A DNA stretch of 60,000 nt from Zygnema cylindricum. Its lineage: Eukaryota > Streptophyta > Zygnematophyceae > Zygnematales > Zygnemataceae. Positions 1-60,000 of this stretch are shown in pieces (the stretch's first letter is position 1; each line of letters starts with the position of its first letter). The stretch covers positions 300,782 to 360,781 of the forward strand of contig JBBHKE010002698.1 in assembly GCA_037447655.1 (NCBI GenBank), written 5' to 3'. The notes beneath the pieces are model-generated. The model saw nothing but the letters and a program-made list of their open reading frames with translations, was not told the DNA's origin and searched no databases. A program made the translations under genes and the position numbers.

Positions 1-371
1 TCTTGCAGTTGACGGTGAGCCTAATGGAGACTTCGCTGGTGGCGGCAGCTGTTCACAAAATACTGAAGAAACAGACCCCTGGTGGATGGTGGACCTCGGG
101 AAGTCCTCGCAAATAGAGAAGGTGGAGCTATGGGGGCGGATGGACTGTTGTCGGGAAAAAATGATTGGGGTTCAAGTATGGGTGGGAACAAGCAACCAAA
201 GGTGGGATAGCAATGGAAACAAAGAGTGCGATCCTACCAATTATTACAATGGATCATGGGATGGAAGACCCATCACAAAGACATGCCTGACTTCTGCCCG
301 TTACGTATGGGTACGCCTAAGCGGTCAAAAGAGAGTCTTAACACTTTGTGAAGTTCGTGTTTATGGCTACG
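1..371 (+). CDS. Exon: F-type lectin (fucolectin/tachylectin-4) domain, 5' truncated by window edge
   Basis: Frame 2 reads through from the left edge. It matches the F-type lectin (FTP) fold: [11 protein letters not shown] near the start, then [19 protein letters not shown] and [12 protein letters not shown] at the end. Family members bind fucosylated glycans through a motif H-x26-R-x-D-x4-R/K. Here R, D and K are present in RMDCCREK, but the residue 27 positions before the R is Gln (in SCSQN), not His, so classical fucose binding may be altered. The exon ends at a good donor (G|GTGAGT at 372) in phase 1. F-type lectins are patchily distributed and unusual in land plants. The N-terminal strand of the domain is outside the window or on an upstream exon. 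Confidence 0.85.
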
Positions 372-3300
372 GTGAGTTGGAAGATGCTACTTCAAACAAA
401 ACAAATCAACCAGAAACGTTGAATCAAATTTTGTATGTTGTCACATTATTTGATGATAACCAATTTTGTAATTACGTGCGGATGTAATTTCGTGCATATC
501 ATGAGCTTCAAATCAGGGTAGGACAGTGAATTGCAGGAAACTGAGCTTTTCATGCTCGTCACAAGTTGCCAAGGCATACCCTATGATGCTCGTGTATATT
601 GGTGTATTAGTTAAGTGTTTACCTTATCTGTCTTTTGCATGGTTATATTTTATCTTCTTGTACTGAGCTCAACGTGTCCATCCTACCCTAAAAATCCATC
701 TTAGAATATGTAAAATGTGTCAAAGTGTCAAGGGGTAATGATTTAGAGGTGTGGTAAGGCACAGCGCAATTGTTGTATTTGTTTTCAGGTTATTTTCTTT
801 CCTTTATTTTGCGTGTTAAAGTATATAATTAACCGTTTGTGTGTCGAGTCATTTTCACCCTGCAGATGGCCAAGCGTGCAATGATATGCAGTATTCTTAC
901 AACAGTTACCGCAACATGGATGCTCCCGGAAATGACATTGCATATTATTATGCGAACTATACGTTTTGTCAAAGGAAGTGCACGGAGGACTGCACCTGTA
1001 CAGGTTTTAGGATGAAAAATGACCAGGAATGTTGGATAAAGTCGAATACCGATGGATCCACTCGGACGGACGTGGGTTTCGGTTTTTTGTACACAAAAAC
1101 CCCAAGTAGGTGTCTCGTTTACTTTTAGAGTGACTCTTCAATCAAGGAATTGGGCCCAGAACTCTGTTTTGAAAGGATTGATATTAAATCTCAATGTTCA
1201 CTAATAGCAACTATAGCAGCTGTAGCATTCAGATTACAAAACATTGAATCATCATTGAAGAAGAGATTTTGGAAAAAATCTCACATTAATAAAAACCGAA
1301 ATTAGAATTTCTCTTCTATCTCCTTTATCTCTTCTATACCTCCATGTATTCCTCCAATTGATTATTGATTGTTAATTACACAATCCCATGGTGTGGCCCT
1401 TAAAGAAAACACTAGCTATCGCGCGGCACATGTGAGCGTGCGCCGCCAAGAAACCTCTAGAAATCTGCCACTTGTCTGCAGATTAGTCTAAAACACTTAT
1501 TTTCAGTAAAGACTTAAAACATTGCAAAACGACAAGCCAATACGAAAAAGACAAATCTTAAGTACTATTGTCCTAAATTAGACGTACGACAATTCTAGAC
1601 GCCAAACGAAACGACAAATGTGTCTGTGAAACAAACATACTAGTACTTTATGAAAATCGCACGTTAAAGTACTTTTGCGATACATTCTAGAAAGTACACC
1701 GCGAATCGCTATTACAGTTAATCACGCTAATTCTAATCACACTAAGGGTGGCGTTCCATCAGACGAAAAGTGAGGTTCTTTACAGAAATCGGGGCCTCTC
1801 CGTACCACGCCGTACCTACTATTTTGTTTTTATACGCGAACAACATTACAGAGAATCTTGCCAATATTCTCCAAAGGTCTGGGAGAAAAGAATGACCGTT
1901 GGATATATTTTCGCGAAGCATTCGCTTCCGACCGTTGGATATATTTTCGCGAAGCATTCGCTTCCAAATTGTCTGTAAATGGTGATGTACCTCGAGGAGG
2001 TACATCACCATTTACAGAAAAAATTGATCCGCGACACGCTGGATAATGAATGTACGTGTCAAGACGGCAACCAACCGAAATCGAAATATTTCGCACATGA
2101 TATATGCATTCAGAAATTCAACGGAAACCATGAAAGTGATCTCGTAACGAACTTTCGTTGCATTTTTTTTGTTACCGGCCATTCTTCACACTATTTGTGG
2201 ATGCGCTCATTCGTCACGCGAAAAAGCAGAATCCCTAAAAATAATGAGCTGGCGTCTGACAAAGAGTACAAAATTTGTGTGGTACGATACCCTGGTCCAC
2301 ACGTACGATCTTATTTTACGTGAAACCACTCTTATTTTTACACGTGGATTACAGACTCTGCGCGATAGTACACTGATCAAAATGTAGCACTCTGTAATGT
2401 TGACCGTACGTTTACAGAATTTCCTGATGGAACGCCACCCTAATTGTTCTTTAACACTAAATATTTGTTAACGCTAATAGCGATTCGCGGTGTATAGTGC
2501 TTCGCGAAATCAAACCGATTCCACGCGCGTACGATTCTTTCAATGAATCCTAACATATTTGCAGTTCAACTAACTTCATCTCTTTGTTTGGGAATCATGC
2601 ATTCATATTGTCACCTGTGTCATATTGTCACCTGTGGTATAGAAAGTTATTAATTGTAATTTAGGTGAAAACATTTTATTAAACCTGCAATCACCATTAG
2701 ACTGTTAGACTGTGCAAACTTTTGTGTGCTTGTTTTCACGCTTTTTTTCCCCTGGCACATACATAGTGAAAGATAAAATGTCCTGTTAGGCGAATGTTGC
2801 CGAATCCATTCATCTAGTTTTCTTCCCATTACAACAATGGCATGTTATCTAAAGTATTGAATGGTAAACTTGATGACCAATTTTTCATGAGTGGATTGTT
2901 TATAAACACATGTTCAAGTCCAATGGCAATATCATGTGAGGACATGGGTTATTGGTCATGTAATAACCCAAAAATTGGTGCGATGTCGCGGACCCCTGAG
3001 GATAATGCGATTGACTTAAGGTTTTGGATGAATTCTGCTCATCAAAGAAGTCAATCTCAATTCAGAGAGAATTTGGACGATAATCACATTATGTGGAGTA
3101 GTCCCCTGCGAAGTTTATTGCGTGCTAGTAGAGTTCACGTAACTATTGGAATCTAATTAGCAAGTGAAGTGAAAATATTTTTTCTCCCTTTAATGACCAT
3201 GTTTGGCCGATACATTGATTCACTTTGTAGTTGGTGGTGTATAATGTCTTATTGAAAATCCTGCGTGTTTCTTTCTATAAGTGGTCCATTTTGATTTCGG

Positions 3301-6300
3301 ACATATAAAACGTGGTCAAAACAACGTGAATCTTTCCGACTTGATAGGTAGAAAGGGTTGGTTGATGGCAGATGCAATCAAGGAAGGCGAATCTATGTGC
3401 ATCATATCCTTTTAAAACCTCGATATTGTAGATTGTGAAATGTCCCACTTCTAGGTACAAAAATTAATGTGAAAGAATTTTTATAACCACTCTTGTCATG
3501 TCATTTGCTCGCTGCAAAACCGAATAACTGCCTATATCATAGTCAAATAACGATACGTGGCGTCAACACTTCAAATTGTGGCAGCACTACAACTACTACA
3601 CCGAATCTAATGCTTTTATGGTCATATTTAAAATTTGTCCCAATCTGATTTATGCTACTTTTAGTGTTGATGTATACTCGAATCACATCAACCTCACCCT
3701 GTAAGAAAAAGTTGTGCTTTCCTATAATCTACATCGTAGTCTCATTTATTTTTGAACTTTAAAATTTGAGTGTGCGTCTCACTTTCATTGATGAACCAGA
3801 AAAAAACCTTATTCATATATTATAATATGTGTATATATATGCATATGTATGATTTAGTTTTGAGATTGAGTAAAATTGCAACCTTGACTCCACTATTCTT
3901 ATAATTTGTTGGTTATTTTGTACATTTCTGGTCAAAGAAGACTAAATTCACCAAGTTCCGAAGGTACCTCTATCGACCTCTACTTGGTACAATGTGGATG
4001 GTTGTACCCATCCAACAGTCAAATCGCCAGTTGAACCACTAATAAACGATGTTTCTTGTCATGTGACTTTATAATACTAAATAAGTTTGTACCTGCCTTC
4101 TATTTATGTCATTTATCAGGTTACGCAACATTCACATTTACGCAATTCGATCGACCATCAATGCTTACCTTATCTGGATCGTCTCAACTTGTATCCTCCA
4201 AACTTCAGCTTACCCCGGCTAGTGGTGGTCAAGTTGGTCGAGCATTGTACAAGAGCTCCGTCCCTATTCTACGAGATAATGGCCTTAATGCGTGCCAGGC
4301 AGCTTCATTTAATCTGCAATTCTCTTTTAGTGTTTACAACGACAACAAAGCATGCCATGGCGATGGCTTTGCCTTCACCTTTCTTGGTTCAAACATAGAC
4401 TTTTCCAAACTTGGTGGCGGCAGTGAAACATTCAATCTGCAGTATTCAGATCTGCCTGTTGTGGGTAGTTTAAGCATTGTTTTTGATACTTATTCCAACA
4501 GCTACGATCCTCCTGGAAGATACGTGGGCATACGTGAAAAATTTGTTTTAAAGCCAGTAACATACAACTTGGCAACTATTTTAGATGATTTCAGTCAGTC
4601 CACCAAGTATGTGTGGGCGGATTATGATAGTACACGTCGAATTTTGCGAGTATACCTCAGCAATCAGAATTCAAAGCCAGCAACGCCATTACTTACTTAC
4701 AGCAAATCCCTTTGCGAGTTGCTGAGGCCATCTACCTGTGCCGCATGCCAAACAGTTACTAGGGCATACGTTGGATTCGGAGCTGGAACTGGTGGTTGTT
4801 TCGACACTCATGAGTTTCGCAGTTGGAAATTTGATAGTCGTTTCTCAGGTATTTTGCTAAAGCCTTACAGAATAATGTTATTAGATTCCTTTTTACTTGC
4901 TAACTTTTGAAGGTACTTTGTAGGTTATCTCGATCATGCAATTAGTGGTCAACAAATCTTACTACTCTGTTGGAATATCTTAAAGTCCACATATTTTCTA
5001 TATTACTATGATATATTTTCTTAACTATTTTGCAACTATTGTACGTTCAATTTGTCACCCACATGCCAATTGACCAAACCTCAATCACGTCAGTTACATA
5101 TTTTGCAAGAACAAACAATTACGTTTTCACCCATCAACAATGTACTCCAGTAGCTTATGATTTGCATACTTTTTTTAGAATTTTGGCAACATGATATGTG
5201 TTTAATATGGGCAATAAACCAGGGGCTAAGACATAAGAGTTTAGGATGTCTGTTGACATAGGAAGGGATTTGAGAAAAGGTGGAAAAAATGCAGACACAG
5301 GCAAGCCGTTAGGAAATTTCATGTCGTAAATGTTCGCACAAACAACGAATCTCAGCATATCCTAAACATTAGGCATACTTTTATTTGAAGACCACCACAT
5401 GCAATTGAGGTTGAGATTACCAAGTTTTTTTTTTTTTTTTTCTTTGGTTCTAGCCATTTCTCCACTTCCGCCTCCATACTCTCCTCCACCACCGCCTCGT
5501 CTTACTCCGTCTCCCCCCACAAAGCCCATACCAAGTTCCCCAAGACCACCTCCTCCCCCCCCACCTATACCATCCGGTTAGTTGTCAATTCCTTGCCTTG
5601 CCGTTATGAATGCTAAGTTTGCAAGACTGTCGTAAGGCTTTAATTGTGATGTTGTCAGTGTCACGCTATCTAGAATTCAGAGGGACCTGTGCCAGGAGTT
5701 TTCACTCACAACTTGAAAATCTTCTTGGTCTCATCTATTTTTGAACCCCTCTAAACTTTAAAATGTGCGTCTCACGGGCATGGATAAAGCAAAAAATGAT
5801 CTTGTCCATAAATTGAGTACTGAGATCGTCTTATGTTTTACATTGTGAGATCGCGAAGAGTAAATAAAGCTCTGAAGTTTTATCCTGCTTTATTTTCCTA
5901 TATTTCTAGTCAAAGGAGCTTGAATCTCCAAGCTGTACTAGTAGCCCATCCGGCCTCTATATGTGAATGGGTGCACCTGTGTTAATTTTATCATCAATAG
6001 TTTGATCCCCGATCGAGTATGTAATCGTTTATACAGGAGCAAGATACCATACATGCTTGTAATTACTTTGTGCTTATCCATTTTCCTTACATTGGTTTTT
6101 TATGTCATTCATCAGATAGCACAGCGTTCACATTTACTCAATTTGATGATCCGAAAAAGCTTATCTTTTATGGATCATCTCGAGTTGTTTCCTCCCAACT
6201 TCAACTTACATATGGTGGCGGCCAAGGTGGACGAGCATTGTTCAAGGATTCGGTCCCTCTTCTCCGAAATAATCGCACTAATCGGTGCGAAGCAGCTTCG

Positions 6301-9300
6301 TTTAATGTGCAATTCTCTTTCCGCATCTACAACGACAACAATTGGTGCCATGGCGATGGCTTTGCCTTCACCTTTCTTGCTTCAAACATAGACTTTTCCA
6401 AATTGGGAGGGTACGGTGGTTCATTGGCTTTGGCGTATAAAGGTCAACCTGTTGTTGGTAGTGTTAGCATTGTTTTTGACACTTATATAAACCCTGGTGA
6501 ACCTAATGGAAGATATGTGGGCATACGTGAAAACTTTGTTGAAGTCCCAGTGACATCCAACAGAACAACTATTTTGGATGATTTCAGTCCGTCCACCAAG
6601 TATGCATGGGTGGATTATGATGGTGCACGCCAGATTTTGCAAGTGTACCTCAACACTGAGAATGCTAAGCCAGCGACGCCTTTGCTTACATACAAAAAAT
6701 CCCTTTGCGAGTTGCTGAGGCCATCTGCCTGTGCCGCATGCCAAACAGTTACTAGGGCATACGTTGGATTCGCAGCTGGAACTGGCGGTTGTGTTGACAC
6801 TCATGAGATTCAAAGTTGGAGCTTTGAAAGCAGTTTCACAGGTATGTATTAAACTCATACTGAAAATTGCGTTTAGCTTCCTTTTCCTCAAGCTTTTGAA
6901 GTCCTTCAATGCTGAACTTAATCTCACATTTGGTCGATCAACCAATCTTAAATTTTGTTAGAAGAAGTTAAAGATCATTGATTGTCGGCTAGCATGAACT
7001 TGAAGCTGTATTAAAAAGCTAAAATTTTCAATAAAGCTTGTCTTTTTTGCAATGAATTCAACCAGGCTTTTTCAAAGTAGCGTAATATGGTTCAAGCATT
7101 CGTACAACATTGAATACGACGTTAATATTCACATGAAATTATTACTTTTGAGAATTTTCTTTCGTTAGACTACTGCGAATTTACTGCGCACTCGTGTGTC
7201 TTGCTGACTTTGACTACTAGTAGATAATTTTGTTTGAAACCATTCAAAAAATAATTTTTTGATACACGTAATTTTTGACAGCTGTAAAAACTTTGGCATT
7301 CTAAATATATAATGCCATAAGGGAATCAAACATATGGGTCAGGGATCAAAAAATGACCACTACCAGAGTGGTAAGTTTCATCTCCCAACTGTTCCATGCA
7401 CAGGCTGGGTGATGGCGCCACATGTTTTTTCTCCGAGTAGAAGTCTCAATGAATATCAAAACTTAGGCAGCATTTTTTTTAGGACCTCCTCTATCGTTTT
7501 ATAGTTTCTAGATAACCTACAAACACAGATTCGGTTGAGTATTCATCGAGCCCTGTAATTTGGCATGATGTTGGACACTCTCTCTTTTTGGTATGGCAGT
7601 GTATGGTCTTGGTCTAGATGATGCACAACCGCAAAACGATATCACAGGCTTTAGTCCTTATTTCTTCCACGCGAGCGTCGGGTATAAGTGGAGGAATAAG
7701 GCTGTATGGACCATCGACACATCTTCGAATTGGACGAATGACCTACCGCCAGTGAAGGACCAAGGCGCCTGCAGTAAGTACATTGCTTCTGAGCTATTTG
7801 CAACTGGGTCATTCTGCAAGAGGAGAGTATTCGTTTCTGCTTTATATTGTTATTCGCAAATGCCACAAAATTATTTGTATTGCTTTTATTTTATCTTTAG
7901 GATTTTGCCCAGTTTGAAGGTATAGGAGTGAAGTTCATATGGATGAGGAATTATTTTGAAGTTCAGATTTCCTCAAGAAACACAAACCAAACCTGTCAAA
8001 AATGGGATTTGTTTTTGAAGATTAAGATATTTAAAGAGAGCTGACCAAAAAGCTTTTGGAAGCCATAATAAATTGTTTTTGTAAGCTTATTTTGTTATTT
8101 CAAAACCAATGTAAAAAAATTAAGGCAATTTATACTTATGGTTATCAATGTTTCCCCACAAGAAGCTTTTGAATCCTACAAAAATACAGATTGGTCAAAA
8201 GCATCCACCTTGAACGATTGATATTACTTTGTAGTCACACGAGTTAGGACTAAGCGGAAAGTTTGACCAAATAGAAATTAAAGATTCATTCACAAAAGGC
8301 ATAAACAGACATTTTGGACGCAATTGAGTAGTCCTGTCTTTAATTTTCCTACTCCGTACTCTCCCACTCTGTCCGTAACTATAGAATACGTTTAACAACG
8401 CTGCACACAACTTAAAGGATCTACTATATCAGGAGGTAATGTTCAATGTCCTAGGAGTTTATTTATTTCATTGACAATCTAACAATAGATCATCCACGAT
8501 GTGCCATTTCTTGTGTGCAGGAAGTTGTTGGATCTATGCTGCAGTAGGCGCTATAGAAAGTGCATACTATATTGCTAATGGAGAACAATTGACGAAACCC
8601 CCTAGTTTCTCGGAGCAACAAGTGGCCAGTTGCCTCAACAAGGGTTGTGATGGCACCGGCTGGCCTTCACTGGCTTTCAGCTTTGCAACTACAAAAAATC
8701 TGACAACCAGCTTTGACCTTTCAAAGCCTTGTACAACACAAATAGTAAATCCCAAACATAAATTATATTCTTTATAAGAAATCCGCACAATTTTAAATAA
8801 AATGGACAGCAATAGTTTAACCCTATTGATTGAGGACATTGGCAATAGCGCTTACCATGTACTGTACTTTGGCATCGACTTTCCTCTGAGTCATAACTGG
8901 CCTCACCGACCTGTTTCTTTAAGCAATTTTAAGTACTGGTTTAAGTTAAAGTTTCACTTATCTAGATACCATTGGGGTATTTTATCTTCACAATCCAAAT
9001 CAAGATCAAAGATTCACAGCGAAGACTAATGTAATTGCAACCTTTTCCTCTAATACATTGCTTTTGGTGCCAGTTTGCCTCATTGTTACATATTGAAGAG
9101 CTTGTCCTAACGATGCACATGGATGTGGGCATGGCCAGCCTACCAGTACTGTTCGCATAACACGATGGGAGCAAGTCAGACAATTCGGCTGGTTTGGCTT
9201 ACTCCAGGCTGTCCTTCAACAGCCAGTTGTAGTTTTTGTGGAGGCCAGTGGCTCTGCTTTTGTCAACTACCGGCAGGTACAGGAACTCAACCATACGGAA

Positions 9301-12300
9301 AGTCATAATTGAGATCTTAAGCATGTCGTGTTCATTGTTTGGCAAGTAACATGAGTATGTTTTGGTGCGTGTAGGGCGTGTTCGGTGATACCTCGTGTTT
9401 TTCAAGTGGAGTGGACCATGCAGTGCTCCTTGTGGGCTATCAGCTCGATTTAGAAGAGTTATCACAATCGTATTGGATTGTTCGAAATTCGTGGGGAACA
9501 TCATGGGGCGAGCAAGGCTACATGCGTATGCAAATTACGGGAGGGTTGGGTGTCTGTGGGATCAACACCCTCCCAGGACTAATTCCAGTTGTTAAGGCTT
9601 CAGGTATATGATTTTTTTGATTTTTTTGAGGTTCAACGTTAGCCCAACGAGTATAAAGCTCGAGTGAGGCTAAAAATTGATTTTTTTCCCTTTTTGCCGC
9701 CCTCTTTCTAAATTTTCAATTGCCAACTGAGTGTCCATCTCTAAGGAAGACATTTGGAAGAGAGGATGGTAGACAGAAAGCATCATACCGGGCAAGTACA
9801 CCATCTCAACAGAAATTAAAGGAATTATATCCTCCAAGAGAAGCACATTCAAATAGGTTTTTTAAAAGATATTATTCAAGAAAGACTCAGTCCAAAAAGA
9901 AGCTCAAATGGTGGAGAGATGTCAACATTTCTTGACTATCCCTCGCCTTACTCGACTTTCAACAGCTTTTAAAGTCCTTCCATTTTTGTAACTTTACCTC
10001 CTATAGTAGCTTCTTGAAGAATCATCGCACAAACACCATGTTCTAACAAAATATGGCGAACATAATATTGTACCGTAAACTTTCTTCCACAATGCCGCTT
10101 GTTTTGACTAGTCCTTAAATTTCACATAATCACAAGAGATGTCGTAACGTAAATCTTCAACTGTAAGCGGAATGGCCCACTGGCCTCTACCGACAATATG
10201 AATTCAGGAATAGTAGAGTATATGTTGCGTACATGTCAGACATGTTAGGGGTCTTTGCTATAGAACAGAGAATTTTTTGTTACCGCGTTGTGATGCTAGA
10301 AGTTAAGTTTTTTTTCAGCAATCAGTCGGGCTCATGGGCTTAGTTTGGTGGATTTCCAAAAACAAAATCCGGTAGGCTATGCATCCGATCTTCAGTAGTG
10401 ATATTAGAAAGTGGGAATTTACAGTGTTTTAAAAATAGTCAAGTATCCAATAACGTTAAAGGCAAAAAATTGCTTATTTATTCGGTTGAGCGTGTTGGGC
10501 TGTGTTGCAGAAACTCAGTTGCGCAAATCGTCTTGGTGCGAAGACAGTTTTGAATGTTACAAATGCTCGCCCTTGTGGACTTCCTTATAGAGCCAACAGA
10601 GTGAGTAGAACTAGACAAATTCATTCAACCTCATGTCTGTGTTACCCATCATCTTTATTCAATGTGTGTGCGTATTTTCTTATTCAACAAAGACCAGCCT
10701 GTAAACACTACTTGGCCGGCTTCAATGACAGCTTTAAGACACTGGAAGTGCATAAAATTCTTGTGACATGGTTATTGATTGTTTATGGCAGTGATGTTCT
10801 GATCAATATTTCTTTCCATGCGATTGTGAAGAAAACATACTTTTTTGCTACAGTTGTTGAAAAAGCGGGCATTGCAATTCGCAATAACTACCTTATATTT
10901 GGCATAAGACAAACCCGCACTATTATCATAGTGATATCCGTATGGTCCACGCTAAATAAACTTTAGGATATACAAACGTGAGCGGAAATATATTGGGTAT
11001 ACATTCTATTGTGTGATATCAACGTTGAATTTCAGTTGTCATATTTGATTTGCTACACGTCTGATTTTTATTTTTTTTACTTGTTTTTCAATGATGTTTT
11101 GGATGAGACTAATCCCGTTTGTTATTGTTTTATTTTTTACCGGATGCGAGAAGGTATAGACATACATATCATTTTCTAAGATTCCTCGCTATTTTTTTGT
11201 CAAGTTCTAGAGTTACCTACAAGCATTCAAGTTATTTATTTTGCATCAAATTCTTCCGAAATGAACTGTGGTGTAAGAGTCCTTTTTTGATGTTTACAAG
11301 CTTAATACCCGTGACATTGCGGTTGTTGTTGAAGATAATACTGACTCGCTGCATTACCACAGACCGATAACTGCGTGTCGATTAGTCTCCTGTTTGGACT
11401 CTCTTCAATAAGTGGAATAAACTCTCCCAACCCGGATCTCAACTGCAGTAGCCTCCGGCCCAATCAACAGGTACTTTTCCTTCTACTTCACATTACTTCT
11501 GATCGTCTCTGGGAAGGCACTTCACTATCGACTCTGTATGCTCGGGTAGCATACAAACATATCACACTCTTCAATCTTAAAACTGCTTTTTCTTCTTCTT
11601 TTTGATTTCTCCTCCATCAACCAAATCTCCATGAATGCGTTCTTGAAGTTAATTTTGGAAAGTTTAGTTTATTCGACAAGTAAATATGCCTCGGACATGT
11701 TGCGCTTATGTTTTTCCAAGGCACCTACTGCAAAGTGTCAATAGAGAAAGTTAAATTTACATAACAAACGTGCGAAAGCCCAGAGGCTTAATGCACATAA
11801 GATTCTTATAGCAGAATGAACAACATTCCACATTACCCAACCAAGAAGACATTTGATGGTTTGCTGATTATTTATAAATTGTTTTCATGCATAGTACACT
11901 ACTTTTAGCAAAGCAAAGTCCACGAAATTTTGTAGTGGTGTATTTCTAAAGTAATGTTTTATTTCGACTTTTTGCAAAAATTCTTGTAGTGATGGTTTTA
12001 CTGTGGTTGCCATCGATTAAGGGAAATAGGCTCCAAAGTTTCATTGCCCAAATGCTACGCATGCAGAAAGTCATGAGGTATTCTTTCCATGTCAGGCCTC
12101 GTTAGTCGTATTTTTTGAAATTATGATGCGAGTTCTCACCATGTTATTTCGATCCAAGTGAGACTCTTTGGCACAGGTTGCAGATATACTTGTGGGAACA
12201 GTGGAGGGGACGAACTTAGTTGAAGGACATAGATAAAAAAATTGTAATTTTTTCAAGCCATGGACATGCTTTCACTAACAACATTCACTCATATTGACTG

Positions 12301-15300
12301 ACAGTTAGTGAGTGTCTCCAACATCGTCGGTAAGTGGGTTATTCGCAATATTGTCGGTTAGTGGGTTTTTATCCAACAGCTTAAAACTTTGAAAAGTACG
12401 CACGGAATTGTTGAAAATACCAGCAAAATCCGTCGCCAGCCTATTCTGCAACAAGATTCATCCCGTGAAGGACACCCCATGAAATTTCAATGTCTAAAAT
12501 GCCAAAACATTATTATTGAGTCGATCCTGAGGTTATGGGGGTGCATGTTAAGGGTATTCATTACAGCCATCAAAGTACAATCTATTCGACAGTCAACACA
12601 TGATGAATCTCTTGTAATCTGTCTCGTGTTTTTTTTAGTGCGACTCTGGGCAATTCTCCCGATTCCTTACTATGTCAATTTCGGACTCATAGGAAATTGA
12701 AGCGTGGTGTTGACCCACGATTTTCAGGGAGACACTGTCAATTGTGTGGATAGTCGGTGCATTATTATAGGTGTGGTAGTAGCCCACGTGACATTTGGTT
12801 ATTTGACCGCCATTTAGTTGCTTTTGCTTAAATAGACAGATTTGCAGCATAGGACATTATCATTCACATGGCGAGAGAAAAGACAAGGCTTTATTGCACT
12901 AGGGACATTCTGTCGAAATTACACTTTGTATTTTTCCCATTTTTAAATTGGATTTCTGAAAGCCTTCTACCTTCTATTCTACAATGTGGATTCCCCTTCC
13001 CTTCTTCCCGTCTCCTAACTCTTGAAATTTCTACTTCTGTAACTATTCTGAGATTGGATCTGTGTTTCTTGATTCAAATCGGACGCAAGTGGTCCCAAGC
13101 TCCCTTGGTTACCCAAAATTGCCGATCCTGGATTTCATCTCGACTCTCTACAATATCCAAAAACATACTTGGATATGCGCGGTATTTCTCCCAGTTTCTC
13201 AGAGAAAGATACCTCCATTTGCAAACGACTATTTAATTTCCAGGCGGTCGAAGCCGAAAAGGAAAAGGAAGTTCTCTTTGTAATATAGGCATATAATAAG
13301 CGGCATAGTCACTGCTCTAAGGCAATTGCACTTTCAGCTAGGGAATTGCATGGCAGGGGTAACAAATAACTGATAAAATAGAGTATCTACGAATAAATTA
13401 TAGATTTTGACGAAAACAGGAAAACAGACCCTTTAGGACTACACCGTAGTGATGATTTTACCTGTAGTAACTGTATGAGAAATTCAACACTGTACTGCCC
13501 ATCGTCATTAGAGTTAATCCAATTCAGGGCGATCAAAGGTGTTCAATTTGTGATTGCGGCAAGATTCGCATTTTGAGGCAAGTAATCGAAAGGTAATGGT
13601 CATACCCGTCGATGGTGACGTCACGGTTGAAAATCAAAAATTTGAGTGATGAAAATACGTACTTTGACTGCCCGAAAATTGTTTAACTCTTATAGCGATA
13701 GGCCGTTTAGGTCGAAGTAAACAATTTGAGCAAAGTTAGCTCGTACTTTACTGGTTATATTCTCTCTACATTGGTTTTATTCACTCAAAACAGGACGTGC
13801 TCGTTTTGTTATTTTTGCAGGTGTGTGCTTTTAGGAGTCGAGTAAATCCGCCGGGACCATGTACTAATTGGTATAGTATGAAATCTGGAGAGACCTGCAG
13901 TTCAGTGATAAAAGATAAGCTACGCGGCAATGGCACTCTCTTCTATTTGCTCAATCCTGGAATTTACTGTGACAGTTACTTGTTTTCGGAAAGGGCAAGC
14001 GTTGTTGGTCTGAAACAGGTAAATTTCTGACCCGTTTCCAAATTATTTATTTAAAAAAAAAGATATCGATAAGGCTATATCCCTCAGCTTCTCTCATTCC
14101 CATAACCTGTGTTTCTCTCTCAAGTTGTTGTCATTTAGCATAACTTAATCTCTCCTCCTGCCTCGGTGGTGGTTCTCGCTGCATCTTTGTCTACATCGTA
14201 GACCCTTGTAACATTCTTGGTCCGAAACAGGTAAATCTTTAACCCGTTTCCAAATTATCCATTATTTTGTGACTTGCTTTTCTTACTCCCATCTTAATCT
14301 CATAGTTTGAGATAGTCGATTATCCAAATTTATGCTGTGACACACATTACACTTCTGATTATATTTGCTAGAAATGTGCAATTTTTCACTGATTTCTTTG
14401 TGCATTCTAGTCCCACATAGAGAGACTGTCGGTTGAAGCGTTTCATGACAGTACAAGATCTTGTAAACTTATTTTATTGCATCATAATTTTCACTGCAAA
14501 AACTTACATGAAGCTTATTCGCATGGCTGCCTTATAGGACAGATTAAGATGTTGTGATTTGGGAAAAGAAAAGACTAGTCAGACTGTTGATACATAGATT
14601 ATTCGTTCGATCCAGAAAAAGATAAACGTTAAAGTGAAAAGTTTTACATATGCATAACATGACCAATAAACGTGAAATGTACGAACAAAAATGGTTGTTA
14701 GTTGCAAATATTTTTTGTTTCACAACCCTTGAGAAAATGATTTATGAATATGGCCTCCTCAACTTCGTACCATATGTGATGAGTTGTTCTACATGTGCTT
14801 TTCAGAAGTGCCACTATTCTTATGTAGTCGTAACAAAATTACCAGGGTGGTTAACGACCATTTTTGGTGTAAACATCAGAGGCTTTCACGTGTTCTCCTG
14901 TCCATTTTATTCCCTTGGGCTCAGTTCTCTCGGGGCTCTCTCCTCTCTCTCTCTCTCTCCTCTCCCCTCTCCTCCCTCTCCTCTCCCTCCTCTCCCTCCC
15001 TCTCCCTCCTCTCCCTCATCATCCTCATCATCATCTCCTCATCCTCCTCATCGTCATCAATATCATCATCGTAAATAAATGTGCATCATCAATAAAATAG
15101 CATCATGTCCATAATATGTCGCCATCATGCATTAAATCATCATCAAATAATAATGTTAAATAAAAATAATGTCATCATCATGCATCATTAATAATAAATA
15201 TAAAATAATAATCATATTTGCATGTGTCAATGAATAAATATCGTAATGCATCATATTAATAATATAGTCATATGATAAATAATAATAATGTCATCGGCAT

Positions 15301-18300
15301 ATCGCGTCATCATGATAATCATCGCGCCGTACTTTTTCTTGGCATCATCTTTTGGTCCATTCCATCTTCTTCCTCTTCCTCTTCCTTCCTCCCTCCTTCT
15401 TCCCTCCTTCCTCCCTTCTTTCCTTCCACCCTCCTTCCCCTCTTCCTTCCTCCTCCTTCTTCCTTCCTCCATTTCCTCCTCCCCCACCTCCTATCCCTGT
15501 CTCCCCCCTCTCCCTTATCCTTCTGCCTTCCTCTCTCCCTCTATCTCCCTCTCACCCTCACGTGCTCCGTGTTTCTTTTTTTTCCAGAGAGATGTTTGTA
15601 TCGGCGCTTATGTCATTGGAAGTGGATCTCAACTATGCAAGGGAGTTAATCCTGTGAGAAGACCTCAGGCGTTAACAAAGGCTCACAATTGTCCAGGTTT
15701 GCGAAAGACATATTTCAAAATTTATAAGTTCAAGGCTTTGAATAATTATGTTTGCACACGTGGCAATCTCGATCAGGTAATTAATCTTAGTCCAAAGCCA
15801 ACTATATGTGTTCCCAAATAGGGAGTGAAGGAAACTCGAACAAGAATTATTGAAATTGATTTGGATTGATGTTAAAAAGTTGGTAGAAAGGTGGAAGGGG
15901 AAGATGGTAATGGGAGGATTAATTGCGTTGACGAGATCCAAAAGTTTTGGATGAGCTTGATTATTACTAAACTTTTATAGGCTTGATTCCTCCGTAAGTC
16001 ATGACAAACCGTCATTTTATATGTCCTTGAGAAAAGGAAGTTACGGGTGTAAGAGGTTCAGTATAGTGTAGAGATTACTTGTTGAGCGATTTTATTAAAG
16101 GGATTTCTGCGATTTTATTTAAGGGATTTCTCTAACTAAGAATTTGAAAGAGTAAGGGCTTCAACGACTACTTATTATCTTCCTTTCCTAAATTGTGTTT
16201 TTATTTCTTTCATATTTGCTTTGGCTATTAATGAAAGAAAAGGCGCTATAATTTTTATTTCATATAAGACATTGCTAGTACGGAAGCTTTTGTTTTTATT
16301 TTGGTTGTTTATTCTTTTGCAAAATTTTCTATTTTTTAGTTTCTTGACTCCGGTGAGTTCATGTACATAAAGCTTTTTATCATTATTGTTATTATAATTA
16401 TAAATCAGCAAAAATGGTCAGTTCAAAATTAAAAAAATTACACACTACAAATTTTAACTAATGTAGATGTTTGCGATGAAAGGATCGATATAAATTCAAT
16501 GTTCACTAATAAGCAAGAATAGGAGCAGAAGCATTGAAATTGCAAATCATAGATCAACATTGATAAGACATTTCGAATAAAATTATCACATTACAAAAAT
16601 CCGAAATTACAAATTGTTCTCATCTATCTCCTCGTTTCTTCTATTCATGTATTCCTACAATTGATTGATTACACAAGTCCGTTGTGTCCCTCTAGATTAT
16701 ACACCAGCAATGGTGTGGCACGTGTGAGCGTGCACCGCCAAAAAGCCTCTAAAAATCCGCCACCTGTCCACGGATTAGACTAGAACACTAATTTTTTGTA
16801 AGGACTCAAAACATTACAAAACGACAAGTCAAACGAAAGTACAGTACTGGACAAATAAAAAAAAACATCGTACTTAACTAGACGTACAACAAATTCAAGA
16901 CGCGAATCGAAACGACAAATGTGCCCGCGAAACAAATATAGTAAGTAATTTCTCGAAATTGTAAGTGGATGTACTTTGGCGACATATTCAGAAGGTACTC
17001 GTGCGAAATCGAGCCGATTCCGTGCGCGTACCATTCTTTCAATGAATCGTAACATTCCCACTCTTCATTGAAGAATCGTCTCCATCACATCAACCCTATT
17101 TCAGGTTTCCCTCTTAAAAGCACATTGAACGCCGCCGCCTTGGTAAGCATATCGGCAGCTTTTTCAAGAATCTATACATACGAAAATTCCATTTATATGA
17201 CCGCTACGGAATCGCTACGAAATGCCAATGAATTCGTATATGTTTAGTGCGCTTGTGAAAAAAAAAATATTTCACAAGAGTCATTGAGCTCATACTATCC
17301 GTATAGACTTTCAAACATCCAATTGAGTATCCAAGTTGGCCCATTATTTACTTTATCCAAATAGACACTTTGCTTGCATGGCACGGCGCCATATACTTAG
17401 CCTCCGTCGAACTTAGTGCCACGGTTGGTTAGAGACGTGAACTCCACAAGATTGCCCGTCCAGCAAACACGAATGGATATCCAAACGTGGATTTTCTTGA
17501 ATCGAAATCCTCGCCCCAATCAGCATCGCAATATCCGATGCACGCCAACGATTCACTTTCTGATTTGAAGACAAGACTGATATCGATAGTACCCACCAAG
17601 TATCGAAATGTACCCTTTACGACCCCCAATATGATTTTTTATCCTGTTGCCAATATCAACTAACAATCGAAACGACCACTGAAATATCGGGTCGAGTGCC
17701 AACACTTATGTACATTAAACTCCCAATGGCTTCGCGATACGGTACGTCAACTGTCGCTTCTTCGTTGAACTTTCGTAAGTGACATTTCGCCTCCATAGAA
17801 GTTGGAATTGGCTTTACGTCAAACATGGAAAATCGCGTTAAGTCCATCTACAATATTCCGTCTGACTTAAATTTATGTCTCCATTCTCATGTCGAATCAC
17901 CTCAATCCCTAAAATATATTTTACTTCCCCAAGATCTGTCCTCAAGATGAGCGTATTTATTTTTTGCAATGGCAATTGCGGTAATCATCATTAGAGAGTC
18001 AAATTTCACAACGGAAGTTTATGTCTCCCTGTAGTCTACCCCCTCTCTTTGCTGAAATCCTTTACACACTAGTCTAGCCTTTTACTTTACTACTTTACCC
18101 GAAGCACTTTTAGTTTTGAAGACCCATTTCGCCAATTGTTTTTCGCGTTAATCATTTTTTTTCCTTTCTGGCAATGTTACCTCCCCAAATGTTTGATTTT
18201 CCACTATTGACTTATACTCCTCCCATGCCGACTTCTATCAGATCACACGAGTTTCTCACCTCCGCATATGATTGAGCTTTGCCGGCCAAATTCTTGCACA

Positions 18301-19782
18301 TTAATTACTATAAAAGGAATTCCATCTTCTTCGCACTGGAGACGAAATAATGGGAAATAGAATTATCTCCACCAATTTTGTCTTAAAAAACATATTTGGT
18401 TTCTTTCCTCTATTCCCTCGAGTAATCCGTCTATGGACCGGAATTTGTTCCACGTTTTGCTCCTCCTTGTCCAAATTTGACAAACCCGACTTTGAACTTG
18501 AAGATTTTTTACTTTCCGTCAATGTTTTGGAATTTCAGCTCACATTACTTTGAACATCGATGCTAGTTTCCAATTTATCCAAACCCGAATCAACATTCGT
18601 TTTCCCCTTGTTGACGTTGACAATGGATTCAGGCTCCTCATCCTCATTCGAAAACTTTATATCCGGGAAATTGGCAACATCGTCAACTTCATAGAAGAAA
18701 TCAAGGTTCTTCTTCATTACGACCTATTTGTCAAAAACCGAATCTAAATCTTCATGAAAAATAGCATTGAGGGATTCTTCTACAATACGACGGACCGGAT
18801 CAAATACGCGGTAAAAATTCTGTTTCGTACTATTGCCCACAAATATTCAGGGCCAACTCCTCGCTACAAATTTTCCTTTTCTTTTCACTTGATCCACATA
18901 CACCGTAGCGCGAAATCCCCAAATTCGAAGATGATGGAGAGCCGGTTTTTGCCCATATAGTAATTTGAGTGGCGTTTTGTCACCGGAAACCAAAGTAAGC
19001 CTCCGATTACAATTGTAATTAGCTGTGAGGATAGCATCTCATTATAATGATGTATTTTGACCGGCTGAATGCACTATCACCCTCACCATTTTTTGTAAAA
19101 TTTTGCTGTTCCTTTCAATAACTCCATTCGATTAAAGAGAATAAGTAAATGTGAATTGACTATTAATTCCTTTCTCCTGACAATACTCCTCAAATGCGGT
19201 AAACTCGCCTCCATTATTCAACGGGAAGGCTTTCAACTTACGTTCGAATTGTCTTTAGGAAAATGAATGCCACTCGATAAAAGTTTCAAGAGCATCAGAT
19301 TTCCTCGTTGATAAACAAACCCACGGAAATCTCGCATAATCATCAACGATTACTATGATATATCAATTTCCTATAATGCTCTCCGGCTTTATTTGTCCAC
19401 ATAGATCGACATGTATAAGCTCCAACACTCAACCAAATAAGTGGCATATAATCACACCTAAAGTTAAACAAGTACTGATCGACCAATATACACTTATATT
19501 AAAAGCGGAGCTTTTTCTTCTTATAAGCTCTCTCTCTCACTCCTATACTTTGTTTCTCACACTTACTCTCACTTTTACACTTCCTCAATCTGAATCCTAA
19601 CTTATGTATCCACAATCACATTCCTAACTTATATTTTTACATGCATGCAGATTGGAGCCCAATCAGAGAAGATTGCAAAACCGCTGAGCATTGATAGAGA
19701 ATCTTCTGTTAGAGCGCGCCAAGCCATGCGTATAGGGCCAAGAGGGCTATTCTCTAATTGGGCACCAAAGACCATGGACTAG
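1..19782 (+). CDS. Mosaic secreted lectin-papain-LysM gene, 5' part outside window (gene span, introns included)
   Basis: Exons in one orientation and compatible phase are proposed at 1-371, 866-1105, 4120-4848, 5454-5576, 6116-6841, 7600-7773, 8521-8730, 9101-9276, 9375-9603, 10319-10371, 10511-10600, 11363-11470, 13821-14018, 15588-15776 and 19651-19782. They encode F-type lectin, PAN, L-type lectin, Pro-rich linker, L-type lectin, papain-like protease and about three LysM units. All introns proposed use GT-AG. Such domains are extracellular in known families, so a secreted, carbohydrate- or chitin-targeted protease is the natural inference. The signal peptide and first exon would lie left of the window. 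The join is inferred from phase and order only; two adjacent genes, or alternative transcripts, cannot be excluded. I see one probable missing exon between 9603 and 10319, because LysM unit 1 lacks its first strand. Some introns were enlarged by transposon insertions. Confidence 0.72.
866..1105 (+). CDS. Exon: PAN/apple domain
   Basis: Acceptor ...ccctgcag|at and donor aa|GTAGGT bound an 80-codon exon in phase 1-1. It reads from [18 protein letters not shown] through [29 protein letters not shown] and ECWIKS to FGFLYTKTP. The spacing of cysteines, the APGNDI turn and the C-x-x-x-C-x-x-x-C-x-C block followed by ECWIK are those of PAN/apple domains. These mediate protein or carbohydrate binding and are also found in plant receptor kinases. 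The symmetric phase means the exon can be gained or lost without disturbing the frame. It lies 494 bp downstream of the F-type lectin exon. Confidence 0.82.
1746..2440. mobile_element. TAA-type (PIF/Harbinger/Tourist-like) MITE, copy 1
   Basis: A 695-bp element with terminal inverted repeats GGGTGGCGTTCCATCA / TGATGGAACGCCACCC, flanked by TAA on both sides (1743-1745 and 2441-2443). It contains a direct duplication of about 36 bp (gaccgttggatatattttcg..., near 1892-1964) and a near-perfect hairpin at 1972-2018. It shares its interior, including the hairpin, with the MITE at 44711-45437, and more loosely with 55157-55855. The three-base TAA duplication and GGG start fit PIF/Harbinger non-autonomous elements. 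It has no coding capacity; the short ORFs here are by-products of the palindrome. Confidence 0.85.
1972..2018. repeat. Perfect hairpin inside MITE copy 1
   Basis: Two 22-nt arms (1972-1993 and 1997-2018), with central sequence gtaaatggtgatgtacctc, are exact reverse complements around a GAG loop. The same hairpin, with arms extended to 24 nt, no loop and one mismatch, recurs in the MITE at 45200-45247. It would fold into a stable small-RNA-like stem if transcribed. Confidence 0.9.
2556..4119 (+). other. Intron stretch without recognised exon
   Basis: AT-rich intronic sequence between the solo LTR and the first L-type lectin exon. An open frame at 2842-3156 (104 codons) has no recognisable motif and no convincing splice context, so I do not call it coding. 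Otherwise I see no gene. Confidence 0.5.
4120..4848 (+). CDS. Exon: L-type (legume-like) lectin domain 1
   Basis: A 243-codon exon with acceptor tttatcag|gt and donor tctcag|GTATTT, phase 1-1. Landmarks in order are [86 protein letters not shown] and the closing EFRSWKFDS. This is the beta-sandwich order of legume lectins, including the FDT-x-x-N metal-binding block. The acidic residue that usually precedes FDT is V here. An extra cysteine-rich stretch ([13 protein letters not shown]) before AYVGF is shared with domain 2 and is not typical of legume lectins. In known proteins the fold binds glycans extracellularly. It is most similar to the exon at 6116-6841, so one arose by duplication. Confidence 0.88.
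5454..5576 (+). CDS. Exon: proline-rich linker
   Basis: A long T tract leads to acceptor ggttctag|cc; the donor is ccg|GTTAGT. The 41 codons are mostly Pro and Ser, in blocks such as [16 protein letters not shown] and [14 protein letters not shown], resembling hydroxyproline-rich (extensin/pherophorin-like) spacers. The exon is phase 1-1 like its neighbours and separates the two L-type lectin exons. Such linkers in plant and algal wall proteins are commonly hydroxylated and O-glycosylated; that is inference here. Confidence 0.75.
6116..6841 (+). CDS. Exon: L-type (legume-like) lectin domain 2
   Basis: A 242-codon exon, acceptor cattcatcag|at, donor ttcacag|GTATGT, phase 1-1. It aligns end to end with domain 1: [113 protein letters not shown] and [11 protein letters not shown]. 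The metal-binding loop differs from copy 1 ([10 protein letters not shown] versus [10 protein letters not shown]), losing an Asp, so the two copies may differ in metal or sugar binding. It is placed directly before the protease exons. Confidence 0.88.
7600..9603 (+). CDS. Four exons: papain-like (C1A) cysteine protease domain
   Basis: Proposed exons are 7600-7773, 8521-8730, 9101-9276 and 9375-9603. The first carries [11 protein letters not shown], with the oxyanion-hole Gln. The second starts with [16 protein letters not shown] (catalytic Cys) and SEQQVASC. The third reads [17 protein letters not shown] to [21 protein letters not shown]. The fourth has [12 protein letters not shown] (catalytic His) and [20 protein letters not shown] (catalytic Asn). 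All catalytic residues are intact. The exon 2/3 join uses a weak donor (GTACAA at 8731), chosen because it alone restores the frame; GTAAAT at 8745 does not. The usual I29 inhibitory propeptide is absent: lectin and Pro-rich modules stand in its place. Splicing gives Arg where papain usually has Gly before SCW. Confidence 0.82.
10319..11470 (+). CDS. Three exons: LysM unit 1 (partial) and LysM unit 2
   Basis: Exon 10319-10371 follows a tttttttcag acceptor and enters in phase 1, as required by the last protease exon. It encodes [17 protein letters not shown] and ends in phase 0. Exon 10511-10600 continues with [19 protein letters not shown] and CGLPYRANR. Exon 11363-11470 reads [18 protein letters not shown] then [14 protein letters not shown]. 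The pattern DNCxSIxxxFGLSxxx...NPxLNCxxLxPxQ is a LysM signature, and GLSxVxFQKQNPxLxC is the second half of another unit. LysM binds chitin or peptidoglycan-type GlcNAc polymers. The first strand of unit 1 (normally GDTC-like) is not found and may sit on an unseen phase 1-1 exon between 9604 and 10318. Confidence 0.68.
13821..14018 (+). CDS. Exon: end of LysM unit 2 and LysM unit 3
   Basis: Acceptor tatttttgcag|gtg and donor aaacag|GTAAAT, phase 0-0, 66 codons. It starts VCAF, the usual LysM ending after ...RPNQQ of the previous exon. It then runs [35 protein letters not shown] and VVGLKQ, i.e. a complete LysM with the Y-x-M-x-S-GETC start. The frame passes cleanly from the exon at 11363-11470. 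The intron before it is about 2.3 kb. Confidence 0.8.
14003..14265 (+). repeat. Duplicated exon end / donor region
   Basis: The end of the LysM exon with its donor and following intron (ggtctgaaacaggtaaat...cccgtttccaaatta, from about 14003) recurs about 208 bp downstream (ggtccgaaacaggtaaat...cccgtttccaaatta, from about 14217). The second copy lacks the upstream exon body. It offers a decoy donor inside the intron. Confidence 0.8.
14935..15580 (+). repeat. CT-rich and CAT-type microsatellites in intron
   Basis: Intron between LysM exons. It holds (CTCTC/CCTCTC)n at about 14935-15010, (CAT/TCA)n at 15015-15075 with scattered ATCAT further on, and a pyrimidine-only-like tract at about 15356-15560 just before the acceptor at 15587. 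Several open frames here translate to Ser/Leu/Pro strings and are not genes. Confidence 0.9.
15588..15776 (+). CDS. Exon: cysteine-containing segment after LysM unit 3
   Basis: Acceptor ttttttccag|ag and donor gatcag|GTAATT, phase 0-0, 63 codons: [34 protein letters not shown], then [22 protein letters not shown] completes the preceding LysM (…LKQ|RDVCI), as in LysM units that end Q-x-V/L-C-I. The rest has paired cysteines but I do not recognise a domain. The long pyrimidine tract upstream is the splice-acceptor tract extended by repeat growth. Confidence 0.7.
15777..16467 (+). other. Intron stretch, no gene seen
   Basis: AT-rich intron sequence between the exon at 15588-15776 and the copia LTR. 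Nothing coding or structural was recognised. Confidence 0.5.
16468..17054 (-). repeat. 3' LTR of degenerate copia element
   Basis: On the element strand it begins TGTTACGATTCATTG directly after a purine-rich tract (gaagagtgggaa). It ends near 16468 with the complement of TGTTTGCG. It matches the solo LTR at 1165-2555. The element body lies at higher coordinates on the minus strand. Confidence 0.75.
17055..19480 (-). pseudogene. Degenerate Ty1-copia pol (integrase, RT, RNase H)
   Basis: Reading from high to low coordinates, near 19380-19420 the frame gives ELIHVDLCG and [16 protein letters not shown], the copia integrase core. Near 19190 comes [17 protein letters not shown], where the usual catalytic Asp of DNGGEF is Asn, then [10 protein letters not shown]. 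The basic linker [13 protein letters not shown] lies near 18420. The RT C-terminus reads [20 protein letters not shown] near 17700. RNase H reads [20 protein letters not shown] near 17510. Stops and frameshifts interrupt it throughout. No 5' LTR or gag was found, so the insertion is truncated. It sits in the last proposed intron of the mosaic gene, antisense to it. Confidence 0.85.
19651..19782 (+). CDS. Proposed terminal exon of the mosaic gene
   Basis: After acceptor acatgcatgcag|at, 43 codons stay open in phase 0, the phase left by the exon ending ...NLDQ, and then reach TAG at 19780. The peptide starts [18 protein letters not shown], includes [11 protein letters not shown] and has no recognised domain. 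The copia insertion lies entirely within the 3.9-kb intron this would create. Phase agreement, a consensus acceptor and a nearby stop support it, but a chance frame of 43 codons is possible. Confidence 0.42.
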   Translation: MGAQSEKIAKPLSIDRESSVRARQAMRIGPRGLFSNWAPKTMD

Positions 19783-21025
19783 TCGACTCATTAGTGGAAT
19801 TTTGGAACTTGATCCTTGATGTAAGCGAAAAGTGCTAGGTTCATGGGATAGGTGCTAAGGTACTATACTAGTGAAAGGACTCGGACCTAATCTGAACCCA
19901 TTGTTGCACAGTGATACCAAATTCCGATTGAACCATGCATCGTGCAGGTTGACTTAAGAGCTTAGGAACAATAACCTAAAAAAACCCAACCTATCTTTTG
20001 AATTATATCCCTATGTAAGAACGAACTCATAATTTAGAAGAGGTTTCTACCTCCATATGCCATCTTGCTCATCGTTGGACTCTCTGTCGAGTTTGCATAT
20101 TGGGTTGACATTGTTATGCATTGTAAAAGGAAGTTTAGGGTTCGACGTAGACAGAGAGGTGGGTAGGTTAGATAACTTGTTAGAGCTTGCAAACCAGTGA
20201 GTTTTTCCCCTCTCACGGGGAATAATTCACACTTTAAGTTACTCGGCAGTGATGGTAGCGGGTTCTTTTCAAGCATGTCGATCGAAAGTCCCTTTGTTTG
20301 AAGTCTCCAAAAAAATGATATTGTTAACTCTTATAAATCTTACGAAGACACATAGGAAGCCATTGATAATGTTATCCTCACGTTGAATCGAGGTGAGAAT
20401 AGTGAATTGGCCCATCATCATTGACTCAAGACGTAGAAATTTAGGAGATATGACCCAAAGTCACTTGGACTTACCAACATATTAAAAATTACACAAATGG
20501 GGAGTTAAAAATATTTCGGCCCCCAAAATGCTGATCTATGGCAACTGATACACTACTTGCCATGTCAGCAAAAGTATACCAAAATTACCTTACAATAGAG
20601 TAACTTTGACTAAAAAACTAAAACTAATCTAAAAAACCATTTCCGTTTCAATCGCAATCCGCCCCGTCTAATTTTACTTCTCACCTGACTATAGACCATA
20701 TGATTAAATTTGGTTCATATTGAAATAAAAACAAACAAATCCTTGTAAGTACTAAATATTCTCTCTCACAATCCACTGTTGGGAGGACTAACGTTTAGAA
20801 AACAACAAGAATAACTTATTTTGCAAGATGAGGAAACAAAATGCTTCAACCTATAACTTTATCGGAACACTAAAAATGGGCACCAAAAGAGTGGGGAAGG
20901 TGCGGACACCCAAGAAAAACCTATCTTGCAAGATGAGGAAGACACAACGCTTGAGCCTATGAACGTTACCAACACACCAACCACACACACCTAACAAGTG
21001 GGAAAGGCGTCAACAACGTTGAAGT
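19783..21025. other. Intergenic stretch with a local duplication
   Basis: No gene is recognised. Near 20820-20850 and 20922-20960 the string ttgcaagatgaggaa...gcttnagcctat occurs twice about 105 bp apart, a small tandem duplication. The minus-strand open frame at 20034-20276 has no recognisable motif. Confidence 0.5.
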
Positions 21026-22035
21026 TGTTGTTTTTGAAAAGTTAGTTTCGTGCGTACGCGACATTTTGTGCGCACACGATGTTTTGTGCGAAGTTTTAAT
21101 CCGCGCATTTATGGCAAAAGACGAGGTCGCGGTACGAATAAGATTTGGTTGGTTGATGTCGCTTTCACCAAGTGGACTTTGGGACCACGTGGCGGGACAT
21201 CAAGGGTGTTGAATAACATCTACAAGCGGCGAACAAAGGCCGCCGTTATTTTTTTCAAGGAGGGGGATGCGAAATCGCGTAAAATCACACAACGTACTTT
21301 TGGACGTCTTAGATGCTTTCGAATATTTCGAGGACTCACGTTGACTTAGTCAACATAAGATTTGGTGTCAGTGTAAATATTTGGAGCAAGAACATTTTGT
21401 CTTTTGCACATTATAAATTAGTGTTTCACTGTTCTATTAGCAGCAAGTAGCAATTAGGGTTTGGACGTACCTCAAGTACATTATACATACATTTTTTTAA
21501 TCATATACAGTACTAACTTAGTGACAGGTGCTGCAATAAGATTATTGTAGGACCCAGTTGGTTACTCTGTGAGTATAACTTGCAGGACTTAGTTTATTGT
21601 AGTATCACAGTCAAGTTTTATAAAAGTAATGACGGATTGTTTTTCTGCAAATTTGACCTGTTGGTGTGATCACTTTGATAAATGTTTTGATGTGAAACTT
21701 TGTGAATACATTCTATGATATGGAAACTATTTGTGTGTGTGTTTTTAGTCTGTTCTATTATCTCTGTAGAATTCTGTGAGAAGTTTACTTGGTTAATTTG
21801 ATAAGTTGTCATCTGTTTTTGGGAAACTCTAGAGCTTGTATCTTCTAGATTCCTTAGTGGATTTGGCTCTAACTTTGGAAGTTTGCAGTTTCTATTGCAT
21901 ACTGCATCTTGGTTTAGTTTGAGGTGATTTTATTTATTGTGAAGTAATCTCTGTTGTCTGAAACACATCAGTTTTTGGGGGTAGTCTGTGGTGCTTCCGA
22001 AGGTAATCCATGGCTGAAATAGGCTATGGACAACT
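21026..22035 (+). repeat. 5' LTR of compound TR-GAG element
   Basis: 1010 bp, begins TGTTGTTTTTGAAAAG and ends GGCTATGGACAACT, where the other copies end ACAACA. The gag start codon (22010) lies within its last 26 bases. It is followed at once by ggttatgggtcca, the primer-binding site with one mismatch to the copy at 33773. A 99-codon frame at 21050-21349 is largely preserved in the LTR at 37398. Confidence 0.88.
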
Positions 22036-22475
22036 GGTTATGGGTCCACACCCATGGCTACCCATATTAGAGGGATCTAACTATCACTACAGGAAGTGTG
22101 TGCTTTGATGTTTTCTTCGAAATGATGGAGATAATAGATGTGGTGGATGGTACTCTGGCAGAAACATCAAGTGGATGGGAAAAAAAGAACTGTGAGTGTC
22201 TAAGGGTTGTCAAGAACTCCTCGACTAAGAAACTGGTAATGACATATCTTAAGTTGAAAAATGCAGTTGAATTATGGAAATGCCTAGAATGTAGGAATTC
22301 AGAGACTTTTGTGTATCACTTGTTTAATACTGAAAGTAAACTTTTTAGATATAAAGTATGTAGGCGGAAACATGGTGAAATATTTTACAGGTATAGAAAG
22401 ATTCTTTGCAGAAAATGCTTTGGTAGGAGGATGCTTTAAAGATGCTCAACAAGTCGTTTTATTAATGAGAGGATT
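22010..22475 (+). pseudogene. TR-GAG gag, first half (copy A), broken by gypsy insertion
   Basis: Starts ATG GCT GAA in the LTR and reads MAEIGYGQLVMGPHPWLPI, matching the intact gag at 43007-44284. A stop follows shortly, and the homology continues in another frame: MEIIDVVDGTLAETSSGWEK, then LRVVKNSSTKKLVMTYLKLK and AVELWKCLE. The homology stops at ...atgagaggatt (22465-22475), where the gypsy element begins. It resumes at 32000 with atgagagattacc. Confidence 0.85.
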
Positions 22476-22681
22476 TGTCGTGCATGTGTCAAACATTGTT
22501 AAGATGCAAATAATATCATCAGCTGTGCTCCACTTAAACCCAAACGATGAAAATATATTGTGAATAAAATAAGACATGAAAGAGAAAAATAAATAGATAT
22601 AACAACAGGCAAGGTGAAAGAAAAAGAAAGGCCAACGACTTAGCTGGTTATGATAAGGTCGGTTTACCCCCCTCAAGCTCT

Positions 22682-22909
22682 TTAGCCGGCAAAGGAGTTG
22701 GCCAACACGACCGGTAGCTCGCGACATCCGTGGCAAAACCAATGAAAATCCGGAACTGCTAACAATGGTGGCACCAAACACTCCATGTGAAACCCTTGAT
22801 TGCAATGATCACAAAGTAACATGGTAGTTTCCTTGTTCGATCGATGACAAAAGGTACATGCCGTCGCCTCCGTAATCAGCATCTGCATAGGATACATATC
22901 CTGCGACAA
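22682..22909 (-). pseudogene. PHD zinc finger at the C-terminus of gypsy pol
   Basis: The frame reads ACTFCHRSNKETTMLLCDHC, then NQGFHMECL and WFCHGC: a full C4-H-C3 set of zinc ligands in PHD spacing. Upstream, with frame changes, it joins the integrase C-terminal region. PHD fingers read histone tails, typically H3 lysine 4 states, so an insertion-site role is plausible; chromodomains play that part in other gypsy clades. The zinc ligands are all intact although the polyprotein is broken. Confidence 0.85.
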
Positions 22910-23208
22910 ATTTGGTAAGTAACATGGAGCACAATTCTTGGAGTACTCTCAAAAAGTTCGGGTGTCCCCTCCTTGTAATACCAACATTCTGTTCGGATCC
23001 GCCTCGAAGATCGTAGGATGTGTGAAGAAACATCAGTGTCCAAAGTGTCGAAAGATTGCCTTCGAAGATAAACATAGTCTCCCACCCGATAGGGCTTCTG
23101 TTGCAGCTTGTAACTGCCACCACGAGTGGTGGCTAACCGAATTGTGTCTCGATGCTTGGAAATCTGCAGGTTATCAAAAGCCATGGATATTTCACGGGCA
23201 AAAAGCAA
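22876..23208 (-). pseudogene. Gypsy integrase C-terminal region
   Basis: Contains ISKHRDTIRLATTRGGSYK and the basic PYRVGDYVYLRRQ block, typical of the SH3-like C-terminal domain after the integrase core. It shifts frame before the PHD finger. It lies just downstream of the catalytic core at 23452-24219. Confidence 0.7.
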
Positions 23209-23451
23209 AGCACGACGAGTGAGTTATTCCTAAAAGATAGTGTCAGACATCAGCAGAAGTGGAAAGCTTGCAGCTTTATGAATATTGCGATCGAGCAATG
23301 GTTGTCGCCAAAATAAAACATATTACGGGCTGAAATTAGCCAGACTAGCTTGAACTGACATGCGATATCCCATGGTAATGTAACCGAGGGACTCGTCCCA
23401 AACCGAAATGTGTTTCTCTAAGCAATGCTTATGCAAGGCACGCTTAAATAT

Positions 23452-24219
23452 CTAGACTGCCCGTTCAGCCAGGCCATCGGCCTGGGGGTGATCCTGACTA
23501 GTACGATGATGATCGATGAGAGCCTCATCAAGCATCTCTTGAAATTCTCCCCAAAATTCTGTACCTTGATGCGTAAGAACCTCGGCTGTGGCACCGTATC
23601 TCATAAAGACATGTTCCTTAAAAGCTGCGGTGGTTAACTTAGCTTTCTTGTGAGGCAGGGCTACGACCTCTACCCACTTACTGAAATTTTCGATCATAAT
23701 CATGATATATTGTTTCCCCCTACGTGAGATGGGAAAAGGTCCAGCCAGATCGACCGACCATCGATATAATAAACCCCTAATAGGTAGAGGTTGGAGCGTA
23801 GTCTGCCGGTTAGAGAAAGAAGTTAGGAGACGGTCGCATGTGGCACACTTGTGTAGAATAGCAGCGACATCAGCTTGCATTCTTGACCACCAATACTGTA
23901 CCTGAACTAGACGTAACGTTCGCTGGGTACCGTAGTGACCAAGCTCAGTGTGAATGTGCTCAATGAGAGAAAGACGCTCGGTAGGCCATGGAACGTGCCT
24001 ATGGCTTCCGTCTCCCAACAACCGAACTAAAGATCCCCCGAGCCAAAGGTAAATTTTGGCCCTCTTTTTCACTCGGTCTTTTTCATCAGAGGTAGTGCTG
24101 GACCTGAAGGTCTGGGAGGATAAGAAAACAATGAGAGGCCCGTCATTGCTAGGATCAGTGGCGGGACGGGGGTTGATAATAGACGCCAAATAATAAGATA
24201 GATAAAAACCCATTGACAT
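23452..24219 (-). pseudogene. Gypsy integrase: HHCC finger and catalytic core
   Basis: 255 open codons. The zinc finger reads HTELGHYGTQRT ... CATCDR (H-x3-H ... C-x2-C). The core begins WSVDLAGPFPISRRGKQY (first Asp present) and has NFSKWVEVVALP. The second catalytic position reads VLTHQGTEFWGEFQ, with His replacing the expected Asp. The Glu is in QADGLAERAV. The loss of one of the D-D-E residues by a D-to-H change would inactivate strand transfer. Up to the end of the track the frame is otherwise open, so decay is recent to moderate. Confidence 0.9.
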
Positions 24220-24249
24220 GACGGGAACATCGTCGTCATCGAAATCCTG

Positions 24250-24585
24250 TCAAACTCCGTTATCTGTTGTTCGGGGCAAAGGATTTCGGGAAATTCCGTC
24301 TGCGTTTAGACTAAGGAGACCTGGTCGGTGAATTATTTCAACGTCATATTCTTGTAAGATTAAAGCCCATCGGGCTAACTTCCCGGAAAGCTTATCGTTC
24401 GTCATCAGCCAATGTAAGGGTTGATGGTCAGTTATGAGTGTGAAAGGTTTTCCGTACAAATAATGGCGGAAGTGAACGACTCTCCAATCCGCGGCTAGAC
24501 ACTCTCTTTCGTAGCTACTATAATTTGATTCAGCCCGGTTATTGCTTCTACTCGTGTAAGCAACTACGTATTCCTCTCCGCTCAA
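24250..24585 (-). pseudogene. Gypsy RNase H domain
   Basis: Reads EEYVVAYTSRSNNRAESNYS, YERECLAADWRVVHFRHYLY, FTLITDHQPLHWLM, ARWALILQEYDVEIIHRPG and NADGISRNP. These are the conserved gypsy RNase H blocks, including the Glu in YERECLA and the Asp in TDHQPL. It continues in a shifted frame from the RT at 24613-25410. Confidence 0.9.
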
Positions 24586-24612
24586 CTCTATTTGTGTCCA
24601 AATGGCAGCGAT

Positions 24613-25410
24613 TTAGGGTTTCCCAAAATCTATTTGGAAACAAAAAGGGAGTTTGTGATTGGGAGGACGAAGAATTGGAGCACTTGATAAAGCGGTTTTT
24701 AATTTTTGAAATGCGGAAATCTGATCGGGACCCCATTTAAACGCCACTTCCTTCTTGAGAAGGTCGTTTAACGGAGATGCGATAGTGCTAAAATTAGATA
24801 AAAACCTGCGATAATAATTAGCAAGTTTGAGAAAGGCTCGCAGACTTGTGAGGTCCGTGGGAGCAGGCAATTTACTGATTGCTTCTACCTTTGCTTCGAG
24901 AGGAGTGATCCCCTCAGCCGAGATAAAATGGCCGAGGTAAGGCACTCCCTCGGCTCCAAAGGTGCGTTTCAGTGGATGACATTTTAATCCGACCTTTTTT
25001 AATTCAGTCAATACCTATTCGATGTGAGCGGTGTGCTCTTTGATAGTAACCGAGGCAATGATGAGGTCATCGATGTAACATCTAGCAAACTTAAAACCTC
25101 CAAGAACGGAGTCCATGACTTTTTGAAATACTGCCGCAACATTGTTCAGTCCGAATGGCATTACGGCCCATTCCCATCGGCCGTCGCTACCCCAAAAGGC
25201 AGTTTTATGCCGGTCTTTTTCCTCTTTCTCAATTTGATTGAATCCTTGACGGTGGTCAAGGATACTAAAATACTTTACTCCGCCTACATGATCAAATATT
25301 TCTTCGGCAAGAGGCATGGGATGACGATGTTGAACCGTTCTAGCATTTAGTTCACTATAGTCACCACACATTCGACGTTCTGTAAAATTACCCTCGAATC
25401 CTTTTTCCAA
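24613..25410 (-). pseudogene. Gypsy reverse transcriptase (two open segments)
   Basis: Segment 25410-25015 holds RRMCGDYSELNARTVQHRHP, YFSILDHRQGFNQI, KTAFWGSDGRWEWAVMPFGL and the active-site box RCYIDDLIIAS. A stop separates it from 25011-24613, with LKCHPLKRTFGAEGVPYLGH, RAFLKLANYYRRFLSNF and FKWGPDQISAFQKLK. The YIDD catalytic box is intact. Normal motif LDLRSGYHQI appears as LDHRQGFNQI. Together these give the full RT palm, connection and thumb. Confidence 0.92.
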
Positions 25411-26164
25411 GGCATGACAGTGGGAGCTTCAAATGTGGAGTCTGACCGATAGATTAGCCTAGCTTACTCAACTTCACCACATCGCTTGTCTACCATTTCC
25501 CATTCAGTTTCTAACAAACGATGTTTCAGTTTAAATATCGGGCGGTCATCTTCGAGATCTATCGACATCTTATAAGCGGTGTAACGACCCAAATCATTCA
25601 TAGAAAGAGCAAAGGCATGCACATTTTCGTAAAACTACGTCATTCAGTAACTCTTGTTTGGCCTTTGTTAGGTTGGTGCCGAATTTCCATTAAGGAGCAT
25701 CAAAATTTTCGGTTGTCTTAGCTTCCATAGCTTGTGCAAAGGCCAACTGCTCATCTGTGATAAGCGTTTGACCTAACTCGTAAGATAAGCTTTTGACCTA
25801 ACTCGTAAGCTGCAGGTGTCTGTTTAAGGCGATTAATCGAATGATTCCAACTGCGTGTTGGAAAAGTAGCACTCTAATGAGGAGTGGGTGGAATATGCAT
25901 GGGACATGTAGACTGGACAGCCGTGTATGCGGGAATAGACCAGGACATATGGCTAGGATTGAGTAAATCATAGATAGAGATCTCCAGGACTGGTGGAATT
26001 GGAGAAGGAAAGAGGAATAATAGAAATGTGGTCCCTTGGAGAGTGGGACGGAAAGATTTTCTTAGTGATGCATTCCCCCCCCCAGCTGGCTGAGAAATAT
26101 GTTCCTGAGAGTAGGGACCAGATGCAAACCCAAGACCTAAAACAAAAGACAAAGATTGAGGATC
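25411..26164 (-). pseudogene. Linker between DNA methyltransferase and RT
   Basis: No conserved domain recognised. An open frame at 25874-26167 begins MDPQSLSFVLGLGF and continues directly from the end of the methyltransferase. Below about 25870 the frame is broken by several stops before RT homology begins at about 25430. Confidence 0.5.
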
Positions 26165-27075
26165 CATGACACGACCTAATAAAGTGCATTTTTGACGTTC
26201 AGTAAGACCAAAGCGGCCGTAGTGCCTCGAATAAAATGCATGAGGCGTTCTCGTTCCGTAGAGGTAGGCTCTTCGAGCTCACCGGTATGAATTTTTCGGA
26301 GCATACCAAGACCGTCATAAGAGAATGCATGTGAATGTGGGTAAGAAACTAAAGTAGGAAGCACCTTGAGAGTTTGACACAGGACATTAACATTGAAATT
26401 AGGGGGACAGTCCTTTTGAATGCAAGGCTGCACCTTATGGAAAGGAAGAAGGGCAGCCTGAATGTTTGTAGGAGGAGGACGAACTAACAAGTTGGCCTCA
26501 CGGAGTCTACCAACATCGATCAGGTTCTCCATTTGGAGCGAACCCGTTGTGCTAGTGAACCATGGCGAGCCGCGTCAATAGTAAGAGGCGGATCAATTAA
26601 TTGTTCGATCCGTTGATTATCAGCCAAGACTCTAGGTCTTGAATCATTATAGGCTGCGATATTTTCCAAGATATACCCCATAGGATGATCTAAAGTTTGT
26701 AGAAAATGCAGGATTCAAACCAATTCAAAAAATAATAGGTGCGGGGATCGGCTAATCCGAGGCCTTTCCTAGCCCGAGACATTCCCTAGCACTCCCATCC
26801 GCCAAAAACTAGATCGATTGGACATATCTCTAGTAAGTTATGGTTGCCCACAATCCGAATGTCTTGTGGGAGGCCAGTATGCATATGCTCGTATGCAGAT
26901 TTTGGTAACAAATGCGGGTATTCGGAATGCAACAGATTACAATGATGTAATTGTGCTTTCCGTGCTAACGGATCAATCTCAACCGAATAATAAAATCGGA
27001 TAAATAATCCATTTTGCAAAAATGCAAGGAGGGAAGTGCCTATTCCAGCGAAAAGGTCCAAAATAACCAATCTAT
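26165..27075 (-). pseudogene. C5 cytosine DNA methyltransferase domain inside gypsy pol
   Basis: From high to low coordinates the motifs come in normal order. Motif I is VILDLFAGIGTSLLAF (about 27030-27070). The SAM-binding acidic strand is YYSVEIDPLARKA (about 26980). Motif IV is PIDLVFGGWEC followed by TAG (26786-26788) and GMSRARKGLGLADPRTYYF. Motif VI is YILENIAAYND (about 26660, other frame). Motif VIII is SLAQRVRSKW (about 26545). The C-terminal blocks are LPTLVSYPHSHAF, EPTSTERERLMHF and ERQKCTLLGRVMDP (about 26165-26330). The catalytic Cys is kept, but the usual Pro-Cys-Gln is Glu-Cys-(stop), one C-to-T step from Gln. The spacing and the ENI/QRVR motifs suggest a de novo (DNMT3-like or related) enzyme. 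It uses S-adenosylmethionine to methylate cytosine C5. Confidence 0.88.
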
Positions 27076-27384
27076 TTAGATGAGGTTTTCATTAGACCAG
27101 ATTCCAATTAATGGGAAGAAACCCAAAAGAGTCTATACAGACTAGGATTGTTGGAGAGAACGGAGAAAGTGGAATTGACAAGGTTTGGTTATAGATTCGG
27201 TCAAATTCCCTCGTATCTATAAGAAAACCTGGGTCACTAAAAATTTATGGTAAGTAAGAACTATCGGGCATAATTTCTTCTGCTGACAATGAATGAAATA
27301 TTTCGGCCCCCACCGAATTCCCTGAAAATGCAGGTATGGAGGTGGCCGAATTCGCCATAATAGGCATGGGCTTCCTAGCAGAAA

Positions 27385-28082
27385 TTAGCGGAATGCAGAT
27401 TTTGCGTTCCGGGAAGCTAGTGGGCCTATAAGAAAATGTCTGATCAGCATGTCAACACCACCCCCTAAACGAAATATAACGTCCTGTCCCACTAGGCATT
27501 CATAGTCACTACATTTACTGACTAGAGCGTGAACCGAGATTTCAGCAAAGTCTGTGGGCGTTCGGTTTTGGAACCTGAAAAAAAGCGATTTTTTAGTGAT
27601 TCCTAAGACTGGCTCAGTTGTACCCGCTGATGTTAACAAGCGAGTAGAAGTGGACTGAAGCTTGTCTAGAGTTAGACCAAGCTTGAGTGTAAAGCTCGAG
27701 CCGAATAACACTGGCTTGCACCCGTATCCATGAGAGGCAGGGAAGGGGCTATACCATTGATCAATAATGCACCCTTCCCGTTATCCAAAAAACTGATGTG
27801 AAGATCAAGGGACTTTTGTTCCTCCATGGAAATAGGCTGAATAGCAACAAGATTTTTGTGCAGCTGAGGTGCTTGTAACGCGGCAGCTGTAGCTGAGCTA
27901 TCGGAGGTTAATGAGATAGGGGAGATTTTCGGTGAGTCGGAAATCATAGTGGATAGAATGCACAAGCGTTCTTTCACGCGGTGTACCTCATGTATAGTGC
28001 GATCCACTATGTTGAGAGCTTTAGGCGCGATGGCTGAAGCGGTTTTGGGCAACGGAGGAGAAGGTTCTTTAGTGAATGACAA
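27385..28082 (-). pseudogene. Gypsy aspartic protease (retropepsin)
   Basis: One frame ends GIAPSLPLMDTGASQCYSAR, with the DTGA active-site loop of retropepsins. The next frame (27711-27385) continues with LDKLQSTSTRLLTSAG, ISVHALVSKCSDYECLVGQD and a GGGVDMLI-type ending. The preceding part (28082-27760) is a Ser/Pro-rich linker after the zinc knuckles. One frameshift separates the DTGA motif from the rest. Confidence 0.8.
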
Positions 28083-28439
28083 AGGAATGCAGGTGTTAGG
28101 AGTTTTACTGTCACGGTTGTGATCGGTCGAATCTTTGTCAATGGTAGCCTCTCATTGTTGGATGGTGGAATCTCGTAAGATTCCACTTGCCAACGTGGGC
28201 ATGTGTACCACATTGCGAGCCATGCCTGTAAATTGTGGCTTCATTTGAGTCATGAAGGCTACGAATTGTTCCTTCATTATAACCGCCATTTGCTCTTGCA
28301 TTTCTAAACACTCTCTCTCTCTTCGAGATACCTGAGGTGGAGTGGTGTCCTTCTCCGGTTATTTAACCGGTTGAACCGGTCTTGCGGATCGAGCTGGAAT
28401 GCCACCACTCTTAATTTGGTTCTGATTGGAATATTGCGA

Positions 28440-29781
28440 GTTTTTTATATGACAACGATAGACATAATGTCCGGTTTGCTTGCAATGTGTACAGGTAGCA
28501 ATTTTGTTTGGACACCTTCAAGCATCATGCCCCGTCTTCTGACATCGGAAACATAATCGGTTTTTGGGAGCAACAGGTGGGGTTCCCATGGTTGGAACTT
28601 TAGGAGGCCGTTGTTAGGCCGAGGATTGTTCCATGGTGGAACAATCAGTTCATTCGGGACCGCTTTAGGACGGTCATGGGCTTCCCACCAACAATTTTGC
28701 TTTTCATATTCCACGGCATGCTGGGCGGCTTGGTCGAAAGTGAACTTCAAACCATACGTTTAAGTCAGGTGACTCTAGATAAATTTCTTAGACTGACTCG
28801 GAAACTGTCCTACAAATTTTTGGACAGCTTCAACATCCGACATTAAGTCCCGCAATGCTTCACGAAAAGCTTCCATACGAGCACGCATGGCAAGGGCGGT
28901 CTCTCTTGACTTTCGCTCGAACTTCATTAACTCACGAACTTGGTTTGGGTTTTGCCTAAGGTATTCCGCATGCAACACTTCAAGCATGATAGAGAGCGGA
29001 TCCAATATAGGGATTGTCACGCTGGTCGTGCTGGAATTCCAGCACGTGCGGCTATATCAAATTGTTGCGGTATTTCCGCAACTTCTGCTGTAATAACATT
29101 GCCATTGAGATCAAGGACTTCCGAGATAGCCGGTTGATAAGGAATTTCTGGTTGTCATATAATAGCAGGACTCCCAGCGAACGCTGGAGAAAACTCCGTC
29201 ATCGCAAGTACGGAATCATACTTGCGCGAATAAAGACTAAGGGCTAAACCGCGGAGGTAACGGCCTAAAAGAGAGAAAGCGACCCGTAGGGCGAACCGAT
29301 CTTGGTACCGAAATGCAAGATCACACATTTCGATATCAAATAGCATTCGGAAATGCGATAAAGTCATGGTGTCCTTCATTCCTGAAAAATTGAAATGAAG
29401 GCGCCCCCCTCCCTCTGATGTGGAAGCCATTTCCAATAATGGAATGCTTGGGGATAAAAATGGATTGGTAATTTGTGGAAACCAAAAAGATAATGAATCG
29501 AAATCCGACCCGTCAAGGGAATCCTGGTCAGATTCCTCTTCGAAAAATGTGGAAGAGAGTGATGATAAGGAAGTTACCGAGGTGAGAGTAGATCGAACAG
29601 AAGGGGAAATTTGACCTGAGATATTTAGGACAGGATGGTCCAAAAGACTAGATAAATCTGATGGTCCGGATTCCGTGGGCCTAAACAAGGCCGATGATCG
29701 GGTGGTTCCAACAAGATAATCGAGATTATCCCAATCGGTGGGCATAAAAAATGATAACACCAAATGTTGACCAGATAACAA
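28440..29781 (-). pseudogene. Gypsy Gag with two CCHC zinc knuckles
   Basis: Segment 29781-29155 starts near MPTDWDNLDYLVG and continues through a Ser-rich region to HFNFSGMKDTMTLSHFRMLF. Segment 29020-28775 is capsid-like: LHAEYLRQNPNQVRELMKFE and AMRARMEAFREALRDLM. At about 28450-28570, in a shifted frame, are CFRCQKTGHDA(stop)RC and CTHCKQTGHYVYRC, two canonical C-x2-C-x4-H-x4-C knuckles; one carries a stop. Gag packages the RNA and forms the particle. Several frameshifts are present. Confidence 0.82.
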
Positions 29782-31999
29782 AATCGATCTATCCGATATG
29801 CTTCAAATGCCAGGCCACACCACTCTCTTGTCCAATCAGCCAAACAACCTCCTACAGGGCCTCGGTGGCCAGATCTATCAAGAAGCCGTATTACCAAAAC
29901 CTTCTACCTTGCAAATAAGGGGACAAGGCCGAAGGGCCAAATCTATTAAGGCAAATAATTTTCTATCCAAGCACTCCGAACTGCGGATCTAAAGCGGCAC
30001 AATCCACAAAAGAGCTAACCACTGCCTCCAACGGCAAGATCTATGGAAAAAATCCCACACCGGGCAATGGAAACTTAGCCAAGGCCACTCAGGGCCAGAT
30101 AGCAAGCAGGGAAAGCTAGACAAATGCAATGCTCAATACAAGTGGATTAACACTAATCCACTCCAAACACGATCCCTCTATACGATCAACCGACTACCTT
30201 AGCACGCGCCTGTACCCGCAAGGCATCGTGATACTTACATAACACTCTTAGCAATCTGGTGATTGCCAAGGGTGAACTACGGTTGTTCGCTACAACCGAA
30301 GTTTTGCAGAGCTCCCAAGAACGGATCCGCTCCACTAACTCCACTCCTTAGTGAAGTATGACTGAATGTGAGCAAACGATGCCCATTATATATAACAAAG
30401 AAAATGGGATAAACAAAAACCAAATACTTAAATTAGCGTAGTATATCGTTGGATGAAAATTGGCAAATAAGATAAAATGTCATCTAAGAAGCAAATGGTA
30501 ATTATATATGAAAAGCTAGTTATAGATTTTCGTGGAAATGTATCTATAAATATATATTTTTGATTATTTTTTTAAATATTTTTGTTTTTTTTTCCTAAGA
30601 TAAAAAGAAAACCGAAATTGAAATAAAAATAAACAAGCGAGAAAAGAAAATACGACAATTTTCAAGTGCAGGAATACTAAGCTGATGGATGACCACTACG
30701 CCCCACGGTCTATTTATATTCCTTGCAGGAGTTATCTTTATCGAGAATAATCTGAATTTATACTCAAATAAAATAAATCAAAGCATAAACAACTGAGAAA
30801 GATAAATAAAAACTGAAAATGATAATATGCCCAACACTTATGAGGTTTGAGATAACCAAACTCAAAAGATGCGAATAAGCCAAATAGAAATAAATACACA
30901 ATCTCAAGAAATAAAACAACAAATCAATAATCCCAACATGCAACTTCCACACTAATTAAAATTCAGCCATAGCCGGGGGAAGAAGTTTGTGTTGTGAGAT
31001 CGCGGTCGAAATCCACTCAAAAGGACGAGAAAAGTGAAGGGAAACCGTGTAGGTCTTGGCCGAAGCTGTATAGATTAATATGATAATTTAATAGAAAACT
31101 AGACGCTTCACGCAAAGGCAGAAAAAATCGCCTCTAAGCTGTCCGGACAATTTTACAAATAAAAAGATGGCTGCAAGGAATCCTCAATGCTGAAAAATAA
31201 ATAAAATGAATAATTCTTGTCTTGAAAATTGTGTGCATGAAATGATCCGAAATGAACTAATTAACCAAAATTACGCCTAGAGAAAACAGGCCAATCAGAG
31301 TACAGCGTGCTATGTAAGTATTTGCGTCTAGTTTGGATTCGGCAATAGGAGGCCGAAATTCTATGCCCTACGTTACAGAATCTATAACCTACGGATTAAA
31401 ACCCTTCCTATCTACATGTGAACGCGTGAACCTCCAAATGGTCCACGACTTAAAATAGTCCAATTGCGTAGCTTCGTCAAAACTGACAGCCGATTTGTCA
31501 GTCATTTGCGTCGACAATCAAGATGTGAAGTTACAAAAATTACATAATCAGCGTCGACAGCCGGGATGCTACTCCACGTGAAATGATTAAAAAATGTCGT
31601 CGGCCGGGATTTCGGAAAACGAAATTAGGTAAGGTAGGACCGAAGGTACGTTCTAATTTGTAGTCGCGGGAATTCCGGGTAATGTAAGTCGTACGGTCGA
31701 CGAAAATAATCGAATCCACCGTCGACAGAAATCGCAGAAAATTTATGTCGTACGGTAGGACCGCGAGTACGGTCCAAATCGTCATCACGGAAATTGCGGG
31801 AAATATAGGTCGTACGGTCAAAAATACATATGTACGGTCGACGCGTACGGTGATGTAAAAATGTACGGTCGACGCGAACGCGAAATGTAGGTATGTACAG
31901 TCTTGTAAAACCCATATAACACCCAAATACAAATTAGTGTGGCAGCTGCCCGTCGTAATCCCTAAATATAAACAATTACAATGGCCGACGAGATGTGGC
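29782..31999 (-). other. Gypsy 5' leader / presumed LTR region
   Basis: About 2.2 kb without coding homology upstream of Gag. On the element strand a TATATATAAT box lies at about 30388-30400, followed by a GC-richer stretch toward Gag, which could be the promoter of a 5' LTR. Boundaries of the LTR and a primer-binding site were not identified. Confidence 0.45.
31630..31880. repeat. CpG-rich imperfect tandem repeat near the gypsy 5' end
   Basis: A unit beginning gtaggaccg and ending gtcgtacggtc occurs at about 31634-31700 and again at about 31755-31820, period about 121 bp. Further gtacggtcgacg strings continue to about 31880. The unit is dense in CpG (gtcgac, cgtacg). Confidence 0.75.
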
Positions 32000-32946
32000 A
32001 TGAGAGATTACCAAGTGACTATAGAGATGCATCAAATAGAATAGCTCAAATTGATAAAAGGGATTGGACCTTAAGTCTAGCAATCTGTACAGTGCTAGAT
32101 GAAGAAGATTGGAAAAAGGTTTTTGAGATGAATATGGAGGTCTCTAAGTCTTAGTTTCATAAAATTAGAAGTAAAAGTGAATCCGGAAATGAACTTAAGC
32201 AATGTTTTTACTGTAATGATTTAGGACATACCTTTAGGGTATGTCCATCATATAAAAGTCCATGTGTTACAGGAAATTTCAAAGATGGATGGGACAACAA
32301 CCGAGTTCTACCCTCAAAAAAGAGGGAACCAAGTGCTTTTATGAGTGAGAGACAAGCCTCAACCGATGACAAAAAGCGTACACCTTCGGTCGACAAATTC
32401 GTTTACTTGCCGATTGTTTGTGATTTTTGGAATATGGTGAAAGAGGAAGAAAGGGAAAATTATGTTGTTACCGAAAATGGAGTAGAGAAAGAGCTGACAG
32501 GAAACGATTTGCTTACCGTCAATTTTTCTTATGACAGATTGCTGAGTGACACAAACTTACAAAAGGAAAAGGTTAGTAAAGTAAGAGGATTTGAAGGAAG
32601 TGAATGGCACCCGGAAGTGGAAGTGGAAAGGATTGGAAAAATTGTTGTCACACAATATAGTGTGGAGAAAGAAGAGGGTGAAAAAGACTCGGTTTTAGTG
32701 ACTCTTTCTAGTGATAGATTGTTGTGTGAAAATTACTTACAAGGGAATGAGATTCTTCAAGAAAGGAGAGTAAAAAGAAGTGAAGTTCACTTAAAATTGG
32801 ATGCAAAATATTCTTTAAATATAGAACATACTAAACTTAAAAAAAAAGTGAAAGAAGGGCCGAGAGAAGATAAGATAAGTAGAGTAAGAGAGGAGAATGA
32901 TGAGAGAAAAATGGTGGATTGGCACAAAATGGGAAAACACAAATAG
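32000..32946 (+). pseudogene. TR-GAG gag, second half (copy A)
   Basis: Resumes exactly where the gypsy element ends: the gag text of copy A continues from atgagagattacc. A CCHC knuckle (CFYCNDLGHTFRVCP, near 32205-32245) is intact. From 32341 an open frame of 201 codons encodes the acidic/basic C-terminal part (FVYLPIVCDFWNMVKEEERE, then KELTGNDLLTVNFSYDRLL, ending KMVDWHKMGKHK). It is homologous to the C-terminal part of the intact gag at 43007-44284. No pol follows before the next LTR remnant. Confidence 0.82.
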
Positions 32947-33287
32947 AAAATAGAAAGAGAATAGTGTCGTTGAAATGCAAAGGAATAAAAAGGAAAATAT
33001 TTAGGATAATAACTCTACAGAGGAGTGATAAAACTACGGAAAAAGACCAAAAACTAGTGAGAAGAATCACACATTATAGAGGTTATGGGGAGGCAACCAA
33101 TGGAAGAGGTACAAAGTCTATGTGGAGACCATAATGTAGTAAGAAAACAAGAAGAAGATACAAATTAAAGAAGACAAGCTGGAGAAGAAACAAGCTCCAA
33201 AGGCGACCACACAAAGACTGGAAATGCCTTGGAAACCGAAACATTCCATGGAAAAATCATTGTTTAAACGGGAGAAAAAGTGGAGTG

Positions 33288-33772
33288 GACCCAGTTGGTT
33301 ACTATACGAGTATAACTTGCAAGACTAAGTTAATTTTAGTGTCACAGTCAAGCTTAATCAAAGTAATGGCAGACTGTTTTTCTACAACTTTGACCTGTTG
33401 GTGTGATCACTCTCATTGATGTTTTGATGTGAAACTTTGTGAATACATTATATGATCTAGAAACTATATGTGTGTGTAATTCTAGTTTGTTTTGTTATCT
33501 CTAAAGAATTCTGTGAGAAGTTTACCTGCTTAATTTGATAAGTTGTCAACTGTTTTTCGGAAACTCTGGAGCTTCTATCTTCTAGATTCCTTGGTGGATT
33601 TGGCTGTAACTTTGAGAGTTTGCAGTTTCTATTGTATACTGCATATTGGTGCAGTTTGTGGTGATTTTGTTTATTTTGAAGTATAATGTGTTGTCTGAAA
33701 CACGACATTTTTTGGGGGTAGTCTATGGTGCTTTTGAGAGTAATCTATGGCTGAAATAGGCTATGGACAACA
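33288..33772 (+). repeat. Middle LTR of compound element, first half deleted
   Basis: The sequence joins the gag-downstream region (...gggagaaaaagtggagtg) directly to LTR-internal text (acccagttggttactatacg). It then follows the LTR to ...ggctatggacaaca at 33772. About 520 bp of LTR and the post-gag spacer are missing compared with the copy at 36570-38414. Confidence 0.8.
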
Positions 33773-33785
33773 GGTTATGGGCCCA
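33773..33785 (+). promoter_or_regulatory. Primer-binding site complementary to the anticodon arm of initiator tRNA-Met
   Basis: The first 13 bases after the LTR, ggttatgggccca, are the exact complement of TGGGCCCATAACC, the anticodon stem-loop of plant-type initiator tRNA-Met. Internal (half-tRNA) priming of this kind is known for Drosophila copia and Ty5. The site also encodes residues QVMGP of Gag. Equivalent sites are at 22036-22048 (one mismatch) and, on the minus strand, 44245-44258. Confidence 0.8.
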
Positions 33786-34564
33786 CACCCATGGCTACCC
33801 ATATTTGATGGATCTAATTATCACTACAAGAAGTGTGTGCTCGAGAGCTACTTCGAGGTGATGGAGCTAATGGATGTGGTGGATGGTACTCCGGCTGAAA
33901 CATCAAGTGGATGGGAAAAGAAAAACCGTGAGTGTCTAAGGGTTATTAAGAACTCCTTGACTGAGAAACTGGTAATAACATATCTAAAGTTGAAAAATGC
34001 AACTGAATTATGGAAATGCTTAGAATGTAGGTATACAGAGACTTCTGTGTATCACTAGTTTAGCAGTGCCACTAAACTTTTTGGATATAAGTATGTAGGC
34101 GGAAGCATTGTAGAATATTATAATGGTATAGAAAGATTGTTTGCAGAAAATGCTTTGGTAGGGGGATGCTTTACTGATGCACAACAAATTGGTTTTATTA
34201 ATGAGAGGATTACTTAGTGACTATAGAGATGCATCAAATAGAACAGCTCAAATTGATTAAAGGGATTGGACCTTAAGTCAAGCAATCCGCATAGTGCTAG
34301 ATGAAGAAGATTGGATTTTTTTTTTGTGAGGAATATGGCGGTCTCTAAGTCTCTGTTTCATAAAATTAGAAGTAAAAGAGAATTCGGAAATGGACTTAAG
34401 AATTGTTTTTACACTAATGATTTAGGACTTACGTTCAGGGTATGTCCATCATATAAAAGTGCATGTGTTACATGAAATTTTACAGAAGGATGGGACAACA
34501 ACCGAGTGCTACCCTCAAAAAAAAGCGAACCAAGTGCTTTTATGAGTGAGAGACAAGCCTCAAC

Positions 34565-35771
34565 TGAAACTCTTAGACCTCCATAAGTCCTCAGAGTGGA
34601 CAGCTTCCAAGAAGCCTCTAGGATAATCCTGACCCCTTTGTGTTTCAGCAAGAATAACTGCCACCCTGGCAGACAAACACTCTGATCACTTGCACCCCTG
34701 TGAAGGCAAGACTCCCCTGAGTCGATAGCAAAAAGAATCTCTGAATTTGCTCCCCTGAGCAGTAAGTTATGGGGGGTCAAAGTTGACCTTTTGTACAGAA
34801 GCTCTCTGGGAGAGAGGGTCCTATCTCCTAATTTTTCTTAGTCCTATCTCTCTCACAGACTCTATCTAATGATGTACGGAACCATTCAGAATACAATTTC
34901 GTACGCAAAAGTACAGCTGCCGGTGTACTTTATGTACGGACATTATACGACATGCCCTAAATGTCGACACATGTCATATCCGGATTCGTTGCCATAATCT
35001 CCGGAGATTCCACAATCCAATGTAATTACGCCACGCGTCATCCGATGTGGCGATGGCCACAAACCGCCGAAATCTTCTTCCGCGATCTCGGTGCTTAATT
35101 CCGGCCGTCCGATTAAAATCGAATATAATCGTAGCTGTAATAAATACATGCGCGGTATTCCTTTCACTTAAGAAATAAATGCGCGGTATTGATTTCTTTC
35201 TCGTACCGTATTCCGTACTTATACATTACCGAATCTATGTATACCGTAAACAATTACAGTTAAATGATTTATCCTACGTTTACATGTTTAAGTAATTATC
35301 AAACAATATGCTACGTCATGTTACATCTAGAGTTAACGGCTAAAGCTACCAGCTACTTCTAGTCTGCCGGCCGGTAGGTACAAGGATCAATTCCTATCGC
35401 TGGCACATTGAAATTTTTGATTTATCTACGTTTATATGTTTAAGTAATTATCAAACTATATACTACGTAATGTTACATCTAGAGTTAACGGCTAAGGCTA
35501 CTAGCTACTTCCTGTCTGCTGGCTTGTATGTTCAAGGATCAATTCCTGTCGTCAGCATTCTTTTTAAATAAATAAACCCTAACTAATATAAATTTCTCAT
35601 AAACCTCTGGATAGCCTAGGTAGCTATGGCTCTAGCTCCCTCTTCAATTTCTCAGTGACTGCGACAAGTTTGAGAGTTTTGAGAGAGAAGTTAGAGATAG
35701 ACTGCCTCGGCTTCTTTCTATATTTCTATTTAGAACTAGAAAATACTAAAAATGTACCATTAATTTCTACA
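34565..35771. mobile_element. Solo LTR of a third LTR family, TSD TCAAC
   Basis: Starts TGAAACTCTTAGACC and ends TTAATTTCTACA, flanked by TCAAC on both sides (34560-34564 and 35772-35776). The uninterrupted gag of copy A (cctcaaccgatgac at about 32350) shows the empty site. Its length is 1207 bp. It contains an internal tandem duplication of about 153 bp (35266-35418 and 35419-35571), each copy with ttacatctagagttaacggc. Confidence 0.9.
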
Positions 35772-36400
35772 TCAACCGATGACAAAAGGCTCACACCTCC
35801 GGTCAACAAATTCGTTTACTTGCCGATTGTTTGTGATTTTCGGAATATGGTGAAAGAGGAAGAAAGGGAAAATTATGTTGTTATCGAAAATGGAGTAGAG
35901 AAAGAAGTGACAGAAAACTATTCGCTTACTGTCAATTTTTCTTATGACAGATTGGGGAGTGACACAAACTTACAAAAGGAAGAGGTTAGTGAAATAAGAG
36001 GAGTTGAAGGAAATGAATGGCGCCCGGAAGTGGAAGTGGAAAGGACTGGCAAAACTTTTGTCACAAAATATAATGTGGAGAAAGAAGAGGGTGAAAAAGA
36101 CTCGGTTTTTGTGACTCTTTCTAGTGATAGAATGTTGGTTGAAAATTACTTACAAGGGAAGGAGATTTTGAAAAAATGAGAGTAAAAGGAAGTGAAGTAC
36201 ACTTAAAATTGGATGCAAAATATTCCTTAAAAATAGAATATACATAAGTGAAAACAAAAGTGAAAGAAGGGCCGAGAGAAGATGATAAGATAATTAGAGT
36301 AAGAGGAGAATGATGAGAGAGAAAATGGTGGATTGACACAAAATGGGAAAACACAAATAGAAAATAGAAAGAGAATACTGCCAATGAAATGCAAAGGAAT

Positions 36401-37397
36401 CAAAAGGAAAAACTTTAGGATAATTACTCTACATGGAGTGATAAAACTACGGAAAAAAACCAAGAGGTGAAACATGCTTCAAAGGCGACCACACAAAGAT
36501 GGGAAATGCAATATTTTTTTTGGGGAAAAACCGACACATTCCATGGGAAAATTCATTGTTTGAACGGGAGAAAATTGGAGTGGCTGGTATGGTGACTAAA
36601 ATTCTAACAAAGTCTTAGATTTGCCAATGTATTAATGCTTAAAAATTAACAAATCCAAAACTTAGGAAGAGTGTTGTTTTTGTAAATTTTTGGGTGTTTA
36701 GTAGTTGAGGTTGTGAGGGGGAATCTCCAACTCTAAATAATTTTATGAGCCCTTGCTTTTTGTATGTACCTCTATAAGAGTAGAAATATCTTCAAACGTT
36801 GTGAAGTACTGAGTCTAAATATTTAGGGGAGTGTTGAGTTTGAAAGCTTTATTCCTCAGTAGACGAGGCTGTGAGGGGAGTTTTTGTGACTTAGATTACC
36901 TTTGGTCTAAGTCCTTGTAATAATTACATTAATTAGTCTGACAATTGCCTTAGTACAAAAGAGTGTATTGTACTTCTACAAGGACACACGTCGATATATA
37001 AGGACTGTGCAGGTATTTCGGAATGTCACCAATGCTCACATACACGTGTTAAGTATCGAACGAACGCTCACATACACGTGTTAAATATTGAACGAACAGA
37101 CTCACAGAGTTGGACGGACAAAGTTTGAACCGTATATCCGATAAAAGTACTATATGAAATTCAATGTGGGATGTTGATTTGAAAATTTAATCGGAAAATG
37201 AAAAATATATGTATATTGCGATTTAAAAGGTATATCAAGCTAGCGGAAGCGTTGGTGGAACAAGGGAGAACTTGGTTGGAGGCAGTCTATGGGTTTAGTT
37301 GAAGGAGGCACGTGGAGGAGACGTTTAACAACTGATGGCATGTGTGAAAGCTAGTGACTTCGCTCCATGGATGCACAAAACTAAATTTTCGGGGGAG
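36401..37397 (+). other. Post-gag spacer and polypurine tract of TR-GAG copy B
   Basis: Non-coding stretch where an autonomous copia element would carry pol. Near 37034-37107 a 36-bp unit (gctcacatacacgtgttaa...gaacgaac) is repeated twice in tandem. It ends with the polypurine tract ttttcgggggag (37386-37397), immediately before the 3' LTR. The same tract flanks the 3' LTR of the intact copy. Confidence 0.75.
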
Positions 37398-38414
37398 TGT
37401 TGCATTTTGAAAGTTAGTGTCATGTGTACGCGACATTTTGTGCGCACAGGACATTTCGTGCGAAGTTTTAATCCGCGCATTTACGGCGAAGGACAAGGTC
37501 CCGACACGAAGAAGATTTGGTCGGTTGATTTCGCTTTCATCAAGTGGACTTTAGGACCACGTGGCGCAACATCAAGGGTGCCGAATAAAATCTACGGACG
37601 ACGGACAAAGGCTGTCGTTATTTTTTTCAACGAGGGGGACGCGAAATCACGTCAAATCAAACAATGTATTTTTGGACATCCCAGATGCTTTCCAAAAATT
37701 TGAGGACTCACGTTGACTTACTCAACATAAGGTCTGGTGTCGGTGTAAATATTTGGAGCAACAACGTTTTGTCTTTTTCACATTATAAATCAGTGTTTCA
37801 CTGTTCTATTAGCGGCAAATAGCAATTATGGTTTGGAAAGTAGCAATTAGGGTTTGGACATACCTCAGGTACACTATACATACATTATTTTAATCATGTA
37901 CAGTACACGTGTTGCACTAGGATTAGTGTAGGACCCAGTTGGCTACTTTGTGAGTATAACTTGCAGGACTTAGTTTTTTTAAGTATCACTGTCAAGTTTT
38001 ATCAAAGTAATGGCAATTTTTTTTTCTGCAACTTTGACCTGTTGGTGTGATCACTCTGATTGATTTTTTGATGTGAAAATTTTTGAATACATTCTATAAT
38101 ATAGAAACAATATGTGTGTGTAGTTTCAGTCTGTTTTGTTTTCTTTGTAGAATTCTGTGAGAAGTTTACCTGGTTTATTTGATAAGCTGTCACCTGTTTT
38201 TGGGAAACTCTGGAGCTTGTATCTTATAGATTCCTTGGTGGATTTGGCTCTAGCTTTGGTATTTTGCAGTATCTATTGCATAATGTATCTTGGTGCAGTT
38301 TGAGGTGTTTTATATATTGTGAAGTAATATGTGTTGTCTAAAACAAGCAGTTTTTGGGGTTAGTCTGTAGTGCTTCCGAAGGTAATCCATGGTTGAAATA
38401 GGCTATGGACAACA
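37398..38414 (+). repeat. 3' LTR of compound TR-GAG element
   Basis: Begins TGTTGCATTTTGAAAG after the polypurine tract and ends GGCTATGGACAACA. It is 1017 bp, collinear with 21026-22035. Unrelated sequence follows from gaagcatcccc. Confidence 0.88.
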
Positions 38415-38582
38415 GAAGCATCCCCACCACAATTTTCGCCCATCTCTATTTGGACACTTGAAAGAACCAGCTAAACAACAAGTTTATCAAATGGGCGTAC
38501 AAAAAAAAAATATAAATAGATAATTAGAAAATGAGATGTATATGAAGGATTCAAAATGTGTAGATTGACGTGAATGATTTGG

Positions 38583-39436
38583 ATGGGATCTTCGCAAATC
38601 ACCTTATGGTTTGAACTAGGCGCCGAGTACTTGTTACCTTCACCTATATAGAGTAATCATGGTATTTGGTTTAATAGGTATAATTTATGGATCAGACGTG
38701 TACTTTAACTTGGAAGGAGAGGAGCATATTATTTTTAAGATGTATGTTGTTGATTTTTGATGGTTTTAAAAAGCGTAGCACGCATTGATGAACTAATGCA
38801 ATTTTTCACCCTCATTTCAAATTCACAGACCTTAGAGACGCTGGTTATACTTAGGGAATCGAAGAAGTACAGATTGCAAATGATGATATTAAAGTAAGGT
38901 GATGGCACTGTTCTAAGATTTTTTTAAGTTTCTTTTCTATATTGGACGCTAAACCAATTTGGACGCCTTTGGATTATAAGATTGTAGCAAATTAGAGAAG
39001 GAATCGGTCCTTAAACAATATGGCGAGGTTATCAACAATTTGATGTACTTAAGTGTGGGGATGCGACCAAATATTTTTATAGTTGGTTCGTCAGTTTCAT
39101 TTGTGAGTCGATGCTCCAAATAAGTCGTCTTCGGAGTGCGTGAAATGGATTTTTTGCTATTTTTTTGCTACCATTAAATTTAGTTTAGTTAATAAATTTA
39201 GTTTGTGTTCTTTTTAGTGTGTGGGATTGTGTGATTGTGTGACAGAGATTGGTGCGATGACTTTCCCAGTAGAAAGTCAACGCCGGGTTATGTTTCCAGT
39301 GGTGCCACAATTTCATGATGTTTGCTTACAGTTGGCACATGTGTTCAGTTCCACAGAGCCAAAATATATACCAGCCTGCCATATGTCAAAGCATTTTGTG
39401 TGGATTAAAGAGATGCTTAGGGCCCGAATCCATTAG
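38583..39436 (+). pseudogene. Degenerate copia RT / RNase H fragment
   Basis: In shifting frames, about 38585 reads LRKSPYGLN(stop)AP, then HIIFKMYVVDF in place of the RT YVDD box. About 38830 reads FKFTDLRDAGYT and GIEEVQIANDD. About 39230 reads DRDWCDDFPSRKSTPGYV, and 39330-39420 VFSSTEPKYIPACHMSKHFV: RT thumb and RNase H blocks of Ty1-copia. It is plus strand, with many stops, and not clearly linked to the adjacent LTR. Confidence 0.75.
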
Positions 39437-39764
39437 GCTGTCTAAGTTAACGTCTTTGAGACATTAATTCTGCTTGGTTTACTAATTTAATTTGAAAATT
39501 TCTTCTAAACCTGCCTACGCTCTATTTGTCTAATTATTGTTGTTGTTTCTATTCATATATACTCTTATGATACACCTAAGGTTACTATTTGCGGTGTAGC
39601 TTTGTATCAGCTCGCCTTCTGCGCACAAGCGTAAATGATCGATTCATATCTTGAGTTTCGCCTGAATAAAATAAAAATGTTATCGGGCTTAACTAAAAAG
39701 TATGATATCCAATAATCAACAGTTTTTTTGCCTTAATGTAGGTTTTTACGTTGGTCTATGATTG

Positions 39765-40135
39765 AGGATCGTCGGCCAAATTCTTACATATTGATTGTAA
39801 TAAGAGGATTTCCTTCTCTTTGGCATGGGAGACAAAACATTGAGAACCTAAATTGTCGCCACCAATTTTATCATAAGAGAGCCGATTCAATTTCTTTCCA
39901 CTGTTTTCTCAACTACACCTTTGTGTAACCAAAAAACTGGTCCATATTTGGTTTTTGCTCATGCACGTTTGTTAAACTCGATTTTGAACTTTATATTTAT
40001 AATTATTAGATGATATATTAGAATTTAGGCTCACATTGCTTTGGACATCGATGTAAATGACCATTTTTTCTGAACCCAAATTAGAATTCAATTTTCTTTT
40101 TTTGACATCGACATATATAAGTACTCGTACAATTT
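39765..40135 (-). pseudogene. Second fragment of the 17-19.5 kb copia family
   Basis: Nucleotide similarity to 18260-18620 (ggccaaattctt, ccaccaattttatc, tttggacatcgatg). That is the region between integrase and RT of the copia element antisense to the mosaic gene. No open frame of note. Confidence 0.65.
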
Positions 40136-40605
40136 TTATGAAATCATGCGCTGTCACGTAAAAGCTTCACACATGTATGTCAAACTAATTTATCGTTGTT
40201 AAGCGTCGGCGCTACGTTGTAAAGCGTACATTTTTTGTCCAGTTGGAAGTTACGTCATTTGTACGAATGTAATGTTTACGCAACGCTTGTTGTTAAAAAG
40301 GTTGGTCGCTTGTCTGATGTATGTTGATACTGTACGTTAATAATGGTTCTTTACGCTAATACTGTTGCGATGATTTGTTTTATTAGAGTGAATTGATGCT
40401 AATATGTGTGTTAACACTAAAATGGATGCACTCCCATCTGTATCTTCGGCTAGCGATCGGTATTAACGTTAATGTTTTTAACTCTTATTCTAAATTGGTT
40501 CAAAATGAACAATCTTGACAACCACCTCGTCTCAAACATATTGTGATTGGTCGTCCATGATTACACGTGGAAAATTTTATATCCACGCAAACAATTTGCC
40601 TCCAG
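40136..40605. other. Stretch with no recognised feature
   Basis: Between the copia fragment and the TR-GAG element. Short palindromic cgtta/taacg motifs occur, but nothing I can call. It ends with the target-site copy CACGA at 40606-40610. Confidence 0.4.
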
Positions 40606-40610
40606 CACGA

Positions 40611-42714
40611 TGTTGTCCATAGCCATTTTCAGCCATGGATTTACCCTCGGAAGCACCACAGACTACCCAAAAACAGCCTACTTTGATTCAACACAGAATT
40701 TTACAGAAACAACAAAACAAGCTGAAACTTCATTAACAGATAGTATTTAGGATATAGAATAATCTCACAAAGTTTCAGAAAAATATAATAAACAGAGTGA
40801 TCACATCATCTAGTCAACGTTGCAGAAAAACAGTCTGCCAGAACTTTGATAAAACAGACTAACTTCACAATGAAGTAAAACACAGACCAGGAACACAATA
40901 GACCTGCAAATCTGTGACAATATTAAAAATACAAAGAGGAACACACATGCAGAATTTCAGATAGTTCTGCCAACAGATCTGAGAGTAATCCTCAGATAAA
41001 ATTACCAAAAATCACCATAAACAGTTTTGGTCCAAAAAGTTCCTATGTCCTGAAATGACTAAGTCCTACAAATATATACAAGAGCTTACTGAACTTAGCG
41101 AAATTACTTTGTATTTTAGCGCGGATCCGCCGGACCCGGTGTTCAAGTGTCCCTATGTCTGTAAGGACAAAATCGTAACTTACGCTTGTGACGATTGTAT
41201 ACGTCGACAGTACCTGTGACGGTTGTCAACGTCTACAATCTGTGGTCGCACGTTGTTTTTGTACCTGCGTGTGACGTCGCATGTCTTACCGTGACATTGT
41301 AGACGTAGCGCCTTCCAGCCTGTGCAATTTCACGGTCGAAGAAGATGCCCTTTGTCTTCGCGTCGCCTGTCCGCTCGACGTGAAATGGCATCGGAATTTG
41401 AAGACCCCTGCAAAAAAAGAAATCCGTACTAGACGAAAACGGACAAATCCAAACAAATTGTGTACTTGTATTTGTCGTATTAGAACGCAAACGGACAAAA
41501 CATAGCGAACTATGTACTTTTCTTTGTCCTTGAAAATCGTAGGATTTTTGTCAAAATTTACGGCACGTGCGAAAGTATGTTCCTATTTGTCAATCGAAAA
41601 AACCTAATTTTAAATCACATCGCGCATGTGTTTTAAAGATAAGGTTGAAGATGACGTTTTTTGTCGTCGAAGTGGGTCGAAAAGCACAAGACGACAACTT
41701 TTCGTACATCCTAAGTTCAGGGATGACGCAAATTGTACTCTACAAATTTGCGATTTCCTCGTACGGTTGCAACTTAGGCAGTACGGCGCTAAGTTTTACA
41801 GCAAAACGACAAGAAAAAACCCTTACTTATGCACATGGGGACACACCCTAAGTCCTACAAATATATACAAGAGCTTACTGCTGAATGTACGGAGGCATAA
41901 AAGCCGTACGCTATCTACCAACTACCTCAATTAATGTAGATATACCGTAATACTTCAAAGTATGTCAAATTAAGTAAACGTACACTAATAATTAATTCAC
42001 AAAAGGACAAAACAATGTTGAACCAAATATTTACACCGACAACAAAATTGTATGCTGAGTCATTGCGTGTAACTCAACAAGACTCCACGAATCTCGTCAA
42101 ATAATCCGGGCCGTCCAAAAATATATATCGTGTGATTGACGTGATTTCGCTTTCCCACTAATTGAAAAATAGCGGCGGCCCTTTTCCGCCGTCCGTAGCT
42201 CTTATCCGACACCCTTGATGTCGCGCCACGTGGTCACAAAATCCAAACGAAATCCACGCGAGTCGTCAAATATCCCACGACATGGAGAAGCGAATTCACG
42301 TCCACTTGCCAATATAATAATAGTACAACCAAAATCATTTCCGTACCGCGGATGCGTCCTTTGCATTAAATGCGGATTGTCACAAATAAGGTACACGTCA
42401 TTTGTCATAAACGTCGCCTGTCGCATATAAAGTACATTTGTCCAAATTAGATGCTCCGTATCGGCGACGTACATTTCGTATATTTCACGTCGGATCGCGT
42501 CGCAATCCGCCGTTTATTTCTTAACGCATTCCGCGCCACTCAATTACTCCATCACGTCCCTTTAGTTTTACTCATACATTTACTCCCCCAATCCACAAAT
42601 CCATTCGAACCTCCATTTGTACAACCACATTACTTCCGGTAATAATATTCGCACGAAACGTCGCGTGCGCACAAAATGTGGCGTACGCACGAAACTAACA
42701 TTTCAAAAACAACA
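40611..42714 (-). repeat. 3' LTR of copy C (with an insertion)
   Basis: 2104 bp because of an insertion of about 0.77 kb (41092-41847). Without it the LTR is about 1.3 kb. A polypurine tract (ctcccccgaaatttt on the plus strand, 42715-42729) adjoins it. It ends with the first 26 nt of gag, like every LTR of the family. Confidence 0.88.
41092..41847. mobile_element. Insertion in 3' LTR of copy C: MITE-like, with 33-bp flanking duplication
   Basis: The LTR text ctaagtcctaca...gagcttactg (33 bp) occurs on both sides (41059-41091 and 41848-41880). The insert ends GGGGACACACCC next to TAA, and has an inner inverted match GTGTCCCTATGT (from about 41147) to ACATGGGGACAC (ending 41844). The right end looks like a TAA-type MITE end; the left end carries about 55 bp of extra sequence plus the duplication. 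It is the same TAA that is occupied by a different MITE in the other LTR. Confidence 0.6.
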
Positions 42715-43006
42715 CTCCCCCGAAATTTTAGTTTCGTGCACCCATAATAAAATATGCAGCGTGTCAAGTGTATTTGTACCATTCATTCAAATGTCACCAC
42801 TGCTTCCGCTGACGTCACCACTGCTCCAGCTGCCTCCTGCCATGTCTTCCAAAATCCGTCTTTCCTACACACACCTTTGCTTCCACTACTTCTTTCTAGG
42901 TTTTCAAAACACAAACTTTCCCTCTCAAACAATTATAAAATTCAAAGTGCTAAATCCGAAATTCATCAAAGATAACTAAATGTCAAGGATAATCACCTCC
43001 CCAAAA

Positions 43007-44284
43007 TTATTTTTCACGATGCTTTCTTTTGACCATTTTTTGCATATGTTTTCTTCTACGGTTTATCCTTTGACTTTTACTTCTTTTCTTTGTTTTCTTA
43101 ATAAATTTTGGTATTTTCTCAATTTTTGAACTTTTGTTTTCTTTTCCAATATTATAAACTTCCTCTCCTACTCCAATTTTCTGAACATTTTTCCTTTCTC
43201 CCTCTTTAAGTACATTAATCTCCTCATGCAAATTATTTTCAGTTTCCACTTTTAATTGGCCTTCACCTCCTCCAACTATTCTCACTTCAATAACCTCTTC
43301 CTCTTGTAAATATTTATCACTCACCAATCTGTCATCGGAAAAATTGACAGAAACCAAATCCTTTTCTGTAACCCCTTTCTCCACTCCATTTTTGGTGGCA
43401 GCACATGTTTCCCTTCCTTTTTCATTTTCCATATTTAGAAAAATAACAGTCGGCAAGTATACAAATTCATCAACGGGAAGTGTAGCCCTTCGTGTAGGGG
43501 GTCGAACCCGATTGTCATCCCATCCATTTCGAAAATTTCCTGTGACACATGCACTTTTATAAAGTGGACATACTCTAAAAGTATGTCCTAAATCATTACA
43601 ATAAAAACAATTTTCTGATTTACCACTTTTTCTATCTTTCTGAAATTGTGATCTCACACCTTGAAAATTCCCCCTATTCTTTAAAGCCTCTTTATCATCT
43701 TCTTCATCTAAAACAAATCTGATAGCTAAAGGTAAGCTCCAATCTTTTTTATCAACTTGTTTTAATCTATCTAAAGCACACCTATATTCTTTAGGTAATC
43801 CTTTTATTAACAAGAGAACCTTTTGAACATTTGTAAAGTTTCCTCCTGCAATATCATTTTGTGCAAACAATCTTTGCAAACTAAGGCAATATTTCAACAT
43901 GCTACCTCCAACATATTTATATTCAACTATTTTTGTAGCACTAATCATCCAATGATACAAAGAAGTCTTTTGATAAGTGCATTCTAAACACTTCCACAAT
44001 TCAGCTGCACTCTTCACATCAAGGTACATCATTACAAATTCCTTAGTCATAGATAGCTTGATAATCCTCAAGCACTCCAGGTTTTTCGCCTCCCATTCAG
44101 CCGATGTTTCGACACATGTCCCATCCACCACATCCATTAGCTTCCTCAACTTGAAGTAGCCCTCCATAATACTCCTCCAACAATAATATTCAGTTCCATC
44201 AAATATGGGTAAGTAAGATTCATCCAATATGGGTAGCCATGGGCGTGGGCCCATAACCTGTTGTCCATAGCCATTTTCAGCCAT
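43007..44284 (-). CDS. Intact Gag of TR-GAG element
   Basis: 425 codons, ATG at 44284 lying inside the 5' LTR (the LTR edge is 44259), so the first eight to nine codons are LTR-encoded. It starts MAENGYGQQVMGPRPWLPIL. The retrotransposon gag domain (UBN2/DUF4219-like) spans roughly residues 30-200, with YYCWRSIMEGYF, LRIIKLSMTKEFVMMYLDVK, AAELWKCLECTYQKTSLYHW and VLLLIKGLPKEYRCALDRLK. A single CCHC knuckle CFYCNDLGHTFRVCP lies near residue 232. The C-terminal third is acidic, then strongly basic (KKTKKRSKSQRINRRRKHMQ). It would bind RNA and assemble the particle. No downstream pol exists, and the frame is undamaged although the element is non-autonomous, suggesting Gag itself is under selection or the copy is recent. 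Confidence 0.9.
   Translation of the reverse strand: MAENGYGQQVMGPRPWLPILDESYLPIFDGTEYYCWRSIMEGYFKLRKLMDVVDGTCVETSAEWEAKNLECLRIIKLSMTKEFVMMYLDVKSAAELWKCLECTYQKTSLYHWMISATKIVEYKYVGGSMLKYCLSLQRLFAQNDIAGGNFTNVQKVLLLIKGLPKEYRCALDRLKQVDKKDWSLPLAIRFVLDEEDDKEALKNRGNFQGVRSQFQKDRKSGKSENCFYCNDLGHTFRVCPLYKSACVTGNFRNGWDDNRVRPPTRRATLPVDEFVYLPTVIFLNMENEKGRETCAATKNGVEKGVTEKDLVSVNFSDDRLVSDKYLQEEEVIEVRIVGGGEGQLKVETENNLHEEINVLKEGERKNVQKIGVGEEVYNIGKENKSSKIEKIPKFIKKTKKRSKSQRINRRRKHMQKMVKRKHREK
44245..44258 (-). promoter_or_regulatory. Primer-binding site of copy C (half initiator tRNA-Met)
   Basis: On the plus strand gtgggcccataacc adjoins the 5' LTR. It equals 14 bases of the plant initiator tRNA-Met anticodon arm, with the CAT anticodon in the middle. 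It lies within the Gag coding sequence. Confidence 0.8.
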
Positions 44285-44710
44285 GGATTTACCCTCGGAA
44301 GCACCACAGACTACCCAAAAATAGCCTACTTTGATTCAACAAAGAATTTTACAGAAAAAACAAAACAAGCTGAAACTTCATTAACAGATATTATTTAGGA
44401 TATAGAATAATCTCACAAAGTTTCAGACAAATATAATAAACAGAGTGATCACATCATCTAGTCAAAGTTGCAGAAAAACAGTCTGCCAGAACTTTGATAA
44501 AACAGACTAACTTCACAATGAAGTAAAACACAGACCAGGCACACAATAGACCTGCAAATCTGTGACAATATTAAAAATACAAAGAGGAACATACATGCAG
44601 AATTTCAGATAGTTCTGCCAACAGATCTGAGAGTAATCCTCAGATAAAATTACCAAAAATCACCATAAACAGTTTTGGTCCAAAAAGTTCCTATGTCCTG
44701 AAATGACTAA

Positions 44711-45437
44711 GGGTGAAGTTCCATTAGGACATTCTGTAATTGTACGGCCAACATTACAGGATGCTACAATTTGAACGAAATTCCATTGCGGAGAGTCTGT
44801 AATCCACGTGGTAGCAAAAGAGTGGTGCCACGTATCTATAGATTGATATTGAAAATCGTCAATGATTTTCACACCGACCAAAAATCTTCATTTGCGTACC
44901 ATGCTCGTGCGTACCAGGTCATCGTTCAATACAGGTTTTGTACTTTTTGTAGACGCCTTGTGAGATACCACCGCATTTCTTTAGGGTTCCTGTTTTTACG
45001 CGTGACGAATGAGCGCTGTTAGAAATAGTGTGACGAATGGGCGACAACAAAAATAGCGTGAAAAAAGTGCGTTACGAGATTTCGTTTGTATTTTCTGCTA
45101 GATTTTTGAATGCGTATATCATGTGCGAAATTTTTTGATTTCCGTTGGTTGCCAACTTGACACGTATGCTCATTATCCAACGTGTCGTGGCTCAAATTTT
45201 TCTGTAATTGGTGATGTACCTCGCGAGGTACATCACCATTTACAGAAACTTTCGAAGCAAATGCTTCGCGAAAAAATATCCAACGGTCAGTGTTAACTCC
45301 CAGACTTTTGGATAATATTAGCAAGATTCTCTGTAATGTTGTTTTCCAAATAAAAACAAAATAAGAAGTACGGCGTAGTACGGAGAGGTCCGAATTTCGG
45401 TAAACAAGCTCACTTTTCGTCTAATGGAACTTCACCC
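44711..45437. mobile_element. TAA-type (PIF/Harbinger/Tourist-like) MITE, copy 2
   Basis: Terminal inverted repeats GGGTGAAGTTCCATTAG / CTAATGGAACTTCACCC, TAA on both sides (44708-44710 and 45438-45440). It shares interior text with the MITE at 1746-2440 in inverse orientation, including aatatccaacggtcag, ttcgcgaa and the central hairpin (45200-45247). It interrupts the 5' LTR of copy C. Confidence 0.9.
45200..45247. repeat. Hairpin inside MITE copy 2
   Basis: Two 24-nt arms meet without a loop at cgcg and pair with one mismatch (ttctgtaattggtgatgtac... against its complement ending ...catttacagaa). It is the counterpart of 1972-2018. Confidence 0.88.
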
Positions 45438-46308
45438 TAAGTCCTACAAATATATACAAGAGCTTACTGCTGAATGTACGGAGGCATAAAAGCCGTACGC
45501 TATCTACCAACTACCTCAATTAATGTAGATATACCGTAATACTTCAAAGTATGTCAAATTAAGTAAACGTACACTAATAATTAATTCACAAAAGGACAAA
45601 ACAATGTTGAACCAAATATTTACACCGATAACAAAATTGTATGCTGAGTCATTGCGTGTAACTCAACAAGACTCCACGAATCTCGTCAAATAATCCGGGC
45701 CGTCCAAAAATATATATCGTGTGATTGACGTGATTTCGCTTTCCCACTAATTGAAAAATAGCGGCGGCCCATTTCCGCCGTCCGTAGCTCTTATCCGGCA
45801 CCCTTGATGTCGCGCCACGTGGTCACAAAATCCAAACGAAATCCACGCGAGTCGTCAAATATCCCACGACATGGAGAAGCGAATTCACGTCCACTTGCCA
45901 ATATAATAATAGTACAACCAAAATCATTTCCGTACCGCGGATGCGTCCTTTGCATTAAATGCGGATTGTCACAAATAAGGTACACGTCATTTGTCATAAA
46001 CGTCGCGTGTCGCATATAAAGTACATTTGTCCAAATTAGATGCTCTGTACCGGCGACGTACATTTCGTATATTTCACGTCGGATCGCGTCGCAATCCGCC
46101 GTTTATTTCTTAACGCATTCCGCGCCACTCAATTACTCCATCACGTCCCTTTAATTTTACTCATACATTTACTCCCCCAATCCACAAATCCATTCGAACC
46201 TCCATTTGTACAACCACATTACTTCCGGTAATAATATTCGCACGAAACGTCGCGTGCACACAAAATGTGGCGTACGCACGAAACTAACATTTCAAATACA
46301 ACACACGA

Positions 46309-47838
46309 CGTGACACAAACCGCCTCCCATACTTGCAGCCATACCAAAATCTATCCGTACATATAATTAGCAGCAGACAGTTACAATGGCTTTTTCATGA
46401 AAGTAGTCTGTCACCTACCACGTGCATACTCCCTCTCTCAAAGCTGACGCATTTTTTGAAAGTTTCTTGCTTTGTCTGTGTCACCTATAATATTTTGATA
46501 ATTCACCGACACGCAAATTATTAAAATTCAAATTTTGAACATCGAAAGTTTGGAAAATGGTTTCCCTCCTTTTTCGTCCCTCTTTTTAATTTGTATGTGG
46601 TATAGATATCCGGCGTTTAGTATAGCAATGGCAGTGTATTTTCACATTCTCTGGTTACCTTGGCATGTGCATCTCTATTATTTGCTTTACATCATTTTTT
46701 GGCCAAAACGTTTTCTTTATTATTGAAAATATGTGGCCTATTACATCCCATATTACCACTTTTATTGCGCCAAAAAACACATCTACGACCGTATTATTGC
46801 CACCTCTAGCCAAAGAGGACATGGATTGAAGCAAACCCAAGTACGCGACCAACCGAGTGAAAAAATGGGATCACCCCACGTGGACCTCCTCGTGGAAGGC
46901 GCTACTATTGAAGATCAGGACTCACCGTGTGATACATACAGGAACGTCCAGGTGTCGATCCGAAAAGGTTAGCAAGCTTCAACGAAGATTACTCGACTTC
47001 CAGTAATCAATTGGATGATCTCTGATTTTCACGAGAATGGAAAGGAAGGGCTCATCCCGAGGACTATGAAGAAGTTTCCGCAGCATTTTACGGGGGTGTA
47101 CCGTACAAGTAAGAGATTTTATTATTCGTCTTTATCTTCATATAGCAAACTCCGGTTGCCTCATTTGTGTGTCGCTAGTTTGCATTGTTTGTAATTTAAT
47201 TAAGCACATTGAATAATTTATATTTGATTATATTCATCTCATATTGTATGTTTGTATATGCCCATTATTCCCCCCCCCCCCACCTGGTGTCGTTATGATG
47301 TGTTGTTTTGCAACGTGGACCAATTAGTTTTTGTTATGACTTTAATTCAATGGACATGGGATGACATGGCGTAGTTGCCTAAATGTTGTGAACGAAAGAC
47401 GACCTCAGTGGACTGTAGGCAAATGTTGGCGAAATCGAAAAGGCGACAACAATGCGTCATCGCCTCAACGTTGGATGTTTTGAAAAAATGTTTCGTGCCG
47501 GTTAAAAGTGTAGCCGTCACTTAAACGTAAAGTGTAAGAAATGTCGAACAGGAGACGACGCCCAATATTGAAATCGCGTTGTAAATGAAACGTGGGATGC
47601 ATTTTTTCGTTTCGTCGCCCCACTGTTGGAATAGGCGAACACATCGGGTAGGCGACAAAGTTAATCCGTGCCCGACCATACATCATGTAAGTATCCCTCG
47701 CACTAAATCCTAGTACCTAATATTGATGTGTACTTTTCATCAAAGTAGGGTTTTAGGCTATTATATTTTGTACTCTCTCCACTTTGAGTAGCCGCGTCTT
47801 CTTCGATTATATTTTACTCGCGTCTTTAAAGCTACAAT
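46309..47838. other. Region without recognised gene; left part of DDE transposon likely
   Basis: An open frame at 46733-46972 (79 codons) has no recognised motif. A C homopolymer of about 12 lies near 47271. From about 47400 the text becomes rich in gcgac/gtcgc words (gaggcgacaac, gtcgtctcct-type), like the rest of the DDE_1 element, so its left end may lie here. No clear terminal inverted repeat was found. Confidence 0.4.
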
Positions 47839-48210
47839 ATGGAGGGCAGCAACGAGCAAATTAGGCGACGACGTACCGTGACGGCTTATCGTTGTCGCTA
47901 TCCTCCCCTTGTTACGATGACCGCGCAAGAGTTAGCGAGGCAACGAGAGGCGGCAACCCCGTTAGCTATTGGATGGGAAGGAGGAAATAGTGAAGGGAAG
48001 GAAAAGAGGGCATCTGTTGAGGTGAGTAGGGAGGAGGAGGTAGATGGTGAGGAAAGAAGGGGAAAAAATGCGACGGTTGAGGAGGGGGAGGGAATTATGT
48101 CAGGGGGAGGATTAGAGGGGAGGAGGAGGAGGATAAAAATAAAAATTAGGGGTTTTGATGGGAGGGAGGAGGATGAGAGGGGAGGAAAGGGGGGGGGGCG
48201 CAATAGGTGA
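47839..48210 (+). CDS. Unrecognised Arg/Glu/Gly-rich frame at start of DDE element
   Basis: ATG opens MEGSNEQIRRRRTVTAYRCR and stays open for 123 codons, running into G-rich tandem repeats. It could be a first exon of the element's accessory protein. The second half is low complexity (EEGEGIMSGGGLEGRRRR) and may be non-coding. No known domain. Confidence 0.3.
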   Translation: MEGSNEQIRRRRTVTAYRCRYPPLVTMTAQELARQREAATPLAIGWEGGNSEGKEKRASVEVSREEEVDGEERRGKNATVEEGEGIMSGGGLEGRRRRIKIKIRGFDGREEDERGGKGGGRNR

Positions 48211-48500
48211 GGAAGGAAGGGGAGAAGAGACGAAGGTTGAGGAGGGGGAGGGGAGTGAGGCGGGGGAGGAGTAGAGAGGAGGAGGAGGAGGATAAAAAGG
48301 AAAAATAGGATTTTTGATGAGAGGGAGAAGGAGGACGAAGGTGAGGGGGAGGGGGGGGGAGGGGCGGCATTAGGTGAGGAAAGGAGGGGAAAAGAGGCGA
48401 CGGTTGAGGAGGGGGAGGGGAGTGAGGCGAGGGGAGGAGTAGAGAGGAGGAGGAGGAGGATAATAAGGAAAAATAGGATTTTTGATGAAGGGGAGGAGGG
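48000..48500 (+). repeat. G-rich imperfect tandem repeats
   Basis: A unit containing gaggagggggaggg...ggaggaggaggataa...ataggatttttgatg recurs about three times (near 48060-48165, 48235-48320 and 48400-48485). Long G runs give strong strand asymmetry and potential G-quadruplexes. Both strands give long meaningless frames. Confidence 0.85.
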
Positions 48501-48620
48501 GGGATAGAGTGAGGCACGGATAAAGTTAGAGAGGAGGGAATTAAACTAGGAAAACGGAAAGTAAGTCGTTGGAGCGACAAGGATTATGTCCCCTCAACCT
48601 CTTATAGCGACGAGAGCATT

Positions 48621-49454
48621 GTGAAAGGGGAGGAACCACCGGATGAAAAGCGTACCCCCCAAGTAGAACATCCCACGGATATTCGGGTATCGAAGGATAT
48701 GGATAAGGCCACCACAAAGGACGAGGAAAGTCCGGATAGCAAAGGACGACAACGAGAGGATGAGTACGGGGATGATGACGACGTGCTCGAGGTGCCTCCC
48801 ACACCACGACGTGCTGGAGGTGCCTCCCACACCAAACAGGAAGAGAGGCATTGTATTGGGTAATCCGGGTCCTCAAGCTCCATACCAAGTTGAGGATCCG
48901 GATTGGTTTTTCCCTCCTCCCACGGAGAGGAGGAAATGAGCAGTTTTGTGCCTTGGGTCGAGAATTTCATTCCGGTTGCCAAATTGCCAAAACATTCGAG
49001 GTATGGTGAACTGTGTTCCCTAAACCCGAGGGAAAATCCCGCCCCGAAAATTCTCGACATCTCCCCGGATGTCCCCGCTCATCCGACGTGGCTTTTCATC
49101 GACGGTGACGACCGAGGCTCGACATTTGCCCACATACGGCAATTCGATCTGGCGAATCCACGACATAGGTGGATTGTTCACGACAACCACAGTTTTCGGG
49201 TGAATGTTCCCGCGTTATTGCGGCTTCACCATCTACGGGACCCCCGACTATACATCATCCTCAAGTATTGTCGAAAACCTCCCAAGGTAATGGCTCTCCG
49301 AGCGGCTAGTACCTCGGTTCTACATAAATTCCAAAATCTTCGAGTGAGGCGACCCCGTCTATGCGAAATCCGAAGGGTTCCTCGTCCGATTAGCCCCCCT
49401 CCACCACCGACTGAAGAGGATTGGCCACGAATAATTGAGGCACTCACTAACTAA
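48621..49454 (+). CDS. Unrecognised protein-coding segment of DDE element
   Basis: Two overlapping frames, 48621-48863 (acidic, KDMDKATTKDEESPDSKGRQ) and 48903-49454 (183 codons). The latter reads FVPWVENFIPVAKLPKHSRY, PTWLFIDGDDRGSTFAHIRQ, NVPALLRLHHLRDPRLYIIL and a Pro-rich end before TAA. Its composition looks coding, but I recognise no family. It lies about 460 bp before the transposase exon and may be its N-terminal or companion protein. Confidence 0.5.
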
Positions 49455-49689
49455 TTGGCCGCCTAACAAGAAAAAGTGACAAGGCTCACACGGGAGTTGT
49501 CTAAAAAATACTACGGTAATCGGTATAATTGTGATTTCCAAATTTGTTCGTTTATCCTTTTCTTTTATTTTGTCGTCGCTAACCTACAAACTAACATTGT
49601 TTTTTTTCTTATCTGTCGTGTTTGTTAAATATATCAACAACAGCGCCTCGTCCTTAAAACAACAACGAATTTCAGTCGTCAGTGAATCA

Positions 49690-49880
49690 TAACTCTCCCA
49701 AAATACTAATTTACAGCTAAACGTCGATAGAGCGAAGACAGATGGTCGTCGCTAAAATTAGCGAAGACAGATTATTATAGCCTAATGCAGCGATGACCAG
49801 CTGTCGACGCTGATTCAGTGACAAGGGTTTGTCGTCGCTGAATTTGGCGACGACAAATCCTCGTCGCTAAAGCGATTCTT
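49690..49880. repeat. GCGACGA-type inverted repeats, intron of DDE element
   Basis: Words gtcgtcgctaaa, gtcgtcgctgaatttggcgacgac and cctcgtcgctaaagcg form inverted pairs. The same words occur again at 52080-52210 downstream of the transposase, so they look like sub-terminal repeats of a MITE or of this element. Confidence 0.6.
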
Positions 49881-49948
49881 AAAATGTAATTGCTTTTTAT
49901 GTAGATTTTCAGTGACTAATTTTTGTTCTTTCTTTACTCCAATTGCAG

Positions 49949-51724
49949 AGTACCAGAAGGCAAGGCGGTGGTGGGTCGAAAGGGTGGCGGTACTTAAAGG
50001 GATAAGGGAAACTACGCTCACCTTATCTACTTCGGATTTTGGAAGGAGGAGCGTGGCGGTAACGAAGGCGTTACCGGGAAGGGGTATGAAGGAGCTACCA
50101 TGGGTGACGAAGGTTCACAACGACTTAGTGGACGAATTCTTCCGATTCCAAAAGGTGGGCATGAAAATGTCAAGATTAATTGTGGGTAAAATGGCTAATT
50201 TCATCATTGCCGAAATGAAGAAGAATGGTGCACCGGAATTTATCGACGACAATGGTTAAGTGATCGACATTAGAATCACTCGGCGTTGGATTCAACGGTT
50301 TTTCGAAAAACATAGCATTTTTGCCCGAGCTCAGAAGGGCAAACTACAATTAAGTCCAGAGAAGGAGGAATACATCGAAAGGACCATGGCATATCACATG
50401 GGCGTATTAAAAAAAGGATTTCTATCGCGTAAGTCTCGAATCTTCCTTCCCTTTGATGCTTCTTATCATATAAAGTTTATTGTTTATTATCTTTCCCGTG
50501 CTGGTTAAGGAAAACGAGTGTGCAAAGGACATTTGTTGTCTTAGTAACCCCATAACTTTTTAAAGATGACTACAATGTAAACCAACAATGCTATTTTTTT
50601 CATTATACTTACTGTGTTTTGTTTTCTTTTGTGTTTTTATATTTTTTTGTGGATAATAGGTCGTTTGTATCAGGATTTGGTGGAGAACATGGATGAAACC
50701 CACTTAATTGTAAATATGAACAACAATATAACTTTGGGTTTTCGCGGCGACGAGGTTGTAATATATGCCGACGTTGCAGGTGGTGGAGAGTCCATGGTAT
50801 TGATGGTACGACTCACGGGAGGAGCGAATGCACAAATCGAGTCTCCGATGATAATATTCACAAACCACGGTTAAAAATTATCCGATAAAGGGCCTTGGAG
50901 ACGATGTACCGGGTAAGTTTCATTAGATTTGAATCTTTGAAATATTGTTAATCTTCTATTTTCCTATATTCTTTACGTATACCTCTCTATGAAAATATGA
51001 GTTTCCCCTCTCCCTCTCTCCCTCTCGTATACCACCGAACCGGCCTCAAAAGATGGAATGATAAAACTGTATTCCTATAATGAGTAGAAGAGCCGAGGTC
51101 TTACTAAGGAGACCGCGAAGAACGTGAAAAAATAATATTCCTCGAAAATTGTGGTGATCACAACAATTCCGAGGAGTTGAGCCGAGTATTACTCGCCAAG
51201 AGGACTATACTCACTTCTTCCCTCCTTGCGCGACTCACCTCGTGCAACCCGCTGACTCCTTTTTCATTTCCAAAGTTAAAGAGGTTTAGTAGCGGAAATG
51301 GGAGAACTGGAAAATGAACGGGATTGAGTAGCATGTGTGGTCCCATCCGAGTGGCAAGGGTTGGTCCATGAAGGTACTCGGGCCCGAGAAGGCTTTCTTC
51401 TTTAAGTTGGCTCGCGATTCAATTCGTGAAGTCAACGCAATGGAGGACAATCAAGGGATGGGCTACGCAGGTAAAGCTATGATTCACTGCGGCTTGTCAT
51501 TGAAGGAAGGGAAGTGGGAGGAGAAAATGCTCACCCCGGATTTACAAATCATCATCATGAAATGAAGATGCCATTTCGAAGGCGATGAGGTGCCAATTCC
51601 TTCTATATCGGCACGAGATTTTGTCCGAGGCATTCAAGATGCCGACACTGGGGAGGATGAAGTCCTTGATGACGTGGAATGGGAGAACGAAGATTTAGAG
51701 TCATTTAATAGAGAAGTGGTTTAA
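49949..51724 (+). pseudogene. Decayed DDE_1 transposase (CENP-B/pogo-like)
   Basis: Exon 1 (49949-50428) has acceptor aattgcag and donor GTAAGT. It contains LPWVTKVHNDLVDEFFRFQK, one in-frame TAA at 50257, then ITRRWIQRFFEKHSIFAR (CENP-B-type HTH) and LSPEKEEYIERTM. Exon 2 (50660-50912) has DLVENMDETHLIVNMN with the first catalytic Asp, then a frameshift before YPIKGLGDDVPG. Later text gives RTGLKRWNDKTVF, FLENCGDHN (Asp replaced by Glu in the usual LDNCSGHN), FFPPCATHLVQPADSFFI (third acidic position) and SGKGWSMKVLGPEKAFFFKL, GYAGKAMIHCGLSLKEGKWE. It ends with an acidic tail to TAA near 51722. The combination of stops, frameshift and Asp-to-Glu change shows it is dead. Confidence 0.82.
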
Positions 51725-52074
51725 TTTGTGAAGTGTGAATTGGGGTTTGTATAAAGTTATAGAACTAGTGTTTTTGTGTTATATATTTTTTAGTAGTTTT
51801 CGTGGGCTAGTGTGTTAATTGTACTTCACGTTTATCAAAGAATGTCTCATAAATTGTATCCGTGATAAGTTCAATATAATCGTATCCTTCTTCGTTTTTC
51901 ATTTTGAAATTTGATACTGAAAATGATGGATTGGAAAAAAACTTGAATGACATTGGATGTTAATTATGTTTTCAATGTGTTTGGGGAATCATGTGTTTCT
52001 TGTTGTATTCCACATTGGGCGACGAATGGAGTACATCGCTAAGTCAGATCCAACATTTAGACTACTCCAGCAAC

Positions 52075-52215
52075 GAGACAGTCTTGTCGCTGAAATGTAC
52101 AAATTCGGCACCACAATTCAGCGACGAGAAGGTCTCGTCGCTGAATGGTAAATCTGATGGTAAACATAAATTTTACCATTCAGCGACGAAAATGTGTCGT
52201 CGCGAAACGATACAA
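52075..52215. repeat. Paired GCGACGA hairpins downstream of transposase
   Basis: Two inverted pairs lie back to back: ttcagcgacgagaaggtctcgtcgctgaa, and accattcagcgacgaaaatgtgtcgtcgc (each described piecewise). aatggtaaa...tttaccatt spans them. They may mark the right end of the DDE_1 element. Confidence 0.7.
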
Positions 52216-53275
52216 CTTTAGCTCTATTATAAATAGAAGCCATACATAGCCATATTAAAAAGACTATACCATAAATATACTTGTTTGTGATATGAAACAC
52301 GCGTAGTCTTTACACAGACAATTGTATTCCGAATTTATTAATACAATAATAATTTGTGTTCCGAATTTATTTTTTTCTTCTGAAATAGTAAACAAAACAT
52401 CCAATTCTTCTCTTCCGTTTGGTCCACCGAATTCAAAATCAACAATCACCAGTCAATTGTGTGTAATGTCTTTGCTTTTTCATCTCGGTAGGTTAATAAT
52501 TCTCATTTACCAAAAAAAAAAATGTCATTATCAAAATAACATCGGATCATAACTTTTTAGCAATCAAAAGCATAATTTAGAAACATAAATCAAAAGCATA
52601 TGTAGAATACAAAACGAAAAAATCACAAATAAAACACATAAACAAAAAAATGGATAACACAAAATAATACCACAATTGACAAATCGCTTTATTTTATATT
52701 CCTTTCACGTGGCATATAAATATTGTACAAAAATTGGCAGATGAACATTTTAACCATTGCTATGGAACCAAATACAATAATAATTGACAACGGAATAAAC
52801 ACAAAGCTATCTCGGAAAAATATCGATGTAGAAACCTAGTAAAAACATAAAAAAATACTTCTTTCTAGATTTCCCCATATTCTATTTGCTTTAATCATTT
52901 TTCGAATAAAAAACCAAACACACTAAAAATCTATGCAACTCTTACTATCCCTATATTAAAATCACTCTTTTTTACTTTCCCATCTTTCCTCTCTCATCTC
53001 TCCTCCCTTCCTTTCTTCACCTCCCTCTTTCCTCTCCTCCCTCGGTTTATCCATCTAGTTCAAAACTTCTTCTTTTAAACTTCACTTTTATGCTAATTTG
53101 GTTGCAAATGTAGAGGTAATAAAATGTACGTCACAACTGCAAAGAAGATAACAAAAACACGACAAATAAATTAGCAACCACAAACAAAATAAAAGAAATA
53201 CAAATCGAAACAAACAAATAAAACACAATAAAACGAAAGATACAAAAAACAAAACAACTTGAATGAAATAAGTTC
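52216..53275. other. AT-rich stretch, no gene seen
   Basis: A-rich text with no open frame of interest. A short pyrimidine tract occurs at about 52980-53045. Nothing else recognised. Confidence 0.5.
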
Positions 53276-53279
53276 AAGA

Positions 53280-53815
53280 TGGCTAGGAAAAGGGAGTGGA
53301 ATAGAGCGAAGGTGAGGGGCAAGCATTTAAGGGGGGTGGGGGAGGAAGGGAGGAACTTTGAGAGGGGTGCGATCGACTTCTTCAGCGTGTGAAGGAGGGG
53401 AAGGGAAAAAAATATAGGAAGAGAGAGGGATTCACGGTTAGAGAGAGGGAGATTAAGAGGGAGAGAGGGGAAGAGGCGGATTGAGAGGGAGAGAGGCAAG
53501 TTGGAGAGATACAAGAGGAGGAGGAGAACGGAAGTGATATAAAAAATAAAAGTGGGAGGCAAATTTAGAGTGAGCGTGATTGGCTCCGTGAGAGGTGAGA
53601 ATGAGGGAAAGAAAACAAAAAAGAGGGATAAAAATATAGGGGGAGAAAAGGGATTAACGAATAAGGAGAGGCAGACCGAGAGGGCGAGCGGGGGAGAGGA
53701 GAAAAAGAGAAAGGGCGGCAGAGGTAGAGAGAGAGGAGGGGAAGGGAGGGGGAGGTGGAGCAAACCTATGAGGAGGTGGGGAGGCGAGAAATATGACGAG
53801 GGAGAGTGACACGCA
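53280..53815 (+). repeat. Long purine-rich (GA) low-complexity tract
   Basis: More than 500 bp in which the plus strand is almost entirely G and A (gagagggagag..., gggaggaag...). The 210-codon minus-strand frame across it is Leu/Ser/Pro low complexity, with no domain, and is not called a gene. Similar tracts lie at 48000-48500 and 58940-59075. Confidence 0.88.
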
Positions 53816-54640
53816 AACTGGGAGAAGGAGCGTTTTTCACCATAGATTTAGGGAGATTTGGAGGAGACAAGGTGAGTGGAGGAAGAAATGGCAGGTCGAT
53901 AGAGAGGAAGCAAAGCTTAGTGAGAGGTAAGAATGGGATGACAAATTTGTGAGAGGAGAGCAAAGGATGGAGAAACCGATAAGTAGAGGACGGATTATGA
54001 GGAGGGTGAGAAATACGAATGGCGTGAGCAAAGGGAAGTAGGAAGGGAATGATGACGTAAATGAAATGGAATCCATGGATGACAAGTAGAGCAGGCGGCG
54101 GCGTTTTTGCCTGCTTCTTGGTGAATCGATTAAAATTTTAATGAGAATGACGACGTAGGCGACGACGTAGTCGCGAGATCCCAAAAGTACAAAAAACGGT
54201 TAGTTGTGATTCGTTAAGAAGGAACCCTTTTTTTTTGCGGGCTGTCCGCATTTGGCGGTTTCTCGCCCCAAATATCACCAACGCTAAATGTTGTTATTGT
54301 ATTTTATTTAATTCAATGAATAACCATAATTTGAGGTTTTTTTGGCACATCAACCCATATTAACATAAACGTTTACTATATTTTGTGTTCGGCACCATTT
54401 TACAATAGACTTTTATACTAATTGGGACAATTATCACCTTAATAACATAAACATTTACGCCAAATTAGCCAGAACCACAAAATAACATCAATAATCAACC
54501 TAACTGATTACTAAGAACTTACTTGGAGTTAAAACTGTAAATATCAAAGTTTAAAGTTATACGCCGACACAACATTTGACACAATTATGTTCTTTACTAA
54601 GATAAACGACATTACACGAGCAAATATATTTGATATTCAC
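53816..54640. other. Stretch with no recognised gene
   Basis: Mixed sequence between the purine tract and the MITE cluster. No coding or structural signal that I can support. Confidence 0.4.
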
Positions 54641-54644
54641 ATTG

Positions 54645-54962
54645 TCGAAACGTGGTTGTTGGACGAATATGTTCGAACGTGATATTTGACGACCCGATTT
54701 CATCCCCTTTTAAGAGCGCATATTCTCATGCGTCCGAGGTTCCTAAAACTCATTAATTAAAGTTTTTCACTTAAAAAGGTACAATTTTGTACGGTCTAAC
54801 ATCAAACGTACACCACACTATTTATGCAAAATCGTACTTTCGTTTTGGAAATTAACCCTAAATAGAGGAAATAAAAAAATAGAATGAACTACGCTAATGG
54901 AGAAATAAAATAAAAAAGCGGGACGGATTTAGTGTACACTACGCTAATAGCGATTGGCGGTG
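54645..54962. mobile_element. TA-type MITE, truncated, inverted relative to 56519-57057
   Basis: Its right end reads acgctaatagcgattggcggtg followed by TA. Inward it is the reverse complement of the left half of 56519-57057 (gaatgaactacgctaatgga, gcgggacgga, cattctcatgcgtccg). The left end is lost near 54645. Confidence 0.75.
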
Positions 54963-55156
54963 TATTGTACTATACTTTACTCTCATACGTGAAAACAAAC
55001 AAAATACTGCTCTCCGTACTACACTGACTACAAACCGCCGCTAAAGGTTGAAGTCGATTGCCCTATCTAACGTCCAAGCTCGCGATTTTTTTGTCTAGCT
55101 TTCACGCGTGCGAACTCATTGAATGATTGGACACAACTACTGTCGTACACCTTGTA

Positions 55157-55855
55157 GTCTACGAGTGCCTTATGGTAAGTTTCAATTAGACGAAAATTGG
55201 AGCTGGTTACTGGACGCCGTACGTTTTCGTGCAAAGCCGTACCATATTTGTTTTTTTGTCAGACAAAACATCGTTACTGGAAAGCTGTCGGGATGCTCCA
55301 ATGGTGTAGGCGTAATTATTGACCGTTGGATATTTCTCTTTTTGAGATCCTTGAAGCAATCGCGCAGGTCGTCCAGTGTGAATAAACTCTCACAGCGAGG
55401 AGAGTTGCTTCCCCGTGGTCGTTTATTATTGGTACACGTGAAAAAGCAAAAAAGTATCCACCTCTGACACGCGATCACACTGGCCATGTGCCTCCTACCA
55501 TGCTGGATGCAGGTCAACTGAAAATATCCCTACACGTGCGTCTTACATCCACCGACCTTCAAAGGCTTGCCGCGTCTTTTTGGTATGACGTTTCGAAATT
55601 TTGATTTCCATTTTCAAAATCAAAATCTCGCCGCAAACTTTTCGTAAGAATCATTAACAACCTTCGCTGGTAGATATATTTCGTTATGACTTTACGTTTG
55701 AAGATTTTTGTAAGATTTTCGAAATATCAAGTGTAACCTATGTGGCACCAATCATAATTGTGAAAGGTTGTTTAATGGCCCAACAAAATGGAGCGGACTT
55801 CCAATAAATCCTCTCATTAGGCTTGTCTGTAAGTTTCCTGCTACCGCCTAATGGA
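55157..55855. mobile_element. Diverged relative of the TAA-type MITE family
   Basis: Starts ggtaagtttcaattagacgaaaa and includes gccgtacc and ttgaccgttggatatt in the order found in 1746-2440. It ends with taagtttcctgctaccgcctaatggaa. It is heavily diverged, lacks the central hairpin, and its terminal repeats are degraded. Confidence 0.55.
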
Positions 55856-56518
55856 ATCGAGGCCAAATTTTAATATAGGGCCCCTTCTGTAGGCGTATTA
55901 TTTCGTGTTGTGCAGCGATGATTTCATTTCGGGATGAATCCAATATCAACATATCGTAATATCGAACAGTGATGGTGCCGATATATCGCTCCAAAACCAG
56001 CAAAAAATGATCGCTATATAGTAGGTTAAAGTGTGGGGGTTCGTACGGCGTTATTACAGCAATAAAATACGAATTAGTACGGAGGTATTGGTGGTGAGTG
56101 GCTTCTTTTTGATTTTTTTTTGACGATCCATTCCGTACTAGCGTAATAAGATATAGCGACGGCCAGAGGTCGCAAACGGTCAATTGAAACCGTGACCGAC
56201 CGCTAATCGACAGCTCGCGCCGGATGCGGAACGGATTCAGTTACCAAATTTTGGGGGCCGGGCGGTCGCCGTCGGTTGATTCACCTAAAAAAAAACAAAA
56301 GTCAAATACGGTTGGTCAATAAAAAAACAAAAAAAAAGTGAAAATTTTGTACTATCCATACAATCAAACATTATTGTACTTTGTACTCTTTGGTATCGTG
56401 GAAGTACGTGAATTTTGATTACCGTCGCATATCTGACACGGTAGTAACACTATTCATTTCGCAAATCTTATGGAACGCGACAAAGCGTTGCAAATCTGAC
56501 ACGGTACTGCAATAACTA

Positions 56519-57057
56519 CACCGCCAATCGTTATTAGCGTTGTGTACGCTAATTCCGTCCCGCTTTTTTTTTATTTTATTCTCCATTAGTGTAGTTCATT
56601 CTATTTTTTTCTTTATTCTATTTGAGGTTATTTTCAGTACGTTGTCTCTTAAGTAGAGTGGTGTACGGTCAGTGTCAGACCGTACTTAAATGTACCTTTT
56701 TAAGTTAAAAAGTACAATAAATTAATTTTAGTAACCGCGGACGCATGAGAATGTGCGATCTAAAAAAGAAAAAATACCAGGTCGTAAAAAATCCCGCTCG
56801 CACATATTCGTCCGACAGCCGCGTTTCGACCGTGTGAATGTACGATTTGTGTACGATTTGTCAGATTTTGTAAGGATACCTGTATTAGTGTAAGCATGTT
56901 TGCGACCGACATTTATTTTTTCAAAGATCCAAATTACCATAACCAAACAATTAGAATGTATGATTTTTTCCAAAATTTTCAAATTCTTAAATAGCGTACA
57001 CCACGGTAATTATTTTTATACGTTAAAAAAACTTACACGCTAATAAGATTGGCGGTG
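56519..57057. mobile_element. TA-type MITE, complete copy
   Basis: Inverted ends CACCGCCAATCGTTATTAGC / CTAATAAGATTGGCGGTG, with TA on both sides (56517-56518 and 57058-57059), 539 bp. Its interior matches 57964-58523 (cagattttgta, gtgaatgt, catatgttcatccg-like). Confidence 0.85.
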
Positions 57058-57059
57058 TA

Positions 57060-57431
57060 GTGTTGGGTATCGGGTAGTTTCATATCGCGATAATTTCGAT
57101 ATTCGATATATCGAATATCTATCGAATAGATTCCTCGATATATCGTACCGGGACCAACATAAATTATCGCGATATATATCGCAAAAATTGCTTGTCCGTA
57201 CAGTGGGAGTACGGAAAACTGTACAAAAAACTGTTCGAAAAAAGTACGGAAAATCGTACGGAAATTGCCCTCCCCCCCCCCCCCCCACTGAGCGGTTTGA
57301 AAAAAATAAATAAAATTTTCATTTTCGATATATCGGCGATATATCGGCAATATATCGCGATATATCGATTATTGGGTACCTAAAATTCGGTACATATCGA
57401 ATATCGGCAAGTGGTCCTCGATACCCAACAC
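57060..57431. mobile_element. hAT-like MITE with CGATATATCG palindromes
   Basis: Inverted ends (TA)GTGTTGGGTATCG / CGATACCCAACAC(TA). The TAGTGTTGGG end is common in hAT elements, but no 8-bp duplication is seen; only TA is shared. The interior holds many overlapping atatcgcgata and cgatatatcg palindromes, and a C homopolymer of about 15 near 57272. Confidence 0.65.
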
Positions 57432-57963
57432 TAGTAATAACACTATTCATTTCACAAATCTTAGGGAACGCGACAAATCGTAATTATTGGCTTATTTATA
57501 AGTCGCACATTAATTAATTTTGTACTTTTTCGGTTACGGGCGGCCGCAGTTAGTCGTGAGATATCGAGCTTCGGTTAAATATTATTTTCGTAAACGCCGG
57601 TCGGTTAACGGTTAATAATTATGGAGCGTGACATAACTCGGTCAAGCGTCAGTTACTCAGATTTTGAAAAAAAAAAAAAAAAGGTCGATTTCCGTTATGT
57701 AAAATTTTGAAATTGCGACCTCTGGAGACGGCTATAGACCCGATAACTCATTGCTATATATCGTATTTTCATCGCGATATTAGTTTTGTCATTATACCGA
57801 GTAGATATTCAAGTATCGGTGCGCCAGAAATCTGGTATATCGACTATTGGCAAATGGCACCCGATGGAACTAGATAATATACGAATTACCACTGTGGGTA
57901 TTATTAATAATAAGTTATGGCAATATTTTTTAGTACGGTGAATGTCTTTATTACAATCTACTA

Positions 57964-58523
57964 CACCGTCAATCGCTATTAGAGTATATAACCCCAATTC
58001 GGTGCCCTTTTTTCAAAAAAAAAAAACCTGAAATACAATCCATAATTCTATTTTTTCCATTATTCGAATTAGCTTTTTTTTTCAATTAGCGTTAATAGTG
58101 AAAGTAATAAATAGCGTAAAAAAAAAAATAGTGTAGCGTACGGATAGGGTATCTCCGTACCAAATGGTACTTTTTGAATTACAAAAGCATAAAAATACAC
58201 TTAACATTATTGCGCACACATGTGAATGTGCACCGGAAGAAAGAGACGCAAACTCCGTGAAAAAAATCACGTTCTCATATGTTCATCCGTCGACCGTGTG
58301 AACAGCGCGACGGCGTACGAATTGTCAGATTTTGTACGGGTACACATATTACTGTAGACATCGAAAGGGTGGGTATTTATTATTCAGGACAACCCAAAAT
58401 ACAGTTAGGGATTAATTAGTATATATATATTTTTTTCAAAAAAAAAAATTCCCGATTAGTATTAATAACACTATTTTTTTTTTTACGCTATTTATTACTT
58501 TACTCTTATAGCGATTAACGGTG
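57964..58523. mobile_element. TA-type MITE, complete copy
   Basis: Inverted ends CACCGTCAATCGCTATTAGA / TCTTATAGCGATTAACGGTG with flanking TA (57962-57963 and 58524-58525), 560 bp. Same family as 56519-57057, in the same orientation. Confidence 0.85.
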
Positions 58524-59310
58524 TAGTCAACCTCCGTACATTTCCCTGCAGTTATTGTTGCGCAGCAGTGCTATGAGAGGACCCCGTAACAAACTTTCCC
58601 ATCGTTACGCGTCCCTTTTCCGGTGGTTCCACTTAGGTGTGACACGAGACTGCGATTATCTTTGACCTTGTCGGATTTGAACCGTACAGTAACCTCTGAA
58701 CTTGGGATCGTTTCAACGGTGAGACACTATCGTCTAACCGTTTAAATAGCCGATCGCTTTGAAAGGTTTGACCTGGAATTTCTTGTAGTAGCCCTAAGTT
58801 ACACTTAAGTGGACCATATTAACCAGTTTCACAGGTCGGAAACCTACTTCCAATTTAATAAGTTGAAAACAAAGAAGCCTGAATTTATAAGCGTGACGGT
58901 TCAAGGCAATGTGAAAGACTGGCGTTGTTGTTTGCAGTGTGAAAGCTCAAGAAGGAAAGAGAGAGGCACGGAAGAGGAAAGAAAAAAGAGGGAGAAGGAA
59001 GTGATAGGGACAGGCATAGGGAGGGGGAGAGCGAGTAGGAGAGGGAGAGAGAGGGCAGAAGAGTGGGAGATAATCAGTAAGTATCAATCAATAATTATGG
59101 GCATGGTTATTGGCCCCTTCAACCAAATCATTCAATATGCAGCCAACTTCCTTTGAGTGATTTTTTTATCGAGGGAGTATTCGCCGTCGAGACAACGTCT
59201 CCAAAAAAATATTATTCCGTGTCTCGGGGAGAGCTCTCAAAACCCCACGTGGAAAGTCGGTCATTAATATCGACACAGAGGACCAGCATCAAATGATTTC
59301 GTATGCACAG
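58524..59310 (+). other. Stretch without recognised gene; GA-rich tract
   Basis: Contains a purine-rich tract at about 58940-59075 and a 115-codon frame across it (58809-59156), Glu/Arg-rich where it crosses the tract. Not called as coding. Confidence 0.45.
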
Positions 59311-59561
59311 ATTTGGTTTCTTGGGAAAAGTTTGAAAAAATGGATTTTTTTGGGTATGATATCGGGAGTTGGGTATTGAGGAATTATGCCCCAGGCGATG
59401 CATGGTAATACTGCGTGGGTCTTTGTGGAAGTAATTGCGAAGGCCGAGTATACAATTTATCACCAAAAACTAACAACAATGAAACGTGCTGGCTCAAGTA
59501 TTTCATTTCTGTATCGGAATTGACAAATAACTTTAATTTGGACTTGTATGTCAAACGTGCA
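59311..59561 (+). pseudogene. Damaged PAN-like exon, possibly of a second mosaic gene
   Basis: After a possible acceptor (gtatgcacag, 59310) the text gives DIGSWVLRNYAPGDAW, then an in-frame TAA (59406), then YCVGLCGSNCEGRVYNLSP, ETCWLKYF and DLYVKRAG before a good donor (cag|GTAAGC at 59562). APGD, C-x3-C-x3-NCEG and ETCWLK mirror the PAN exon at 866-1105 (APGND, C-x3-C, CTG, ECWIK). The donor is in phase 1, like that gene's modules. The TAA means a pseudo-exon, a wrong 5' boundary, or a sequencing difference. Confidence 0.5.
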
Positions 59562-60000
59562 GGTAAGCCTCTAGACCCAGATTTTGGACCAAATTCCCGT
59601 TTTAAATGTCAAATTATAAGTTCTTGTTTTTCACAATTTTCTCGATGCAGTGTTTTATATTAATGATCAACGATTGTATGTATAACTTGTTTTTCCCAGT
59701 TGTGTCCATTGTCACAAAAATAAGTTGTGTTCGTTGTCACAAAAATAAGCTATATCTTTCAAATTCATTAGTATTCGAAGATGATCCTTTTACAAGCTTA
59801 ATAAAGACAAGCCGAATTTATGTGTAAACCTAAACAAGAACCACATCAAAATATCTCTGCTTGTCTTCTATAACTAAGGTGGTTCACTCATCTACATGGA
59901 AAGAGGAAAAGAGAATCAAGGGACTTCTAATATGAAATGGTATACATTTGTACATTGGTAGCATAATTTTTTGCCCAAGAAAAGTTACTACCTCTAACAT
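59562..60000 (+). other. Presumed intron to right edge
   Basis: AT-rich sequence after the donor at 59562. A short duplication (gtgtcc/ttcgttgtcacaaaaataag, twice near 59705-59745) is the only structure noticed. Confidence 0.4.

Follow-up and report, generated by a model that had tools for sequence, protein, structure and literature searches.

A decayed gypsy-type element of Zygnema cylindricum with a DNMT3-like methyltransferase domain between protease and reverse transcriptase

Introduction

Can a gypsy-type retrotransposon of a streptophyte alga carry a DNA cytosine methyltransferase (DNMT) within its own Pol and, if so, what would the enzyme do for the element? The question is raised by a stretch of 60,000 nt from Zygnema cylindricum (contig JBBHKE010002698.1, positions 300,782 to 360,781), here called the window, for which an earlier note had claimed a DNMT at 26165-27075 within a gypsy polyprotein, between protease (PR) and reverse transcriptase (RT).

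Retrotransposon-borne DNMTs have been described before. According to the parts of PMC5890265 (de Mendoza et al. 2018) available to us, the KnitGypsy-Dnmt3 elements of Klebsormidium nitens are gypsy elements whose Pol includes a DNMT3 under purifying selection, and Symbiodinium harbors DNMTs in DIRS and LINE elements. This matches the report on charophytes and dinoflagellates to which the earlier note had referred. The SymbioDIRS-Dnmt3 enzymes methylate CG in yeast, and methylation of the retrotranscribed cDNA was proposed for the DIRS elements; for the gypsy DNMT of K. nitens, the yeast assay detected no activity, a result that its authors regard as inconclusive (PMC5890265). A study of 2025 refers back to the 2018 cases and names, in its accessible text, LTR Copia and DIRS elements as carriers (PMC12344493). 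In the accessible parts of the later literature on retrotransposon DNMTs, including this study, we found no new gypsy case.

Results

Insertion Site and Domain Order

The element is delimited by the copia-like repeat into which it is inserted:

22476..32000, unstranded: whole insertion (~9.5 kb) within a copia-like repeat, with flanks that are continuous in another copy

That is, the flanks 21550-22475 and 32000-32366 run uninterrupted in the copia-like repeat copy 33287-34567. Eleven bases next to the insertion on the left (22465-22475) are found again on its right (32000-32010), apart from one indel. They resemble an 11-base target duplication of the gypsy insertion, longer than the 5 bases usual for gypsy elements. 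Self-alignment revealed no LTR pair of the insertion; the copy, decayed as it is, may be truncated, or its repeats may be split. When we looked for DIRS-like split repeats, the only repeat seen was a local tandem one near the 5' end of the insertion, i.e., two copies of ~125 bases (68% alike) at 31598-31842.

Within the insertion, we annotated the following features in coding order (P numbers denote proteins from the searches described below):

28778..29802, minus strand: probable Gag region, by position
28362..28517, minus strand: zinc-knuckle-like motif C-x2-C-x4-H-x4-C of Gag, by reading
27421..27747, minus strand: retropepsin (PR), 5' of the DNMT; tblastn of P0005 and P0018, 34 and 37% identity
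26074..27115, minus strand: DNMT3-like cytosine-5 methyltransferase domain from motif I to the C-terminal block, in three frames; PF00145, P0001 and tblastn of relatives
26729..26800, minus strand: motif IV GGWEC, an in-frame stop, then GMSRARKGLGLADPR; direct reading and family comparison
24667..25619, minus strand: gypsy RT; PF00078 59.2 bits, above cut-off
24253..24735, minus strand: RNase H (RH); RT_RNaseH 101.6 bits on 24253-24612
23455..24249, minus strand: integrase (IN), H2C2 zinc-binding domain and rve core; 53.4 and 39 bits, above cut-offs
22685..22948, minus strand: ORF 3' of the integrase that encodes a PHD finger; PF00628 42.4 bits at residues 31-75, above cut-off

The coding order on the minus strand is thus Gag-like region, retropepsin, DNMT, gypsy RT, RNase H, integrase and PHD finger. 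This is the Ty3/gypsy Pol order PR-RT-RH-IN with the DNMT placed between PR and RT, such that the order PR-DNMT-RT-RH-IN-PHD given by the earlier note holds, with a Gag-like region before PR. The RT matches P0017 with 60 and 63% identity (tblastn, E 2e-107), and RT_RNaseH_2 scores 31.3 bits at the end of ORF 24616-25014. The window retropepsin has no Pfam match; it aligns to P0001 with a BLASTP E-value of 6e-9 for that single comparison, and the overlapping ORF 27675-28151 has a DTGA motif just short of its end, by reading. The zinc-knuckle-like motif stays under the cut-offs of zf-CCHC (13.9 bits) and zf-CCHC_3 (16.6 bits), and the two ORFs tried in the probable Gag region gave no convincing Pfam match. 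Our literature search on PHD fingers in gypsy elements gave nothing usable; the accessible text of PMC6338049 does not mention PHD. No CpG depletion of the element stands out (CpG o/e of 0.94 for both element and window).

The DNMT Domain of the Window Copy

Reading the minus strand, we find LDLFAGIGT (motif I), SVEIDPLAR (SAM acidic strand) and GGWEC (IV), followed by LENI (VI), QRVR (VIII), the LPTLVSYPHSHAF block and the TERQKCTLLGR block, where the labels are those we take these motifs to have. The order, which is not circularly permuted, is the one previously claimed, and the catalytic cysteine is present in motif IV. The blocks are spread across three reading frames, with one stop directly behind GGWEC, i.e., within motif IV. 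The first frame (motifs I-IV) by itself scores 13.6 bits with PF00145, which is under the cut-off of 22, and the four later pieces by themselves have no Pfam match. When the domain is read through with an X at each break, PF00145 yields 26.9 bits, such that the profile check proposed in the earlier note comes out above the cut-off. Among about 5.8 billion proteins searched, the top relative is P0001 with E 3.3e-60. On 26.0-27.1 kb, tblastn scores 107 bits for P0001 and 110 bits for P0005, while the maxima among 1000 dinucleotide shuffles of this region are 25.0 and 27.7 bits, respectively. Given the E-value, the read-through profile score and shuffles that come nowhere near, we consider the match real. 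It places the DNMT at about 27088-26074, in close agreement with the interval claimed before. The window copy itself is dead: its DNMT is frameshifted and has a stop in motif IV, so that a working enzyme in this copy is unsupported.

Relatives and Their Junctions

Three protein searches returned 4, 16 and 1212 matches (120 of the 1212 listed), where the second and third scored only those 7996 and 7997 candidates, respectively, that had most words in common. We define the close family as 22 proteins (P0001-P0018, P0022-P0025); the bacterial-type match P0019 was left out and used as outgroup. Twelve family members pass the PF00145 cut-off with 31.8-54.7 bits (18 members scanned, 20 scans in all), and P0022 (15.9 bits), P0004, P0010, P0012, P0016-P0018 and P0024 fail it. 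The catalytic cysteine is kept in all 16 members that cover motif IV.

Stretch by stretch, the relatives match the window with about 30-63% identity, and the domain order is the same. On the PR side, P0005 and P0023 combine retropepsin and PF00145 in a single ORF, both above cut-off. P0018 has a retropepsin of 25.4 bits (cut-off 24.3) and extends to motif I by alignment, P0001 shows a retropepsin tail by alignment only, and P0015 matches PF00145 with protease matches under cut-off. On the RT side, a single ORF of P0017 holds the C-terminus of the DNMT together with RVT_1 (92.6 bits). Aligned to the window, P0016 and P0010 pass from the DNMT into the first part of RT. P0003 and P0024 extend 5' of the DNMT, where Pfam found no protease; for the remaining members, no junction was identified. 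The whole PR-DNMT-RT order is thus pieced together from several relatives, no single protein spanning all three domains. P0007 and P0017, whose contigs are equally long, probably come from the same contig, and likewise P0010 and P0018. A PHD finger is not seen in the relatives, none of whose proteins extends that far. We met no homologous gypsy copies that lack the DNMT, the case that the earlier note had named as refuting its claim; the relatives were baited with the DNMT, by which such copies would be missed.

Exact short patterns, which reach close relatives only, gave no relatives in GTDB prokaryote contigs and one distant match in IMG/VR viral contigs, i.e., a DNMT relative at 8001-8294 of contig L001 with 32% identity over about 110 residues.

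Affinity to DNMT3

Among DNMT classes, DNMT3 is nearest by profile, fold and tree, where the tree has no rows for DNMT1, CMT, DRM and DNMT5 and represents DNMT3A by one partial row. The phylogeny suggested earlier is therefore answered in part: DNMT3A is nearest in profile and tree, and DNMT1, CMT and DRM are compared by profile scores only. The outgroup of the tree consists of 17 proteins, namely P0019 and 16 of the 120 listed matches, chosen by hand. P0022 and P0009 were left out as near-copies of P0012 and P0006, respectively, as were P0004, P0010, P0014 and P0016-P0018, which are without most of motifs I-VI.

The catalytic domain of animal DNMT3A/3B is the top profile and fold match, and the structural alignment of DNMT3A and P0001 has 23% identity. 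Motif IV reads PCN in DNMT3A and mostly ECQ in the window family. Animal DNMT3s feature PWWP and ADD domains; in contrast, the scanned ORFs of the window element have no Pfam match to either.

A Glutamate ahead of the Catalytic Cysteine

In motif IV of the window copy, glutamate replaces the usual proline ahead of the catalytic cysteine. We fetched 126 DNMT proteins and compared the 120 that cover motif IV: 109 have P and 11 have E at this position. All 11 EC proteins belong to the retroelement family, with P0012 and P0022 among them being near-copies; of the members fetched, P0012 alone has every motif. Other family members (P0006, P0008, which is without its start, P0009, P0015, P0024) retain PC, and the retroelement DNMTs outside the E group keep WPCQ or FPCQ. 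In the tree, the 11 E rows, window included, form one group with 93/83 support, which is moderate and short of the program's star, and 96% of the 200 bootstrap trees recover this group. A single P-to-E change that was afterwards retained would be the simplest history.

Other hallmarks are kept in the E proteins. The motif VI glutamate (ENV) is found in 9/11, as the sequence of P0013 stops short of it and that of P0025 stops at this point, reading LLAKC, and motif I is kept in all 9 that reach it. The fold model has a mean pLDDT of 60, with 75-92 in residues 171-280 and 57 in residues 281-290, just after the cysteine. The P-to-E change may lower or alter activity. A literature search found no paper on it, which is weak evidence of novelty. 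Relative to the sequences and papers covered here, the WECQ loop may be new.

Discussion

We read the insertion as the decayed remnant of a gypsy-type element; the Pol of such elements would normally have a DNMT3-family DNMT between protease and RT, and intact copies would methylate their own cDNA. As a whole, this reading is probable; its parts differ in strength. The window shows the domain order, and single ORFs of relatives show both junctions. As to function, methylation of its own freshly made cDNA would be the likeliest role. The protease of an intact copy would release the DNMT within the particle or leave it fused to RT there. Either ahead of integration or while it proceeds, the DNMT would then methylate the newly synthesized double-stranded cDNA de novo, and the PHD finger, located on the side of the integrase, might help chromatin choice. 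A cDNA copy methylated in this way would resemble DNA that is resident and silent, not foreign. The window copy is capable of none of these steps. Several observations weigh against this reading, namely the missing activity of the K. nitens enzyme in yeast, the glutamate that most of the family has ahead of the catalytic cysteine, the low confidence of the fold model just behind this cysteine and a CpG o/e of the element equal to that of the window.

That a host DNMT3 gene fragment landed by chance in one gypsy copy, without any role, would fit the broken state of the window copy. But the PR-DNMT and DNMT-RT junctions recur in other contigs, in proteins about 30-63% identical to the window. 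Since relatives carry PR and DNMT, or DNMT and RT, in one ORF and in the same order, the DNMT is not a stray host fragment; as a single event, such a landing is ruled out by P0005, P0016, P0017 and P0023, and we regard any form of this explanation as extremely improbable. Derivation from a bacterial or viral methylase instead of a eukaryotic DNMT3 is also very unlikely. In the profile search, HhaI ranks second among the families, and unnamed, phage and bacterial methyltransferases match the profile with E-values of 1e-15 to 1e-8 among the 120 listed of 1212 matches. DNMT3A, however, is better in profile, fold and tree, and the short-pattern searches, with their reach of close relatives, gave the distant L001 match from viral contigs and none from prokaryote contigs.

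The remaining alternatives concern what the enzyme does. The captured DNMT might have lost ordinary methylation and serve the element by binding cDNA or RNA, by RNA methylation or by blocking host DNMTs, with the P-to-E change as its mark. EC in the window and 11 fetched proteins versus PC in 109, the single E group (93/83) and the inactivity of the K. nitens enzyme in yeast, inconclusive to its authors (PMC5890265), speak for this. On the other hand, the cysteine is kept in 11/11 E proteins, the ENV glutamate in 9 and motif I in the 9 reaching it, which would be odd if catalysis were lost; we consider such a loss unlikely. Similarly tentative, and in our view rather doubtful, is the idea of a widespread green-plant gypsy group in which a single change turned the catalytic DNMT3 loop PCQ into ECQ, which was then retained. 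Its enzymes would differ in chemistry or in what they act on, be it RNA, an RNA:DNA hybrid or a different sequence context, and would work on the element's replication intermediates, with the PHD finger aiming integration.

Returning to the gypsy element with its DNMT3 in Pol, the same kind is already known from K. nitens, and the window copy is a further case. Shared with KnitGypsy-Dnmt3 (de Mendoza et al. 2018) is a DNMT3-related DNMT in the gypsy Pol ORF of a streptophyte element, in accordance with the resemblance to a charophyte case that the earlier note had seen. This likeness refers to the published description of a DNMT3 in gypsy Pol, in the part accessible to us. The repeats of KnitGypsy-Dnmt3 are DIRS-like (PMC5890265, Fig. 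4 legend), whereas no terminal repeats were found for the window element. SymbioDIRS-Dnmt3 and SymbioLINE-Dnmt are likewise retrotransposon-borne cytosine DNMTs but differ in element class, being DIRS with tyrosine recombinase and LINE, respectively; the accessible text of PMC5890265 treats them as independent captures.

The finding supports a de novo methyltransferase in gypsy Pol as a lasting trait of a diverse element family rather than a one-alga curiosity. The WECQ loop and the PHD finger are points worth following: the shared loop is a direct handle on whether such enzymes have kept cytosine methylation, with natural WPCQ relatives as a matched comparison.

Other Features of the Window

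Rfam and tRNA scans of the window found none. Two tandem ORFs on the plus strand (4038-4910 and 6028-6852) have a legume lectin domain with 100 and 120 bits. They contain several cysteines, and the second has only a distant likeness to legume seed lectins of solved structure. The two ORFs point to a green plant. According to the accessible part of a review, legume-lectin domains are present in every lineage of life, with a higher prevalence in plants, and are found throughout Viridiplantae (PMC6362431). Finally, direct repeats of 98-99% identity pair 40611-41063 with 44259-44711 and 41844-42715 with 45433-46304. They surround a copia-type gag ORF (43010-44335) and suggest a young copia-like element or a tandem duplication.
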